Below the pieces are notes generated by a model. It had not been told where the DNA came from. It did no database searches and saw nothing but the letters and a program-made list of their open reading frames with translations. DNA of 64,000 nt from Jiella sonneratiae (GTDB lineage Bacteria > Pseudomonadota > Alphaproteobacteria > Rhizobiales > Rhizobiaceae): NCBI RefSeq assembly GCF_017353515.1, contig NZ_JAFMPY010000011.1, positions 1 through 64,000 on the forward strand, written 5' to 3'. The translations under genes were made by a program, and so were the position numbers. Positions 1 through 64,000 of this stretch are shown here, piece by piece; the stretch's first letter is position 1; each line of letters begins with the position of its first letter.

Positions 1-864
1 CATCTGCCGGCCCAGCAGGTCGCCCGCGACGGCTCGATCACCATCCCCTATGCCGGGCGCATCCGCGTCGCCGGCTCGACGGCGGCGACCGTCGAGAAAA
101 GGATCGTCGCCGCCCTGAAGGACCGGGCGATCGAGCCGCAGGCCGTCGTCGCGGTGTCGCAGGGCAATTCGACGACGGTGACGGTGACCGGCGATGCGAT
201 CGGCGGCGCCTCGGTGCCGATCCCGACCTCGGGGCTGAAGATCCTCGACCTGATTGCGAGGGTCGGCGGGCCGAAGACGCCGATCTACGAGACCGCGGTG
301 TCGCTGACCCGCGGCGGGCGGACGGTGCAGATGCCGTTCTCCGAACTCGTCGACGATCCGACCGAGGACGTCTATGTGCGCCCCGGCGACGTCGTGCTCA
401 TGACCCGCCAGCCGCGCACCTATGTGGCGCTTGGGGCGACGGGGCGCAGCGACCAGCTGCCGCTGCAGGGCTACGAGATGTCGCTCGCCGAGGCGCTGGC
501 GCAGGTCGGCGGGCTCAATCCGGCGCTCGCCAATCCGATGGGGGTCTTCGTCCTCAGGCGCGAGGCGGGGGCGGAGATGCTCGCCCGCTACGAGGGCGAG
601 GCGTTCAAGCACAGCGATCCGGGCGATCCGGAGGCGACGCGGCTGACCGGCCAGGTGCCGGTGGTCTACCGCTTCAACCTGCGCGAACCGTCCGGGCTGA
701 TCTTTGCCCAGGACTTCAAGATCCGCTCCGGCGACATGGTCTATGTCGCGACCGCTCCCTACGTCCCGGTCAAGCAGGTCTTCGACGCCTTCAACGGCGT
801 GGTAACCCCGGCGCTGAGCGCCGTTAATACGGCCGCGGTAGCCGCAATCCGGCTCAATCAGTAG
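1..864 (+). CDS. Polysaccharide export outer-membrane protein, Wza-like, 5' partial
   Basis: The reading frame is already open at base 1, so the start codon and any lipoprotein signal lie outside the window; 287 codons are visible. The first ~50 residues contain DGSITIPYAGRI, the core of the Poly_export domain, followed by one or more SLBB-like beta-grasp segments (about residues 55-140 and 145-250). Proteins of this family form the periplasmic and outer-membrane channel for capsule or exopolysaccharide export. A GTG at 154 could be mistaken for a start, but it sits in the middle of the Poly_export domain. The gene is probably the last of an exopolysaccharide operon entering from the left; the next gene is convergent. 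The family call is firm, the polysaccharide unknown. Confidence 0.85.
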   Translation, partial: HLPAQQVARDGSITIPYAGRIRVAGSTAATVEKRIVAALKDRAIEPQAVVAVSQGNSTTVTVTGDAIGGASVPIPTSGLKILDLIARVGGPKTPIYETAVSLTRGGRTVQMPFSELVDDPTEDVYVRPGDVVLMTRQPRTYVALGATGRSDQLPLQGYEMSLAEALAQVGGLNPALANPMGVFVLRREAGAEMLARYEGEAFKHSDPGDPEATRLTGQVPVVYRFNLREPSGLIFAQDFKIRSGDMVYVATAPYVPVKQVFDAFNGVVTPALSAVNTAAVAAIRLNQ

Positions 865-882
865 GCGGGGCTCGGCGAGCCG

Positions 883-905
883 GGCCGATCCGTCACGGAC
901 CGGCC
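883..905. terminator. Hairpin between two convergent genes
   Basis: Two 10-base arms (GGCCGATCCG and CGGACCGGCC) pair with one mismatch around a three-base loop, 18 bases after the stop of the export gene and before the convergent flavoprotein gene. No U-tract follows, so factor-independent termination is an inference from position and stem only. Confidence 0.4.
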
Positions 906-973
906 TTGGTCTTCCCGCGGCCGGCCCCCGGCGCATCGCGGCCGGCCCGCGTCCCGCGGCGGCGCTCCTTGTG

Positions 974-2092
974 TCAGCGCGCCGAGAACCGGTCGACGAA
1001 GCCGCGGTCGATCCAGTCCTTCAGCCGGAAGGCGATGCTGGACTGCAGTGCCAGCCGGCCCCTGACGGCGATGGCATCGCCGTCGGAAAGCGCCAGCAGC
1101 ATCAGATGCGCCTTCTGGGCGCGGTATCGCCGCAGCGGCCGGCCGAGCGCCGCGCGGCGCAGGTTTTCGGCGAGCACCACGCCTTCGCGGACGGCGAAGA
1201 CGCCGGCCTTCGGCCGTTCCTGCCCGAGAAGCCCGACGCAGTCTCCGGCGCCGAAGATGCGATCGTCGCTCGCGCTCTCAAGGGTCGGGCGAACGGCGAG
1301 GAACCCCCCGCCGTCGACGGCAAGGCCGGCGTCACGGAACAGCGCCGGCGCTGCGGCGGCCGTCGTCACGATCGCTTCGTCGGCATCGATCTGTCGCCCG
1401 TCGTCGAGAACGACCCGGCCCGGTCCGATCGACGCCACCCGTGCGCCCTCGATGCAGCCGATGCCGGCATCTTGCAGCGAATGCCGGGCAAGTCGGCGCG
1501 CCCGCTCCGGCAGGCCGGCGAGCAGCGTCGTGCCGGCGGCGAGGGTGATCGCGACATTGTGTCCTTTGCACGCCGCCGAAAAATTCGCGCGCCGTCTGAG
1601 GGCCTGGGCGAGTTCGAAGCCGGCAGGCCCGCCCCCGACGACCGCGAGGTGGCGGATGCGGCCGTCATCGAGGCCGTCGACGAGGCGTTCGAAACGTTGC
1701 CGGAAGGTCGAGATCGGCTTGACGAGGAGGCCATGGGCCTCGGCGCCGCCGATGGCGGAAACGTCGGGGACGATGCCGATGTCGAGGGAGAGCAGGGAGT
1801 AGGGGATCGGCGGGTGCCCCTCGACGGCGACCTCGCGCCGGCCGCAGTCGATCGCCGTCGCCGCAGCGTGGATGAAGCGCGCCCCGGCCCGTCCGGCCAG
1901 ACGCTGAAGGTCGATCTCGCCGGCGTCGATCGGATACTGGCCGGACACCCGCCCGGGCAGCATGCCGGAATAGGGCGCGAAGGCTTCCCTCGCGACGAGG
2001 GTCAGCCGGACGTCGTCGAGCGGCCTCTTCGCAAAGGCTTCGAGGACGAAGAGATGGGCGTGGCCGCCGCCGACGAGGACGATGTCGTGCAT
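974..2092 (-). CDS. NDH-2-like FAD-dependent pyridine nucleotide-disulfide oxidoreductase
   Basis: 372 residues. The N-terminus MHDIVLVGGGHAHLFVLEAF is a Rossmann FAD-binding motif of the type found in the oxidoreductase domain sometimes fused in front of SelD (selenophosphate synthetase); here it stands alone. A second nucleotide-binding motif (VVGGGPAGFELA) lies near residue 152 and a flavin motif (FGAGDCVGLL) near residue 280. The likely reaction is NAD(P)H oxidation with a quinone or other small acceptor, peripheral to the membrane; the acceptor cannot be told from sequence. ATG at 2092 is the only sensible start, since it opens directly into the FAD motif, although its ribosome site is weak. 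It lies downstream of the cysN operon on the same strand and converges on the export gene. Confidence 0.8.
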   Translation of the reverse strand: MHDIVLVGGGHAHLFVLEAFAKRPLDDVRLTLVAREAFAPYSGMLPGRVSGQYPIDAGEIDLQRLAGRAGARFIHAAATAIDCGRREVAVEGHPPIPYSLLSLDIGIVPDVSAIGGAEAHGLLVKPISTFRQRFERLVDGLDDGRIRHLAVVGGGPAGFELAQALRRRANFSAACKGHNVAITLAAGTTLLAGLPERARRLARHSLQDAGIGCIEGARVASIGPGRVVLDDGRQIDADEAIVTTAAAAPALFRDAGLAVDGGGFLAVRPTLESASDDRIFGAGDCVGLLGQERPKAGVFAVREGVVLAENLRRAALGRPLRRYRAQKAHLMLLALSDGDAIAVRGRLALQSSIAFRLKDWIDRGFVDRFSAR

Positions 2093-2188
2093 CGCCCGGC
2101 TATCGCCGATGCCTCGCCGGCCGGCAAGGCGCCGCGACGATGCGTCCCAAGCCTGCCGACGAAGCGTCGTCGGATCGCCGGCCGGTAG

Positions 2189-2374
2189 TCAGCCGACGAA
2201 ACCGCAGATCAATGCGGTGCAGAGGATCACCGCCGCTGCGAGCTGCATCAGTTCCAGCACCGGGAACGGCCGCCGGTAATGGCGCCGGTCGCCGCCGATC
2301 GGCCGGAAATCCGCCCGCTGCCGGTCCCCGGCGTCCGGCAAGCGCTGCTCCCCCGTCGCCGTGCAGCAGGTCAT
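2189..2374 (-). CDS. Small putative membrane protein coupled to cysN
   Basis: A 61-residue frame whose ATG overlaps the cysN stop as ATGA, the arrangement of translational coupling. The first ~38 residues are charged and cysteine-containing, and the last ~22 (from LELMQLAAAV to GFVG) form one hydrophobic segment, so a single-pass membrane peptide is plausible. No family is recognised. The neighbouring CysN ends in an unusual hydrophobic extension, so the two could be parts of one small membrane module or the remnants of a split domain. At this G+C content a chance open frame of this size is also possible. Confidence 0.4.
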   Translation of the reverse strand: MTCCTATGEQRLPDAGDRQRADFRPIGGDRRHYRRPFPVLELMQLAAAVILCTALICGFVG

Positions 2375-4101
2375 ATGCCGCCTCCCGCGTCGACGATGCT
2401 CGGATCGGCGGAGCTTGCCTCCGGCACACGATGGGCGCCGAAGGCGACGGCGAGAAACGGCCGGATCAGGAAGTCGAGGACGGCGATCATCGGCACGAGG
2501 GCGAGCGGCATCTGAAAGAGCAGCGCCAGGAGGCCGACCAGCACCGAACCAGCGATCCGGGCGCGGATCTTCGCCCGCCGGTGCGCGGCGTCGCCGCGCG
2601 CCGCCTCTCCGAGCCAGAGACGCCCGATCGTCGCAAGGCCCGGCCCGGCCTCGGAAGAGCTCTCGGTCGAGGCGGCATTCTGAGGTCCGGCGACGCCGCG
2701 AACCACGCCGAGCGCCACCGTCTCGTTGGTCACCGGATCGATCAGGATGAACGCGCCGAGCTCACAGTTTTCGGCATAGGGCAGCGCGACGACCGGCCGT
2801 TCGGCGGTGATCGTCACCTTGCCGATCTCGTTCATCGACAGGGCGTCGGCGGGCTTTTCCTCGTAGGAATGGATGTCGATCGTCGCATCGAGGTGGCTGA
2901 GCGCCGCCGGCGTCTGCGTCGTGCCGAGCTTGAGAATCAGCCGTGCGCCCTGCACCAGGGGCCGGTTCGCCATCCAGAGGACGTCGCCGGAAAGCCGGCG
3001 CGACACCCCGGCTGCCGCCGCCTCCGCCACCAGCACGTCGCCGCGCGAGACGTCGATCTCGTCTTCGAGCGTGACGGTGACCGCCTCGCCCGCCTCGGCG
3101 CTCTCGACCGCGCCGTCCGGCCCGTGGACGCCCCTGACCCGGCTGCGGCCGCCCGAGGGCAGAGCGACGACGGCGTCGCCCTTCTGAACCCTGCCGCCGG
3201 CGATCGAGCCGGCAAAGCCGCGGAAGTCGAGATTCGGCCGGTTCACCCACTGCACCGGCAGCCGGAACGGCTCGGCCGCGGCGTCGAAGGTTTCCGGCTG
3301 GGCGGATTCGAGGCGCTCGAGCAGCGTCTCGCCATCATACCAGGGCGTGTTCGGCGAGCGCGTCGCGACGTTGTCGCCCTTCTTCGCCGAGACCGGAACG
3401 AAGGTCACGTCGGTGAAGCCGAGCGCCGGCAGGATCGCCCGGTAGCCCTCTCTGATCTCCTCGAAGCGTTGCTCGGAAAAGTCGACGAGGTCCATCTTGT
3501 TGATCGCGACGATCACCGACTTGATGCCGACCAGCGAGGTGATGAAGGAGTGCCGGCGGGTCTGCGGCAGGATGCCCTTGCGCGCGTCGACCAGGATCAC
3601 CGCGAGCTCGGCCTGCGAGGCGCCCGTCGCCATGTTGCGGGTGTACTGCTCGTGGCCCGGCGTGTCGGCGATGATGAAGGCGCGGCCCGGCGTCGAGAAG
3701 TAGCGGTAGGCGACGTCGATGGTGATGCCTTGCTCGCGCTCGGCCGACAGACCGTCGACGAGCAGTGCGAAATCGAGCTCCTCGCCGGTGGTGCCGAACT
3801 TTTTCGAGTCGCGCCGCAACGCCTCCATCTGGTCGTCGAAGACGGCATTGGTCTCGAAAAGCAGCCGTCCGATCAGCGTCGACTTGCCGTCGTCGACCGA
3901 GCCGCAGGTGATGAAGCGCAAGAGCGAGGCGGCCGGCGAGGCGACCGGCCGCATCGCCTCCCGCGGGTCGATCGCCGCGCCGGCGGCGGCGGCGTCAGGC
4001 GCCGGCCCGGCGAAGGTCTCGTCTTCGAGGGCTGCGGGCGTCGAGCCCTGGGCGAGGTCGGCCTCGTCGGGAAGGCGGCGGGCGGAAATGGCGCTGTTCA
4101 T
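2371..4101 (-). CDS. cysN: Sulfate adenylyltransferase subunit 1 (CysN) with C-terminal membrane extension
   Basis: 576 residues. The GTPase subunit drives synthesis of APS from sulfate and ATP together with CysD. G1 is GSVDDGKST at 67-75, G3 DTPGH at 146-150 and G4 NKMD at 201-204, followed by the usual beta-barrel domains up to about residue 470 (AFILIDPVTNETVALGVV). The ATG overlaps the cysD stop by one base. Two things are odd. There is no CysC (APS kinase) domain, common in rhizobial CysNC fusions. Instead, after a ~40-residue linker, residues ~513-555 are strongly hydrophobic with a DFLIRPF motif, predicting one or two membrane segments; by memory this resembles DUF4395-type proteins, which is unverified. 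The first ~60 residues are an Ala/Pro-rich extension before the GTPase core. Confidence 0.93.
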   Translation of the reverse strand: MNSAISARRLPDEADLAQGSTPAALEDETFAGPAPDAAAAGAAIDPREAMRPVASPAASLLRFITCGSVDDGKSTLIGRLLFETNAVFDDQMEALRRDSKKFGTTGEELDFALLVDGLSAEREQGITIDVAYRYFSTPGRAFIIADTPGHEQYTRNMATGASQAELAVILVDARKGILPQTRRHSFITSLVGIKSVIVAINKMDLVDFSEQRFEEIREGYRAILPALGFTDVTFVPVSAKKGDNVATRSPNTPWYDGETLLERLESAQPETFDAAAEPFRLPVQWVNRPNLDFRGFAGSIAGGRVQKGDAVVALPSGGRSRVRGVHGPDGAVESAEAGEAVTVTLEDEIDVSRGDVLVAEAAAAGVSRRLSGDVLWMANRPLVQGARLILKLGTTQTPAALSHLDATIDIHSYEEKPADALSMNEIGKVTITAERPVVALPYAENCELGAFILIDPVTNETVALGVVRGVAGPQNAASTESSSEAGPGLATIGRLWLGEAARGDAAHRRAKIRARIAGSVLVGLLALLFQMPLALVPMIAVLDFLIRPFLAVAFGAHRVPEASSADPSIVDAGGGI

Positions 4102-5003
4102 CAGAAATAGCCTTCCTGCTTCTTTTCTTCCATCGAGGCGCCGGAATCCTGGTCGATCACCCGGCCCTGGCGTTCCGAGACCCGCGAGCCGCGCATTTCC
4201 GCAATCACGTCGTCAAGGGTCGCTGCCGTAGATTCGACCGCGCCGGTGAGCGGGTAGCAGCCGAGGGTGCGGAAGCGGACCATCATGGTCTCGACGCTCT
4301 CGCCCGGCCTGAGTTCCATCCGCTCGTCGTCGCGCATGATCAGCGCGCCGTCGCGCCTGACGATCGGGCGCGGCGCAGCGAAATAGAGCGGCACGACGGG
4401 GATGTTCTCGATGGCGATGTAGTCCCAGACGTCCTGCTCGGTCCAGTTCGACAGAGGGAAGACCCGGAAGCTCTCGCCCTTCCTCTTGCGGGTGTTGAAC
4501 AGCCGCCAGGGCTCGGGCCGCTGGTTCTTGGCGTCCCACCTGTGTTCCGGCGTCCTCAGCGAGAACACCCGTTCCTTGGCCCGGCTCTTCTCCTCGTCGC
4601 GCCGGGCGCCGCCGAAGGCCATGTCGAACCGGTACTTGTCGAGCGCCTGCTTCAGCGCCTCGGTCTTCATCACGTCGGTGTGGACGCGCGAGCCCGAGGC
4701 GAACGGGTTGATCCCGGCCCGCAGACCCTCCTGGTTGGTGTGGACGATGAGGTCGAGGCCGAGGTCCCGCGCGATCTTGTCGCGAAACGCGATCATCTCG
4801 CGGAACTTCCAGGTCGTGTCGACATGCAGCAGCGGGAAGGGCGGCTTTCCCGGGCGAAAGGCCTTCATGGCAAGATGCAGCATCACCGCCGAATCCTTGC
4901 CGATCGAATAGAGCATCACCGGATTCTCGGCGCCCGCCGCCGCCTCGCGGATGATGAAGATCGACTCGGCCTCGAGCCGCTGCAGGTGGGTCATGTGCTT
5001 CAT
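4101..5003 (-). CDS. cysD: Sulfate adenylyltransferase subunit 2 (CysD)
   Basis: 300 residues, the usual family length. It carries the PP-loop motif SIGKDS at residues 33-38, [11 protein letters not shown] after it and the arginine-rich segment [15 protein letters not shown], all typical of the ATP-sulfurylase catalytic subunit. The frame is open further upstream, but homology begins at [12 protein letters not shown], so the start is taken as the ATG at 5003; GAAGG eight bases before it can serve as ribosome site. The ATG at 4994 (MTHL) is an alternative. Its stop overlaps the cysN ATG by one base, so the pair is a two-gene operon. Upstream lies a ~950 bp repeat-filled gap that separates it from cysH. 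Confidence 0.95.
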
Positions 5004-5279
5004 GGGGGAAGCCTTCGTGTTCGTATGGGAGGCGCCGCGCCGCTCTTCGGCGCGGCCGCCTGCCGACCAGACTTGGCGCCGACGGTCCGGCGCCGGGATT
5101 GATGTCGTCGTCCGCGGGTTCGTCCCGGAGATCTCCTGCCTTTCAATCGAAGGTCCGGCCGTCGGCGCCCGGCCAACCGGCATCGCCTCTGGAGCGGACG
5201 CGCCGGTCGATCATCGGGGCAAGCCCGAGGATGACGCCGCGGAGTGGGTCTCGCCGCCCTGCGTGGTGGGGGGCTGCCG

Positions 5280-5945
5280 GACATCCCGGCGCCCCTCGCC
5301 CTTCGAGGCTCGTTCCGCTCGCACCTCAGGATGAGGGGCTACGGAGAGGCCGCGTTCTCTCCCGCCTTCGTCATCCCGGGCTTGACCCGGGATCCATGCC
5401 AAACCGGTCGAGCCGCCGGGTCGCGTGAGACCCAAGGCTGTCTTTCGGACCGGACCGGACCGCCGCCGTCGAGACGTCGGGCCCGGGTCATGCCCGGTGG
5501 GACGACGAGGCGTTGATATTGGCGCCTCGCGCCCCTCGCCCTTCGAGGCTCGCGTCGCTCGCACCTCAGGATGAGGGGCTATGAGAGGCCGCGCCGCTTC
5601 CGCCCCGCTAAGCGCGCACCTCGGGATGAGGGGCGACGGAAAGGCCGCGACGCCTCCGTTTGTCGTCATCCCGGGCTTGACCCGGGATCCATTCCAAACC
5701 GGTCGGGCCGCCAAATCGGCTTCGGTTCGCCCCTCATTCTGGACCAAACCATCGCGTTGCCGCGATGGCATGGATCCCGGGTCAAGCCCGGGACCACGAA
5801 GCTTACAGGCTTGCGCCCCTTGCCCTTCAAGGCTCAGTCCTCAGGATGAAGGCCCTTGAAGGGCTGTGGCCTGGGCGAAATGCTGAGCGCCACGCGTTTC
5901 CCCTCATCCTGAGGTGCAAGCGCAGCGAGCCTCGAAGGACGCGGG
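5280..5945. repeat. Mosaic of short palindromic intergenic repeats
   Basis: This fills most of the 954 bp gene-free gap between cysD and cysH. Two families alternate. Family A is a ~40 bp palindrome built on CCCGGGCTTGACCCGGG (5369-5410, 5664-5705, and inverted at 5769-5803). Family B, about 52 bp, begins GCCCCTCGCCCTTCGAGGCT and ends CACCTCAGGATGAGGGGCT (5289-5342, 5529-5580, partial at about 5606-5633 and 5811-5850, inverted at 5900-5938). Such multicopy elements are common between genes in Hyphomicrobiales. No protein is credible here, because the open frames translate the repeats themselves. The promoter of cysDN should lie between 5004 and about 5280. Confidence 0.85.
5664..5803. repeat. 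Inverted pair of family-A palindromes (~140 bp unit)
   Basis: A family-A copy at 5664-5705 faces an inverted copy at 5769-5803 with ~63 bp of unrelated sequence between them. The same architecture recurs at 11074-11219, suggesting that the mobile or amplified unit is the pair and not the single palindrome. Confidence 0.65.
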
Positions 5946-5957
5946 CGTCACACCCGC

Positions 5958-6704
5958 TCAGATCCCCGCGCCTTCGCTCACCATCGTCCGGTCCGGCAGG
6001 TGCAGGCCGCATTCGCGCTTGACGTCGTCCTCCCACCACCAGCGGCCGGCACGTTCCGGCTCGCCCGGCTGGATCGCCCGGGTGCAGGGAGCGCAGCCGA
6101 TCGACAAAAAGCCCTTGTCGTGCAGCGCGTTGACCGGCACGCCGTGGTCGTCGCAGAAATGCGCGATCTTCTCGCGCGAGAGGTCGAGGAGAGGGTTCGC
6201 CTTGATCAGCTTCTTCTGCGTCTCGTAGCTCGCGAACGGCATCGACAGCCGGTTCTGCGACTGGTCGCCCCTCAGCCCCGTCACCCAGGCCGCCGCGCCG
6301 TCGAGCGCCCGGCCGAGCGGCTCGATCTTCCTGACGCCGCAGCAGGCCAGGCGGAATTCCTTGGCGTAGTAGAAGCCGTCGATCCCCTGGTCGTCGACGA
6401 GGGTCTCGAGCGCCTCGGCCTGCGGATATTTCGCGTGGATGCGCTTGCCGTATTTCTCTTCGGTTCGGCGCCAGACGTCGTAGCTTTCCGGAAACAGCCG
6501 GCCCGTGTCGAGCGTGACGACGTCGATCTTGATGTCGTTGCCGAAGATCAGATGGGTCAGCATCTGGTCTTCCAGCCCGAGGCTCGTCGTGAAGACGATG
6601 CGGCCCTTGACCTTTTCGCGCAGGGTCTTCAGCCGATCGAGCGGCGACATTTCGGCAAATTCGGCGTCGAGCGTCGTTGCGAGGAGAGTGGGATCCTGGA
6701 TCAT
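5958..6704 (-). CDS. cysH: Assimilatory APS reductase (CysH, Fe-S type)
   Basis: 248 residues. The PP-loop-like motif TTSLGLEDQ is at 39-47. Cysteines C121-C122 and C204-x2-C207 form the CC...CxxC pattern that binds a [4Fe-4S] cluster and marks enzymes using adenylyl sulfate (APS) rather than PAPS. The catalytic C-terminal Cys is in ECGLH at 231-235. It reduces APS to sulfite with thioredoxin. The ATG at 6704 overlaps the stop of the DUF934 gene as ATGA. The APS preference agrees with the absence of CysC beside or fused to CysN in this window. Confidence 0.95.
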   Translation of the reverse strand: MIQDPTLLATTLDAEFAEMSPLDRLKTLREKVKGRIVFTTSLGLEDQMLTHLIFGNDIKIDVVTLDTGRLFPESYDVWRRTEEKYGKRIHAKYPQAEALETLVDDQGIDGFYYAKEFRLACCGVRKIEPLGRALDGAAAWVTGLRGDQSQNRLSMPFASYETQKKLIKANPLLDLSREKIAHFCDDHGVPVNALHDKGFLSIGCAPCTRAIQPGEPERAGRWWWEDDVKRECGLHLPDRTMVSEGAGI

Positions 6705-7216
6705 CGGGTGGCCCCTTTGCGGGCAGTGAGGCGCTGTTGGAGGATGCTCGGCTCCGTCCCGTAGCCGGTCTGGTAGTGGACGCTCATCGTCTCTTTGGCG
6801 GCGAGCCACTGCTGCACCGGCTGGCGATTGGCCATGGTCTCGGGCAGTTCCACCTCGGTGAAGCCGCAGGCGAGCGCATCGGCGAACTGGTCGGCGATCA
6901 GCGGCCCCGAGGCGCGCAGCGTTCCCGCGAAGCCCTCGCGCCGGATCTTCCTGGCGAGCGAGAAGCCGCGCCCGTCGGAAAAGCCCGGAAACTCGACGGC
7001 GACGAGGGCGGCTGCGGCGAGATGCGGCCGGATCTCGTCGATCGACGTCGCGCCGGGCACCGAAATCCCCGTCTCGGCCCCCGGCCGCTTCGCCAGATAG
7101 TCGGCGGCGACCGGTAGCGGCACCAGAACCGGGCCCTCGGCCGCAAGCGCCGCCTCGAGCGTGTCTGCGCGGGTGAAGCGGTCCTCGGCCGCGCCGTCTT
7201 CGGTGATCAGCGTCAT
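6701..7216 (-). CDS. DUF934 protein of the sulfite reductase locus
   Basis: 171 residues. It is the standard DUF934 neighbour of cysI and cysH in alphaproteobacteria; the motifs PLIADQFADALACGFTEVE and LARKIRREGF are recognisable. No catalytic residue pattern is evident and the biochemical role is unknown to me; a supporting role in sulfite reduction is inferred only from constant gene context. The ATG at 7216 overlaps the cysI stop by one base, and its own stop overlaps the cysH ATG, so translation of the three genes is probably coupled. Confidence 0.88.
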   Translation of the reverse strand: MTLITEDGAAEDRFTRADTLEAALAAEGPVLVPLPVAADYLAKRPGAETGISVPGATSIDEIRPHLAAAALVAVEFPGFSDGRGFSLARKIRREGFAGTLRASGPLIADQFADALACGFTEVELPETMANRQPVQQWLAAKETMSVHYQTGYGTEPSILQQRLTARKGATR

Positions 7217-8904
7217 TATTCCGCGGCCTCGCTGGCTGGCGCCCGGTCGTCGAGGAAGCTGGCGAAACCGGCCTTGAACGGCTCGATGCCGGCCCGGCGC
7301 ACGGTCTCGATGAAGCTTTCCCCGCCTTCCCGTTCGGCGAGATAGGTTTCGACGATCGCCTCGATCGCCGCCGGCACGTCCTCGGCGTCGATGCCGGGGC
7401 CGAGCCGCTCGCCCAGCGCCGCATGTTCGCTCGCGTCGCCGCCGACGGTGATCTGGTAGTTCTCGCGCCCGCCCTTTTCGAGGCCGAGAATGCCGATCGC
7501 GCCGACATGGTGATGGCCGCAGGCATTGATGCAGCCGGAGATCTTGATCGGCAGTTCGCCGATTGCCGCTTGGCGCTTCTCGTCGGCGAAGGTCTTGGCG
7601 ATCGCCTGGGCGATCGGGATCGACTTCGCCGTCGCCAGCGCGCAGTAGTCGAGGCCGGGGCAGGCGATGATGTCGGTGATCAGGCCGGCATTCGCCGAAG
7701 CGAGGCCGGCGGCCTTCAGCGCCGCGAACACCGCCGGCACGTCGTCTTTTCTGACATGCGGCAGGACGAGGTTCTGGCTGTGCGTCACCCGGAACTCGTC
7801 GAAGGAGTAGGTCTCGGCGAGGTCGGCGAAGGCCCGCATCTGCGCCGCGCTCATGTCGCCCGGCACCGCGCCGATCTCCTTCAGCGCGATGGTCAGCGCG
7901 ATGTAGCCCGGCTGCTTGTGGGCAAAGCCGTTCTGCGCGACGAAGCGGTCGAGCGCCGGGTCCGCCGCCCGGGCCGCGTCGAGCACCGCGGAGGTCTCGG
8001 GCAGCGTCGCGTAGGCCGGCGGCGCGAAATAGGCGGCGATCCGCCGGACTTCCTCGTCCGGCGCGTTGATCGTCGGGCCGTCGAGCCTGGCATACTCCTC
8101 CTCGACCCGGGCGCGGAATTCCTCCTCGCCGGTCTCGTGGACCAGGATCTTCACCCTGGCCTTGAACTTGTTGTCGCGGCGGCCCTCCGAATTGTAGACC
8201 CGCATGACGGCTTCGAGATAGGCGAGCAGTTCGTCCTTCGGCAGGAACTCGCGGATCACCTTGCCGATCATCGGGGTGCGGCCGAGGCCGCCGCCGACGA
8301 TGACCTCGTAGCCGACGGCGCCGGCGGCATCCCGCTTCAGCTTCAGGCCGATGTCGTGGACCTTGATCGCCGCGCGGTCGTGGCTCGCGCCGGTCACGGC
8401 GATCTTGAACTTCCGCGGCAGCCAGACGAATTCCGGATGGAGGCTCGACCACTGGCGGATGAGTTCCGCGGTCGGGCGCGGATCCTCCACCTCGTCCGCG
8501 GCGACGCCGGCGAACTGGTCGGAGGTGACGTTGCGGATGCAGTTGCCGGAGGTCTGGATGCAGTGCATCTCGACGTCGGCGAGAAGGCCGAGGATGTCCG
8601 GCACGTCCTTCAGCTTCGGCCAGTTGAACTGCAGGTTCTGGCGCGTGGTGAAGTGGCCGTAGCCCTTGTCGTAGGTCTCGGCGATATGGGCGAGCTGGCG
8701 CAGCTGCCTCGAATTCAGCGTGCCGTAGGGAACGGCGATCCGCAGCATGTAGGCGTGGAGCTGCAGATACAGCCCGTTCTTCAGCCTGAGCGGCTTGAAT
8801 TCGTCCTCCGACAGCGACCCGTCGATCCGGCGCTCCACCTGCCCGCGGAACTGGGCGACGCGTTCGCGCACGAAGCGTTCGTCGAATTCGTCGTAGCGGT
8901 ACAT
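7216..8904 (-). CDS. cysI: Sulfite reductase hemoprotein subunit (CysI)
   Basis: 562 residues. It reduces sulfite to sulfide at a siroheme coupled to a [4Fe-4S] cluster. Cluster-binding cysteines are visible as C-x5-C in ACPGLDYCALA (about residue 415) and C-x3-C in SGCINACGHH (about residue 460). The N-terminal half has the ferredoxin-like substrate domain with LRQLAHIAETYDKGYGHFTT and TSGNCIRNVTSD. No CysJ flavoprotein is adjacent, so electrons probably come from ferredoxin or another carrier. Neither cysG (siroheme synthase), often at the head of this locus, nor any other siroheme gene is present in the window. Confidence 0.94.
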   Translation of the reverse strand: MYRYDEFDERFVRERVAQFRGQVERRIDGSLSEDEFKPLRLKNGLYLQLHAYMLRIAVPYGTLNSRQLRQLAHIAETYDKGYGHFTTRQNLQFNWPKLKDVPDILGLLADVEMHCIQTSGNCIRNVTSDQFAGVAADEVEDPRPTAELIRQWSSLHPEFVWLPRKFKIAVTGASHDRAAIKVHDIGLKLKRDAAGAVGYEVIVGGGLGRTPMIGKVIREFLPKDELLAYLEAVMRVYNSEGRRDNKFKARVKILVHETGEEEFRARVEEEYARLDGPTINAPDEEVRRIAAYFAPPAYATLPETSAVLDAARAADPALDRFVAQNGFAHKQPGYIALTIALKEIGAVPGDMSAAQMRAFADLAETYSFDEFRVTHSQNLVLPHVRKDDVPAVFAALKAAGLASANAGLITDIIACPGLDYCALATAKSIPIAQAIAKTFADEKRQAAIGELPIKISGCINACGHHHVGAIGILGLEKGGRENYQITVGGDASEHAALGERLGPGIDAEDVPAAIEAIVETYLAEREGGESFIETVRRAGIEPFKAGFASFLDDRAPASEAAE

Positions 8905-8988
8905 GGTTGTTCCTCGAAAAATTTGCGTCTTGCGAAGGGCGCCGCGCGGCCTCGGCCGGCGCCTCGAATTGGCCGGTCCGGCCGCGTC

Positions 8989-9339
8989 TTATTCGAGCGG
9001 CGCGAATTCCGCCTGCTTGCCCATGTCGGGATGGACGGAGGGGCCCTTCTGGCGCATCGCGTCGCGGAAGTGCCGGGCGATCGGCAGTCCCGCCTCGGAA
9101 AGGTCCACCGGAACGAGATAGGGGTCGATCACGGCGTTCGCCGCCGCGGCCGCCTTGCCCTCGGCCTCCATCGCCGCCGCGGTCTCGGCGTCGTGGGCGA
9201 TCCGCGCCGCGGAGGGATCGCGGGTCCAGCCGGCCTTGCCGAGAAAGACCGTGTCGCCCTCGATGAGATGGCTCGCCATCAGGATCGCCGGCAGCTTGTC
9301 GCCGCGCACCTTCGATCCCGCCCGGTGGTCCTTCGCCAT
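8989..9339 (-). CDS. DUF2849 protein, first gene of the cysI operon
   Basis: 116 residues, homologous to the small DUF2849 proteins that precede cysI in Hyphomicrobiales and Rhodobacterales; DKLPAILMASHLIEGDTVFL is the conserved N-terminal segment. The frame is open well upstream, but the ATG at 9339 follows a good ribosome site (GGGAG) and starts just before the conserved part. The function is not established; a small regulatory or carrier role in sulfite reduction is inferred from context. An 84-base gap separates it from cysI. Confidence 0.85.
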   Translation of the reverse strand: MAKDHRAGSKVRGDKLPAILMASHLIEGDTVFLGKAGWTRDPSAARIAHDAETAAAMEAEGKAAAAANAVIDPYLVPVDLSEAGLPIARHFRDAMRQKGPSVHPDMGKQAEFAPLE

Positions 9340-9758
9340 CGTCTCGCTCCCTTCCTGCCGGCAGCCGCCGCCGATGAGGGGCGAGGCCGGATGAATCTGG
9401 TAGCATTCTAGATAAGCCGGATCGCCCGGCCGATCACCGGCGGCCATTGCGGAGTGAGCGGGCGAAGCGAAACAGATTTGCCGGGGATGGCCGCGGGACG
9501 GGAAAATCGTCCGAAGGGCTCCCGGCGATCCCCGCCATCCGCCGATCGGGGCCAGTCTCCGCCACGTCGAACCGGCCGCATCCTTCCTTTCGCTCCGCTT
9601 CGTCGCTCTCGCTCTGCGGTTCGATTTGCCCTTGCGGCGGAACTCCGCCACTCTCCCCCCGGGCATCGTGCGGGCCGGGAAGCGGCGCGCGGCGTCGGCG
9701 GCAGGGAGGCCGCCGTCGCAAGGCCGGTGCCCGGACGTTCTTCGGGAGGAGACAGGGC
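9340..9758. other. Divergent intergenic region, DUF2849-cysI operon and ABC binding protein
   Basis: 419 bases without a convincing gene. It must hold the promoter of the cysteine operon (minus strand), probably in the A/T-richer stretch 9393-9418, and of the binding-protein gene (plus strand). No riboswitch or clear operator was recognised. Confidence 0.5.
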
Positions 9759-10985
9759 ATGAAATTTCTGACGACGGTTCTTCTGGCGGGTGCCGCGACG
9801 GCGCTTGCCGGTGCGGCGAGTGCCGCGGACGGCAAGGGGATCAGCGACGATGCCGTGAAGATCGGCATGATCCTCGACATGTCGGGCGCCTATTCCTCGA
9901 TCGACGGCCAGGGCTCGGTCGCCGCCGTGCAGATGGCGATCGACGAAATGGGCGGAAAGGTCGCCGGCAAGCCGATCGAGCTGATGTCGGGCGACCACCA
10001 GAACAAGGCCGACATCGGCTCCAACATCGCCCGGCAGTGGGCCGATCAGGACCATGTCGACCTGATCCTCGGCGGGGCGAATTCCGGCGTCGGCATCGCG
10101 CTGCAGGGCATCACCGCCGAGAAAAACGTCGCCTACATCAACAACGGCGCGGCCTCGAACGCTTTGACCAACGAGAGCTGCGCACCGAAGACCGGGCTCC
10201 ACTGGACCTACGACACCGACGCGCTCGCCAACGGAACCGCCGTCGCGATGGTGAAGGAGGGCAACAAGTCCTGGTACTTCATCACCGCCGACTACGCCTT
10301 CGGCCACAATCTCGAAAAGACCGCGGCCAACGCCGTCAAGGCGAATGGCGGCGAGGTGGTCGGCTCCGTCGCCGCGCCCTTCCCGACGCCGGACTTCTCG
10401 TCCTTCCTGTTGCAGGCGCAGGGCTCGGGCGCGCAGGTGATCGGTCTCGCCAATGCCGGAACCGACACCCAGAACTCGGTCAAGCAGGCGCAGGAGTTCG
10501 GCATCGTCTCGGGCGGCCAGAAGCTCGCCTCGCTGCTGCTCTTCATCTCCGACGTCGATGCCCTCGGCCTCGACGCGGCGCAGGGCCTGACGCTGACGAC
10601 CGGCTTCTACTGGGATCTCGACGACGATACCCGGGCGTGGAGCGCGAAATACGAGGAGAAGACCGGCGCCAAGCCGTCGATGGTGCAGGCCGGCATGTAT
10701 TCCTCGGCACTGCAGTATCTGAAGGCGGTCGAGGCCGCCGGCACCGACGATCCGGAAACGGTGATCGCCAAGCTGAAGGAGATGCCGATCGACGACGTCT
10801 TCGCCCGCAACGGCAAGGTCCGGGCCGACGGGCTGATGGTCCACGACATGTATCTCGCCCAGGTGAAGACGCCGGAGGAGAGCAAGGGCAAGTGGGACTA
10901 TTACAACATCGTCCGCACGATCCCCGGCGACCAGGCCTTCCAGTCGATGGACAAGGGCAGCTGCGAGGCGGCGAAGAAGATGTGA
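9759..10985 (+). CDS. ABC transporter periplasmic binding protein, branched-chain amino acid type
   Basis: 408 residues with a Sec signal peptide ending around ALAGAASA (residue ~22). The mature part starts with VKIGMILDMSGAYSSIDGQG, the LivJ-like Peripla_BP_6 fold that captures amino acids, amides or aromatic acids. The ATG at 9759 has a strong GGAGGAG ribosome site. No permease or ATPase gene is next to it and a hairpin follows directly, so it is an orphan receptor whose partners must be elsewhere. The ligand cannot be deduced; in this family the position ~75-150 ligand loop varies widely. Confidence 0.9.
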   Translation: MKFLTTVLLAGAATALAGAASAADGKGISDDAVKIGMILDMSGAYSSIDGQGSVAAVQMAIDEMGGKVAGKPIELMSGDHQNKADIGSNIARQWADQDHVDLILGGANSGVGIALQGITAEKNVAYINNGAASNALTNESCAPKTGLHWTYDTDALANGTAVAMVKEGNKSWYFITADYAFGHNLEKTAANAVKANGGEVVGSVAAPFPTPDFSSFLLQAQGSGAQVIGLANAGTDTQNSVKQAQEFGIVSGGQKLASLLLFISDVDALGLDAAQGLTLTTGFYWDLDDDTRAWSAKYEEKTGAKPSMVQAGMYSSALQYLKAVEAAGTDDPETVIAKLKEMPIDDVFARNGKVRADGLMVHDMYLAQVKTPEESKGKWDYYNIVRTIPGDQAFQSMDKGSCEAAKKM

Positions 10986-10997
10986 TGGAATGACGGA

Positions 10998-11028
10998 GCG
11001 GCCCGCGGGCTTGTCGGCCGCGGGCCGC
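10998..11028 (+). terminator. Strong GC hairpin after the binding-protein gene
   Basis: Perfect 11 bp arms GCGGCCCGCGG and CCGCGGGCCGC enclose a nine-base loop, 12 bases after the stop codon. No U-run follows, so termination is inferred from stem strength and position. Confidence 0.6.
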
Positions 11029-11073
11029 GGCCCTGCCCGTCGGCGTTCGCCAGGATGCGGACGCATCGAAGCT

Positions 11074-11219
11074 TCGTCATCCCGGCCCCCGAGCCGGGAT
11101 CCATTCCAAATCGTCGCCGCCGTAGTCGCTGCTGAATCGGATGACGGGCTTTCCTGACGCCGGCGAGGTGTGTTCGCCGCCGAGGAATGGATCCCGGGTC
11201 AAGCCCGGGATGACGAGGC
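11074..11219. repeat. Inverted pair of family-A palindromes
   Basis: A degenerate copy (CGTCATCCCGGCCCCCGAG, from about 11075) and an inverted full copy (ATCCCGGGTCAAGCCCGGGA, about 11190-11209) face each other over ~70 bp. The ends read CGTCATCCCGG and CCGGGATGACG. This is the same architecture as the unit in the cysD-cysH gap. It occupies the gap between the binding protein and the convergent ubiH-type gene. Confidence 0.75.
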
Positions 11220-11257
11220 GGCGCGGTCTGCGGCCGTCCTGATCGGCCCCGGCCGCC

Positions 11258-12511
11258 TCAGATCGCCTCGCCCTGCAGCAGCCGCGGGCTCGGCCCCTTG
11301 GTCAGCCCGGCCGCCTGCCCGATGAAGAAATCCTTCAGCGGCGGAGCGCGGTCGACGAGGGACAGGCCGAAGGAGCGGGCCATGCGCAGGACGGCGTTGT
11401 CGTTGGAGAACAGCCGGTTGAGGACGTCGGTGGTGACGCCCATCGACAGCGTGTCGAAGCGCCGCCAGCGCTGATAGGTTTCCAGCACGTCGAGGGCGCC
11501 GATGTCGAGCCCGCGGCGCTCGGCGTCGACCACCACCTCGGCAAGCGCCGCGGCGTCCTTGAAGCCGAGATTGAGGCCCTGGCCGGCGATCGGATGAATG
11601 CCGTGGGCGGCGTCGCCGGCGAGCGCGATGCGCGGGCGCACGAATTCGCGGGCGAGGGTGAGGCCGAGCGGAAACGCCCGTCGCGGGCCCTCGACGGTCA
11701 GGGCTCCGAGCCGGTGGCCGAAGCGCTGTTCGAGTTCGAGTTCGAACACCATGTCGTCGGCGGCGACCAGCCGCTCGGCCTCTCTGGTCGGCTCGGTCCA
11801 GACCAGCGACGAGCGATTGCCCTTCAAAGGCAGGATGGCGAAGGGGCCGGAGGGCAGGAAATGCTCCTCCGCCCGGCCCTCGTGCGGGCGCTCGTGGGCG
11901 ACCGTCGCGACGATGCCGGACTGGCCGTAGTCCCAGTGCAGGGTGCGGATCCCCGCCATGTCGCGGACCGCCGACTTCACCCCGTCGCAGGCGACGAGCA
12001 GCCGCGCCGACAGCGCCGAGCCGTCCGAAAGCCGCACCTCGACATGGCCGATGCCTTCCGCGATGCCGCGCACCGCGACGCCCTGGCGGATCGAGATGCC
12101 GAGATCCGCGGCGCGCGCGCGCAGCGCCCCGTTCAGCCTGACGTTCGGCATCATGTGGGCGAAGGGCTCGCCCGGCCGCGCCTCGCCGCCGAAGGTGAGG
12201 AAGACCGGCCGGACGGCGTCGCCGGTCTTCGAATCCGTGACGATCATCTCGGTGATCGGCTGCGCCTCGGCCTCGATGGCGCGCCAGATGCCGAGCTGCG
12301 TCAGCATGCGCACCGCCGCGGCGGCGACCGCCGAGGCGCGGGTGTCCTTTTCCCACACGCCGTCCGGCGCGGCGTCGACGATGGCGACGGAAAGATGCGG
12401 CGCCGCCTCCTTGATCGCGACGGCGGTGGTGAGCCCCACATAGCCTGCCCCGGCGACGAGGATGTCGACCCTCTCGGCCCCCGGCTTCTGATCGAACGGC
12501 ACGTCACTCAT
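11258..12511 (-). CDS. UbiH/UbiF/VisC-family FAD-dependent hydroxylase
   Basis: 417 residues. FAD-binding motif ILVAGAGYVGL near residue 18, the mid-sequence DG-type motif (LLVACDGVKSAVR) near residue 170 and the second flavin motif ALAGDAAHGIHPIAGQGLNL near residue 290 place it in the class A monooxygenases of ubiquinone synthesis. It probably hydroxylates the ring of a ubiquinone intermediate; which position (C5, C6 or C1) cannot be assigned because alphaproteobacterial members have shifted specificities. It is transcribed divergently from the tesB-like gene; the start ATG at 12511 leaves 170 bases between them. Confidence 0.88.
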   Translation of the reverse strand: MSDVPFDQKPGAERVDILVAGAGYVGLTTAVAIKEAAPHLSVAIVDAAPDGVWEKDTRASAVAAAAVRMLTQLGIWRAIEAEAQPITEMIVTDSKTGDAVRPVFLTFGGEARPGEPFAHMMPNVRLNGALRARAADLGISIRQGVAVRGIAEGIGHVEVRLSDGSALSARLLVACDGVKSAVRDMAGIRTLHWDYGQSGIVATVAHERPHEGRAEEHFLPSGPFAILPLKGNRSSLVWTEPTREAERLVAADDMVFELELEQRFGHRLGALTVEGPRRAFPLGLTLAREFVRPRIALAGDAAHGIHPIAGQGLNLGFKDAAALAEVVVDAERRGLDIGALDVLETYQRWRRFDTLSMGVTTDVLNRLFSNDNAVLRMARSFGLSLVDRAPPLKDFFIGQAAGLTKGPSPRLLQGEAI

Positions 12512-12681
12512 GATGCTTCCCGATGCTCTTCGTCTCGTTTCCGGTCGGCTGGCCCGTGCGCGACGTCCGGCGGGGCCGGCGCCGCATCGTCGGCGGCGCG
12601 ATTTCTGACCCGCCGCCGGGCCTTTGCGATCCTTCGATGCACCAGCTACGAGGAACCCTGCATCGAGCGGAGTATCTATGG

Positions 12682-13545
12682 ATGAGCGACCCGGTTGAAC
12701 AGCTTCTGGCGATCCTCGACCTCGAAAAACTCGAGGAGGACCTTTATCGCGGCGTCAGCCCGGAATTCGGCTGGCAGCGCGTCTTCGGCGGCCAGGTAAT
12801 CGCCCAGGCCCTCGCCGCCGCCATCCGCACGGTGCCGTCCGAGCGCGCCTGCCATTCGCTGCACGCCTATTTCATGCGGCCGGGCGACCCCGCCGTGCCG
12901 ATCGTCTATACCGTCGACCGGATCCGCGACGGCGGCTCCTTCACGACGCGGCGCGTCGTCGCCCTGCAGCACGGGGCGGCGATCTTCTCGCTTTCGGCCT
13001 CGTTCCAGAAGCGCGAGCAGGGCTTCGAGCACCAGATCACCATGCCAAAGGTGCCGCGGCCCGAGGACCTGCCGCATGGCGAGGCACTGGAGGCGACGAT
13101 CCTGAAGAACGCCTCGCCGGCGGTGCAGCGCTACTGGCAGCGGCCGCGGCCGATCGAGTTCCGCCCGGTGATCCTGAAGCACTACGTCTCGGGCGAGAAG
13201 CTCGAGCCCTACCAGCACATCTGGGTGCGCTGCCGCGGCGAGATCGGCGACGATCCGGTCAAGAACGCCGTCGTCCTCGCCTATCTCTCCGACATGACGC
13301 TGCTCGACACGGCGCTCTTCGCCCACGGCCTGTCGGTGTTCGACGAGAGCGTGCAGGCGGCGAGCCTCGACCATGCGATGTGGTTCCACCGGCCGGCGAA
13401 GGTCTCGGAATGGATGCTCTACACGCAGGATTCGCCGTCCTCCTCGGGCGGCCGCGGCCTCACCCGCGGGGCGCTCTACGCCCTCGACGGGACGCTCGTC
13501 GCCTCGGTCGCCCAGGAAGGGCTGATCCGCCCGCGGCGGGGGTAG
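12682..13545 (+). CDS. tesB: Acyl-CoA thioesterase II (TesB)
   Basis: 287 residues, normal TesB length, with the double hot-dog fold. N-terminal signatures GWQRVFGGQVIAQAL and SLHAYFMRPGD and C-terminal segments LDHAMWFHR and GALYALDGTLVASVAQEGLIR are typical. It hydrolyses medium- and long-chain acyl-CoA to free acid and CoA in the cytoplasm. The frame is open upstream, but the ATG at 12682 is where homology starts and it follows GGAG at suitable distance. An out-of-frame ATG four bases earlier should be ignored. Directly after the stop comes a repeat element. Confidence 0.93.
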   Translation: MSDPVEQLLAILDLEKLEEDLYRGVSPEFGWQRVFGGQVIAQALAAAIRTVPSERACHSLHAYFMRPGDPAVPIVYTVDRIRDGGSFTTRRVVALQHGAAIFSLSASFQKREQGFEHQITMPKVPRPEDLPHGEALEATILKNASPAVQRYWQRPRPIEFRPVILKHYVSGEKLEPYQHIWVRCRGEIGDDPVKNAVVLAYLSDMTLLDTALFAHGLSVFDESVQAASLDHAMWFHRPAKVSEWMLYTQDSPSSSGGRGLTRGALYALDGTLVASVAQEGLIRPRRG

Positions 13546-13547
13546 AG

Positions 13548-13623
13548 CTAGTGGTCCGATTCCGACATTTGGTATCGCTTTGTCGAGACCGCGCAGCGGA
13601 TGTCGGAATCGAAAGACCACTAG
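13548..13623. repeat. CTAG-bounded palindromic element, copy 1
   Basis: This 76 bp imperfect palindrome starts CTAGTGGTCCGATTCCGACAT and ends ATGTCGGAATCGAAAGACCACTAG (both ends given in part). It begins two bases after the tesB stop. Together with the next element it forms a tandem of two related hairpins. It may also serve as a terminator for tesB. Confidence 0.75.
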
Positions 13624-13637
13624 CCAACATTATGATC

Positions 13638-13715
13638 CTAGTGGATTTTCCGAATTTGACATTTGATACGACGCCTCACCCGATCGGGACTCAAATGTCA
13701 AATTCAATCCGCTAG
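13638..13715. repeat. CTAG-bounded palindromic element, copy 2
   Basis: This 78 bp imperfect palindrome has arms CTAGTGGATTTTCCGAATTT...and ...CAAATTCAATCCGCTAG, with the inner arms TTTGACATTTGA and TCAAATGTCAAA pairing well. It shares the CTAGTGG / C-CRCTAG ends with copy 1 but has different arm sequence. It lies just upstream of the toxin-antitoxin pair, about 70 bases before the first start codon. Confidence 0.75.
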
Positions 13716-13785
13716 CCGTGGGCGAGGCATTGCGCGACACTCCGCCCGAAGCGACAATGGCGCGGAGTGCCTGAGGGCCGGAGCG

Positions 13786-14130
13786 ATGGAAGTCGAGACG
13801 ATGGAAGTCACGACGATCGGGGAAAGAAGGGCGAACGAAGCCGAGCGGCGAAGGAAAGCCGCCGATGCCGTCGTTGCGGCCTTGGCACGCTACGCATCGC
13901 GACACGGTGGCCGCTTCGTCGTCTTCGGCTCCTACGTGTCGGGCACCATGCGCTTTGACAGCGACTTCGACGTGCTTCTGGACTTTCCCAAAGAGGCGAG
14001 CGCCGAGGCGTGGCGCTTCGTCGAGGAAGCCTGTGCGGAGCGGGACCTGCCGGTGGACATTCACGACGCATCGACGACGACCGTGGCCTTCGTCTCGCGC
14101 GTGTGCGCGGCGGGAATGATCGTCCCGTGA
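13786..14130 (+). CDS. mntA: MNT-domain nucleotidyltransferase antitoxin (MntA-like)
   Basis: 114 residues from the chosen ATG; a second ATG at 13801 has the better-spaced GGAAG and is equally possible. The sequence GSYVSGTMRFDSDFDVLLDF contains the GSx10DxD active-site motif of minimal nucleotidyltransferases. In MntA-HepT systems the antitoxin transfers AMP groups from ATP onto a tyrosine of the HEPN toxin and silences it. Its stop overlaps the GTG start of the next gene (GTGA). It is the first gene of a two-gene unit behind two palindromic elements. Confidence 0.85.
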   Translation: MEVETMEVTTIGERRANEAERRRKAADAVVAALARYASRHGGRFVVFGSYVSGTMRFDSDFDVLLDFPKEASAEAWRFVEEACAERDLPVDIHDASTTTVAFVSRVCAAGMIVP

Positions 14131-14618
14131 GCGATGCGCGTTGGATCGAGGTCGATGACGATGTCGCGGCTGCCTGCCGGCACTATGCCAGAGCGGCGGA
14201 ACTCTTCGATCTCGGTGGTTTCGGCGACGAGGGGCTCGAGGGATATCGGGCGACGATGGCACTGATGCACGCCATGCAGTCGGCCCATACGTCCGTCGAA
14301 GCCGCCCTTGGGCGCATTCTCGAGATGCTGGGTGAAGAAGCGCCGGCCGGCGACCGCTCCCATGCCGATCTCGTCAGGCGCGTGGCGAGGCCCGTGGCGT
14401 CTCCCGGCCGGGGGCGCCCTGCGATCCTTTCCGCCGAGTTGGCCGCCGATCTCGATGAATCCCGCAGGTTCCGCCACCGCGCGAGCCATGACTACGACAA
14501 TTTCGATCCGTCCCGGGCGCTGCCTGCGATGGCGGCGGCCCGGCGGCTGTCGGCAACACTGGCGGGTGCGATCGCGACGTTCCGCGAGATCGTCGACCCG
14601 CCGTCGCCGGACGCGTAG
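14127..14618 (+). CDS. hepT: HEPN-domain RNase toxin (HepT-like)
   Basis: 163 residues from the GTG at 14127, which overlaps the antitoxin stop. Near residue 120 the sequence RHRASHDY matches the Rx4HxY motif of HepT toxins: the R and H form the RNase site, and the tyrosine is the residue AMPylated by MntA. The protein is all-helical with the typical N-terminal helix [12 protein letters not shown]. It is somewhat longer than the ~130-145 residues usual for HepT, because of a Pro/Gly-rich insert around residues 85-100. Motifs and gene pairing make the toxin role likely; the RNA target is unknown. Confidence 0.82.
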
Positions 14619-14764
14619 AATTCCGTCGGCAACTTTGGCCTGGCCAGGCTGACGCGAAGATCGGCGGGTCCGTTGTTCGTCGCTTGGGGAGAAGCACCCG
14701 GGCAGCCGACGAAGAGACCACGAACCGGCCGCTTGCACATGCCTCGCCCGACGTTGCACACTGC

Positions 14765-14780
14765 TTGACCGTATGGTCAA
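14765..14780 (+). promoter_or_regulatory. RutR-like operator before the purine operon
   Basis: A perfect dyad TTGACC-GTAT-GGTCAA ends 20 bases before the uraH start codon. It differs by one base from the E. coli RutR consensus TTGACCANNTGGTCAA. RutR-type TetR regulators control pyrimidine and purine use, which fits the genes downstream. Binding by such a regulator is inferred; no regulator gene is in the window. Confidence 0.65.
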
Positions 14781-14800
14781 ATTTCACCGAAGGAGCGTTC

Positions 14801-15160
14801 ATGCCGGATGCGGCGCGGCTCACGACCCATGTCCTCGACACCATGCACGGCCGGCCCGCCGCCGGGATCCGGATCGAGCTCGCGCGCTACGAGGGCGCTG
14901 CCGCCGCAACGGTGAAGACCGTCTCGACCAATGACGACGGGCGGGTCGACGCGCCGCTCCTTTCCGGGGACGAACTGCGGCCGGGTGAATACGGCCTGAC
15001 CTTCTTCGTCGCGGACTATTTCCGCGCCGCCGGCGTCGCGCTCGCCGACCCGCCCTTCCTCGACGTCGTGCCGATCCGTTTCGGCATCGCCGGTCCCGCG
15101 CACTATCACGTGCCGCTCTTGATCTCCCCTTACGCCTATTCGACCTATCGGGGCAGCTGA
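14801..15160 (+). CDS. uraH: 5-hydroxyisourate hydrolase
   Basis: 119 residues, the full length of the transthyretin-like hydrolase family. It opens 5-hydroxyisourate, the product of urate oxidation, to give OHCU. Signatures: [14 protein letters not shown] at the N-terminus (with the active-site His), [10 protein letters not shown], and the C-terminal YRGS tetrapeptide that distinguishes it from transthyretin. The ATG at 14801 follows AAGGAG. The stop overlaps the xdhA ATG by one base. It heads the purine operon under the RutR-like dyad; its substrate would come from PuuD encoded at 25.7 kb. Confidence 0.95.
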
Positions 15161-16668
15161 TGGCCGAGACACCGACTGCCGCGACACCGCCGAGCCGCCC
15201 GATCCGCTTCGTCCTGAACGGCGAGGCGCGTGAAGTCTCAGGCGCGAAGCCGACGACGACGCTGCTCGACCATCTCCGCCAGACCGAGCGCCTGACCGGC
15301 ACCAAGGAAGGCTGCGCCGAGGGCGACTGCGGCGCCTGCACCGTGCTTCTCTGCGAGCCGGACGGAAGCGGCGGCATCGCCCGCCGCTCGGTCAATGCCT
15401 GCATCCAGTTCCTCCCGGCGATGAACGGCCGGGCGGTGGAGACGATCGAGCATCTCGGCCGCGATGGCCCGACGAAGCTGCAGACGGCGATGGTGGAAAG
15501 CCATGCCAGCCAGTGCGGCTTCTGCACGCCGGGCTTCGTCATGCAGCTCCATTCGGCCTGGCTCACCGGCGCGCTCGGCGACCGCCAGTCGGTCAAGGAC
15601 GTCGTCTCCGGCAATCTCTGCCGCTGCACCGGCTACGGCCCGATCGTCGACGCTGGGCTCGCGATCGCCGGCGAGCCGGTGCCGGATACCGCCGGGGAGG
15701 ATGCGGCGCTTTCGGCGCGGCTCACCGAGATGGAGGGTGCGGGCGTCTTCGCCTACGAGGCCTCCGGCGGGCGCTGGTTCACGCCGACCAGCGTCGACGA
15801 CCTCGCCGACACCTACGCGGCGCACCCGGACGCCGTGCTCGTCGCCGGCGCGACGGACGTCGGCCTCTGGGTGACCAAACAGTATCGCGAACTGCCGCTC
15901 CTCATCGACGTCTCGAAGGTCCGCGACCTGATGATGATCGAGGAGCGGCAGGACAAGGTCTATCTCGGCGCCGCCGTGACCCACCGCACGGCGCGGCAGG
16001 TCCTCGCCTCGATCCACCCGGATCTCGGCGAAATGCTGCGCCGCTTTGCCGGCTATCAGATCCGCAACGCCGGCACGGTCGGCGGCAACATCGCCAACGG
16101 CTCGCCGATCGGCGACCTGCCGCCCTGCCTGATTGCGCTCGGGGCGCGGCTGTTCCTGAGAAAGGGCGACGACCTGCGCGTCGTGGCGCTCGAAGACTTC
16201 TTCATCGACTACGGCCGGCAGGACCGGGAAAAGGGCGAGTTCGTCGCCGCCGTCGAGGTGCCGCGGCTTTCCGACGACCAGCGCTTCTTCGCCCACAAGA
16301 TCTCGAAACGCTTCGACTCGGACATTTCGGCGGTGATGGCGGCCTTCCGGCTGACATTTGCGGCGACGGGCGACGGCGCGGTGGTGAGCGAGGCGCGGCT
16401 CGCCTTCGGCGGCATGGCGGGAATCCCGAAGCGGGCGAAGGCGGCCGAGGCGGCGCTCGTCGGCCGGCCCTTCGACGCGGCTGCCGCGGAGGATGCGATG
16501 GCGGCGATGGCCGGCGACTTTGCGCCGCTCACCGACATGCGGGCTTCGAGCGGCTACCGGCTGAAGACCGCGCAGAACCTCCTGAAGCGCTTCCAGCTGG
16601 AGCATTCGGGCGTGGCCACCGCCCGAATCGCCGTCATCGGCCCTGACGCCCTCGAAGAGGTCGCGTGA
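15160..16668 (+). CDS. xdhA: Xanthine dehydrogenase small subunit (2Fe-2S and FAD)
   Basis: 502 residues. The first [2Fe-2S] cluster is bound by C52, C57, C60 and C81 (GCAEGDCGAC and SVNAC), the second by C119, C122, C154 and C156 (CGFCTPG and CRCTGY). The FAD domain starts near residue 205 with WFTPTSVDDL and has the LVAGATDVGLWV and GTVGGNIANGSPIGD motifs; the CO-dehydrogenase flavoprotein C-terminal domain follows. It passes electrons from the molybdenum subunit to NAD+. It overlaps uraH and xdhB by one base each, so the three are translated as one operon. Confidence 0.96.
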   Translation: MAETPTAATPPSRPIRFVLNGEAREVSGAKPTTTLLDHLRQTERLTGTKEGCAEGDCGACTVLLCEPDGSGGIARRSVNACIQFLPAMNGRAVETIEHLGRDGPTKLQTAMVESHASQCGFCTPGFVMQLHSAWLTGALGDRQSVKDVVSGNLCRCTGYGPIVDAGLAIAGEPVPDTAGEDAALSARLTEMEGAGVFAYEASGGRWFTPTSVDDLADTYAAHPDAVLVAGATDVGLWVTKQYRELPLLIDVSKVRDLMMIEERQDKVYLGAAVTHRTARQVLASIHPDLGEMLRRFAGYQIRNAGTVGGNIANGSPIGDLPPCLIALGARLFLRKGDDLRVVALEDFFIDYGRQDREKGEFVAAVEVPRLSDDQRFFAHKISKRFDSDISAVMAAFRLTFAATGDGAVVSEARLAFGGMAGIPKRAKAAEAALVGRPFDAAAAEDAMAAMAGDFAPLTDMRASSGYRLKTAQNLLKRFQLEHSGVATARIAVIGPDALEEVA

Positions 16669-19085
16669 TGGACGAGACCAGGATCCAGGACCGCTCCGGC
16701 GCCGGCGGGCCGGGGCTCGCCGAACTCGACGAGCGCGCACCCTCGCACGCTCCCCGCATCAGGGGCGGCGTGGCGTCGCCGACGGTGCACGACAGCGGCC
16801 TGAAACACGTCACGGGCGCCGCCCGCTACACCGACGACGAGCCGGAACTGCCGGGGACGCTGCAGGTCTTCATCGCCATGTCGCCGAAGGCGCATGCGCG
16901 GATCACCCGGCTCGACCTTGCCGCCGTGGGTGATGCGCCGGGCGTCGCCGTGGTGCTGACCGCCGCGGACATTCCCGGCCAGAACGACTATTCCCCGGTC
17001 TTCGGCGACGATCCGATCTTCCCGCCGCTGACGGGAGACGGCGCGATCGTCCAGTATGTCGGCCAGCCGCTCTTTGCCGTCGCCGCCGAGACCGAGGGCG
17101 CCGCGCGCGCCGCGGCGAAGCTGGCGGTGGTGGAATACGAGGATCTGCCGGCGGCGGTCTCGATCGACGATGCCGTCACCCATGCCGACGAGGCGGGTGC
17201 GGACCTTTTGCCGGCCTACGAGATGCGGCTCGGCGACGTCGGGGCGGCGCTCGAAGCGGCCCCGGGGCGCGCCGGCGGCCGCGTCGAGGTCGGCGGCCAG
17301 GACCATTTCTATCTCGAAGGGCAGGTTGCCTATGCCGTGCCGATGGAGGACGGCGACGTATTCGTGCGTTCCTCCACCCAGCATCCCTCGGAGGTCCAGC
17401 ACAACGTCGCCAAGATGCTCGGGCTTCCGGACCACGCGGTGACGGTGGAGCTTCGCCGCATGGGCGGCGGCTTCGGCGGCAAGGAGAGCCAGCCGGCGCT
17501 GTTCGCCGCCGTCGCGGCGCTCGCCGCGGTGAAGACCGGGCGACCGGCGAAATGCCGGCTCGACCGTGACGACGACATGGAGATGACGGGAAAGCGCCAC
17601 GAGGTGCGGATCGACTACGATCTCGGCTTTGCCGAGGACGGGACGATTCTCGCCGCCGATTTCGCCCACGTCGTACGCTGCGGCTATTCCTCCGATCTTT
17701 CCGCCGCCATCGCCGACCGGGCGATGTTCCATGCCGACAACGCCTACGACCTCAAGGCCGCGCGCATCAATTCGCGCCGGCTGAAGACCCACACGGTCTC
17801 GAACACCGCCTTCCGGGGCTTCGGCGGGCCGCAGGGCATGGTCGGCATCGAGCGGGCGATGGACGAGATCGCCTTTCTGACGGGGCTCGACCCGCTCGAC
17901 GTCAGGAAGCGCAACTTCTATCCGGCGGTCGGTGCGGAGCCGGCGACGACGCCCTACCACATGAAGGTCACCGACTGCGTCATCGGCGAGATCGTCGCGG
18001 AACTGGAGGCCTCGTCGGACTATCGCGCCCGGCGCGAGGCGGTGAAACGCTTCAATGCCGGAAGCGGGGTCCTCAAGAAGGGGCTGGCGCTGACGCCGGT
18101 GAAGTTCGGGATCTCCTTCACGACCACGCATCTCAACCAGGCCGGGGCGCTCGTCCACGTCTACAAGGACGGGTCGGTGCATCTCAACCACGGCGGCACC
18201 GAGATGGGGCAGGGGCTCTTCGTCAAGGTGGCGCAGGTCGTCGCCGAGGAGTTCCAGATCGATCTCGACCGGGTGAAGATCACCGCGACGACGACCGCCA
18301 AGGTGCCGAACACCTCGGCGACGGCGGCATCCTCCGGGTCGGACCTCAACGGCATGGCGGCGCAGGCGGCGGCGCGGACGATCAAGGACAGGCTGATCGC
18401 CTTTGCCGCGACGCGCTATCACGTCGCCCCCGATCAGGTGGTGTTCAAGCCGAACCGGGTTCTCGTCGGCAACATGGAGAAGCGCTTCTCGGACCTCGTC
18501 GGCGAGGCCTATCTCGCCCGCGTCTCGCTTTCCTCGACCGGCTTCTACGCGACGCCGGAGATCGACTACGACCGTGAAGCGGCGAGCGGCCGGCCGTTCT
18601 ACTATTTCGCCTATGGGGCGGCATGCTCCGAGGTCGTCGTCGACACGCTGACCGGCGAATACCGGCTGCTCCGGGCGGACATCCTGCACGACGTCGGCAG
18701 GTCGCTGAACCCGGCGATCGACATGGGGCAGATCGAGGGCGGCTTCATCCAGGGCATGGGCTGGCTGACGACGGAAGAGCTCTGGTGGAACGACAAGGGC
18801 CGGCTGATGACCCACGCGCCCTCGACCTACAAGATCCCGACCGCCAACGACCGGCCCGACGACTTCAGGATCGCCATCTGGGAGAAGGGCGAGAACCGCT
18901 CCGAAACGGTCTATCGCTCGAAGGCCGTCGGCGAACCGCCCTTCATGCTGGCGATCTCGGTCTTCTCGGCGCTGACCGACGCGGTGATTGCGGCGGGCGA
19001 GGGGAAGGCGTTTCCGCGCCTCGACGCCCCGGCGACGCCCGAGCGGGTGTTGAAGGCGGTGGAGGAGGTGAGAGACGGGCTGTGA
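16668..19085 (+). CDS. xdhB: Xanthine dehydrogenase large subunit (molybdopterin)
   Basis: 805 residues from the ATG that overlaps the xdhA stop (TGATG); a GTG one codon earlier is the alternative. It oxidises hypoxanthine to xanthine to urate at the Mo-molybdopterin centre. Motifs: GGGFGGKE near residues 265-272, the arginine-containing AFRGFGGPQGM, and the catalytic glutamate in VGEPPFML near residue 754. It requires sulfuration by the XdhC-assisted pathway, and xdhC lies 495 bases downstream beyond a small gene and a repeat. The 35-residue N-terminal extension before the conserved core is variable in the family. Confidence 0.96.
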   Translation: MDETRIQDRSGAGGPGLAELDERAPSHAPRIRGGVASPTVHDSGLKHVTGAARYTDDEPELPGTLQVFIAMSPKAHARITRLDLAAVGDAPGVAVVLTAADIPGQNDYSPVFGDDPIFPPLTGDGAIVQYVGQPLFAVAAETEGAARAAAKLAVVEYEDLPAAVSIDDAVTHADEAGADLLPAYEMRLGDVGAALEAAPGRAGGRVEVGGQDHFYLEGQVAYAVPMEDGDVFVRSSTQHPSEVQHNVAKMLGLPDHAVTVELRRMGGGFGGKESQPALFAAVAALAAVKTGRPAKCRLDRDDDMEMTGKRHEVRIDYDLGFAEDGTILAADFAHVVRCGYSSDLSAAIADRAMFHADNAYDLKAARINSRRLKTHTVSNTAFRGFGGPQGMVGIERAMDEIAFLTGLDPLDVRKRNFYPAVGAEPATTPYHMKVTDCVIGEIVAELEASSDYRARREAVKRFNAGSGVLKKGLALTPVKFGISFTTTHLNQAGALVHVYKDGSVHLNHGGTEMGQGLFVKVAQVVAEEFQIDLDRVKITATTTAKVPNTSATAASSGSDLNGMAAQAAARTIKDRLIAFAATRYHVAPDQVVFKPNRVLVGNMEKRFSDLVGEAYLARVSLSSTGFYATPEIDYDREAASGRPFYYFAYGAACSEVVVDTLTGEYRLLRADILHDVGRSLNPAIDMGQIEGGFIQGMGWLTTEELWWNDKGRLMTHAPSTYKIPTANDRPDDFRIAIWEKGENRSETVYRSKAVGEPPFMLAISVFSALTDAVIAAGEGKAFPRLDAPATPERVLKAVEEVRDGL

Positions 19086-19306
19086 TGGGCGACGCGATCA
19101 AGATCGACGGTCATGAAGCCAGGGTAGCGTTCGATCCGGAGATCGGGATGTTTCGCGGCGAGTTCCTAAATCTCCGGGGCGGGGCCGACTTTTATGCCTC
19201 GACCGAAGACGGGCTGGAGCAAGAGGGGCGAATTTCCCTGCAGGTCTATTTCGATCTTTGCTCCGAGTACGGCCTCGATGGGATGTCTGGCGGCCGAAAG
19301 GCCTGA
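19085..19306 (+). CDS. HicB-like antitoxin-type small protein, no partner
   Basis: 73 residues. The ATG overlaps the xdhB stop (TGATG). The sequence follows the HicB N-terminal fold: a substrate-like strand (ARVAFDPEIGMFRGEFLNL), a second strand with FYAST, then a helix ending YFDLCSEYGLD. It lacks the DNA-binding helix that full HicB antitoxins carry at the C-terminus, and no HicA toxin (dsRBD-like, with a catalytic His) lies beside it. Free-standing HicB-like proteins of this kind are common in alphaproteobacteria and of unknown role. It could be a relic of a toxin-antitoxin pair or a small regulator hitchhiking in the xdh operon. Confidence 0.7.
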   Translation: MGDAIKIDGHEARVAFDPEIGMFRGEFLNLRGGADFYASTEDGLEQEGRISLQVYFDLCSEYGLDGMSGGRKA

Positions 19307-19313
19307 CGCAATG

Positions 19314-19513
19314 GCGCCGAGGCACCCCCCTCTGTCCTGCCGGACATCTCCCCCGCAAGGGGGGAGATTGAAGGCGTCGCTGCTTCCGCCTTTTGCTGAA
19401 ACATCCCTGCCACGACGAACGCCGAATTCGAGGCAGCGGCGTTCGTGCGAGGTCGATCTCCCCCCTTGCGGGGGAGATGTCCGGCAGGACAGAGGGGGGT
19501 GCGCAGGGGCGCC
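19314..19513. repeat. ~200 bp inverted-repeat element, copy 1
   Basis: The left arm (GCGCCGAGGCACCCCCCTCT onward, to about 19369) contains a nested hairpin CTCCCCCGCAAGGGGGGAG. The right arm (about 19454-19513) is its reverse complement ending in GGGGCGCC. The ~85 bp between the arms is unrelated to that of copy 2. It sits between the HicB-like gene and xdhC. The arms fit a MITE-like or rhizobial intergenic mosaic element; no open frame of its own is credible. Confidence 0.8.
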
Positions 19514-19579
19514 GACTTGCGACCGTCTGGAAGCTTTTCGCTGTCGGGAAAAATCAGACGTCGGGCGGGCCTTACCCCG

Positions 19580-20401
19580 ATGACCAGCCTCCTCGCAGCC
19601 GTAAAGACCGCGTTCGAACGGCGCGACGCCGCCGTCCTCGTCACCGTCGAGACCGCCCTCGGCTCCACCCCGCGCGAGGCGGGGGCGCGGATGCTGGTGA
19701 CGGCGGGCGGGACCGCCGGCACGATCGGCGGCGGGCGGCTGGAATTCGATGCCATCGACAAGGCGCGGGCGATGATAGCCGCCGCCGAGGCCGAAGCGAC
19801 GTGCGACGTGCCGCTCGGGCCGGAGATCGGCCAGTGCTGCGGCGGCCGCGTCGGCCTGTCCTTCCGGCGGATCGACGCGGCGGAGCTGGCGGCCATGGCC
19901 GAAGAGGAAGAGCGCCGGCGTGCTCGGCTCCCCGCCGTCCTGGTCTTCGGCGCCGGCCACACCGGCCGGGCTCTGGCGACGGCGCTTGCGCCGCTGCCGC
20001 TTGCCGTCAGCCTCGTCGATTCGCGGCCGGAGACGTTCGTCGGCCTGCCGGAAGGCCTGTCCACCGTCGCCGCCGCGATGCCGGAATCGCTGGTCGAGGG
20101 CGCGCCGCCGGGCGCCGCCTATGTCGTCATGACCCACGACCATTCGCTCGACTTCCTGATCGCCGCGGCAGCGCTCGCCCGGGCCGACGCCGCCTATGTC
20201 GGAATGATCGGGTCAGCGACCAAGCGCGCGCGCTTCCGGCGCCAACTGGAGGCGGAAGGACGCGCGGCCGACGCCGCCCGCCTGACCCTGCCGATCGGCG
20301 GCTCGGCCCTGCGCGACAAGCGCCCGGCGGTGATCGCGGCGCTGGCGGCGGGGGAGATCGTCACGTGCCTGTTAAAACGTCACCAAGAAACCCTGCCGTG
20401 A
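19580..20401 (+). CDS. xdhC: XdhC molybdenum cofactor insertion/sulfuration chaperone
   Basis: 273 residues. The XdhC/CoxI N-terminal domain shows LVTVETALGSTPREAGARM and TIGGGRLEFDAI. After a linker, the Rossmann-like XdhC_C domain begins at VLVFGAGHTGRAL (near residue 122) and contains VVMTHDHSLDFL and VGMIGSATKRARF. It binds the molybdenum cofactor, promotes its sulfuration and delivers it to XdhB. The frame is open upstream through the repeat element, but homology starts at the ATG at 19580; no good ribosome site precedes it. The last bases lead with a 71-base gap into the ABC importer operon. Confidence 0.93.
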   Translation: MTSLLAAVKTAFERRDAAVLVTVETALGSTPREAGARMLVTAGGTAGTIGGGRLEFDAIDKARAMIAAAEAEATCDVPLGPEIGQCCGGRVGLSFRRIDAAELAAMAEEEERRRARLPAVLVFGAGHTGRALATALAPLPLAVSLVDSRPETFVGLPEGLSTVAAAMPESLVEGAPPGAAYVVMTHDHSLDFLIAAAALARADAAYVGMIGSATKRARFRRQLEAEGRAADAARLTLPIGGSALRDKRPAVIAALAAGEIVTCLLKRHQETLP

Positions 20402-20472
20402 AGCTTGGCAGGGGGCTCTTCCGGATGCCATAGTGCCGAAGCAACATCGGGTTGAGGCAGGGACGGAGATCC

Positions 20473-22074
20473 ATGGCGGGAGCGGCGGCGGCGCCACGTC
20501 TGGAATTGCGGGAGATCTCCAAGCGGTTTCCCGGCGTCGTCGCCAACGACGCCGTGTCCTTCCAGGTGCCGGCCGGCGCCATCCACGCGCTGCTCGGCGA
20601 GAACGGCGCCGGCAAGTCGACCCTCGTCAAGATCATCTACGGCGTCCAGCAGGCGGACGAGGGCGAGATCGCCTTCGATGGCAGGCCCGTTCACATCGGC
20701 TCGCCGCGCGAGGCGCGGGCCCTCGGCATCGGCATGGTGTTCCAGCATTTCTCGCTGTTCGAGGCGATGACGGTGCTCGAAAACATCGCGCTCGGCATGG
20801 ACGAGCCGCCGCCGCGCGGCGAACTCGAGACGCGGGTGCGCGAGCTGCTCGATTCCTACGGCCTCGCCCTCGATCCGCACCGCCGCGTCCATACGCTTTC
20901 GGTGGGCGAGCGCCAGCGCATCGAGATCGTCCGGGCGCTGCTGCAGAATCCGAAGCTGCTGATCATGGACGAGCCGACCTCCGTCCTGACGCCGCAGGAG
21001 GTCGAACAGCTGTTCGGAACGCTCCGGCGCCTCGCCGCGGAGGGATGCTCGATCCTCTACATCTCCCACAAGCTGCACGAGATCAAAGCGCTGTGCGAAT
21101 CGGCGACGATCCTTCGCGGCGGCAAGGTGGTGGCGAGCTGCGACCCGCGTGAGGAATCGGCCAGGTCCATGGCCGAGCTGATGATCGGCGGCTCCCTGAA
21201 GGACCTGTCCCAGAAATCCACCGGCGCGGCGGGCAAGGAGCGCTTCGTCGTGTCCGCACTCTCCGCCCCCGGTGAGCCGCCCTTCGGCACCAGCCTGAAG
21301 GACGTCTCCTTCATGGTGCGGGCCGGCGAGATCTTCGGCATCGCGGGCGTCGCGGGCAACGGCCAGAACGAGCTTCTCGCGGTGCTTTCCGGCGAGGAGC
21401 GGGCCGGGGTCACCGGCTCGATCCGCCTCGACGGGCGGGAGCTCGCCGCCCTCTCCGTCGGGGCGCGGCGCCGGGCGGGGCTCGCGACCTCGCCGGAAGA
21501 GCGCAACGGCCATGCCGCGGTGCCGGGCATGTCGCTCTCCGAAAACGCCCTCCTCTCGGCCCGCAGCCGCATGGGCCTTGCATCCGCCGGCGTCGTCCGG
21601 GCGGGCGCGACGAAAGCCTTCGCCGCAAAGGTGATCGAGGCCTTCTCGGTCAAGGCGACCGGCCCCGGCGCGGCCGCGGGCAGCCTTTCGGGCGGCAACC
21701 TGCAAAAATTCGTCATGGGCCGGGAGATCATGGAGAATCCGGCCGTCCTCGTCGTCTCCCAGCCGACCTGGGGCGTCGATGCCGGGGCGGCCTCCTTCAT
21801 CCGCCAGGCGATGATCGACCTCGCGGCCGGCGGTGCCGCCGTCGTCGTCGTCAGCCAGGATCTCGACGAACTCCTCGAACTCTGCGACCGTCTCGCGGTG
21901 ATCAACGAAGGGCGGCTGTCCGAGACGATGGACGTGACCGGCATCTCCATCGAGCGCGTCGGGCTCCTGATGGGCGGCATCCACGGCGGCGCCCACGCCG
22001 CCGGGCAGGCCGGCGCTGCGGCCGGGCATGACGGCCGTTCTCCGGCGCCGCGCCAGCCGGAGCCCGCCCTGTGA
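20473..22074 (+). CDS. ABC importer ATPase, nucleoside/purine (BMP) type
   Basis: 533 residues with two ABC domains. The first has Walker A GENGAGKST, signature LSVGERQRIEIVRALL and Walker B LLIMDEPT. The second has a degenerate P-loop (GVAGNGQNELL) and the signature LSGGNLQKFVMGREI. This double-domain form is typical of the BmpA/NupC-type and ribose-like importers. Its nucleotide-binding site 2 is expected to be weak. The start is the ATG at 20473 (GGAG six bases upstream); a TTG seven codons earlier is possible. Its stop overlaps the GTG of the first permease. With the purine genes around it, uptake of nucleosides or purine bases is the likely role. Confidence 0.92.
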   Translation: MAGAAAAPRLELREISKRFPGVVANDAVSFQVPAGAIHALLGENGAGKSTLVKIIYGVQQADEGEIAFDGRPVHIGSPREARALGIGMVFQHFSLFEAMTVLENIALGMDEPPPRGELETRVRELLDSYGLALDPHRRVHTLSVGERQRIEIVRALLQNPKLLIMDEPTSVLTPQEVEQLFGTLRRLAAEGCSILYISHKLHEIKALCESATILRGGKVVASCDPREESARSMAELMIGGSLKDLSQKSTGAAGKERFVVSALSAPGEPPFGTSLKDVSFMVRAGEIFGIAGVAGNGQNELLAVLSGEERAGVTGSIRLDGRELAALSVGARRRAGLATSPEERNGHAAVPGMSLSENALLSARSRMGLASAGVVRAGATKAFAAKVIEAFSVKATGPGAAAGSLSGGNLQKFVMGREIMENPAVLVVSQPTWGVDAGAASFIRQAMIDLAAGGAAVVVVSQDLDELLELCDRLAVINEGRLSETMDVTGISIERVGLLMGGIHGGAHAAGQAGAAAGHDGRSPAPRQPEPAL

Positions 22075-23207
22075 GCCTCCTGCGCCTCGAACCGCGGCGG
22101 CAGGAAAGCCGGGCGATGATGCTGGCCGCGCCGGTGATCGCGGTGGCGGCGACGCTCATCGCCGGAGCGATCCTCTTCACCCTCCTCGGCCATGACGGCC
22201 TCGGCGCGACGCTGGAGATCTTCGTCAAGCCGCTGTTCGATCCCTATCGCTGGCAGGATCTTCTGGTGAAGGCCGCACCGCTCGCCATGATCGCGACGGG
22301 CCTTGCCATGGGCTTCAGGGCGAATGTCTGGAACATCGGCGCCGAGGGCCAGTACATTCTCGGCGGCCTCGCCGGGACGGGCGTCGCGCTCTCGACCCTC
22401 GACATGACCGGGTCGTGGATCCTGCCGCTGATGCTTATCTGCGGCGTCGTCGGCGGTATGGTCTGGGCGGCGGTCCCGGCGCTCTTGAGAACGACCCTCG
22501 GCGTCAACGAGATTCTCTCCAGCCTGATGCTGAACTACGTCGCGATCCAACTCCTCTTCTATCTGATGCGCGGGCCGTGGAAGGATCCGGAGGGCTTCAA
22601 CTTCCCCCAGACGGCGATGTTCTCCGCCGACCAGACGCTGCCCATGGTGGTGCCCGGAACGCTGATCCATCTCGGCGTGCCGCTCGCCGCCGCCGTCGCG
22701 CTGACCGCCTTCTTCGTGATGGCGCGCACCGTGACCGGCTTCCAGCTCAAGGTGGTCGGGCTGGCGCCGCGGGCCGCGGCCTTCGGCGGCTTCGGCGCCG
22801 CCTCGACGGTGTGGATCGCCATGCTCTGCGGCGGCGGCCTCGCCGGGCTCGCCGGCATCCTCGAAGCCGCCGGGCCGTTCGGCCAGATGGTGCCGCAATT
22901 TCCGACCGGCTACGGCTACACGGCGATCATCGTCGCCTTTCTCGGCCGGCTGAACCCGCTCGGCATCCTCCTCGCCGCTCTCGTCCTGGCGCTGACCTAT
23001 GTCGGGGGCGAGAGCGCCCAGACGACGATCGGCCTTCCCTCCGCGGCGACCGGTGTTTTCCAGGCGATGATGCTGTTCTTTCTGCTCGCCGCCGACATCC
23101 TCGTGCGCTACCGGATCGTCTCCGGCCGCGCCGCCGCGGCGTCCGCGCCCCACGCGGCCGCCGCCAAGGAGGCCGAGCCCGCCAAGGGCAAGGCGGTGAC
23201 GGCATGA
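22071..23207 (+). CDS. ABC importer permease 1 (BMP type)
   Basis: 378 residues starting at GTG 22071, inside the ATPase stop (GTGA). About nine to ten hydrophobic segments are visible. Family signatures GFRANVWNIGAEGQYILGG, LGVNEILSSLMLNYVAI and FLGRLNPLGILLAALV belong to the BPD_transp_2 inner-membrane proteins of nucleoside and sugar importers. The last ~25 residues are an Ala/Lys-rich cytoplasmic tail. The stop overlaps the next permease ATG as ATGA. Confidence 0.92.
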   Translation: MSLLRLEPRRQESRAMMLAAPVIAVAATLIAGAILFTLLGHDGLGATLEIFVKPLFDPYRWQDLLVKAAPLAMIATGLAMGFRANVWNIGAEGQYILGGLAGTGVALSTLDMTGSWILPLMLICGVVGGMVWAAVPALLRTTLGVNEILSSLMLNYVAIQLLFYLMRGPWKDPEGFNFPQTAMFSADQTLPMVVPGTLIHLGVPLAAAVALTAFFVMARTVTGFQLKVVGLAPRAAAFGGFGAASTVWIAMLCGGGLAGLAGILEAAGPFGQMVPQFPTGYGYTAIIVAFLGRLNPLGILLAALVLALTYVGGESAQTTIGLPSAATGVFQAMMLFFLLAADILVRYRIVSGRAAAASAPHAAAAKEAEPAKGKAVTA

Positions 23208-24127
23208 GCCTCGATCTCCTGGTCGCCATCCTGATGACGGTCGCCGGCGCCGCGACGCCGCTTCTCATCGCCGGGCTCGGCGAACTCGTCGTCGAAAAGT
23301 CGGGCGTCCTCAATCTCGGCGTCGAGGGGATGATGCTGATCGGCGCGGTCACCGGCTTTGCCGTCGCCACCTCCACCGGCGTGCCGGTCCTCGGCGCCCT
23401 GGCCGCGATGGCCGCCGCCGCCGCCGCCTCGCTGATCTTCGCCGTCCTCGTCCTGACCCTGATGGCCAACCAGGTGGCGACCGGCCTTGCCCTGACGATC
23501 TTCGGCACCGGCGTCTCGGCGCTGATCGGCGCGCCCTTCGTCGGCATCACGACGCCGACCCTCGGGCCGGTCTTTCCGGATTTCTTGACGTCGTCGCCGC
23601 TCCTGCGGCTCGTCTTCGGCCATTCGCCGCTGGTCTATGTCGGGCTGATCCTCACCGTCGCCGTCGCCTTCTTCCTCAACCGCTCGCGTTCCGGGCTGAT
23701 CCTTCGCGCGGTCGGCGAATCCGACGCCGCCGCCCATGCGATCGGCTATCCGGTCCTGAAGATCCGCTATCTCGCCGTCCTCTTCGGCGGCGCGATGGCC
23801 GGGCTCGCGGGCTCCTACTATTCGCTGGTCCTGACCCCGATGTGGGCCGAGCGGCTCACCGCCGGCAGAGGCTGGATCGCCATCGCCCTCGTCGTCTTCG
23901 CCTCGTGGAAGCCGGGGCGCATGCTCGCCGGCGCCTATCTCTTCGGCCTCGTCATGACCATGGAGCTGCAGGCCAAGGCCGCCGGCTTCAACGTCTTCGC
24001 CCCCGAGCTCCTCGCAGCGCTCCCCTATGTCGCGACGATCGCCGTCCTCGCCATCATTTCCGCCGCGAGGCGCACCGGAACGGCCGCGCCCGCCTGTCTC
24101 GGCAAGCCGTTCCGGGCGGCCGCCTGA
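23204..24127 (+). CDS. ABC importer permease 2 (BMP type)
   Basis: 307 residues with eight to ten membrane segments. KSGVLNLGVEGMMLIGAV and GRGWIAIALVVFASWKPGRMLAGAYLFG are the conserved cores of the second BPD_transp_2 permease of purine nucleoside importers (NupQ/YufQ-like). It is translationally coupled to permease 1 through an ATGA overlap and followed after 37 bases by its binding protein. Confidence 0.92.
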   Translation: MSLDLLVAILMTVAGAATPLLIAGLGELVVEKSGVLNLGVEGMMLIGAVTGFAVATSTGVPVLGALAAMAAAAAASLIFAVLVLTLMANQVATGLALTIFGTGVSALIGAPFVGITTPTLGPVFPDFLTSSPLLRLVFGHSPLVYVGLILTVAVAFFLNRSRSGLILRAVGESDAAAHAIGYPVLKIRYLAVLFGGAMAGLAGSYYSLVLTPMWAERLTAGRGWIAIALVVFASWKPGRMLAGAYLFGLVMTMELQAKAAGFNVFAPELLAALPYVATIAVLAIISAARRTGTAAPACLGKPFRAAA

Positions 24128-24164
24128 CCAGATCCCCGCCATCCCCTCAAGAGGAGACACGAAG

Positions 24165-25256
24165 ATGTTTCAGACCAATCGCCGCCACCTTCTCGCCGGC
24201 GCCGCAGCGCTCGGCGCCAGCTCTTTCGTCGGGCTTCCGGCCCGCGCCGCGATCGGCGAGAAGAAGGACAAGGTGAAGGCCGCCTTCGTCTATGTCGGCC
24301 CGGTCGGCGACTACGGCTATTCCTTCGCCCACGACCAGGGCCGCAAGTATCTGGAGAAGGAGCTCGGCGACAAGGTCGAGACGAACTTCGTCGAGAACGT
24401 CGCCGAAGGGCCGGATGCCGAGCGTGTCATCCGCCAGCTGGCGCAGGGCGGCAACGACATCGTCTTCACCACCTCCTTCGGCTTCATGAACCCGACTCTG
24501 AAGGTCGCCAAGCAGTTCCCGAAGGTCGCCTTCGACCACGCCACCGGCTACAAGACCGCCGCCAACATGGGCGCCTACAATTCGCGCTTCTACCAGGGCC
24601 GCGCCGTGCTCGGCACCATCGCCGGCATGATGTCGAAGACCGGCGAGGGCGGCTACATCGCTTCCTTCCCGATTCCCGAAGTCGTCATGGGCATCAACGC
24701 CTTCACGCTGGCGGCGCGGGCGAAGAACCCGAAATTCGTCACCAAGGTCGTCTGGGTCAATTCCTGGTACGACCCGGCCAAGGAGGCCGACGCCACCAAG
24801 GCGCTGCTCTCCCAGGGCGTCGACGTGATCAGCCAGCACACCGATTCGCCCGCCCCGCTGCAGGCGGCCGAGCAGGCCGGCGTCATCGCCTTCGGCCAGG
24901 CCTGGGACATGTCGAAATTCGCGCCGAAGTCGCACATGACGGCGATCGTCGACCACTGGGGCCCCTATTACGTCGACGAGGTGAAGAAGCTCCTCGCCGG
25001 CGAGTGGAAGCCGAGCGACATCTGGTGGGGCATGAAGGAGGACATCCTCGAAATGGCGCCGTTCAACGACGCGATGCCCGAGGACGTGAAGAAGGCGGCG
25101 CAGGACATCGTCGATCGCACCAAGGCGGGCGAATACGACGTCTTCACCGGCCCGATCAACAACCAGGCCGGCGAAAAGAAGGTCGCCGATGGCGAGAAGA
25201 TCCCGGACGCCGACCTCCTCAAGATGGACTGGTACGTCGAGGGCGTGCAGAGCTGA
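24165..25256 (+). CDS. BMP-family periplasmic binding protein with Tat signal
   Basis: 363 residues. The N-terminus NRRHLLAGAAALGASSFVGL is a twin-arginine signal ending at ARA (residue ~26), so it is probably exported folded. The mature part (VKAAFVYVGPVGDYGYSFAHDQGRK, GNDIVFTTSFGFM, VWVNSWYDP) is the BmpA/PnrA basic membrane protein fold, which binds purine nucleosides or related bases. The ATG at 24165 has AGGAG upstream. Position between importer genes and puuD supports a purine-related ligand; which one (xanthine, urate, guanosine) is open. Confidence 0.92.
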   Translation: MFQTNRRHLLAGAAALGASSFVGLPARAAIGEKKDKVKAAFVYVGPVGDYGYSFAHDQGRKYLEKELGDKVETNFVENVAEGPDAERVIRQLAQGGNDIVFTTSFGFMNPTLKVAKQFPKVAFDHATGYKTAANMGAYNSRFYQGRAVLGTIAGMMSKTGEGGYIASFPIPEVVMGINAFTLAARAKNPKFVTKVVWVNSWYDPAKEADATKALLSQGVDVISQHTDSPAPLQAAEQAGVIAFGQAWDMSKFAPKSHMTAIVDHWGPYYVDEVKKLLAGEWKPSDIWWGMKEDILEMAPFNDAMPEDVKKAAQDIVDRTKAGEYDVFTGPINNQAGEKKVADGEKIPDADLLKMDWYVEGVQS

Positions 25257-25367
25257 GGCGTCAAGAAGTCCGGCGGCCTTGCTTTCAGAGAGACTCAGCC
25301 ATTCCAAAGGTCGGCTGAGTCTCGAAGAGGCGTGAAGGGGTGCAGGCAATCGCTTCTGCGACGCTCG

Positions 25368-25561
25368 CGCCGAGGCACCCCCCTCTGTCCTGCCGGACGT
25401 CTCCCCCGCAAGGGGGGAGATCGGCGGCTTCGCCCGTTTCGCCTTCTCTGAAGTGCTGGTGTCGGCTTCGGCACCGAAAGTGAGCCACGGCGTCCCTGCA
25501 GGGTCGATCTCTCCCCTTGTGGGGGAGATGCCAGGCAGGGCAGAGGGGGGTGACCGGCGCC
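25368..25561. repeat. ~195 bp inverted-repeat element, copy 2
   Basis: It has the same outer ends as copy 1 (GCGCCGAGGCACCCCCCTCT at the left, CAGAGGGGGGTG...GGCGC at the right) and the same nested hairpin of C- and G-runs, with a different ~75 bp interior. It lies between the binding protein and puuD, 102 bases before the puuD start. Copies 1 and 2 have the same orientation and bracket xdhC and the transporter genes. Confidence 0.8.
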
Positions 25562-25662
25562 GACGTCCATGAATGGCCGGAAAGGGTGGGCTGCGCGGAG
25601 GCGATCCGTCCTTGCATCCAGCCCAATCCCATGTCGCGCAAATCCAAGGGACCCGACCCCGC

Positions 25663-26931
25663 ATGTGGACATACCTTTCCGAATGGCTGCAGTTCGCGGT
25701 GCGGTGGATCCACGTCGTCACCGCCATCGCCTGGATCGGCTCGTCCTTCTATTTCATCGCCCTCGACCTCGGCCTGAGGCGCCGCCGCGCGCTGCCCGAG
25801 GGGGTTTCCGGCGAGGCCTGGCAGGTGCATGGCGGCGGCTTCTACAACATGCAGAAATACACCGTGGCGCCCGACGAGATGCCGGACGAACTCACCTGGT
25901 TCAAATGGGAGAGCTACGCGACCTGGCTGTCCGGCGCGGCGCTGCTCTTTCTCGTCTATTACGTCCAGGCCGATCTCTTCCTGATCGACCCTAAGGTCGC
26001 CGACCTGCCGGTCTGGGGCGCGAGCCTCATCGGCATCGCCGGCCTCGGCCTCGGCTGGATCGTCTACGACCTCCTCTGCAAGTCGCCGCTGAAGGAGAAC
26101 GACACGGCGCTGCTCGCCGTCCTCTTCGTCTATGTCGTCGCGTCGAGCTATCTGTTCTCCCAGGTGTTTTCCGGCCGCGGCGCGATGCTCCACACCGGCG
26201 CGCTGATCGCGACGATCATGACCGCCAACGTCTTCCTCCTGATCATTCCGAACCAGAAGATCGTCGTCGCCGATCTGAAAGCCGGCAGGAGCCCCGACCC
26301 CGCCCTCGGCAAGGCGGCCAAGCAGCGCTCGCTGCACAACAACTATCTGACGCTGCCGGTCGTCTTCCTGATGCTGTCGAACCATTATCCGCTGGCCTTC
26401 GCGACCGAGTGGAACTGGGCGATCGCCGGCCTCGTCCTTTTGATGGGCGCGGTCGTGCGGCACTTCTTCAACACCATGCATGCGACGGGCGAAAAGCTCT
26501 GGTGGTGCTGGCCGGTCGCCGGGATCCTCTTCACCATCGTCATCACGCTCTCCGGCGCGCCGGGCTGGCGCAGCGCCGGGGCCGGGGCCGGGGCCGGAGA
26601 CGAGAGCTCGCAGCGGGAATGGGGCGGCGATCCGCAATATGCGCTCGCCAACTCGCCGCATTTCGAGGCGGCGGAATCCATCGTGCTGTCGCGCTGCTCG
26701 ATGTGCCATGCGAAGGAGCCGCTCTGGCCGGGCATGATCCACGCGCCGAAGAACGTCCGCCTCGAGACGCCCGCCGAGATCGTCCACTACGCCGCCCTGA
26801 TCGAGCGCCAGGCGGTGCGCAGCCACGCCATGCCGCCCGGCAACGTCACCGGCCTCGAACCCGCCGAGCGCGAGATGCTGGGCCGCTGGCTCGCCGACGG
26901 TGCGGCGCCGGGTCTCGGTCGGGGACTGTAG
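25663..26931 (+). CDS. puuD: Membrane urate oxidase PuuD with cytochrome c domain
   Basis: 422 residues. PuuD is the membrane urate hydroxylase of many alphaproteobacteria. The N-terminal ~310 residues have about eight membrane helices with conserved His (WIHVVTAIAWIGSSFYFIAL, QRSLHNNYLTLPVVFLMLSNH, HFFNTMH). After a flexible Ala/Gly linker, a periplasmic cytochrome c domain carries the heme motif CSMCH (about residue 347). It converts urate to 5-hydroxyisourate, the UraH substrate, passing electrons to the respiratory chain. The ATG at 25663 begins at the first membrane helix; the frame is open upstream but not conserved. Confidence 0.94.
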   Translation: MWTYLSEWLQFAVRWIHVVTAIAWIGSSFYFIALDLGLRRRRALPEGVSGEAWQVHGGGFYNMQKYTVAPDEMPDELTWFKWESYATWLSGAALLFLVYYVQADLFLIDPKVADLPVWGASLIGIAGLGLGWIVYDLLCKSPLKENDTALLAVLFVYVVASSYLFSQVFSGRGAMLHTGALIATIMTANVFLLIIPNQKIVVADLKAGRSPDPALGKAAKQRSLHNNYLTLPVVFLMLSNHYPLAFATEWNWAIAGLVLLMGAVVRHFFNTMHATGEKLWWCWPVAGILFTIVITLSGAPGWRSAGAGAGAGDESSQREWGGDPQYALANSPHFEAAESIVLSRCSMCHAKEPLWPGMIHAPKNVRLETPAEIVHYAALIERQAVRSHAMPPGNVTGLEPAEREMLGRWLADGAAPGLGRGL

Positions 26932-26989
26932 GAACCGGGGCTGCGGGGAGGGGCTGTCGGGCCGCCGCGTTTGCGGCTATGACCGGGAC

Positions 26990-28378
26990 ATGACAGCAAG
27001 GCCCGGCACGATCGCGATCCGCGGACGGCTTCTCTCCTTCGATGCGGACCCCGCGATCGAGGCGGAGGCGCGCGCCGTCCGCTTCATCGAGGACGGCATC
27101 GTCGTCGTGCGCGACGGCCTGGTCGCCGAGGTCGGCGAAGGGCCGGCGATCGCCCGCCGCCTCGATCCCGGAACGCCGCTCGTCGACCACCGGCCGCATC
27201 TCGTCCTGCCGGGCTTCGTCGATCCGCACCTGCATCTGCCGCAGACCCAGGTGATCGCCTCCTACGGCACCGAGCTGATGGAGTGGCTGCAGAAATACAC
27301 CTTTCCGGAAGAGCTGCGCTACGGCGACTCCGGCGTTGCCGGCGATGCCGCGCGCTTCCTGCTCGATACGCTGGCGGCGAACGGCACGACGACGGCGGCG
27401 GTCTACTGCACCTCCCATCCGATCAGCGCCGAGGCCTTCTTCCACGAGGCCGGGCGGCGGAACCTCAGGATGGTCGCCGGCAAGGTGATGATGGACCGCA
27501 ACGCCCCGGCGGGCCTCCTCGACACGCCGCAGCGTGGCTACGACGAGACAAAGGAGTTGATCGCGACGTGGCACGGCCGCGGCCGGCTCGAAGTCGCGAT
27601 CACGCCGCGCTTCGCCCCGACCTCGACCGAGGCGCAGCTGGAAGCCGCCGGGGCGCTCGCTGCCGAATATCCCGAGCTGCCGGTCCAGACGCATCTCTCC
27701 GAGAACGCCGCCGAGATCGCCTATGTCGCGGAGGCCTTGCCCTGGTCGACGGACTATACGGACGTCTACGAGCGCTACGGTCTCGTCCGCCCCCGCGCGC
27801 TCTTCGGCCACTGCATCCATCTTACCGGCCGCGAGCGCGCGGCGCTCGCCGAAAAGGGCGCGTCGGCGATCTTCTGCCCGACCTCCAACCTCTTCCTCGG
27901 TTCGGGGCTCTACGACCTTTCTGCATCCCGCGCCGCCGGCCTCATGACCGGGATCGCCACCGACATCGGCGGCGGCACCTCCTATTCGATGCTGACGACG
28001 GCCGCGGAGGGCTACAAGGTGCTGGCGCTGAAGGGCCAGAAGCTGCCCGCCTTCGAGGCCTTCCACATGCTGACGGCCGGCAATGCCGCCGCCATGGGCC
28101 TTCAGGACAGGGTCGGCCGGCTGGCGCCGGGCCTCGAGGCCGACATCGTCGTCCTCGACAGCCGCGCCACCGAGGCGATGCGCCGGCGCATGGAGCGCGT
28201 CGAGACGCTTGCCGAGGAGCTGTTTGCCCTAATGATCCTCGGCGACGAGCGGGCGACCGTCGCCACCTATGCGATGGGACGGCGGATCTTCGACCGCCAT
28301 CACGCCGGCCGTCTGGCGCCGAAGCTCGACCAGCCGCCGCAGCCGAAGACCCCGCAAGGCGGCGAGAGCGCGCAGTAG
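26990..28378 (+). CDS. guaD: Guanine deaminase
   Basis: 462 residues, amidohydrolase superfamily. Metal-binding PGFVDPHLHLPQ, the guanine deaminase-specific YTFPEE and YCTSHP segments, PVQTHLSENAAEI, LFGHCIHL, and the metal aspartate region ATDIGGGTSYSM are all present. It deaminates guanine to xanthine for XdhAB. The ATG at 26990 opens directly before the conserved N-terminal strand; its ribosome site is weak, and the 58-base gap to puuD suggests cotranscription. It converges on the next gene with one base between stops. Confidence 0.95.
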   Translation: MTARPGTIAIRGRLLSFDADPAIEAEARAVRFIEDGIVVVRDGLVAEVGEGPAIARRLDPGTPLVDHRPHLVLPGFVDPHLHLPQTQVIASYGTELMEWLQKYTFPEELRYGDSGVAGDAARFLLDTLAANGTTTAAVYCTSHPISAEAFFHEAGRRNLRMVAGKVMMDRNAPAGLLDTPQRGYDETKELIATWHGRGRLEVAITPRFAPTSTEAQLEAAGALAAEYPELPVQTHLSENAAEIAYVAEALPWSTDYTDVYERYGLVRPRALFGHCIHLTGRERAALAEKGASAIFCPTSNLFLGSGLYDLSASRAAGLMTGIATDIGGGTSYSMLTTAAEGYKVLALKGQKLPAFEAFHMLTAGNAAAMGLQDRVGRLAPGLEADIVVLDSRATEAMRRRMERVETLAEELFALMILGDERATVATYAMGRRIFDRHHAGRLAPKLDQPPQPKTPQGGESAQ

Positions 28379-28379
28379 G

Positions 28380-28967
28380 TCAAGTGGAGGCGAGGCGGCC
28401 GCCCTCTGCCCGTTTCGCGGCTTCGATTTCGCCGAACGTCCGGAGGTCGTGCGGTGAGTAGTGCAGAATGTTCTTCAGCAGGTTCTGCCGCGCGCTGATC
28501 CTGATGAGAGCGCTCTTGTCTGGCCGCCCGAAGCTTTCCTGCACGGCGTTGTAGGCGATCGCGTTGACGACATGGTAGGTCGGCGGCTCCTCGCCGTAGA
28601 AGGTCGCCATTTCGCTCTCGATTTCCGCGGCCAGACGGTCCGGCTCGCTCCCCGGCCGCTCCGCCTTTGCCAACAGGCCGTAGAAGCGGGCCTGGAACAT
28701 CGCGTGGTCGCGGGCGCGGCCGCCGAAGTTGAAGACGAGCTGCAGGCCTCCGACGAGCGCGACGAGAAAGCCGATCGCGAGAGCCGCGTTGTTCTCGTCA
28801 CCGATCGTCCGTGCCGTCACCTGCGCGACGCTGGCGGCGCCGAGGAGGAGGACGGCGAGGTTGCCGAGCCGTTCGCAGCGCTCGAAGAATTGCCGGCGCA
28901 TCGAATGATAGATGCCATTCCGCATGGCGCGCATTCGGGTGAGGTCGATTGGAGTGAGATCGCTCAT
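28380..28967 (-). CDS. Two-helix membrane protein, SLATT-like
   Basis: 195 residues from the ATG at 28967. A cytoplasmic start with YHSMRRQFFERCERLG is followed by two membrane helices (LAVLLLGAASVAQV and ALAIGFLVALVGGLQLVF, about residues 34-80), a basic segment GGRARDHAMFQARFYGLLAKAE and a soluble helical C-terminus. This layout, in particular the YHsxRR start and the paired helices, resembles SLATT domains, which in other systems act as pore-forming effectors beside nucleotide-signalling or NAD-sensing genes. No SMODS, SLOG or other partner gene is adjacent, so defence function is only a possibility. The family call was made by eye. Confidence 0.6.
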   Translation of the reverse strand: MSDLTPIDLTRMRAMRNGIYHSMRRQFFERCERLGNLAVLLLGAASVAQVTARTIGDENNAALAIGFLVALVGGLQLVFNFGGRARDHAMFQARFYGLLAKAERPGSEPDRLAAEIESEMATFYGEEPPTYHVVNAIAYNAVQESFGRPDKSALIRISARQNLLKNILHYSPHDLRTFGEIEAAKRAEGGRLAST

Positions 28968-29426
28968 CGCGTCAATATACACACCTGCGTCGTCTATTTC
29001 CCGTCTTTCGGGGGACGTGGATCGGGAGGAAGTCTGCCGGCGTCGCGATCCTGCCTGACGATCTCCCGCGAAATGCGCGCCTGATTTGCCGGCGAAAGCG
29101 GGCCGGGCCGGCGTCTGCCGCCGTCGGAGGAGCCTTGGCGATCGCTGCCGGCACCGCGACTTCCCCCATGTCGCGGATCCTTTCCCACACCACGCTCCTC
29201 GAACCCTTAGTTGCATGATGTCCTGGATGCAATGAGGCAGTCAACACGACGAGCCGACGGAGGTGCGCGCTTTTTCGCCTCGGAGGGTCGAACCCCGGAG
29301 CCTCTTCGGGCGTTGCGACTGGACATGCCACCCGGCCCGCCTATCCCTTAACCAAGTGCTCAGCGACCGCCGTCACCTGTCGGCGGTCATCGCCCGACCC
29401 GAAATCTCGTCTCGGAAGGTTCGTGC
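28968..29426. other. Divergent intergenic region, SLATT-like gene and glgE
   Basis: 459 bases with no gene I can support. A 64-codon minus-strand frame (28994-29188) is charged and Pro/Arg-rich with no recognised family. The region should carry the promoters of the SLATT-like gene and the glgE operon; a single TTAACC half-site lies at 29348-29353, about 75 bases before glgE. Confidence 0.45.
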
Positions 29427-31469
29427 ATGTCCGATGTGGAATTGCAGTCGAAGAAGCCGAAAAAGTCCGCGAAAGCCGGCGACCCGGCGAGCGAGGCGCG
29501 GCTCTTCGCCCTTGCCGAGAACCGTGTGGCGATCGAGGGCGTCGAGCCCGAGATCGACGGTGGCCGCTTTGCGGTCAAGCGGGTCGTCGGCGAGCCGCTG
29601 ACCGTCTCGGCGGACATCTTCTGCGACGGACACGACAAGATCGACGCCGCGCTGATCTACGGCCCGGCCGAGGTCGACCCGGCGAAATGGTCCGAGGTGA
29701 AGTTCGAATTCGTGGAGAACGACCGCTGGCAGGCGACGGTCACCTTCGACCGGCCCGGGCCGTATCGCTATTCCATCATCGCCTGGCGCGACCTCTACGC
29801 CTCCTGGCGGGACGAGGCGAAGAAGAAGCGCGCCGTCGGCAAGCTCACCGACCTCGAACTCATCGAGGCGCGCGAACTCGTCGCCAAAGCCGCCGATTCC
29901 GGCCGCGGAACGCGAGCCGATCAGCGGGGCCTCGCCAAGCTCTCCGAAAAGCTCGAAAAGCTCGGCCAGAAGGGCGATCATGAGGGCCAGTATGCGCTGC
30001 TGGCCTCCGACGAAGCGATCGGCCTCCTCATGGCCGCCGGCCACCGCACGCATCTGTCGCGCTATCCCGGGCAGGTGCCGGTCTGGGTCGACCGCGAGCG
30101 GGCGGCCTTCTCGGCCTGGTACGAGCTCTTCCCGCGCTCGCAGTCCGGCGATGCGGGCCGCCACGGTACTTTCGACGACGTCATCGCCCGCCTGCCGGAC
30201 ATCGAGGCGATGGGCTTCGACGTCCTTTATTTTCCGCCGATCCATCCGATCGGCGTCACCAACCGCAAGGGCAAGAACAACTCGCTGAAGGCCGAGCCCG
30301 GCGAGCCGGGCAGCCCCTATGCGATCGGCGGCAAGGAGGGCGGCCACCTCGCCATCCATCGCGAACTCGGGACCTTCGACGACTTCCACCGGCTGATCGA
30401 CGAGGCGAAGAAGCACGGCCTCGAGATCGCCCTCGACATCGCGCTCAACGCCTCGCCGGACCATCCCTGGATCAAGGAGCATCCGGAGTGGTTCGACTGG
30501 CGACCGGACGGCACGATCAAATATGCCGAGAATCCGCCGAAGCGCTACGAGGACATCGTCAACTTCCACTTCTACCGCGGCGCGCTGCCTTCGCTGTGGT
30601 TCGCCATGCGCGACATGTTCCTGCACTGGATGAAGCACGGCGTCCGGATCTTCCGCATCGACAATCCGCACACCAAGGCCTACCCGTTCTGGGAGTGGGT
30701 GATCGGCGAGGCGCGCAAGGTCGATCCCGGCGTCATCTTCCTCGCCGAGGCCTTCACCCGCCCGAAGGTGATGAAGCGCCTCGCCAAGGTCGGCTACAAC
30801 CAGTCCTATTCCTACTTCACCTGGCGGAACGAGAAGTGGGAACTCGCGGAATATCTGACCGAGCTGACCACCGAGGAATGCGCCGAATACATGCGGCCGA
30901 ACTTTTTCGTGAACACGCCGGACATCAACCCGATCTATCTGCAGACCTCGGGCCGCCCGGGCTTCCGCACGCGGCTCGCCCTCGCAGCCTCGCTCGCCGG
31001 CAATTACGGGATCTATTCCGGCTTCGAGCTCTGCGAATTCCTGCCCATCCCCGGCAAGGAAGAGTATCTGAACTCCGAAAAATACGAGATCCGCGCCTTC
31101 GACTGGCATGCCGAAGGCAACATCCGCGACGACATCGTCTTCTTCAACCGGCTGAGGAAGGACGAGGCGGCGATGAAGGACTTCCGCTCGCTCGCCTTCT
31201 TCAACTTCTGGAACGAGCAGGTCCTCTACTACGGCAAGCGGACGAAGGATCGTTCGTCCTATCTCCTGTTCATGGTGAACCTCGATCCGCATCACGATCA
31301 GGGCGGGCATTTCGAGGTGCCGCTGTGGGAGTTCGGCCTGCCGGACGACGCGACGATCCATGCGACCGACATGGCGACCGGCAACGCCTTCGCCTGGACC
31401 GGCAAGATCCAGCACTGGTGGCTGAATCCGCAGGACCGGCCCTACGCCGTCTTCAAGCTGTCCCGATAA
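29427..31469 (+). CDS. glgE: Maltosyltransferase GlgE
   Basis: 680 residues, the full GlgE length. It extends alpha-1,4-glucan with maltose units from maltose 1-phosphate. An N-terminal DUF3416-like beta-sandwich (about 25-140) and helical insert precede the GH13 barrel. The nucleophile Asp is in [11 protein letters not shown] (about residue 411), the acid/base Glu in IFLAEAF (about 440), and the third Asp in NTPDIN (about 495). The substrate would be made by the maltokinase half of the next gene. The gene leads a three-gene operon; the following gene starts 29 bases after its stop. Confidence 0.96.
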
Positions 31470-31498
31470 GAACCAGAACGCCGAAAGCGCCCGCCTCA

Positions 31499-34400
31499 AT
31501 GAACGAGTTTGCCGCCATCGTCGCCCCGGAGACCACTTCTGGGCCGGATCTCAACGCCCCGGACTGGTACAAGGACGCGATCATCTACCAGCTCCACGTC
31601 AAGACCTTCGTCGATTCGAACGGCGACGGGATCGGCGACTTCGCCGGCCTGTTGTCCCGGCTCGACTACATCCAGGAGCTCGGCGTCACCGCGATCTGGC
31701 TCCTGCCGTTCTACCCGTCGCCGCTGCGCGACGACGGCTACGACATCTCCGACTACCGCTCGGTGAACCCGTCCTACGGCACGCTGGAAGACGTCGAGCG
31801 GCTGATCGAGGAGGCGCACAAGCGCGGCATGCGGGTGATCACCGAGCTGGTGATCAACCACACCTCCGACCAGCATCCCTGGTTCCAGGCGGCGCGGCGC
31901 GCGCCGAAGGGGAGCCCCGAGCGCGACTTCTACGTCTGGGCGGACGACGACAAGGGCTACGACCTCACCCGCATTATCTTCCTCGACACGGAGACCTCGA
32001 ACTGGACCTGGGATCCGGTCGCCCAGCAGTATTTCTGGCACCGCTTCTATTCGCACCAGCCGGATCTCAACTTCGACAATCCGAAGGTCATGGAGGAGGT
32101 TCTCTCCACCATGCATTTCTGGCTGGACAAGGGGGTCGACGGGCTGCGCCTCGACGCGATCCCCTATCTCGTCGAACGCGAGGGTACCAACAACGAGAAC
32201 CTGCCCGAGACCCACGACGTCCTGAAGGCGATCCGCGCCGATCTCGACGTGCACTATCCCGGCAAGATGCTGCTCGCCGAGGCGAACCAGTGGCCGGAGG
32301 ATACGCGGCCGTATTTCGGCGAGGGCGACGAATGCCACATGGCGTTCCACTTCCCGCTGATGCCGCGCATGTACATGGCGCTGGCCCAGGAAGACCGGCA
32401 CCCGATCACCGACATCATGCGCCAGACGCCGGACATCCCGGACAACTGCCAGTGGGCAATCTTCCTCAGGAACCACGACGAGTTGACGCTCGAAATGGTG
32501 ACGGAGGAGGAGCGCGACTATCTCTGGTCGACCTATGCCGCCGACACCCGCGCCCGCATCAATCTCGGCATCCGCCGGCGCCTGGCGCCGCTGATGGGCA
32601 ACGACCGGCGCAAGGTCGAGCTCCTGAACGCTCTCCTGATGTCCATGCCCGGGACGCCCGTCGTCTATTACGGCGACGAGATCGGCATGGGCGACAACTA
32701 CTATCTCGGCGACCGCGACGGTGTCAGGACGCCGATGCAGTGGTCGGCCGACCGCAACGGCGGCTTCTCGCGCTCCGATCCGCAGCGGCTCTATCTGCCG
32801 GTGATCCAGGACGCGGTCTACGGCTACCAGGCCCTCAACGTCGAGGCGCAGTCGAACAATCCCGCCTCGCAGCTCAACTGGATGCGGCGGCTGATCCAGG
32901 TGCGCCGGACGAAGGAGGCCTTCGGGCGCGGCGAGATCAACTTCATCCTGCCCTCCAACCGCAAGGTCCTCGTCTATCTGCGCGAATTCGCCGAGGAGCG
33001 GGTGCTGTGCGTCGCCAATCTCTCGGGCTCCGCCCAGGCGGTCGAGATCGACCTTTCGGCCTATGCCGGCTCGGTGCCGATCGAGATGCTGGGGCTTTCC
33101 GCCTTCCCGCAGATCGGCACGCAGCCCTACGTCCTGACGCTGCCGGCCTACGGCTTCTTCTGGTTCGATCTCGCCGACGGCAGTGCGGCGCAACAGCGCT
33201 ATCCCTCCGCGCCGGTGGCGCTGCCGGCCTTCTCGACGCTGGTCGCCCAGGGCGATCTCAAGGCGACGGTCGGCGGGCGCAACCTCACCGAACTGAAGAC
33301 GATCCTGCCCGACTACGTCGCCAACCAGCGCTGGTTCGCCGGCAAGGCGGCCGGGCGGCGGGCCCTCGACGTCTCGGTGCTCGGCCCGCCGTCGCCGGAC
33401 AGCCGCCGCCACCTCCTCACCGAACTGCGGGTCGACACGCCGGACGGCGGCCAGAACTATTTCATGCCGCTGTCGGTGCGCTGGGGCGAGGCGCATCTGT
33501 CGACCCAGGACCCGGACCTGCCCTACACCATCGCGAAGGTGCGCCAGGGGCCGCGCATCGGCGCGCTGATCGACGGCACGCGCAGCGCCGATTTCGCCAA
33601 GGTCGTGATCGCGCTGATCGCGGCGGACGCCGGCGTCGAGCTCTCCGGCGGCGAACTCGTCGTCGAGGCTTCGGCGAGCGAGCGCGAGGGGCTCGCCCGC
33701 ACCCTTCTCGTCGACAACGATGCCATCCGCGTCCTGTCCGGCGAACAGTCGAACACCTCGCTGCTGATCGGCGGCGAGGCGATCCTGAAATACTACCGGC
33801 GGCTGCGCGACGGCATCCAGCCGGAACTCGAGGTCACCCGCTTCCTCACCGAAAAAACCGACTTCGAGGCCGCACCGGCGCTCTACGGTTCGATCGAGCT
33901 GAAGCGGCCGGACGGAACCCGCACCGCCATCGCGGCGCTGTTCGAGCAGGTGCAGAATCAGGGCGATGCCTGGACGGTGATCGTCGAGGCGCTGGCGCGC
34001 TACCTGCGCGATCACGCCTATGCCCATCAGCCGCTCGCCGACGAGAATCTCGAAACCGGCGCGCTCAGCGAACCGAAGCTGCAGATCCAGATCGATCCGG
34101 CCGAGGTTCTCGGGCGCCGCACCGGCGAGATGCATGCCGCGCTCGCCACCTCGACCGGGGATCCGGCTTTCGAACCCGAGCCCCTCGACGACGACAGCTA
34201 CATGGCGATCGTCAACGAAGCGAAGGAGGATGCGCGCGAGGCGCTGGGCGTCCTCGCCAAGGCGCGCGCGAACCTGCCGGCCGAGGAGATGGAGAACGTC
34301 GACCGGCTGCTCGGGTCGGAAAAGGACATCCTCACCTTCTTCGACCGCTTCGGCGGGCTGAAGGTCGAGGCAGCGAGAACCCGCATCCACGGCGACTACC

Positions 34401-34831
34401 ATCTCGGTCAGATCCTCGTCGCCAAGAACGACGTCGTCATCCTGGATTTCGAGGGCGAGCCGGGCCGGTCGCTGGAGGAGCGCCGCGCCAAGACCTCGCC
34501 GCTGCGGGACGTCGCCGGCATGCTGCGCTCGTTCGACTACGCGGCTTTCGCCGCGAGGGACCGCTCCGGCCCCGTCGACGAGGCGACGGCCGAAAGGCTG
34601 CGCGAGATGGCGACGAGCTGGCGCGACGAGGTGAGCGAGCAGTTCCTCCTGCACTGGAGCGAGGCGTCGAAGATCGCCCTCGACGAGCCGATGCGCCAAC
34701 TGCTCGATCTCTTCGTCCTGCAGAAGGCCTTCTACGAGCTTCGTTACGAGGCCGCCATGCGGCCTGCATGGCTGTCGATTCCCCTGCGCGGCATCGTCGC
34801 CCTCCTCGAGAAACGACAGGTACTGAAATGA
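31499..34831 (+). CDS. treS: Trehalose synthase - maltokinase fusion
   Basis: 1110 residues. Residues ~20-560 are TreS, a GH13 enzyme that interconverts trehalose and maltose: [18 protein letters not shown], nucleophile Asp in [10 protein letters not shown] (about 218), Glu in [11 protein letters not shown] (about 260), FLRNHDELT (about 325). Residues ~580-1110 are a maltokinase (Pep2-like): the N-terminal cap with NQRWFAGK, then the kinase core with [12 protein letters not shown] (catalytic Asp, about 964) and the metal Asp in VILDFEGEP (about 982). Fusion lets trehalose be turned into maltose 1-phosphate for GlgE in one protein. Its stop overlaps the glgB ATG (ATGA). Confidence 0.96.
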
Positions 34832-37050
34832 ACATGATTCCCGCAAAACCTCCCGAAGGCGTCGAGCACAGGCCCGACGAGCGCCAGGCCTGGGAGATCG
34901 GTCGCGGCGTTCACGGCGACCCGTTCTCGATCCTCGGCCGCTTCCCCACAGACGGCGGCGCGATCGTCCGGGTCTACCGGCCCGGCGCGCATTCGGCCAA
35001 GGTGGTCGACGCCGGCGGCAAGGAACTCGCCTTGCTGGAATCCTTCGGTCCTGAAGGGTTCTTCACCGGCTACGTGCCCGGCCTCGACGGCGGCGCCGCC
35101 TATCGCATGCGCTACGGCCATGGCGGCGGCCAGGAGTGGGACGAGGAGGATCCCTACCGCTTCGGACCGATCCTTGGCGATCAGGACGTCTATCTTCTCG
35201 CCGAGGGCAACCACTACCGCTTCTACGAGAAGCTCGGGGCCCATCCCAAGGAGATGGACGGCACCTCCGGCGTCGCCTTCGCGGTCTGGGCGCCGGGCGC
35301 CCGCCGCGTCTCGGTGGTCGGCCACTTCAATTCCTGGGACGGCCGGCGCTCGGTCATGCGCAAGCGTCACGAATGCGGCGTCTGGGAGCTCTTCGTGCCG
35401 AATCTCGGCAGGGGCGAGGTCTACAAGTTCGAGGTGATCGGTCCGGACGGCAACGTGCAGCCGCTGAAGGCCGATCCCGTCGGCTTCCGGCAGGAACTCG
35501 CTCCCTCCACCGCCTCGCTCGTCGACGGCCTCGTCGAGCACGAGTGGCAGGACGCCGAGTTCCGCGCCCAGCCCGACGACTGGCAGAGCCGCGAGAAGCC
35601 GATCGCCATCTACGAGGTGCATCTCGGCTCCTGGCGCCGCGGCGACGGTAACGAGATGCTCGACTACGACGCGCTCGCCCGCGAGCTCGTCCCCTATGTC
35701 AAGGACATGGGCTTCACCCATGTGGAGTTCCTGCCGGTCTCCGAGCACCCGTTCTACGGCTCCTGGGGCTACCAGCCGATCGGCCTCTTCGCGCCGACCT
35801 CGCGCTGGGGATCGCCCGAGGCCTTCGCGCGGCTCGTCGACGCGCTGCATCAGGAGGGGATCGGCGTTCTCCTCGACTGGGTGCCCGGCCACTTCCCGAC
35901 CGACGTGCACGGCCTCGTGCGCTTCGACGGCACGGCGATCTACGAGCATCCGGATCCGCGGCGCGGCTTCCACAAGGACTGGAACACGCTGATCTACGAC
36001 TACGGCCGGCCGCAGGTGAAGAACTTCCTCGTCGCCAACGGCATGTACTGGCTCGACCGCTTCCACATCGACGGGCTGCGCGTCGATGCCGTCGCCTCGA
36101 TGCTGTATCTCGACTATTCCCGCTCGCACGGGGAATGGGAGCCGAACATCTACGGCGGCCGCGAGAACCTCGAGGCGATCACCTTCCTGAAGGACGCCAA
36201 CGAGCGGATCGGCGAGTACTACCCGAAGGCGACCACCCACGCCGAGGAATCGACGGCCTTTCCGGACGTGTCGAAGCCGACCTATGCCGGTGGCCTCGGC
36301 TTTCACTTCAAGTGGAACATGGGCTGGATGCACGACACCCTGCATTACATGCAGGAGGACCCGGTCAACCGGCGCTACCACCATCATCACATGACCTTCG
36401 GGATGGTCTACGCCTATTCGGAAAACTTCGTCCTGCCGCTCTCCCACGACGAGGTCGTCTACGGAAAGGGCTCGCTGCTCGGCAAGATGCCCGGCGACGA
36501 GTGGCAGAAGTTCGCCAATCTGAGGGCCTATTTCGGCTTCATGTGGACCCACCCCGGCAAGAAGCTGCTGTTCATGGGCGGCGAGTTCGGCCAGTGGGCG
36601 GAATGGAACCACGACCAGTCGCTCGACTGGCACCTGCTCGACAATCCGCGGCATGCCGGCGTCCAGAGGCTGGTGCGCGACCTCAACACCCTCTACCGCG
36701 AGGTGCCGGCGCTGCATCAGCTCGACTGCGACCCCGGCGGCTTCGAATGGGTCGACACCGCCAATGTCGACGAGAGCGTCATCGCCTTCCTGCGCAAGGA
36801 CCGCGACGGGCGGCAGGTGCTGATCGTCTCGAACTTCACGCCGATCCCCCGGCACGACTACCGGGTCGGCGTCTCGAAGGACGGCACCTGGACGGAACGG
36901 CTGAACACCGATGCGGAGATCTACGGCGGCTCGAATGTCGGCAACATGGGCGGCAAGGCGGCGGAAGAGCATTCCGTCCACGGACGGCCCTATTCGATCT
37001 CGCTGACGCTTCCGCCGCTCGCGACCGTCGTCATGGTCCACGAAGGCTGA
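34828..37050 (+). CDS. glgB: 1,4-alpha-glucan branching enzyme GlgB
   Basis: 740 residues with two N-terminal CBM48-like modules (about 20-120 and 125-225) and the GH13 barrel. Nucleophile Asp is in [12 protein letters not shown] (about 418), acid/base Glu in [10 protein letters not shown] (about 472), and the LPLSHDEVV and [15 protein letters not shown] motifs are intact. It adds alpha-1,6 branches to the glucan made by GlgE. The frame is open upstream for a long way in the shadow of treS; the ATG overlapping the treS stop is the real start. It converges on the GGDEF gene with a 12-base gap and no clear terminator. Confidence 0.96.
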
Positions 37051-37062
37051 GGCACCGTCCGC

Positions 37063-38259
37063 TCAGACGGGCAGACCCATCCCGCGCGGGAGGATCGGCG
37101 GGGTTTCGGCCTCGGCCTCTCGCAGGGCGGCGTCCTCGACGCGGTTGCGGCCGCTGGTCTTCGCCCGGTAGAGCGCCTCGTCCGCCCGGAAGAGCAGCGC
37201 CTCGAGCCTTTCAGGTTCCTGGGTCGTCGTCAGGCCGATGCTGACCGTCGCCGAGACCGGGCCGAGGTCGAGATCGAGCATCGCACGTTCGAAGTCGAGG
37301 CGGATCGCCTCCGCGAGGCGCCATGCGCCCGCCGGGTCGCCGTCGGCGATCACGACGGAAAATTCCTCGCCGCCCAACCGGGCGAAGATGTCGCCGGGCG
37401 CGAGGCGCGCCCGGACGATCGCGGCGAAGCGCCGCAGCACCTCGTCGCCGAAGCTGTGGCCGAAGATGTCGTTCACCTGCTTGAAGTTGTCGAGGTCGAG
37501 CATCATCAGTGCGGCCGTCCGATGCGGGCCGGCCCTGGCGAGCGCGCGCTCGGCCTTCAACTGGAAGGCACGGCGGTTGTCGGCACCCGTCAGAAAGTCG
37601 GTCTCGGCGAGCCTGATCAGCGAGGTCTCGCGCTTCTCCCGCAGCAGGGCGAGCATCAGATAGCCGACGAGGACGGACGTCCAGAGGCCTTCCATGATGA
37701 CGATCTGGAAGCCGACGCCGCGGGCTGCGTCGCTGACCGGACCGAGGGCGCCGACGGACCAGATCAAACGCCCGAGAAAGAAGGCGGCGCGCAGCGACAT
37801 GACGACCGCGAGAACGCGGCCGAGCCGGTCGATCCGCGGGGAAAAGGCCAGACGGGCGCTGATTGCCGAGATCGTCGCCGTCGCCGCCGACATGACGACC
37901 ACCCTCGTGTCGAAGTCGGCCGCCAGGGGGGAGGTGAACCAGAAGACCAGCCAGCAAAGGCTCGGGAACAGGACGAGGGCAAGGCTCGGTCGCCGGCCCG
38001 CAAAGGCGGCGATGCCGGCGCCGACCGCGCTGTAGGAGGCGAGGAAGGCGGCGTTCGACAGGCCGATCGAGAGAAAGTCGAAGGCCAAAATTCCCCGCAG
38101 CGGGAAGACCGATGCGCCGGCGGCGCTCGAAAGGAAGGCCGCGCACCACCAGCCGGCGGCGGGATCGCGAAACTTCCGCCACTCGGACAGCATCGCCGCG
38201 CCGGCGATGAGGCAGGTACCCATGGTGAGACAGAGAATGAGCGGGATGTTGCCGGTCAT
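37063..38259 (-). CDS. Membrane-bound diguanylate cyclase (GGEEF)
   Basis: 398 residues. The first ~215 residues hold six or seven hydrophobic segments and no recognised sensor domain. The GGDEF domain follows (TDFLTGADNRRAF, LDLDNFKQVNDIFGH, active site RLGGEEF near residue 296, ADEALYRAKTSGRNRV), which should synthesise cyclic di-GMP. The inhibitory I-site is missing: five residues before GGEEF there is APGD instead of RxxD, so no product feedback by that route. The ATG at 38259 precedes the first membrane helix but has no good ribosome site; an in-frame start further upstream is less likely as that sequence is not hydrophobic. Confidence 0.88.
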   Translation of the reverse strand: MTGNIPLILCLTMGTCLIAGAAMLSEWRKFRDPAAGWWCAAFLSSAAGASVFPLRGILAFDFLSIGLSNAAFLASYSAVGAGIAAFAGRRPSLALVLFPSLCWLVFWFTSPLAADFDTRVVVMSAATATISAISARLAFSPRIDRLGRVLAVVMSLRAAFFLGRLIWSVGALGPVSDAARGVGFQIVIMEGLWTSVLVGYLMLALLREKRETSLIRLAETDFLTGADNRRAFQLKAERALARAGPHRTAALMMLDLDNFKQVNDIFGHSFGDEVLRRFAAIVRARLAPGDIFARLGGEEFSVVIADGDPAGAWRLAEAIRLDFERAMLDLDLGPVSATVSIGLTTTQEPERLEALLFRADEALYRAKTSGRNRVEDAALREAEAETPPILPRGMGLPV

Positions 38260-38613
38260 CGGCGGCCCGCGAGGGGAGCAAATTGCGACTTCATCTGCCC
38301 ACGACCTCGCCCCGACCCTCGTTCCAGGCGTTCCCGCCACTCGCAGCACCGAACCTCGCGCCGCGGATGGCGCGCCGCGATGCGGCAGGCGCCTCCAGGA
38401 CGGGCATCTCCTCATCGCTTTCCGCCGTCCGGTGGCGAGGGTCTCGGGCGTCCCCGGTCCCGTCTTTCCCTGGACGGTCGGCGACGACAGTGCGGCCGAT
38501 ATCTGGAAAAAGCCTTAACGCATGACCGGAGAATTCCGGGCGGCGGGGCGGTCGGTCCGACCGGCGTTTCGCGCGGGCCGGAAACGCCGAGGTCCGGCGA
38601 CGAACCGTTCACA
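38260..38613. other. Gap between the GGDEF and transglutaminase genes
   Basis: 354 bases, both neighbours on the minus strand. It should contain the promoter of the GGDEF gene. I see no further gene, repeat or clear operator. Confidence 0.45.
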
Positions 38614-39492
38614 TCAGGCGACCGGCACCACGTCGACGAAGTGCCGGGTCTCCTGCGAGCCGGAGGTGACGAAGGTGCCGGCGATCGGCTGGGCGTCCTC
38701 GTAGTCGCGGCCAACGGCGACGACGATGTGGTCGTCGCCCGCGGCGATGCCGTTGGTGGGGTCGAAGCCGACCCAGCCGCAGTCCTCCCCGAGCCATGCC
38801 TCGATCCAGGCATGCATCGCGTCGGCGCCTTCGAGGCGCGGCTGGCCCTTCGGCGGGTCGGTGCGCAAAAAGCCGCTGACGTAGCGCGCCGCCATCCCCC
38901 GGGCCCTGAGGCCGGCGATCATCAGATGCGAGAAATCCTGGCAGACGCCGCGCCGTTCGGCGAAGATCTCGGCGACGCTGGTACCGACGACGGTCGAGCC
39001 CGGCCGATAGGCGAATTCCTCGCGGATCCTCCTCGCAAGCGCCATCACAGCCTCGCCAGCCGGGCGCTTCGCCGTCTCGAACGTCTCGGCGACCCAGTCG
39101 GAAAGCGGCGCGAAGCCGCTGATCCTCGGGCTCGGCCCGAGATGATGCAGCGGCGAGCCGGCGTCGAGCGAGCGGACGGCACAGGTCTCTGCGAGAATCC
39201 GCTCGATCTCCGGCGTCTCCGACAGCCGCGCCGCCGGCCGCTCGACGCTCACGTCGGCCCGCATATCGATGGCGAGTTCGGTCTGCGGGGCGAAGAAGGC
39301 GATCGCGTCGACGGGGTTGCCGAAGAAGTCGGTCTCGCCGCGCTGCTCCTCGGGGCGCGGAGCGATCGAAACGGCGACGTTCCGCACGAACTGGTCCGTC
39401 TCCCGGCGCGGGCGGATGCGCAGGAGATGGCGCGCATCGGTCACCGCGGCGGGATAGTCGTAGGTGATCCTCAGCCGGACGGCGTATCTCAT
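38614..39492 (-). CDS. Transglutaminase-like cysteine protease/amide protein
   Basis: 292 residues. The N-terminal beta domain (about 1-140, Bact_transglu_N type with LRITYDYPAAVTDARHLLRI) is followed by the transglutaminase core. The catalytic triad is Cys in RRGVCQDFSHLM (about 183), His in AMHAWIEAWL (about 225) and Asp in GFDPTNG (about 242). Such COG1305 proteins are constant partners of alpha-E/ATP-grasp genes and may cut or form amide bonds in a peptide product. The ATG overlaps the stop of the ATP-grasp gene (ATGA), so it is the second gene of that operon. No signal peptide is evident, suggesting cytoplasmic action. Confidence 0.9.
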   Translation of the reverse strand: MRYAVRLRITYDYPAAVTDARHLLRIRPRRETDQFVRNVAVSIAPRPEEQRGETDFFGNPVDAIAFFAPQTELAIDMRADVSVERPAARLSETPEIERILAETCAVRSLDAGSPLHHLGPSPRISGFAPLSDWVAETFETAKRPAGEAVMALARRIREEFAYRPGSTVVGTSVAEIFAERRGVCQDFSHLMIAGLRARGMAARYVSGFLRTDPPKGQPRLEGADAMHAWIEAWLGEDCGWVGFDPTNGIAAGDDHIVVAVGRDYEDAQPIAGTFVTSGSQETRHFVDVVPVA

Positions 39493-41891
39493 TCCGGACC
39501 TCCGAGCCATTCGGCCCTCGCCCGCGGGCTCGACAGGAGGTAGCGCTGGGTGAGGAGGTCGGAGATCAGCGAGAGATCGCCGACCACCCGGTCGAGAAAG
39601 GCGCTGTCGACCTCCACCGCGTCGGCCGTCTGCAGGCGGACGCGAAGCCGCGCCAGACGGCGGATCAGAAGATCCGGCGTCTCGCCGAGATGGACGCCCG
39701 GCAGCGCCGAGGTGACCTCGGCGAGCCTGTTGACCTGGAAGGCGAGGGAGCGCGGATTGAGCGGATCGAGCACCGCGAGGTCGACGACGGTCTCCTCGGA
39801 AAGATCCACCGAATAGCGGCGCCGGTAGGTGACGGAGGAGTCGGTGAAGGTCAGCACCGCCTCGAGCGCCCCGACGGGAGCTTCGCCTGCGATGAGCGAC
39901 GAGATCACCGCCGCCGTCGCCTGGCCGCGTTCCAGCGCCCGGCCGCACTGCATGAAACGCCAGCCGGTGAACTGGTACATGTTCTCGTGGGCGAGGCCGG
40001 CGAAGCCCGAGAGCTGGGTGAGGATCGCGCTGGTCAGCTCGACGGTCGCCTGGTCGTCCTCGGCGATGGCATCGAGCACCAGGGAGACGATCTCGTTCAG
40101 CGTGCGCCAGGCGTCGGGGGAGAAGCGCTCGCGGATGCGCGAGGCGGTGTCGGCGGCCTGCCGGGCGAGGGCGAGCAGGCCGCGCTTCGGCCGGCCGGGA
40201 TCGATGTCGACGCCGTAATCCTTGAGGATGACGGCGAGCCGGGCTTCCAGTTCGCCCGCCGCCCAGCCCTCGGTGGTCCTCGCGGCGTGGAGCCGCGTCA
40301 GCCGGGTGGCGCCCTCGCAACGCTCGGCGTAGCGACCCAGCCAGAACAGGTTGTCGGCGGCACGGGCCGGCAGCGCGCCGGGCAGCCGACGGGCGAAGCG
40401 GTCGCCGCGCGGCCCGATCAGGGAGATCGGCTTGATCGGCTGGTCGGAGGGAATCCAGACGTCGATCGAGCCGCCGCCGCGCTGCATCGAGATCACCCGC
40501 GCGTCGCGGGAATCGGCGACCCGGGCGAAGCCGCCCGGCATGACGTGCCAGCCTTCCTCGTCGCGCATCAGAAAGGCGCGCAGCGTCACCGGCCGCGGCT
40601 CGAGACCGCTTGCCCCGAAGACCGGCGTCGTCGAGAGGGCAGCGATCTCCTGTCCGACGAAGGCGACGCCCTCGCGCGCCGTCGCCGGCATCGCCTGCGG
40701 TTCGCTTCTGCGCTGGGCGGAGGTTTCGTCGCCCGCCGCCGCCATGGTCGCGGGAAAGGCCGGGCCGAGCTGCAGGCGTCCGGCATTTTCCGCGACGTAG
40801 CGGCGGACCGCCTCGTCGCCGCACCACCATGTGGCGATCGTCGGCAGTTTCAGCTCCTCGCCGATCAGCGCCTTCGCCAGCGCCTTCTGGAAGGCGAGCA
40901 GTGCCGGGGTCTCGAGAATGCCGGAGCCGAGGGCGTTGACGAGGCTGAGCGCGCCGGAGCGCACGGCCCGGCAGAGCCCCGGCGTGCCGATGCGCGAAGC
41001 GCCGAAAAGCTCCAGCGGATCGCAGAAATCGGCGTCGAGACGGCGCCACAGGACGCGGATCGGCTGGAAGCCGTCGACCGTGCGCACCTCGGCGCGGTCG
41101 CCATGGACGATGAGGTCGCCGCCTTCGAGGAGCAGCAGGCCGAGATAGCGGGCGAGATAGGCGTGCTCGTAATAGGTCTCGTTGTGCGGGCCGGAGGTGA
41201 GGAGGCCGATGCGGCTGCGCTCCGGGCCGCCGAGGGCGAACAGCATCTCGCGGAAGTTGCGGAAGAAGCCGGCGAGACGTTCGACGTTGAGGGCGCGCGA
41301 CAGGTCGGGGAACGCCTTTGAGGTCGCGACCCGGTTTTCCAGCGCGAAGCCGGCGCCGGAGGGTGCCTGGGTGCGGTCGCCAAGCACCCACCAGCGCCCG
41401 TCGGGGCCGCGGCCGAGATCGACGGCGATGAAGGACAGAAGCGGGATGCCGAGACGCGCCTGGTCGGCGACCGGGCGCAGGAATTCCGGATTCCGGCCGA
41501 CGAGGACGCCCGGCAGGACGCCCTCCGCCACCACGCGGCGCTCGCCGTAGAGGTCGGTCAGCAGCGCTTCGAGAAACCTCGCACGCTGAACGAGACCCGC
41601 TGAAAGCGCCGTCCATTCCGCCCGGTCGATGATCAGCGCCGGATGGCCGAGCGGCCAGTCGTGGCTCTGCTCGCTCTCCTCGCCATAGACCTGGTGGAAC
41701 ACGCCGGCTTCGGAAAGATACTGCCGTGCCGAGGCGAAGCGGCGTTCGACCTCGCCGCCCGGCATCGCCGCCAGCCGCCGCATCAGCGGCGTCCAATGCG
41801 GCCGGACCGCACCGCCGGGCGCGATCATCTCGTCGCGCGACTTGGCGGCGAGGCTGGCATAGCGACGGAGTTGGACGGTATCGGGAGGCAC
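39489..41891 (-). CDS. Circularly permuted ATP-grasp ligase fused to alpha-E domain
   Basis: 800 residues. Residues ~20-480 are the circularly permuted ATP-grasp domain (DUF404/DUF407, COG2308): RARFLEALLTDLYGERRVV, FIAVDLGRGPDGRWWVLGDRTQAPSG (partial), LLTSGPHNETYYEHAYLARYLG (partial), RTVDGFQPIRVLWRRLD. Residues ~505-795 are the helical alpha-E domain (DUF403, COG2307): ADNLFWLGRYAERCEGATRL and EDDQATVELTSAILTQLSGF. In most genomes these are two genes; here they are one chain. The ATP-grasp half should form an amide bond between a carboxylate and an amine, perhaps in a small peptide. The start is taken as GTG 41891; no ATG precedes the conserved DEM motif closely, so the exact start is uncertain. 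Confidence 0.9.
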   Translation of the reverse strand: MPPDTVQLRRYASLAAKSRDEMIAPGGAVRPHWTPLMRRLAAMPGGEVERRFASARQYLSEAGVFHQVYGEESEQSHDWPLGHPALIIDRAEWTALSAGLVQRARFLEALLTDLYGERRVVAEGVLPGVLVGRNPEFLRPVADQARLGIPLLSFIAVDLGRGPDGRWWVLGDRTQAPSGAGFALENRVATSKAFPDLSRALNVERLAGFFRNFREMLFALGGPERSRIGLLTSGPHNETYYEHAYLARYLGLLLLEGGDLIVHGDRAEVRTVDGFQPIRVLWRRLDADFCDPLELFGASRIGTPGLCRAVRSGALSLVNALGSGILETPALLAFQKALAKALIGEELKLPTIATWWCGDEAVRRYVAENAGRLQLGPAFPATMAAAGDETSAQRRSEPQAMPATAREGVAFVGQEIAALSTTPVFGASGLEPRPVTLRAFLMRDEEGWHVMPGGFARVADSRDARVISMQRGGGSIDVWIPSDQPIKPISLIGPRGDRFARRLPGALPARAADNLFWLGRYAERCEGATRLTRLHAARTTEGWAAGELEARLAVILKDYGVDIDPGRPKRGLLALARQAADTASRIRERFSPDAWRTLNEIVSLVLDAIAEDDQATVELTSAILTQLSGFAGLAHENMYQFTGWRFMQCGRALERGQATAAVISSLIAGEAPVGALEAVLTFTDSSVTYRRRYSVDLSEETVVDLAVLDPLNPRSLAFQVNRLAEVTSALPGVHLGETPDLLIRRLARLRVRLQTADAVEVDSAFLDRVVGDLSLISDLLTQRYLLSSPRARAEWLGGPE

Positions 41892-42133
41892 GTTCGTCCG
41901 CGCGTTGCGGCATCGCTCTGGTCGGAAGTCGCAGGCGATTTCCGATCGGCAAAATGCCTGGATCCAAGGTGCCGGAGCGTTCTTCGGGCGTTTGAGAGAA
42001 CGCCCGAAGTATCAGCCCGGCCGGGGCAAGCTACAGCATGGCCGGCACGATGGGGAGACGTCGGCGTCGTCGCTTCGCGGTTCGGCGCGGGCGCGCGGCC
42101 TCGGATTATCGCGGCGGGGCCTTCGCTCCTGCG

Positions 42134-42901
42134 TCAAGCCTGATGCCGTCGACCGGTCACCGTCGGCCAGCGGGAGACATCGATCCCCGTCAGGGCCGAA
42201 AACTCGCGTACATCGGCGAGATACCGATCGCGCAGAAACCGGAAATCCTCCGCCGACGGTGCTCGATAGTCCTCGAGATCGCCACGGCGCATCAAATGCG
42301 CAGCCGTACCGTTTGGCGGGGCGTCGAGACCGAGGAAGTCCATGATCTCCCGCATCCGGAAATCATCGTCCTGCCATACGTCTTCCGCCTGCAGGAAGAG
42401 CACCTGCTCGCGCGGGAAAAGGGAAAGTATCCGTTCGGCCTGGCCATGATAGTATCCCCGGCCGACATAGCTGTAGATCCGGGCCTCCCGGGACAACGCC
42501 ATGCCGATACGCGAGGTCTCGCTCCGGATCGCCTCGGAAAAGCCCTGCCTCTCCAGTCCCCTCGCATGCTCCATGCACCAGTGCGACCATGCCCGCTCGA
42601 TCGGGTCACGGAAGACCACGATGATCTTCGCGCCGGGATTATACGTGGCGATCCGCTCCATGGCCGGCGGCCAGAAGCAGTAGATCGGCGTCGAATCGAT
42701 CCACATCTTCGCCGTCGAATCGAAAAACGCGTCGATCGGACGATAATCGGGATCGTCCCAGTCGACCGTCAGCTCGTCGTCGAAGAAATGAAGTTCCTTG
42801 CGTGTCGGCGCGGCAATCCGCGGATGATCGGTCATCCGACTGTGGAGAGATGACGTCCCGCCCTTCTGGACGCCGCAGATGAAAACGTCGATCTTCTTCA
42901 A
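42134..42901 (-). CDS. PAPS-dependent sulfotransferase
   Basis: 255 residues, cytosolic Sulfotransfer fold. The 5'-phosphosulfate loop is CGVQKGGTSSL (about residues 9-19) and the 3'-phosphate site VVFRDPIERAWSHW (about 94-107). It transfers sulfate from PAPS to a hydroxyl of an unknown acceptor; close relatives in this fold act on polysaccharides or glycolipids. It stands alone between the ATP-grasp operon and the DUF2126 gene on the same strand, with ~240 and ~160 base gaps. It uses rarer codons (for example ATA) and reads less GC-biased than its neighbours, a hint of later acquisition. No signal peptide or membrane segment. Confidence 0.85.
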   Translation of the reverse strand: MKKIDVFICGVQKGGTSSLHSRMTDHPRIAAPTRKELHFFDDELTVDWDDPDYRPIDAFFDSTAKMWIDSTPIYCFWPPAMERIATYNPGAKIIVVFRDPIERAWSHWCMEHARGLERQGFSEAIRSETSRIGMALSREARIYSYVGRGYYHGQAERILSLFPREQVLFLQAEDVWQDDDFRMREIMDFLGLDAPPNGTAAHLMRRGDLEDYRAPSAEDFRFLRDRYLADVREFSALTGIDVSRWPTVTGRRHQA

Positions 42902-43062
42902 GCCGCAACCCGACCACTGAGATGGCGGCTCGAATCCACTGTCTGCCCTGCCGACGCGATCGCCGCGCGTCGGCGAAGCCTCCTAAAACCGCACGCCGTT
43001 GCGTCAAATTCAACAGTTTCCGCAACCGAATGCAATGCGACAATTAATCTTCGGCAACGATC

Positions 43063-46000
43063 TCATACGCCCAGCCGGCCCGCGGGACGCCGCAGATCGA
43101 GCGTCATCGGGAAGCTCGGATCGGGGAGTTCGCGGACCGGCTGGTAGCCGCCGGGGGTGTGGCCGATGGCTTCGAAGCGCGCGAGGCGGCGCGCCTCCGC
43201 CTCGTAGGAATTCACCGGGAAGGTCTCGTAGCTGCGCCCGCCGGGATGCGCGACGTGATAGACGCAGCCGCCGAGCGAGCGCTTCGACCAGCGATCGTAG
43301 ATGTCGAAGGTCAGCGGCGCGTGGACGGGGATCGTCGGATGCAGGCCCGAGGCCGGCTGCCAGGCCTTGAAGCGGACGCCCGCGACCGCCTCCCTGCCGC
43401 GCCCCGTTGCCGCCAGCGGCACTTCCCGGCCGTTGCAGGTGACGACGTGCCGGGCCGGCTCGAAGTCCGACAGCTTCACCTGCAGCCGCTCGACGGAGGA
43501 ATCGACGAAGCGCACCGTGCCGCCGATCGCCCCGGTCTCGCCCATCACGTGCCAGGGTTCCAGCGCCTGGCGCAGCTCCAGCGTCACGCCCTCGCGCTCG
43601 ATCCTGCCGCAGAAGGGGAAGCGGAACTCGGCCTGCGCCTCGAACCATTCGGGCCGGATCGGATAGCCGGAGCGGCCGAGGTCGTCGAGGACGCCGAGGA
43701 AATCCGCCCAGACGAATTCCGGCAGCATGAAGCGGTCGGCGAGCGCCGTTCCCCAGCGCACGAAGCTGCCGTCCTCCGGCTCCTTCCAGAACTTCATGAT
43801 CAGCGCCCGGATCAAAAGCTGCTGGGCGAGGCTCATCCGGGCGTCCGGCGGCATCTCGAAGCCGCGGAACTCGACGAGGCCGAGCCGGCCGGTCGGCCCG
43901 TCGGGCGAATAGAGCTTGTCGATGCAGATCTCGGCGCGGTGGGTGTTGCCGGTGACGTCGACGAGGAGGTTGCGGAACAGCCGGTCGACCAGCCAGGGCG
44001 GGGTCGAGAAGCCGTCCTGCGTCACCTGCGCCATGGCGATCTCCAGCTCGTAGAGCTGGTCGTGGCGGCCCTCGTCGATGCGCGGCGCCTGGCTGGTCGG
44101 ACCGATGAAGAGGCCCGAGAAGAGATAGGAGAGCGAGGGATGGCGCTGCCAGTAGAGGACGAGCGACTTCAGGAGGTCCGGGCGACGCAGGAAGGGCGAA
44201 TCGAGCGGCGTCGCGCCGCCGACCACGACATGGTTGCCGCCGCCGGTGCCGGCATGCTTGCCGTCGATCATGAACTTGTCGGTGCCGAGGCGGGACTGGC
44301 GGGCGTCCTCGTAGACGCCGGTGGTGATCGCCTTGGCCTCCTCCCATGACGCGGCGGGATGGACGTTGACCTCGATGACGCCGGGGTCGGGCGCGACGCG
44401 GATGACGCCGAGCCGCGGGTCCGGCGGCGGCGCGTAGCCCTCGATCTGCACCGGCAGGCCCTCGGCGGCGGCAATTTCCTCGATCGCCCCGAGAAGGTCG
44501 AGATAGGCCTCGGCGAATTCCAGCGGCGGCATGAAGACGCAGAGCTTGCCGTCGCGCGGCTCGACCGAGAGCGCGGTGCGCACGGAGCCCGAGATCTCGG
44601 TCGAGAGCGGGGCGAAGCTGCCGAAGCCCGGCATCAGGCCGCCGGCCGCGCCGCCGCCCGCTGGCAGCGGCGGCAGCGGCGGCATCCACTGCCGCATGCC
44701 TTCCCGGCCCATCTTCTGGCTCATGCCGCCTTCGTCAGCCGCCTGGGCGGAGCCGCCTGCCGCGCCGAGATGCTGCTGCATCTCGATCCGCCCCCATTGC
44801 TGGCGGCTCTGCGGCGGCAGCGGCGGGAAGGGCTGCGTCGGATCCTCGGGATGGATGAACGGATAGTGCGAGGGGCCGAGATGCGGCAAAGCGGAAAGCG
44901 GCAGGCGGTAGCCCATGGCGGAATCGCCTGGAACGAGGAAGAGCTGCCGGCGCCGGGTCGACCAGCGCTCGGAGAACCACCTGACGCCGCGGGCCCGGCC
45001 CTGCCAGGCCTGGATCGGCAGGACGTGGCCGGTCGGCTTCGGCAGGCCGCGCTCGAACACCTTGGCGAGCCGCGCGCGCTCTTCGCGGTCTTCGAGCTTG
45101 GAATTCGTCGGTTCGACGTTTTCCGGCAGTTGCGCCTCGCGCAGCAGCCAGTAGGCGGTGTCCTCGTAGGCCGGCAGGACGTAGTCCGTCGCCACGCCCA
45201 GCGCGTCGGCGACGGCGCGCGTGAAGCGCTCGGACTCCGCTGCGCCGACCGCAAGTCCGGTCTTTTCGCGGGCGATGGTCTCGGCGTTCTGCCAGATCGG
45301 CACGCCGTCCTTGCGCCAGTAGAGGGAGAAGGTCCAGCGCGGCAGCGTCTCGCCCGGATACCACTTGCCCTGGCCGTAATGCAGGAAGCCGCCGGGCGCG
45401 AAGCGGTCGCGCAGGCGCCGGATGAGGTCGTCGGCAAGGCCCCGCTTGGTCGGGCCGGTGGCGTCGGAATTCCACTCCGCCGCCTCGAAGTCGTCGATCG
45501 AGACGAAGGTCGGCTCGCCGCCCATGGTCAGGCGCACGTCGCTGGCCTTCAGTTCGGCGTCGACCCTTTCGCCGAGCGCGTCGAGTTCCTGCCAGCTTTC
45601 CTCGGAGAAGGGGTGGGAGACGCGCGGTCGCTCCTCCACCCGCGTCACCGACATGGAGAAGTCGAACTCGACCTCGGCATAGTCGACGGCGCCGGTGATC
45701 GGGGCGGCGGAGCGGTAGTGCGGGGTCGCCGCGAGCGGCACGTGGCTCTCGCCGGTGAGAAGGCCCGAGGTGGGGTCGAGGCCGATCCAGCCGGCGCCGG
45801 GAAGATAGACCTCGGCCCAGGCGTGCAGGTCTGTGAAGTCGTGGGAGGTGCCGGCCGGCCCGTCGATGGCCACCTTGTCGGGCTTCAGCTGGATCAGATA
45901 GCCGGAGACGAAGCGCGCGGCGAAACCGAGGTGCCGCATCACGTTGACGAGGAGCCAGGAAGAATCGCGGCAGGAGCCCGACCCCTTGCCGAGCGTCTCT

Positions 46001-46509
46001 TCGGGCGACTGCACGCCCGGCTCCATGCGCACCAGATAGTCGATGCGCTTTTCCACCGCCTGGTTCAGCCCGACGAGGAAGTTGACGGTGTTCTTCTCCG
46101 AGCGGTCGAGCTCTTTGAGAAATGCCGCGAGCAGTCGGCCCGCCGGCTCCGGGACCAGATAGGCGGCAAGGTCGCTCTTCAGGATCTCGTCGTACTGGAA
46201 CGGCCATTCCTCCGCCGCTTCCTCCACGAAGAAGTCGAACGGGTTGTAGACGGTCATGTCGGCGAGGAGGTCGACCTCGATGCGGAACTCGGTGGTCTTT
46301 TCCGGAAAGACGAAGCGGGCGAGATAGTTGCCGAAGGGGTCCTGCTGCCAGTTGACGAAGTGGTCCTCGGGCGTCACCCGCAGCGAATAGGACGGCACTT
46401 TCGTCCGCGAATGCGGCGCCGGGCGGAGCCGGATGGTCTGGGGTGCGAGGGAAACGGGGCGATCGTATCGGTAGTGGGTGACGTGGTTGAGGGCGGCAAG
46501 GATCGACAT
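43063..46509 (-). CDS. Transglutaminase - DUF2126 protein
   Basis: 1148 residues. Residues ~1-275 are a transglutaminase domain with N-terminal beta region: Cys in [13 protein letters not shown] (about 179), His in [10 protein letters not shown] (about 229), Asp in GLDPTSG (about 246). Residues ~290-1110 are DUF2126: [70 protein letters not shown] and [12 protein letters not shown] Pro/Gly/Met-rich stretch around 590-640 is a linker. By memory DUF2126 has been proposed to be related to glutamine synthetase-like amidoligases. The gene belongs with the ATP-grasp/alpha-E cluster in many genomes; it is divergent from the zinc peptidase gene. Confidence 0.9.
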
Positions 46510-46749
46510 GGTCGCTTTCGTTCATCCCGTTTCGTTGGCGGGAAGCTTAATCGCATCTCGCAATGCGGCAAGCGCCTCGACACGCGACCTCGACACGCGA
46601 CATGGGCGAAGCGGTCGTAGAGGCAGGGAAAATTCCCGCGGCCACCGGTCCGGCCCGGAACCCTTCGCCCCCGTAAGCATTGATGCGCGCAACCGATATC
46701 CGGCGATATACGGCGATTTCCGGCGCGGCGCCGCGCCCTGAGGACCTCG

Positions 46750-47820
46750 ATGAAACTCTTTTCCTGTCCCGCCTGCGCGCAGGTCGTTTTCTTCGAGAAC
46801 GTCGTCTGCGAGCGCTGCAACCACGCCCTCGGCTACGAGCCGGATTCCAACCGGATGCTGGCGCTCGACCCGGCGGACGGCATCTTCGTCGCCGCCGGCA
46901 CCCATAGCGACGGCTCGAAGTGGAAATACTGCGCGAACTATGCCTTCGGCGTCTGCAACTGGCTGGTTCCGGGCGAAGGCCCGGAGGTCTACTGCAAGGC
47001 CTGCCGCCACAACGTGACGGTGCCCGACACGTCCGACCCGACGAACGTCGCCCGCTGGCAGAAGATGGAGATCGCCAAGCGGCGGATGTTCTACACGCTG
47101 CTGCGCCTACGCCTGCCGCTGGCGACGCGCGACGAGGCGGGGGAGGGTCTCGGCTTCGACTTTCTCGCCGAAACGCCCGGCGAGCAACATGTGATGACCG
47201 GCCACGACCTCGGCCTGATCACCATCGCCCTCGCCGAGGCCGACGACGCCGAGCGGGAGAAGCGTCGGACGTCGATGGGCGAGCCCTATCGCACGCTGCT
47301 CGGCCACTTTCGCCACGAGGTCGGCCACTGGTACTGGGACCGGCTGGTGCGCGACGGCAATCCGGGCGCGCTGCAGGCATGCCGGGCGATCTTCGGCGAC
47401 GACACGGTCGACTACGGCGAGGCGCTGCAGCAGCATTACATGAACGGCCCGAAGCCGAACTGGCAGACGGAATACGTCTCCTCCTATGCCGGCTCGCACG
47501 CCTGGGAGGACTTCGCCGAGACCTGGGCGCATTACCTCCACATCGTCGACAGCCTCGAGACCGGCCACTGGTGGGGTGTCTCGGTGGATCCGCGCGTGCG
47601 CGATTCCGGCCTGCTCACGACGACGATCGATTTCGACGTCTATCGCGACGAGGTGACGATCGACGAGATCGCCGATGCCTGGCTCGCGCTGTCGGCGGCG
47701 CTGAACTCGTTCAACCGCTCGATGGGCCATCACGACCTCTATCCCTTCGTCATTTCCGAGACGGTGAAGCAGAAGCTCGGCTTCATCCACGATCTGGTGC
47801 GGGGCAGGGCGGGCCGTTAG
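46750..47820 (+). CDS. Zinc-ribbon metallopeptidase (Peptidase_Mx / COG4307 type)
   Basis: 356 residues. The N-terminus has two zinc-ribbon-like knuckle sets: C6-x2-C9 with C20-x2-C23, then YCANYAF...VC with VYCKACRHN (about 60-85). The peptidase part has the zincin motif HEVGH (about 190-194) and the downstream WEDFAETWAHYLHIVD (about 251-266), whose acidic residue is the likely third ligand. No signal peptide is seen, so it acts in the cytoplasm. It is transcribed divergently from the DUF2126 gene over a 240-base gap and is a known neighbour of alpha-E/ATP-grasp genes, where it may process the ligated peptide. Substrate unknown. Confidence 0.87.
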   Translation: MKLFSCPACAQVVFFENVVCERCNHALGYEPDSNRMLALDPADGIFVAAGTHSDGSKWKYCANYAFGVCNWLVPGEGPEVYCKACRHNVTVPDTSDPTNVARWQKMEIAKRRMFYTLLRLRLPLATRDEAGEGLGFDFLAETPGEQHVMTGHDLGLITIALAEADDAEREKRRTSMGEPYRTLLGHFRHEVGHWYWDRLVRDGNPGALQACRAIFGDDTVDYGEALQQHYMNGPKPNWQTEYVSSYAGSHAWEDFAETWAHYLHIVDSLETGHWWGVSVDPRVRDSGLLTTTIDFDVYRDEVTIDEIADAWLALSAALNSFNRSMGHHDLYPFVISETVKQKLGFIHDLVRGRAGR

Positions 47821-48114
47821 TCGCCTGCCTGGACGGTCGATGCGTTGCCGACCCCTGGCGGCGTGCGCATGCCGCGGGATCGTCCGACGTAGTCTCCGGC
47901 CGAAAACCGTCGGAACGCTCGCGGTGCGTTGGCCCGACAGCCGAATACGGAAATTTCCTCGACAGCAAGGGCTGGAAGCCTGCGCGCCCGCTTTAATTAA
48001 GATGCGGTGCGGCAAGCGGTCCGCTCGACCGCGAGCGTCTGTGGCCTCGGTTCGGGACCTCGTAGGCAAGACCGCCCGCACGGAAATCAGCCTTCAGGGA
48101 CGGGGACTGAGGAC

Positions 48115-50001
48115 ATGGCACAAACTGCCGACCGCTTCTTATTCGAGACGCATTGGGGCCCGCGCCTTCTTGCAGGCCGGACCGAATTCCGACTCTGGGC
48201 GCCGTCGGCGCCATCGATCGAACTCGCGATGGGGGACGGGGCCGGCAAGCCGGCCGGTTTCCTGCCGATGGAAAAGGACGCCCGAGGCTGGTGGCGGATC
48301 GAGACCGACCGCGTCGCGGTCGGGCAGGGATACGGCTTTCGGCTCGACAGCGGCCTCGTCGTTCCCGATCCCGCGGCGCGGGCGCAATGCGGCGACGTCC
48401 ACGGCCTGTCGAAGCTGGTCGATCCGAAAGCCTATGCCTGGAAGACGGCAGGCTGGAACGGCCGCCCCTGGGAGGAGGCGGTGTTCTACGAACTCCACAC
48501 CGGCACCTTCTCGCCCGAGGGGACCTTCGACGGCGTCGCCGAGCGGCTCGACTATCTGAAGGAGACCGGCGTCACCGCCGTCGAGCTTTTGCCCGTCGCG
48601 GAGTTCGCCGGCCGCCGGGGCTGGGGCTATGACGGGGTGCTGCTCTACTGCCCGCACGAGGTCTATGGCGGCGGCGACGGGCTGAAGCGGCTCGTCGATG
48701 CCGCGCACGAGCGCGGCCTGATGGTGTTCCTCGACGTCGTCTACAATCACTTCGGGCCGGACGGGAACTACATCGGCTCCTACGCGCCGGAGTTCTTCCA
48801 TCAGGAGATCCACACGCCCTGGGGGGCGGCGATCGCCTATGACGAGAAGCCGGTGCGCGACTTCATGATCGACAACGCCCTGTTCTGGCTGGAGGAGTTC
48901 CGCATCGACGGGCTCAGGCTCGACGCGATCGATTCCATCGAGGACACCACCGACGTGCCGCTGGTGCGCGAACTCGCCGCGACGGTCCGCGCCGCCTTCC
49001 CGGACCGCCACGTCCACATCACCACCGAGGACGACCGCAACATCACCTGGCACGTCGAGCGCGAGAACGGCCGGGCCGCCCTCGTCTCCGGCGAGTGGAA
49101 CGACGACTTCCACCATACCGCCCACGTCATCGCCACCCACGAGGAAGAGGGCTACTACGCCGACTATTCCCGCAAGTCGGTGGCGCAGATGGCCAAGGCG
49201 CTCGCCACCGGCTTCGTCTTCCAGGGCGAGCACTCCAAGCATCGCGGCCGCGACGTCGGCAGACCCTCCGGGCACCTGCCGCCGACCGCCTTCGTGAACT
49301 TCCTGCAGAACCACGACCAGATCGGCAACCGCGCCTTCGGCGACCGGCTGACCGACCTCGCCTCGCGCCGCGTGGTGGAATGCCTGCAGGCGATCCTCCT
49401 GCTCTCGCCGCAGATCCCGCTCATGTTCATGGGCGAGGAATACGGCAACACCGATCCGTTCTGCTTCTTCACCGACTTCGACGGCGAACTCGCCGACGCG
49501 GTGCGCGAGGGGCGGCGCGCCGAATTCAAGAAGTTCGCGGCCTTCCACGATGCCGACGCCCGCAAGCTGATCCCCGATCCGAACGCCGAGACGACCTTCA
49601 AGGCGTCGAAGCTCGACTGGTCGCTGCTCGACCGCCCGACCTACCGGCGGCGTTGGGCGATGGTGAAGACGCTGCTCGAAAAGCGCCAGCAGCGCGTCGT
49701 GCCGCTGATCGCCGGCGAACTGGCGGGCGGCTGCGGCGAATATCACGTCTCCGACGACACGCTGGCCTTCGTCGTCGCCTGGCATCTGAAGAACAATGCC
49801 GTGCTGCATCTCTTCGCCAATCTCGACGACGAGCCCTGGGCGCTGCCCTCCGACGTCGTCAAGAGCGATCTGACCTGCGGCGACCTCCTCCACTCCCATC
49901 CGAAGGACGCTGCCCCGATGCTTGAAACCGGCTGCCTGCCCGGGCCCTCCGTGGTCTTCCGCATCGAAGGACAGAAGCTGATCTCCGGGACCGCACGATG
50001 A
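48115..50001 (+). CDS. treZ: Malto-oligosyltrehalose trehalohydrolase TreZ
   Basis: 628 residues. It releases trehalose from the maltooligosyl-trehalose made by TreY. An N-terminal carbohydrate-binding module (RTEFRLWAPSAPSIELAM) precedes the GH13 barrel: VFYELHTGTFSPEGTFDG, nucleophile Asp in GLRLDAIDSI (about 268), Glu in ITTEDDRN (about 303), QNHDQIGNRAFGDRL (about 398). The frame is open upstream, but the ATG at 48115 precedes the conserved start and follows GAGGA. Its stop overlaps the malQ ATG (ATGA). It opens the second alpha-glucan operon of the window. Confidence 0.96.
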   Translation: MAQTADRFLFETHWGPRLLAGRTEFRLWAPSAPSIELAMGDGAGKPAGFLPMEKDARGWWRIETDRVAVGQGYGFRLDSGLVVPDPAARAQCGDVHGLSKLVDPKAYAWKTAGWNGRPWEEAVFYELHTGTFSPEGTFDGVAERLDYLKETGVTAVELLPVAEFAGRRGWGYDGVLLYCPHEVYGGGDGLKRLVDAAHERGLMVFLDVVYNHFGPDGNYIGSYAPEFFHQEIHTPWGAAIAYDEKPVRDFMIDNALFWLEEFRIDGLRLDAIDSIEDTTDVPLVRELAATVRAAFPDRHVHITTEDDRNITWHVERENGRAALVSGEWNDDFHHTAHVIATHEEEGYYADYSRKSVAQMAKALATGFVFQGEHSKHRGRDVGRPSGHLPPTAFVNFLQNHDQIGNRAFGDRLTDLASRRVVECLQAILLLSPQIPLMFMGEEYGNTDPFCFFTDFDGELADAVREGRRAEFKKFAAFHDADARKLIPDPNAETTFKASKLDWSLLDRPTYRRRWAMVKTLLEKRQQRVVPLIAGELAGGCGEYHVSDDTLAFVVAWHLKNNAVLHLFANLDDEPWALPSDVVKSDLTCGDLLHSHPKDAAPMLETGCLPGPSVVFRIEGQKLISGTAR

Positions 50002-51857
50002 CGTCACGCCTCGACCTGCTTGCCGCGAGCCACGGCATCCAGCTCGCCTACGTCTCCGAACTCGGCGAAGAGAAGGTCATCGACGATACCGCCAAGCGCG
50101 CGCTTCTCGGCGCCCTTGGCGTCGATCCAGAGACCGGCGCGCCCGGCGACTTCCACGACAGGGTCGAGGCGCCGCGGCGCGCCTGTCCGCTGCCGGAGGC
50201 GATCGCCGACCACCGGCACTGGGGCGTCGCCTGCCAGCTCTATGCGCTCCGCTCCAGCCGCAGCCTCGGCATCGGCGATTTCGAGGATCTCGCCCGGCTT
50301 TCCGTCATCGCCGCCGGAGAGGGGGCCGCCTTCGTCGGCGTCAATCCGCTGCACGCGCTCTTCCTCGCCGAGCCGGCCCGCTACAGCCCCTATTCGCCCT
50401 CGACACGGCGCTTCCTCAACCCGTTCTATCTCGCCGTCGACCACATGGAAGGCGGCGCTGCGGCGATCGAGGCCGTCAGGGCGCAGGCGCCGGAACTCTT
50501 CGACGGGCTCGAGGGCGACCTCGTCGACTATCCGGCCGTCGGCCGGCTGAAACGGGCGCTGTTTTCCCGGCTGTTCGAGGCCCGCCGCGGCGAGATCGAG
50601 GACGAGCAGGCCTTCCAGCGTTTCGTCGAGGCCGGCGGGGAGGCGCTGCAGGGTTTCGCCCTGTTCGAGGCGATCTCGGAAGCCGAGGTCGAACGGGGCG
50701 GCCATGCCGGCTGGCATCACTGGCCGGAGGCAATGCGCGACCGCCATTCGCCCGAGGTCGCCCGCTTCGCCGAGGAACGGCGCGAGCGCGTGCTCTTCCA
50801 TCTCTGGCTGCAGTTCGAGGCCGAGGAGCAGCTCGCCAGCGCCCAGGCCCGGGCAAGGGGCGCCGGCATGGCAATCGGCCTCTATCTCGATCTCGCAGTC
50901 GGCGTCACGCCCGATGGGGCCGAGACCTGGGCCGATCCGGCGCTCACCGTCAACGGCGCGCGGGTCGGCTCGCCCCCCGACATGTTCAACAGCCAGGGCC
51001 AGGACTGGGGCCTTGCGCCGCTGTCGCCGAAGGCCCTCGCCGAACGCGACCACAAGCCGCTGTTCGAGGCCTTCACGGCACTGACCCGCAATGCCGGCGC
51101 GGTGCGGATCGACCACGCCATGGGGCTTGCCCGGCTGTGGTGGATCCCGAACGAGGCGCGCTCGGCCGGCGGCGGCTACGTGCGCTATCATCTCGGCGCG
51201 ATGATCGACGCCGTGGCGAAGGCCGCCGCCGACAACCGCTGCCTCGTCATCGGCGAGGATCTCGGCACCGTGCCGCCCGGCTTTCGCGAGGTGATGGCGG
51301 CGGCGAACGTCTTCTCCTACCGCGTGCTTTACTTCGAGCGGCATGCGGACGGCAGCTTCGTCGACCCCGGCGCCTATCCGCGGCTCTCCCTCGCCTGCAT
51401 CTCGACCCATGACCTCGCGACGCTGTCGGGCTGGTGGACGGCCGGCGACATCGCGCTGCGTTTCGAAGCGGGCACCCAGGACGAGGCGGCGACGGCGCGC
51501 GACAGGCAGTCCCGGTCGGGCGAGAAGCGCATGCTGCTCGAAGCGCTGCACCGGTCGGATCTCCTGCCGGAAAGTCTCGAGGCCGTGCGCCGCGGCGCCG
51601 CGGCGATGCCGGAGGAACTGCCGGACGAACTCGCCGTGGCGGTCCACCGTCACCTCGCCCGCAGCGCCGCGCTGGTCTTCGCCGTCCAGCTCGACGACAT
51701 GGTGGGTGCCGTCCGGCAGGCGAACCTTCCCGGCACCACCGACCAATATCCGAACTGGCGCATCAGGACGCCGGTCCCCCTCGAGGACCTGTCGAGCGAC
51801 AGGCGCTTCCTCGAAATGGCGGCCGCCATGCGCGAAGAAAGGCCCACCCGTTCATGA
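49998..51857 (+). CDS. malQ: 4-alpha-glucanotransferase MalQ
   Basis: 619 residues of GH77. Signatures WGVACQLYALRSSRSLGIGDF, SPYSPSTRRFLNPFYL, the nucleophile Asp in RIDHAMGL (about 370), the acid/base Glu in IGEDLGTVP (about 418) and STHDLATLSGWW (about 470). It transfers maltooligosyl units between glucan chains. It sits between treZ and treY with ATGA overlaps on both sides, so it is made in fixed ratio with them and probably lengthens short products into chains TreY can use. A debranching enzyme (treX/glgX) that often fills this place is absent. Confidence 0.95.
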   Translation: MTSRLDLLAASHGIQLAYVSELGEEKVIDDTAKRALLGALGVDPETGAPGDFHDRVEAPRRACPLPEAIADHRHWGVACQLYALRSSRSLGIGDFEDLARLSVIAAGEGAAFVGVNPLHALFLAEPARYSPYSPSTRRFLNPFYLAVDHMEGGAAAIEAVRAQAPELFDGLEGDLVDYPAVGRLKRALFSRLFEARRGEIEDEQAFQRFVEAGGEALQGFALFEAISEAEVERGGHAGWHHWPEAMRDRHSPEVARFAEERRERVLFHLWLQFEAEEQLASAQARARGAGMAIGLYLDLAVGVTPDGAETWADPALTVNGARVGSPPDMFNSQGQDWGLAPLSPKALAERDHKPLFEAFTALTRNAGAVRIDHAMGLARLWWIPNEARSAGGGYVRYHLGAMIDAVAKAAADNRCLVIGEDLGTVPPGFREVMAAANVFSYRVLYFERHADGSFVDPGAYPRLSLACISTHDLATLSGWWTAGDIALRFEAGTQDEAATARDRQSRSGEKRMLLEALHRSDLLPESLEAVRRGAAAMPEELPDELAVAVHRHLARSAALVFAVQLDDMVGAVRQANLPGTTDQYPNWRIRTPVPLEDLSSDRRFLEMAAAMREERPTRS

Positions 51858-54559
51858 GCCGCATGCTCGTCGCAACCTATCGCCTGCAGTTCCGCGAGGG
51901 GATGGACTTTGAGACCGCCGCCGGCCTCGCCCCCTATCTGAAGAAGCTCGGCGTCAGCCATCTCTATGCCGCGCCGATCTTCGCGGCGGCCGCCAACTCC
52001 ACCCACGGCTACGACGTCACCGACTACAACGCCCTCGACGAGGCCCTCGGCGGCGTCGCCGGCTTCACCGCGATGAGCGACGCGCTGTCCTCGGCCGATC
52101 TCGGCCTGCTGCTCGACTTCGTGCCCAACCACATGGGCGTCTCGCCCGCCAATCTGTGGTGGGAGGACGTCCTGCGCTGGGGCCAGGAAAGCCGTTTCGC
52201 CCGCACCTTCGACATCGCCTGGGAGGCCGAGAAGATCCTCGTGCCGGTGCTCGGCAAGCCCTATGGCGAGGCGCTGGAGGCGGGCGACCTCTCGGTGCGG
52301 CTGGACGGCAGGGCCGGCACGCTCCGCTTCGACGCGTCCGGATACGGTCTGCCCATCGATCCGCGCAGCTACGGCCACGTGTTCGGCCTCATCGACCATG
52401 CCGAGCGGGACCGGCTCGTCCGGCGCTTCTCGGTCTCCACCCCGGCGGAGGCCGACGAGCTGGCCGAGCTCCTGCTCGAGCACCTGCAGGAAAAGGATTT
52501 CTCCGAGGCGCTGGAAAAGGCGCTCGCCGCCATCAACGCCGACCAGGCGGCGCTGCACGATCTCCACGAGGCCCAGGCCTGGCGCCTCGCCTGGTGGCGC
52601 ACGGCCCGCGAGAAGCTGACCTACCGCCGCTTCTTCGAGATCGCCGACCTCATCGGCGTGCGCCAGGAGTCGCGCCGCGTCTTCCGCGAGTCGCACCAGC
52701 TGGTCATCCGCCTCGCCCGCGAACGCCGGCTCGACGGCATCCGCATCGACCATGTCGACGGCCTCGCCGACCCGAAGGGCTATCTCGAACAGCTCCGCCA
52801 GGCCTTCCAGTCGGTGCGGCGCTCGCCGTCGATCCACGTCGAGAAGATCCTGACCGGCGACGAGCGGCTGCGCACCTCCTGGGAGATCGAGGGCACCACC
52901 GGCTACGAGTTCATCACCGCGCTCGCCGGCCTCTATGTCGACCCGGCGAAGGAAGCGGCGATGAACGGGGCCTATCACGCCTTCGTCCGCGACGAGCCGG
53001 ACCTGCGCGCGATGATCCTCCGCCAGAAGCGTTCGATCTTCCAGCGCAACCTCGCCGGCGAACTCGCGGCGCTGACCGGCCTTGCGCTTTCCGTCGCCTC
53101 GCGCGGCCTTTCCACCCGCGACCTCGGCCCGGACACGATCGCCCGGGCGATCGTCGAGGTGGCGGCGGCGCTGCCGGTCTACCGTACCTACGTCTCCGTC
53201 GACGGCGTGCCGCGCCGCGACATCGCCGTCATCGACGAGGCCGTCGACCGCGCCCTGACGTCGCGCGAGGTCGAGGCCGACGAGCCGATCCAGTTCATCG
53301 GCCGGCTCTTGAAGCTCGACTTCACCGACGGCGCCGACATCGCCGGCGCGCTCGACTTCACCCGGCGCTTCCAGCAGACCACCGGCGCCGTCATGGCGAA
53401 GGCCGTCGAGGACACGGTGTTCTACCGCTACAACCGGCTGATCGCGCTGAACGAGGTGGGCGGCGAGCCGGATCTCTACGGCGCCGAGGTGGAGGCGTTC
53501 CACGACGCCATGCGCATCCGCCTCGCCGACCAGCCGCTGGGCCTCCTCGCCACCTCCACCCACGACACCAAGCGCGGCGAGGACGCGCGGGCGCGGCTCT
53601 ACACCCTCTCCGAGGAGCCGGAGCGCTGGCGCGACCTCGTCGCGGAATTCGCCGAGGCGCTCGGCGCCTCGCGGCTCGAGGTCGAGCCCGGGCTCGATTC
53701 GCCCGACCCGGAGACCGAATGGGGGCTCTACCAGTCGCTGCTCGGCGTCCTGCCGGCGGATTTCGATCCGGGCGATGCCGCGTCCCGCGAGGCGGTCGCC
53801 GCACGTCTTGCCGCCTATGCCGAAAAGGCGGTCCGCGAGGCCAAGCGCTGGACCAGCTGGACATCGCCGGCCGAAGCCTACGAGGCGGCGCTGGCAGGCT
53901 TCGTCGCGGCGATGCTGGAGGGCGGCGGCGAGGGCTCCTTCATCGCGAGGTTCTGGCGCGCGGCCCAGCCCTTCGTTGCCGCCGGTGCCCTCAATTCCCT
54001 GTCCCAGACCGCGATCAAGCTCGTGGCGCCCGGCGTGCCGGACATCTACCAGGGCACGGAATTCTACGACTTCTCCCTCGTCGATCCGGACAACCGCCGG
54101 GCGATCGACTTTAAGGCCCGCTCCGCGGTCATCGGGACCGACGGCAGCATCGCCGACGACCTTCGCGACTGGCGCTCCGGCGCGATGAAGGCGCGGATCG
54201 TCTCGGCGGGGCTGACGCTGCGCGGCGAGATGCCGGAGTTCTTCGCCGCCGCCGCCTACGTGCCGATCGAGCCCCAAGGGCCGCGGGGCGCCCACCTCGT
54301 CGCCTTCCTGCGCCGGGACGAGGACCACGGCGCGGTCCTCGCCGTCGCGCCGCGCCTGTCGCTGACGCTCCTCGACGGAGCCGAGGATCTTCTCCCCGCG
54401 ACCACCGGGTGGGAAGGCACCAGCCTGCCGCTTCCCGAGGGGCTGGCGACGCGGGGATGGCGCAATATCTTCACCGGGGAGATGCTCGCCCCGGCCGGCG
54501 CGCTCGACGTGGCGGGGGTGTTTTCCGACCTGCCGGTGGCGATCCTCGTCGCCACCTGA
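51854..54559 (+). CDS. treY: Malto-oligosyltrehalose synthase TreY
   Basis: 901 residues. It turns the reducing end of a maltooligosaccharide into a trehalose unit. Motifs: [15 protein letters not shown] at the start, [18 protein letters not shown], nucleophile Asp in [13 protein letters not shown] (about 295), Glu in HVEKIL (about 330), and the family-specific [15 protein letters not shown] (about 569). The C-terminal part ([24 protein letters not shown], partial) is typical. The ATG overlaps the malQ stop (ATGA). It is the last gene of the treZ-malQ-treY unit; thuA follows after 71 bases. Confidence 0.96.
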
Positions 54560-54630
54560 GGGCGGGAGCGGGCAGGGCACGAAGATCGAGGGGTGCCCGC
54601 GACCCGCAGGTCGCCCCGGGGAGATATCGC

Positions 54631-55416
54631 ATGACCATCCGCGCACTCGTCTGGAACGAGTTCTTCCACGAACGCCACAATGACACCGTCAGGGCGATCT
54701 ATCCGGACGGCATCCACGCGACCATCGCCGGCTTCCTCGGCCGCGAGCCGGACATCGAGGCCGCGACCGCGACGCTTCCCGAAGCCGGGCACGGACTTTC
54801 GCAGGAGCGGCTCGACGCGACCGACGTCCTCCTGTGGTGGGGCCACAAGGCGCATGGCGACGTCGAGGACGCGGTGGTCGATCGCGTCGCCGAACGCGTG
54901 CATCAGGGGATGGGCCTGATCGTCCTGCATTCCGGCCACTTCTCCAAGCCGTTCAAGCGGCTGATGGGTACGCCCTGTTCGCTGAGATGGCGGGAGGCAG
55001 GCGAGCGCGAGCGGCTCTGGGCGGTCAACCGCTCGCATCCGATCGTGCAAGGGGTGGGGCCGGCGATCGAACTGCCGAACGCCGAGATGTACGGCGAGCC
55101 CTTCCTTGTCCCCGAGCCGATGGAGACGGTGTTCATCTCCTGGTTCGAGGGCGGCGAGGTGTTCCGCTCCGGCCTCACCTACCAGCGCGGTGCGGGAAAG
55201 GTCTTCTACTTCCGGCCCGGTCACGAGACCTATCCGATCTACCACAACCCAGACATCCAGCGGGTCATCGTCAACGCCGTGCGCTGGGCCCACAACCCGG
55301 TCCCCGCCTGGACCGACGTCTCGGCCGCGCCGAACGTTCCGGTCGACAAGGCGCCGGAAAAGATCGAGCAGAAAGGCGGCTCGCTGCACAAGCCGGGCGA
55401 AGAAGGCTACCGGTAG
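54631..55416 (+). CDS. thuA: ThuA trehalose-utilisation protein
   Basis: 261 residues of the ThuA/glutamine-amidotransferase-like fold: [69 protein letters not shown] (partial). In Sinorhizobium ThuA and ThuB act together on trehalose through 3-keto-trehalose. The ATG at 54631 follows GGGGAG. It lies directly behind treY and 15 bases before the thuB-like gene, linking synthesis and breakdown on one strand. Whether it works on trehalose here or on another sugar is inferred from name and position only. Confidence 0.9.
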
Positions 55417-55431
55417 GGCGCGGGCGGATCC

Positions 55432-56544
55432 ATGGCCAACCAGACCCATCAGGCCGCCCGCGAGGCGGCGGCCGTCGCCGGCGAAAAGCGCATCATGATC
55501 CTCGGCACGGGTGCGATCGCCCATCGCCATGCCGAGCATTTCATCTCGATCCCCGGCTGCAAGGTGGTCGCCGCCTGCGACGTGGTTCTCGACCGCGTCC
55601 GCGCCTTCGCCACCCTGCACGGCATCGACAAGGCCTTCGCCGACCTTTCCGAGGCGCTGGCCTGGGGCGCGTTCGACGCCGTCGTCAACGCCACGCCCGA
55701 CGCCGTGCACAAGGCGACGACGCTGCAGGTCGCGGCCGCCGGCAAGGCGATCTTCTGCGAAAAGCCGCTGGCGCTGAACGCCGAGGACGCCTTCGAGATG
55801 GTCGGGGCGGTCGAGCGGGCAGGGCTGATCAACATGGTCAACCTGACCTACCGCAACGCCCATGCCATCCAGCTCGCCCGGCGCATGGTCGAGGCCGGCG
55901 ACATCGGCGCGGTCCGCCATGTCGAGGCGAGCTACCTCCAGAGCTGGCTCACCGGCAGCCACTGGGGCGATTGGCGGACCGACGAGCGCTGGCTGTGGCG
56001 GCTCTCCTCCGGCCACGGCTCGAAGGGCGTCGTCGGAGACATCGGCATCCACATCCTCGACTTCGTCACCTACGGCTCGGGGCAGGGGATCGCGGCGCTG
56101 CAGGCGCGCATGAAGACCTTCGACAAGGCCGAGGGCGGCGCCATCGGCGCCTATACGCTCGACGCGAACGATTCCTGCGCGATGACCGTCGAGTTCGACA
56201 ACGGCGCTCTCGGCGTTGTCCATATGAGCCGCTACGCCACCGGCAAGGCGAACGATCTCGACCTGACGATCCACGGCACGACCGGGGCCCTGAAGGTCTG
56301 GTCGAACACCACCGATTCGAGCCTCGACGTCTGTCTCGGCGAGGACATCCACACCCAGACCTGGCGCCGGGTCGAATGCCCGCCGACGCCGCGCAACGCC
56401 GACCGCTTCGTGCTGGCGCTTTTGTCGGGCGTCAACGGCGAGCCGGACTTCCGGCATGCGGCCGAGGTCCAGAAGCTGCTCGACCTCGCCTTCGTCTCCG
56501 ACGCCGAGCGGCGCATGCTGCCGGTGGTGCTGCCGCCGGTCTGA
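55432..56544 (+). CDS. thuB: Gfo/Idh/MocA oxidoreductase, ThuB-like
   Basis: 370 residues. The NAD(P)-binding motif is IMILGTGAIAHRHAEHF (from about residue 21), and the catalytic lysine is in FCEKPLALN (about residue 108). The C-terminal domain with GSKGVVGDIGIHILDFVTYG (about 197-216) is the usual sugar-dehydrogenase beta-sheet domain. With ThuA it would oxidise trehalose or a related disaccharide to the 3-keto form. It starts 15 bases after the thuA stop. The thuB assignment is by gene pairing; sequence alone allows other sugars or inositols. Confidence 0.82.
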   Translation: MANQTHQAAREAAAVAGEKRIMILGTGAIAHRHAEHFISIPGCKVVAACDVVLDRVRAFATLHGIDKAFADLSEALAWGAFDAVVNATPDAVHKATTLQVAAAGKAIFCEKPLALNAEDAFEMVGAVERAGLINMVNLTYRNAHAIQLARRMVEAGDIGAVRHVEASYLQSWLTGSHWGDWRTDERWLWRLSSGHGSKGVVGDIGIHILDFVTYGSGQGIAALQARMKTFDKAEGGAIGAYTLDANDSCAMTVEFDNGALGVVHMSRYATGKANDLDLTIHGTTGALKVWSNTTDSSLDVCLGEDIHTQTWRRVECPPTPRNADRFVLALLSGVNGEPDFRHAAEVQKLLDLAFVSDAERRMLPVVLPPV

Positions 56545-56856
56545 TCCGAGATCCGCTCGATCGAAGCGGGGCTCGTATCAAGCCTGCGCGGCGAATGAGC
56601 GTCTTTGTTTTCGGCATCACGACGTGATCTGCCGGAAACCGTCTGACGCCGGCGCCGCGTCTTCGGGCCGCTTGCCTTCGCCGGAACTTTGGATTTTCCG
56701 GGTCCGCGTTCAGGCGGCGGTAAGCAGATCGAAAGCATCGCCGTGGCAGGCCGGCCGCCCTTAACGCTCCGTTAGGCATAAGCGGCTATGGCTCGATCCG
56801 ACGGACTGCGTCCGCCTTCCGGGGAGGGTGTGCGCGTGCCGAGCAACGGGGCCGCC
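56545..56856 (+). promoter_or_regulatory. Upstream region of the DUF1217 gene with CtrA-like box
   Basis: 312 bases without a gene. At 56761-56775 the sequence TTAA-CGCTCCG-TTAG closely matches the CtrA box TTAA-N7-TTAA (last base differs). It is 82 bases before the start codon of the DUF1217 gene. CtrA control is common for flagellar and cell-cycle genes in alphaproteobacteria; here it is inferred from the motif alone. Confidence 0.5.
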
Positions 56857-59358
56857 ATGCTTTCGACCTTCACGACCTACCAGCTCTACACGCGCGACCA
56901 GTCCCGGGTGCTCGACCGGATCGCCGCCGACCCGACGAACAAGCGTCTTGCCGACTACTACCGCGAGAACATCGGCAATGTGACGTCCATCGACGAGTTC
57001 ATGGGCGACTACAAGCTCTATTCCTACGCGATGACCGCCTATGGTCTGGAAGACCAGATCGATTCCCGCGCGCTGATCAAGAAGGTGCTGGAGAGCGACC
57101 TCACCGACACGTCGAGCTTCGCCAACCAGCTCTCGGACGAGCGCTACCGCGACTTCGCCAAGGCCTTCAACTTCACCGCGGCGGCGACGGAGACCGACCC
57201 GACGGCCCAGTCCGCCGCCCAGCAGCAGGTGATGGTCGAGAGCTATTCCGAGCACCGGGTGCTGGCCGGACAGGCAATCGCCGCCAACGCCAACTACTTC
57301 ATGGACAAGATCGGCTCGGTGAAGACCGTCGACCAGTTCCTGTCCGACAGCAAGCTCTTCACCGTCGCGCTGGAGGCCGCCGGCATCGACGCCTCCGTCG
57401 CCTCGGAGAGCTTCATCCGCGAGGTCCTGACCGGCACCAAGGCCGACGAGATGTCGAAGAAGGGCGACGACCGCTATCTGCTGCTCGCCGCCATGCTGCC
57501 CTTCGGCGAGGACGGCAGGGCCCCTTCGGACGGGCTGCAGTCGAGCTCGGAAGCCAACAGCACCGCCTATCTCTACTACAAGCAGAAGGGGCTCGAGGCC
57601 TCGCCCCAGGCCGCCGCCCTGCAGGCCTCCTATTACGAGGCCGAGATCGGCAACGTCACGTCGGCCGACGATCTCATCGAGAACCCGCGGCTCTACGAGG
57701 TGGCGCTGACCTCCGTCGGTCTCGACCCGACGGTCGAATCCTCGGCCTTCGTCTGGAACGTTTTGACCAGCGACCTCTCCGACCCGACCAGCGTCGTCAA
57801 CGCCATGTCGGAATCGACCACCACCGACAAGACGCGCAAGGAGCAGTATCTGCAGCTTGCCAAGATGTTCCAGTTCCAGACCGACGGCAGCCTCGCCTCG
57901 GGAACCAGCGCCCAGACCGCGGCCAACGTCACCGCCCTGACCGATTCCTATCTCGAACATTACGGCGACGCCGCCTCGAGCGACGACCGGCTGAGCGCCT
58001 CGCTCTACGCCGCCAACATCCAGAACGTCACCAGCGTCACCGACTTCCTCGCCAATTCCACCGTCTACGACTATGCGCTGAAGGCCGTCGGCCTCGATCC
58101 CGACACCGAGAGCAAGTCGACCATCATGCGCGTCCTGCGCAGCGATCCCTCCGACCCAACGAGCTATGCGGCCAAGCTCGGTGACGACCGCTACATCCGG
58201 CTCGCCGCCGCCTTCAACTTCGGTTCGGACGGCAAGGTCACCGACGTCCGCCGCGTCCAGACCGAGACGGCCCAGGGCGACACCATCGACCGCTATCTCG
58301 CGCAGTTCGACGACGACGAGGACAAGGCGACGGTCACCACCGTCGTCCAGGATTCCCAGGCCTTCAAGTCGGCGATGGACAGCGTCTCGACGATCGACGA
58401 GTTCCTCGCCGATTCGACAACCTTCACCTATGCGATGAAGGCGATCGGCTTCAATCCGGACACCCAGGACGCCGACACCATCCGCAAGGTCCTGACCAGC
58501 GACCTCTCCGATCCGGACAGCTTCGCCAACAAGCTCGGCATCGACGCCTACAAGACCCTCGCCGCCGCCTTCGACGTCGACGCCTACGGCAACATGACCC
58601 TCGCCACCGACGCGAACGGCGAATCGTCGCTGGTGAACACCTATTTCTCCAAGGTTCTGGGCAGTTCCAACACCGAGCTCGTCGACGCGGCCAAGGAGAT
58701 CCTCGCCTACAACGTCGCGGTTCCCGAGATCGCCACCATGGACGATCTCCTGTCGAACTCCGATCTGGTGGACTTTGCGCTGAAGGCCTTCGATCTCGAC
58801 GGCGAGAAGCTGTCGACCGCCGACATCAGGGCGATCCTCACCAGCGATCTGTCGGATCCCGACAGCGTCGCCGCGAAATACGACGACGACCGCTACCTGG
58901 AATTCGCCGCCGCCTTCAACTTCGACACCGACGGCACGATCGAGCGCGACGTCACCAAGGTCCAGACCGTGTCGGACATGCTGTCGACCCAGGATCTGTA
59001 TCTCCGCCAGCGGATGGAGGAGGAGGCCGGCGACGAGAACAACGGCGTGCGCCTCGCCCTCTACTTCAAGCGCACCGCCGCCGATATCACCAACGTCTAC
59101 CAGTTCCTCGCCGACGACGCCTTGCTGGAATTCGTCAAGACGACGCTCGGCCTGCCGGACGAGTTCTCGTCGAGCGACATCGACGTCCAGGCCCGCAACC
59201 TGACCAAGAAGATCGACGTCGACCAGCTCAGCGACAGCAAATATGTCGAGCGGATGATCAACCGCTTCCTGGCGATGTACGACATCGCGAACGACACGAG
59301 CTCCTCCACAAATCCGGCGCTGACGATCCTCAGCGGCACGGCGGCGAGCTACGTCTGA
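56857..59358 (+). CDS. DUF1217 repeat protein (seven repeats), flagellum-associated family
   Basis: 833 residues from the ATG at 56857 (MLSTFTTYQLYTRDQSRVL). Seven repeats of about 90-100 residues can be aligned by eye: nucleotides 56857-57178, 57241-57504, 57571-57880, 57949-58221, 58291-58578, 58639-58923 and 58996-59283. Each has an N-terminal helix, the motif IxNVTSxDxFLxxxxLYxYALKAxGLD, then VLxSDLSDPxSxANxL and a DRYxxLAAAFNF end. The last repeat has the distinct NNGVRLALYFKRTAADITNVYQFLADDALL core. The frame runs 23 codons further upstream without homology. DUF1217 proteins of rhizobia often lie in flagellar clusters; none is adjacent here. Acidic and Thr/Ser-rich, no signal peptide. 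Confidence 0.85.
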   Translation: MLSTFTTYQLYTRDQSRVLDRIAADPTNKRLADYYRENIGNVTSIDEFMGDYKLYSYAMTAYGLEDQIDSRALIKKVLESDLTDTSSFANQLSDERYRDFAKAFNFTAAATETDPTAQSAAQQQVMVESYSEHRVLAGQAIAANANYFMDKIGSVKTVDQFLSDSKLFTVALEAAGIDASVASESFIREVLTGTKADEMSKKGDDRYLLLAAMLPFGEDGRAPSDGLQSSSEANSTAYLYYKQKGLEASPQAAALQASYYEAEIGNVTSADDLIENPRLYEVALTSVGLDPTVESSAFVWNVLTSDLSDPTSVVNAMSESTTTDKTRKEQYLQLAKMFQFQTDGSLASGTSAQTAANVTALTDSYLEHYGDAASSDDRLSASLYAANIQNVTSVTDFLANSTVYDYALKAVGLDPDTESKSTIMRVLRSDPSDPTSYAAKLGDDRYIRLAAAFNFGSDGKVTDVRRVQTETAQGDTIDRYLAQFDDDEDKATVTTVVQDSQAFKSAMDSVSTIDEFLADSTTFTYAMKAIGFNPDTQDADTIRKVLTSDLSDPDSFANKLGIDAYKTLAAAFDVDAYGNMTLATDANGESSLVNTYFSKVLGSSNTELVDAAKEILAYNVAVPEIATMDDLLSNSDLVDFALKAFDLDGEKLSTADIRAILTSDLSDPDSVAAKYDDDRYLEFAAAFNFDTDGTIERDVTKVQTVSDMLSTQDLYLRQRMEEEAGDENNGVRLALYFKRTAADITNVYQFLADDALLEFVKTTLGLPDEFSSSDIDVQARNLTKKIDVDQLSDSKYVERMINRFLAMYDIANDTSSSTNPALTILSGTAASYV

Positions 59359-59438
59359 CATCGCCGCCCATTCAGGTCCCTTTGACCGTCGGCGATTGTC
59401 GCCCGGCGGCCGCGAAGCGGCGCATCGGGGAGACGAAA

Positions 59439-60305
59439 TCAAATCTTCAACAGCTTCCGCGCGTTCTCCTTCAGGATCAGCGGGCGCACCTCGTCCTTCA
59501 TGTCGAGGGCGGCGAAGTCGGCGAGCCAGCGGTCGGGCTTGATCACCGGCCAGTCGGAGCCGAACAGCATTTTGTGCTTGAGGATCGAATTGGCGTATTT
59601 GACCAGGATCGGCGGGAAGTATTTCGGCGACCAGCCGGACATGTCGATATAGACGTTCGGCTTGTGCTGGGCGATCGCCAGCGCCTCCTCCTGCCAGGGG
59701 AAGGAGGGATGCGCCATGATGATCGGCATGTCGGGAAAGTCGACCGCGACGTCGTCGAGATGGATCGGGTTGGAATATTTCATCCGCATGCCCATGCCGC
59801 CGCGCAGCCCCGAGCCGACGCCGGTCTGGCCGGTGTGGAAGAGGGCGATGCAGCCTGCCTCCGCAATCGCCTCGTAGAGCACGTAGGCGGCGCGGTCGTT
59901 CGGATAGAAGCCCTGCATCGTCGGATGGAACTTGAAGCCCTTGATGCCGAAGTCGGCGATCAGCCGCCGCGCCTCCCGCGCGCCGGCCTTGCCCTTGGCC
60001 GGGTCGATCGAGGCGAAGGGCAGCATGACGTCGGCATTTTCCGCCGCGATTTCCGCCACCTCCTCGTTGGCGTAGCGCCGGAAGCCGGTCTCGCGCTCGG
60101 CGTCGACCGGGAAGATGACGCAGCCGATGCGCTTTTCCCGATAATAGGCCGCGGTCTCGACCATCGTCGGCGGATGCTCGTAGGGCGCCTTGAAATAGCG
60201 CGCCATCGCCGCCTGGAAGTCGTCGTAGCCGTCGTCCGGGTGGCAGCCGCAGGGCTCTTCGGCATGGGTGTGGATGTCGATGGCGACGAGATCGTCGACG
60301 TTCAT
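59439..60305 (-). CDS. Amidohydrolase 2-family hydrolase/decarboxylase
   Basis: 288 residues, TIM-barrel metal enzyme of the ACMSD/amidohydrolase 2 family. Metal ligands visible: AIDIHTHAEEP near the start, FKFHPTMQGFYPND, IIMAHPSFPW and LFGSDWPVI (metal Asp). The ATG at 60305 has GGGAGG five bases upstream, better than the frame's earlier codons. It lies downstream of the MarR and crotonase genes on the same strand and is expected to be co-transcribed with them. Family members hydrate or decarboxylate aromatic ring-cleavage products; a role in aromatic acid metabolism fits the neighbours, but the exact substrate is unknown. Confidence 0.85.
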   Translation of the reverse strand: MNVDDLVAIDIHTHAEEPCGCHPDDGYDDFQAAMARYFKAPYEHPPTMVETAAYYREKRIGCVIFPVDAERETGFRRYANEEVAEIAAENADVMLPFASIDPAKGKAGAREARRLIADFGIKGFKFHPTMQGFYPNDRAAYVLYEAIAEAGCIALFHTGQTGVGSGLRGGMGMRMKYSNPIHLDDVAVDFPDMPIIMAHPSFPWQEEALAIAQHKPNVYIDMSGWSPKYFPPILVKYANSILKHKMLFGSDWPVIKPDRWLADFAALDMKDEVRPLILKENARKLLKI

Positions 60306-60353
60306 GAAAACCTCCCTCATGTCTTGGTCAGGCAAGAATTTCGCCGCGGGCGC

Positions 60354-60893
60354 TCAGCCGCCGCTCAGCTTGCGCAGGAGATCGAGCAGCGTCCGCCGTT
60401 CGGCCGCCGAGAGGCGCGATGCGCTCAGCGTCTCGTGGGTGCGAAATTTCGGCATCGCCGCCGCGACGCGCCCGCGCCCCGCCGGCGTCAGCGTCAGTTC
60501 GACCGCCCGGCGGTCGTCGGCCGGCACCCGGCGGTCGACGAGCCCCGCCGCGTCGAAGCCCTGGACGATCTTCGCCATGTGCGAGCGCTTGATCTTCAGT
60601 GCGTTGGCGAGGACGCCCTGGCGCACGCCGGGATTCTCCCCGATGGTGATCAGGACGGAGAGCAGGCCCGGCTGCAGGCCGTCCTCCGCGAAGGCCGCGA
60701 AGAACGCGTCGAAAGCCTCGATCTGGGCGAGCCTCAGATGAAAGCCGAGGCTCTCCTCGAGCGGGCCGAGGGCGAGCGGCACCGCCGCGGCGGTCTCCGC
60801 TTCCGCTTCCGCTCCCGTCGCAAGATCCCGTCCGCCCGCCCCGGGCTGCGGTCCGGCCTCGGGCTTCGGAGCGGGTTTGACGAGGGCGCTCAC
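60354..60893 (-). CDS. MarR-family transcriptional regulator
   Basis: 179 residues from GTG 60893, which overlaps the crotonase stop (GTGA). After a ~45-residue Pro/Ala-rich N-terminal extension, the winged helix shows QPGLLSVLITIGENPGVRQGVLANALKIKRSHMAKIVQGFDAAGLV (partial; about 75-120) and the wing DDRRAVELTLT. MarR proteins in ferulate and coumarate clusters (FerC, CouR type) repress the catabolic genes and respond to the hydroxycinnamoyl-CoA. Its likely operator is the inverted repeat at 61757-61799. Confidence 0.9.
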   Translation of the reverse strand: MSALVKPAPKPEAGPQPGAGGRDLATGAEAEAETAAAVPLALGPLEESLGFHLRLAQIEAFDAFFAAFAEDGLQPGLLSVLITIGENPGVRQGVLANALKIKRSHMAKIVQGFDAAGLVDRRVPADDRRAVELTLTPAGRGRVAAAMPKFRTHETLSASRLSAAERRTLLDLLRKLSGG

Positions 60894-61696
60894 CGCCCGT
60901 CGTCCCCGCCGTCCCGCGCCAGCGCCACCTTGCCGGCGCGCTTTTCGAGGAAGGCCCTCAGCCGCTCCTTCGCCTCGGGGCTGGTCTGGGTGAAGGAGGC
61001 CATCAGGCTTTCGACGAAGAGGCCGTCCTCGGCACTCATGTCCTGAATGCGCGAGAGCGCGTGGATGACGGCGTAGTTCGACAGGGGGGCGTTGCCGGCG
61101 GCCGCTTTGGCGATCTGCTTTGCCTTTTCCAGCGCCTCGCCTTCGCCGACCACGTACTGGACGACGTTCCAGCGCTCTGCGGTCGCCGCGTCGATCACCC
61201 GGCCGGAGAGCATCAGATCGGTCATGCGCGCCGCGCCCATCAGCCGCGCGACCCGCACCGCGCCGCCGCCGCCGACGAAGATGCCGCGCTGGCCCTCGGG
61301 AAGCGCGAAGAAGGCGGTCGCCTCGGCGACGCGGATGTGGGTCGAGGCGGCAAGTTCCAGCCCGCCGCCGACCACCGCGCCGTGCAGCGCCGAGACCCAG
61401 GGAATGCGGCCGCGCTCGATCGTCCGGAACACCTCGTGCCAGCGGCGCGAGCCTTCGATCCCCTCGATCGGGGTCTTCTCGGAATGTTCGGCGAGATCGA
61501 GCCCGGCGCAGAAATGCGGCCCGTGGCCGAAGATGACGCCGGCCTTCGCGGTCTTCTCGACCGTCGCGACCGCTTCTGCGATCGCTTCGACGAAACGGTC
61601 GGAGATGGCGTTGCGCTTCTCCGGCCGGTTGAGGCCGAGGAGCGCGACCGGCCCGTCCTGCTCGATCGTCACGAATGCGTTCCGTGCCTCGTCCAT
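60890..61696 (-). CDS. Crotonase (enoyl-CoA hydratase family), hydroxycinnamoyl-CoA hydratase/lyase candidate
   Basis: 268 residues of the crotonase fold: LNRPEKRNAISDRF near residue 23, the oxyanion-hole segments HFCAGLDL (about 61-68) and GAVVGGGLELA (about 102-112), and LPEGQRGIFVGGG after it. The start ATG at 61696 follows GGAAGTGG. In ferulate degradation a crotonase hydrates feruloyl-CoA and splits it to vanillin and acetyl-CoA; adjacency to a feruloyl-CoA synthase-like gene supports this. Ordinary beta-oxidation or another CoA-ester hydratase cannot be excluded. Its promoter is shared with the divergent ligase gene. Confidence 0.85.
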   Translation of the reverse strand: MDEARNAFVTIEQDGPVALLGLNRPEKRNAISDRFVEAIAEAVATVEKTAKAGVIFGHGPHFCAGLDLAEHSEKTPIEGIEGSRRWHEVFRTIERGRIPWVSALHGAVVGGGLELAASTHIRVAEATAFFALPEGQRGIFVGGGGAVRVARLMGAARMTDLMLSGRVIDAATAERWNVVQYVVGEGEALEKAKQIAKAAAGNAPLSNYAVIHALSRIQDMSAEDGLFVESLMASFTQTSPEAKERLRAFLEKRAGKVALARDGGDDGR

Positions 61697-61756
61697 CGTC
61701 CACTTCCGGCCGTTGCCTTGCCCGGCGCCATCAGAACACCGGATGCGCGGGCAAGT

Positions 61757-61799
61757 CAATTTTGTTTCCGCATGGAATGTTTTCGAGTGGACAAAATTG
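61757..61799. promoter_or_regulatory. Perfect inverted repeat in the crotonase/ligase divergent promoter
   Basis: Nine-base arms CAATTTTGT (61757-61765) and ACAAAATTG (61791-61799) are exact complements, 25 bases apart, in the 166-base divergent gap. This is the most A/T-rich stretch of the gap. Arms of this spacing (~34 bases, about three helical turns) suit two regulator dimers or the two -10/-35 regions. Binding by the neighbouring MarR protein is inferred. Confidence 0.6.
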
Positions 61800-61862
61800 C
61801 CGCCCTTTGTCACCTTCGCCTGGCGCCGGAGGGAGAAATGCCGGCGCGGCGGGAGGAATGAC

Positions 61863-63767
61863 ATGGTCGAGGAGGCGGAGCGCCGGGCGGCGGGGAGCAG
61901 GGATTCGGCCGCGGCGACGCCGCTGCGGGCCCCGCTGCGGCCGTCGCGGGTCTGGAAGCCGGTCGTGCGGACCGAGGAGCGGGCGGACGGCAGCATCCTC
62001 GTCACCCAGGAGGGCGATCTGCCGCCGTTTCCCGTGCGGTTGACCGAACGGCTTCTCGAATGGGCGCAGCGGGCGCCGGAGCGCACGCTCTTCGCCCAGC
62101 GCCCGGCGCCCGGCGGCGCCGGCTGGAACCGCATCGGCTACGGCGCGATGGTCGAGCGGATGCGCGCCGTCGGACAGGCGCTGCTCGACAGCCCGGCCTC
62201 GGCCGACCGGCCGGTGCTGATCCTCTCGGGCAATTCGCTCGACCATGCGACGCTGGCGCTCGCGGCGATGCATGTCGGCATTCCCTATGCGCCTGTCTCC
62301 CCGGCCTATTCGCTGCTCTCGTCGGATTTCGGCAAGCTCAGGCAGATTGCCGGGGACCTGACGCCGGGCGTCGTCTTCGCCGAGGACGGCGCGGCCTTCG
62401 GGGCCGCCGTCGCGGCGATCCTGCCGGACGACGCGATGCTCGTCCTCGGCAGGGGCGCGGTGCCCGGCAAGGCCAGCGCCGCCTTCGCTTCCCTGCTCGC
62501 CACCCCGCCGACCGCGGCGGTCGAGACGGCCCATGCGGCGATCGGCGCCGGGACGGTCGCCAAGATCCTCTTCACCTCCGGCTCGACCGGCAGCCCCAAG
62601 GGCGTCGTCCAGACACACGGCATGCTCGCCGCCAACCAGGCGATGGTCGCCGACTGCTACCGTTTCCTCGAGGACGAGCCGCCGGTCCTCGTCGACTGGG
62701 CGCCGTGGAACCACGTCGCGGCCGGCAACAAGGTCTTCAACCTCACCTTCTGGCACGGCGGCAGCTACTATATCGACGAGGGCAAGCCCTCGCCGGCGGG
62801 CATGGACGAGACCTGCCGCAATCTGAAGGAGGTCTCGCCGAGCTGGTACTTCAACGTGCCGAAGGGCTACGAGGAGCTCAGCCGGCGCTTTGCCGGCGAC
62901 GAGGCGCTGCGCCGCTCGTTCTTCCGCGACCTGAAGATGATGATGTATGCCGGCGCCGGCATGGCGCAGCACACCTGGGATCAGCTGGAAGCGCAGGCGC
63001 TCGCGACCGTCGGGCACCGCATCCGCCTCGTCTCCGGCCTCGGTTCGACCGAGACCGGCCCCTTCGCCATCGCCGGCACCGACCCGCAGCCGCAGGCCGG
63101 CAACATCGGCATTCCGGCGAAAGCGGTCGTCCTGAAACTGGTGCCGTCGGCCGGCCGCCTGGAAGCGCGCCTCAAGAGCCCGAGCATCACCCCCGGCTAC
63201 TGGCGCCGCCCGGATCTGACGCGCGAGGCCTTCGACGGGGAGGGCTTCTACCGGCTCGGCGACGCGCTGAAATTCGCCCGGCCGGGCAGGCCGGAGGAGG
63301 GCTTCCTGTTCGACGGCCGGGTGGCGGAGAACTTCAAGCTCGACACCGGAACCTGGGTCGCCGTCGGGCCGCTCCGCGCCGCGCTGGTCGACCACTTCGG
63401 CGCCCTCGTGCGCGACGCCGTCATCGCCGGCGAGGGGCGGCCGGAGATCGGCGCCCTCGGCCTCGCGGATCTCGCCGAGTGCCGCCGTCATCTCGGCCCG
63501 GCGGGGGAGGGACTGGGGGATGCCGAGCTCCTCGCCCACCCGGCGTTGCGCCGCCATCTCGGCGAGCGCCTGCGGCACTTCGCCGAGACGGCGACGGGCT
63601 CGGCGACCCGGGTGGCGCGTCTCGTCCTCATCGACGTCCCGCCGTCGATGGATCGCGGCGAGGTGACCGACAAGGGGTCGCTCAACCAGCGGGCAGTGCT
63701 CGCCAATCGGGCCGAGCTCGTCGCCGCGCTCTACGACGATGGCGATCCGCGCCTGATCCGCGCCTGA
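61863..63767 (+). CDS. fcs: Feruloyl-CoA synthase-like acyl-CoA ligase
   Basis: 634 residues, ANL superfamily. The AMP-binding P-loop is LFTSGSTGSPKGVVQTHG (from about residue 235), WAPWNHVAAGNKVF and LGSTETGPF (about 395) follow, and the C-terminal catalytic lysine is in GEVTDKGSLNQRA (about residue 605). The split C-terminal part and the DLTPGVVF region are those of Fcs rather than of acetyl-CoA synthetase. It activates ferulate, coumarate or caffeate with ATP and CoA. The ATG at 61863 follows GGAGG; the frame is open upstream only through the promoter. It is divergent from the crotonase-MarR-amidohydrolase unit. Confidence 0.9.
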   Translation: MVEEAERRAAGSRDSAAATPLRAPLRPSRVWKPVVRTEERADGSILVTQEGDLPPFPVRLTERLLEWAQRAPERTLFAQRPAPGGAGWNRIGYGAMVERMRAVGQALLDSPASADRPVLILSGNSLDHATLALAAMHVGIPYAPVSPAYSLLSSDFGKLRQIAGDLTPGVVFAEDGAAFGAAVAAILPDDAMLVLGRGAVPGKASAAFASLLATPPTAAVETAHAAIGAGTVAKILFTSGSTGSPKGVVQTHGMLAANQAMVADCYRFLEDEPPVLVDWAPWNHVAAGNKVFNLTFWHGGSYYIDEGKPSPAGMDETCRNLKEVSPSWYFNVPKGYEELSRRFAGDEALRRSFFRDLKMMMYAGAGMAQHTWDQLEAQALATVGHRIRLVSGLGSTETGPFAIAGTDPQPQAGNIGIPAKAVVLKLVPSAGRLEARLKSPSITPGYWRRPDLTREAFDGEGFYRLGDALKFARPGRPEEGFLFDGRVAENFKLDTGTWVAVGPLRAALVDHFGALVRDAVIAGEGRPEIGALGLADLAECRRHLGPAGEGLGDAELLAHPALRRHLGERLRHFAETATGSATRVARLVLIDVPPSMDRGEVTDKGSLNQRAVLANRAELVAALYDDGDPRLIRA

Positions 63768-64000
63768 GCGACGCCGGGTCCGGTTGCGACATGCCGCGCA
63801 TCAGGGCGCATCGCGCTTTCGCCGGTCTCGGCGGTCGAAGCCCGTCGGAGGGATGGCCGCTCCCGCGGCGCCCCGGAGGCCTTCGGCCGAGCCCCGGCCG
63901 TGAAAGGCGGCAGTCTGCGCAAAATTCAGGCAGTTGCGCATGCATTGGGCAGCATCTGCTTCGCACCTGCGAGCAAAGTTGCTGACTCCTGCGTGTTTTG
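63768..64000. other. Right-hand end of the window, no gene seen
   Basis: 233 bases after the ligase gene hold no supported gene. The last ~50 bases turn A/T-richer and may begin the promoter of the next gene. Confidence 0.4.

Follow-up and report, generated by a model that had tools for sequence, protein, structure and literature searches.

A conserved transglutaminase-DUF2126 cassette in Jiella sonneratiae whose fused ATP-grasp is probably a pseudo-ligase

We analyzed a 64,000-nucleotide stretch of the Jiella sonneratiae genome (contig NZ_JAFMPY010000011.1, positions 1 to 64,000, forward strand; hereafter the window), concentrating on the genes collected in Table 1. An initial annotation had listed here an ATP-grasp/alpha-E fusion, two transglutaminases, DUF2126, a zinc peptidase and a sulfotransferase, and had proposed that they form a peptide- or amide-bond system enclosed by alpha-glucan operons. 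The named families are all present with strong Pfam scores, but a single protein holds both the second transglutaminase and DUF2126, such that the list amounts to a total of five genes. ATP-grasp and alpha-E do share a single 800-residue chain, AGAE, with Pfam matches to CP_ATPgrasp_2 (2.4e-121; ATP-grasp at residues 86-459) and Alpha-E (3e-53; residues 507-785). DUF2126 scores 1312.8 bits (E=0) on the same chain as the second transglutaminase domain, and the Peptidase_Mx match (3.5e-103) is accompanied by a zinc ribbon.

Table 1. Genes of the cassette region and its context, in window coordinates
Feature	Position	Strand	Remarks
TG1, transglutaminase-like cysteine amidase/peptidase	38614..39492	-	292 aa; PF08379, PF01841
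AGAE, circularly permuted ATP-grasp + alpha-E	39489..41891	-	800 aa, GTG start; PF14403, PF04174, PF04168
Sulfotransferase	42134..42901	-	255 aa; Pfam
TG-DUF2126, transglutaminase-like domain + DUF2126	43063..46509	-	1148 aa; Pfam
Zinc ribbon + Peptidase_Mx (HExxH...E)	46750..47820	+	356 aa; Pfam; divergent from TG-DUF2126
GGDEF protein, between TG1 and glgB	37063..38415	-	PF00990; context
glgE, treS-maltokinase, glgB	29427..37050	+	context; inner starts approximate
treZ, malQ, treY	48007..54559	+	context; TreZ TIGR02402 680 bits, TreY TIGR02401 915 bits

The long open reading frame at 38614-41967 resolves into two genes, AGAE and TG1, which lie in different frames and are joined by an ATGA overlap that suggests coupled translation. 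The enclosure by alpha-glucan genes is likewise real, with glgE, treS-maltokinase and glgB on one side and treZ, malQ and treY on the other. A search with Rfam returned 0 matches, and NCBIfam models, applied to seven proteins, assigned no family to 6 of the 7 and GGDEF models to the seventh. Downstream of the glucan genes, positions 56788-59358 encode an 856-residue protein with six DUF1217 stretches.

Using tblastn, we mapped neighboring genes at 172 loci from other genomes, comprising 9 loci of congeners, 10 of other relatives, 33 of an even draw of the class (class-sample), 80 of named genomes chosen by design as the closest relatives, and 27 non-alphaproteobacterial and 13 further alphaproteobacterial loci of a phylum draw, the 27 being a hand-picked, genus-spread part of 52 non-alphaproteobacterial genomes with DUF2126. 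The arrangement of the window, with transglutaminase and DUF2126 on one chain adjoining AGAE and a second transglutaminase, recurs widely: TG-DUF2126, AGAE and TG1 fell within one fetched stretch at 69/80 named, 24/33 class-sample and 24/27 non-alphaproteobacterial loci, indicating that these families travel together beyond chance, as had been claimed. The same held for 10/10 other relatives, 12/13 further alphaproteobacterial loci and 5/9 congeners. No complete AGAE was found in the remaining 4 congener stretches, the gene being in pieces in one (L025) and placed elsewhere in three (about 65 kb away in genome G005, on separate contigs in G007 and G009), and DUF2126 and a fused alpha-E are kept in 10/10 genomes of the genus. 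At L025, which belongs to an 84% complete genome (G001), each of the matches to TG-DUF2126, AGAE and malQ falls into at least 2 pieces, a pattern that may represent frameshifts in the genes or in the assembly.

Fused alpha-E was detected in 20/20 DUF2126-positive and 0/21 DUF2126-negative genomes of the relatives draw and, as judged by score, in 28/34 DUF2126-positive and 9/206 other genomes of the class draw, the fused type being missing from six class-sample genomes with DUF2126. Since fused alpha-E thus tracks DUF2126 in both draws, the ATP-grasp/alpha-E fusion is the usual form of the cassette and nothing special to the window. A zinc peptidase lies near DUF2126 at 2/33 class-sample and 9/80 named loci; the core of the cassette is TG-DUF2126, AGAE and TG1, and the peptidase is a facultative partner. 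These genes are common, with alpha-E found in 83/240 and DUF2126 in 34/240 alphaproteobacterial genomes, and DUF2126 in 84/299 genomes of the phylum draw. The closest named relatives at the locus are Aurantimonas (80% identity in TG-DUF2126) and Mangrovicella. A record named Methylopila sp. Yamaguchi (L089) carries a 75% identical TG-DUF2126, with the zinc peptidase and without glucan genes; that it is closer than most Rhizobiaceae may reflect transfer or a misnamed record.

The sulfotransferase, which had been counted as part of the set, has a counterpart at 0/172 loci, and we therefore judge it to be a local insertion outside the system. Its third-position GC content (GC3) is 0.762, as compared with 0.874-0.929 in 11 neighboring genes, and the two observations together rule it out as a cassette component. 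By sequence, its PDB relatives include heparan sulfate 3-O-sulfotransferases. The gap between TG-DUF2126 and AGAE varies within the genus (L025, L027, L028, L030 and L032), its contents in congeners including ion channel genes (4 loci), a PRC-barrel gene, a periplasmic binding protein and MdoG, a protein of periplasmic glucan synthesis. The GGDEF gene that separates TG1 from glgB in the window has equivalents at that position in several congeners, as well as in L086 and L090.

To compare the fused ATP-grasp domain with stand-alone circularly permuted (CP) ATP-grasps, we scored six catalytic-motif residues (E158, N160, K366, G372, G373 and G375, in the numbering of the genome's own stand-alone copy). 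Main-set rows were excluded if the tblastn match spanned fewer than 380 query positions or contained a stop, and added-set rows if it spanned fewer than 250, with L213 left unscored; L172, L175 and L182 were counted as fused, since their coordinates fall inside fused genes and the tree groups them with the fused copies. The six-residue set was present in 41/42 stand-alone ATP-grasps (28/28 and 13/14, with the remaining row truncated at a contig end) and complete in 0/150 aligned fused rows. Among the latter, the Glu is kept in 2/150 and the Asn in 0/150, with Arg instead of Asn in 142/150, such that G/A/S-D-R replaces E-D-N, and neither the Lys nor the Gly-rich loop remains. The window copy has lost all of these motifs (E-x-N, Lys and Gly-rich loop), as have five fused copies from genomes without DUF2126 (L209, L210, L211, L214 and L217), which have a transglutaminase alongside. 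In the tree, the fused copies form one group separate from 28 stand-alone ones (support 0.897).

From the motif pattern, we take the lost residues to be metal-ligand and ATP-binding. E330-x-N332 and K533, presumably magnesium and ATP ligands, are common to E. coli Gss and YgiC, and a profile alignment of the stand-alone CP ATP-grasp against YgiC and Gss gave nothing significant. The structural model of AGAE (pLDDT 85.8) keeps the ATP-grasp fold, with its best PDB match, 3n6x, being a solved relative that retains both motifs. Judging from its sequence, AGAE is probably a pseudo-ligase, and we read it as keeping a predicted binding role. The earlier view of the ATP-grasp as the ligase is not borne out by these counts; as the catalytic residues of this domain appear to be lost, another protein must act as ligase. 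In a search of literature other than Iyer et al. 2009, we found no published statement of the motif loss.

With AGAE a probable pseudo-ligase, DUF2126 is left as the plausible ligase of the cassette. It is the most conserved long part, and residues E332, E713, N715, H760, R858, E860, R882 and E885, picked by eye as candidates for an active site, are present in 152/152 rows. The DUF2126 model is mediocre (pLDDT 70.0), and its best PDB matches were YbdK (1r8g_B; probability 1.00, E 1.3e-3, TM 0.16/0.34) and glutamine synthetases; none of them reached E<=0.001, and the TM-scores were low. YbdK is a carboxylate-amine ligase; the model agrees with the Pfam label of putative amidoligase and falls short of proof. 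A literature search under DUF2126 and Rv2567-type locus tags gave no match. The Cys, His and Asp of the TG-DUF2126 transglutaminase domain are each kept in 152/152 rows, and in TG1 Cys184 and His227 are present in 154/154 rows and Asp244 in 153/154. The zinc peptidase keeps His189, His193 and Glu257 in 28/28 rows and Glu190 in 27/28; a search for its PDB relatives found none.

Elsewhere in the same genome, on contig C38 (L024:7507-10894), an ATP-grasp, an alpha-E and an Anbu gene lie side by side in an Anbu-type set, with no transglutaminase among the 10 open reading frames scanned. A proteasome-family search of the genome gave only contigs C49 and C38, and thus no Anbu gene on the window contig. 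The stand-alone ATP-grasp on C38 is motif-intact, whereas the window copy is not, and this coexistence of a dead fused and an intact stand-alone copy is how a division of labor would look within one genome. Stand-alone alpha-E was found in 32/34 DUF2126-positive and 46/206 other alphaproteobacterial genomes (p=4e-16, uncorrected for relatedness), the two DUF2126-positive genomes without it being 84% and 74% complete. Anbu was found in 24/34 and 39/206, respectively, leaving 10 DUF2126-positive genomes without an Anbu match. Moreover, TG-DUF2126 has members of the Anbu-type set as neighbors at 20/27 non-alphaproteobacterial and 8/33 class-sample loci, with Anbu itself at 7 of these 20 and 3 of these 8. 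The cassette and the Anbu-type operon go together and, since 10/34 genomes are without Anbu and Anbu occurs at 7/20 of the linked loci, what links them is less Anbu than the stand-alone ATP-grasp and alpha-E.

A four-gene Burkholderia cenocepacia group (I35_5080-5083) includes a large transglutaminase protein, which we presume is probably TG-DUF2126. These genes, annotated as DUF404/407, DUF403, a transglutaminase and the large transglutaminase protein, were 6.0- to 9.4-fold lower in an ntrC mutant (PMC5491218). In two Pseudomonas putida studies, PP_2686-2688 rose 11- to 15-fold under nitrogen limitation in the first strain column, in which PP_2685 (Anbu) was barely up, with little rise in two of three strains (PMC7801951), and PP_2685, PP_2688 and treY were up on nitrate (PMC8050072). 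In a Yersinia bercovieri study, the stand-alone ATP-grasp released phosphate from ATP, no stable interaction was seen among the proteins of the operon, and no peptidase activity was seen for Anbu (PMC6376114). A review table lists as antinematode a metagenomic clone carrying genes for an ATP-grasp, an alpha-E, a transglutaminase and a protease (PMC7764037), and the regulatory region of COG2308 is a candidate for nodule competitiveness in a Sinorhizobium association study (PMC8407117).

We considered and rejected a sigma-54 promoter for the cassette of the window, as no sigma-54-like site was found upstream of TG-DUF2126. Among alphaproteobacterial upstream regions such sites numbered 10/137 (expected 4.4, with one of 20 resampled sets at 10 at most), and an enrichment is not clear. 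Of 19 non-alphaproteobacterial upstream regions, 5 reached score 9 (expected 0.8, with no more than 4 in any of 20 resampled sets) and none reached 10, which is only suggestive, the control having resampled bases by first-order transitions and not as exact shuffles.

Together, these results suggest that the gene set probably makes and breaks an amide compound. The amide or peptide system of the initial annotation survives in its conserved cassette, and has shed the ATP-grasp as ligase, the membership of the sulfotransferase and the link to glgE. From gene content, conservation, motif loss and retention, co-occurrence and neighborhood we infer a direction of descent, activities, a partnership and a physiology, and chart the following model. 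DUF2126 would be an ATP-dependent amide ligase, while the transglutaminase domain of TG-DUF2126 and TG1 would, as thiol amidases or transferases, target bonds of this type, with TG-DUF2126 as a bifunctional synthetase/amidase comparable to E. coli glutathionylspermidine synthetase/amidase. AGAE would descend from ATP-grasp and alpha-E genes that were duplicated from an Anbu-type operon and fused; having then lost its ATP-grasp chemistry, it would now serve for binding or as a scaffold. ATP-grasp activity would reside in the stand-alone protein of the Anbu-type set (encoded on contig C38 in this genome), and, when nitrogen is limiting, both sets would jointly synthesize and recycle an amide-linked product, whether a metabolite, a tag or a nitrogen store. 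We give the full proposal, comprising a DUF2126 ligase, a pseudo-ligase AGAE, an Anbu-type partner set and an amide product under nitrogen limitation, about an even chance (roughly 0.5). Only tentatively do we extend it further: the DUF2126 cassette may complete an Anbu-linked conjugation system as its second half, so that an intact stand-alone ATP-grasp/alpha-E pair is joined by a universally inactivated ATP-grasp/alpha-E fusion that presents substrate to a glutamine-synthetase-like ligase with its own thiol amidase; under nitrogen starvation, this system might write and erase an amide tag or a nitrogen store, and in Rhizobiaceae it might twice have come to lie next to glucan-storage genes responding to the same condition.

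The cassette could instead be a salvage system, in which the transglutaminases and the zinc peptidase cut peptides or isopeptides for nitrogen and DUF2126 merely reconjugates the products. Its three hydrolase-type domains with conserved residues, and the nitrogen-limitation control of relatives in the published studies, would fit such a role; however, the most conserved long part is DUF2126, with its ligase-like predicted fold, and the peptidase is missing near most loci, leaving salvage a doubtful alternative. Unlikely, too, is that AGAE remains an active ligase via different residues, which would give the cassette two working ligases. The residues in question (Glu and Asn as metal ligands, the Lys, the Gly-rich loop) are lost jointly, with the full set broken in 150/150 copies, and no substitute metal site was identified, although the domain keeps its fold (with 3n6x as best match), 30/45 columns near-invariant in stand-alone rows are kept at >=90% in the fused domain and the replacement residues are themselves conserved (most prominently the Arg), such that the domain is under selection.

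Glucan genes lie within the stretch at 8/9 congener, 3/10 other-relative, 21/80 named and 2/13 further alphaproteobacterial loci, and at 0/33 class-sample and 0/27 non-alphaproteobacterial loci. The alpha-glucan setting is therefore nearly confined to the window's family: the neighborhood of the core is non-random across relatives, but that of the alpha-glucan flanks, including treYZ, holds in the congeners and in Aurantimonas and Mangrovicella and not in the wider samples. Four of the 21 named loci (Aurantimonas, Mangrovicella) have the treZ/malQ/treY arrangement, 16 (Rhizobium, Sinorhizobium and kin) have glgP-glgB downstream in the same direction, and L130 (Henriciella) shows just one treS-like match. 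In Rhizobium-type loci glgP-glgB lies directly downstream (L103:18479-23223, L106:15421-20093, L203 and L205); a VWA/Tad protein was noted between cassette and glgP-glgB in L103. The differing genes and orientation of the two arrangements may reflect two events, or inheritance with rearrangement. GlgE occurs in 4/34 DUF2126-positive and 22/206 other genomes (p=0.77), ruling out a general GlgE link and with it the suggestion that glgE co-occurrence would be informative. That the cassette acts on alpha-glucan, adding an amide or peptide to glycogen or a trehalose-derived polymer, would explain the glucan-operon setting, its two arrangements (glgB/treS/treZ/treY and glgP-glgB) in 8/9 congeners, 4 Aurantimonas/Mangrovicella and 16 further named loci, and the co-induction of treY with the ATP-grasp operon in P. 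putida (PMC8050072), but is improbable given the empty wider samples, the absent genome-level GlgE link and synteny by descent in related genomes. As related genomes inherit synteny, the glucan-neighbor counts are not independent.

Several known systems resemble the cassette in part. Amidoligase systems of DUF2126, transglutaminase, ATP-grasp and alpha-E, with a proposed role in peptide or amide synthesis, were reportedly described by Iyer et al. 2009, as relayed by citing papers. As relayed there, their families match those of the window and lie in a conserved neighborhood; the fused ATP-grasp here differs from that second-hand account in being without the full catalytic motif set in 150/150 copies. 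The Anbu operon (PMC6376114, PMC5666114) has homologous ATP-grasp, alpha-E and transglutaminase genes, whereas the window locus is without Anbu and has a fused degenerate ATP-grasp and TG-DUF2126. Outside alphaproteobacteria, the operon is often linked to DUF2126 loci, and in J. sonneratiae an Anbu-type set exists in the same genome. E. coli Gss, by functional analogy, also places a thiol amidase and an ATP-dependent ligase on one chain, as in TG-DUF2126, yet its ligase is an ATP-grasp, with Gss and YgiC carrying the E-x-N and Lys motif, while the ligase fold of TG-DUF2126 is predicted to be glutamine-synthetase-like, and the amidase families differ. The Rlo/Rim systems (PMC12239564) share the theme of ligase, transglutaminase and peptidase, but their ATP-grasp is of a type unrelated to that of the window and their transglutaminase is in the membrane; the inactive part is the transglutaminase in Rlo/Rim and, by prediction, the ATP-grasp in the window cassette.

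For genes as common as these, the distinction matters in practice. If the fused ATP-grasp is dead, a mutant or an assay of AGAE as the 'ligase' would mislead, and the apt targets would be TG-DUF2126 and the stand-alone ATP-grasp, with nitrogen limitation as the apt condition. The Anbu question, in turn, gains a testable partner set.
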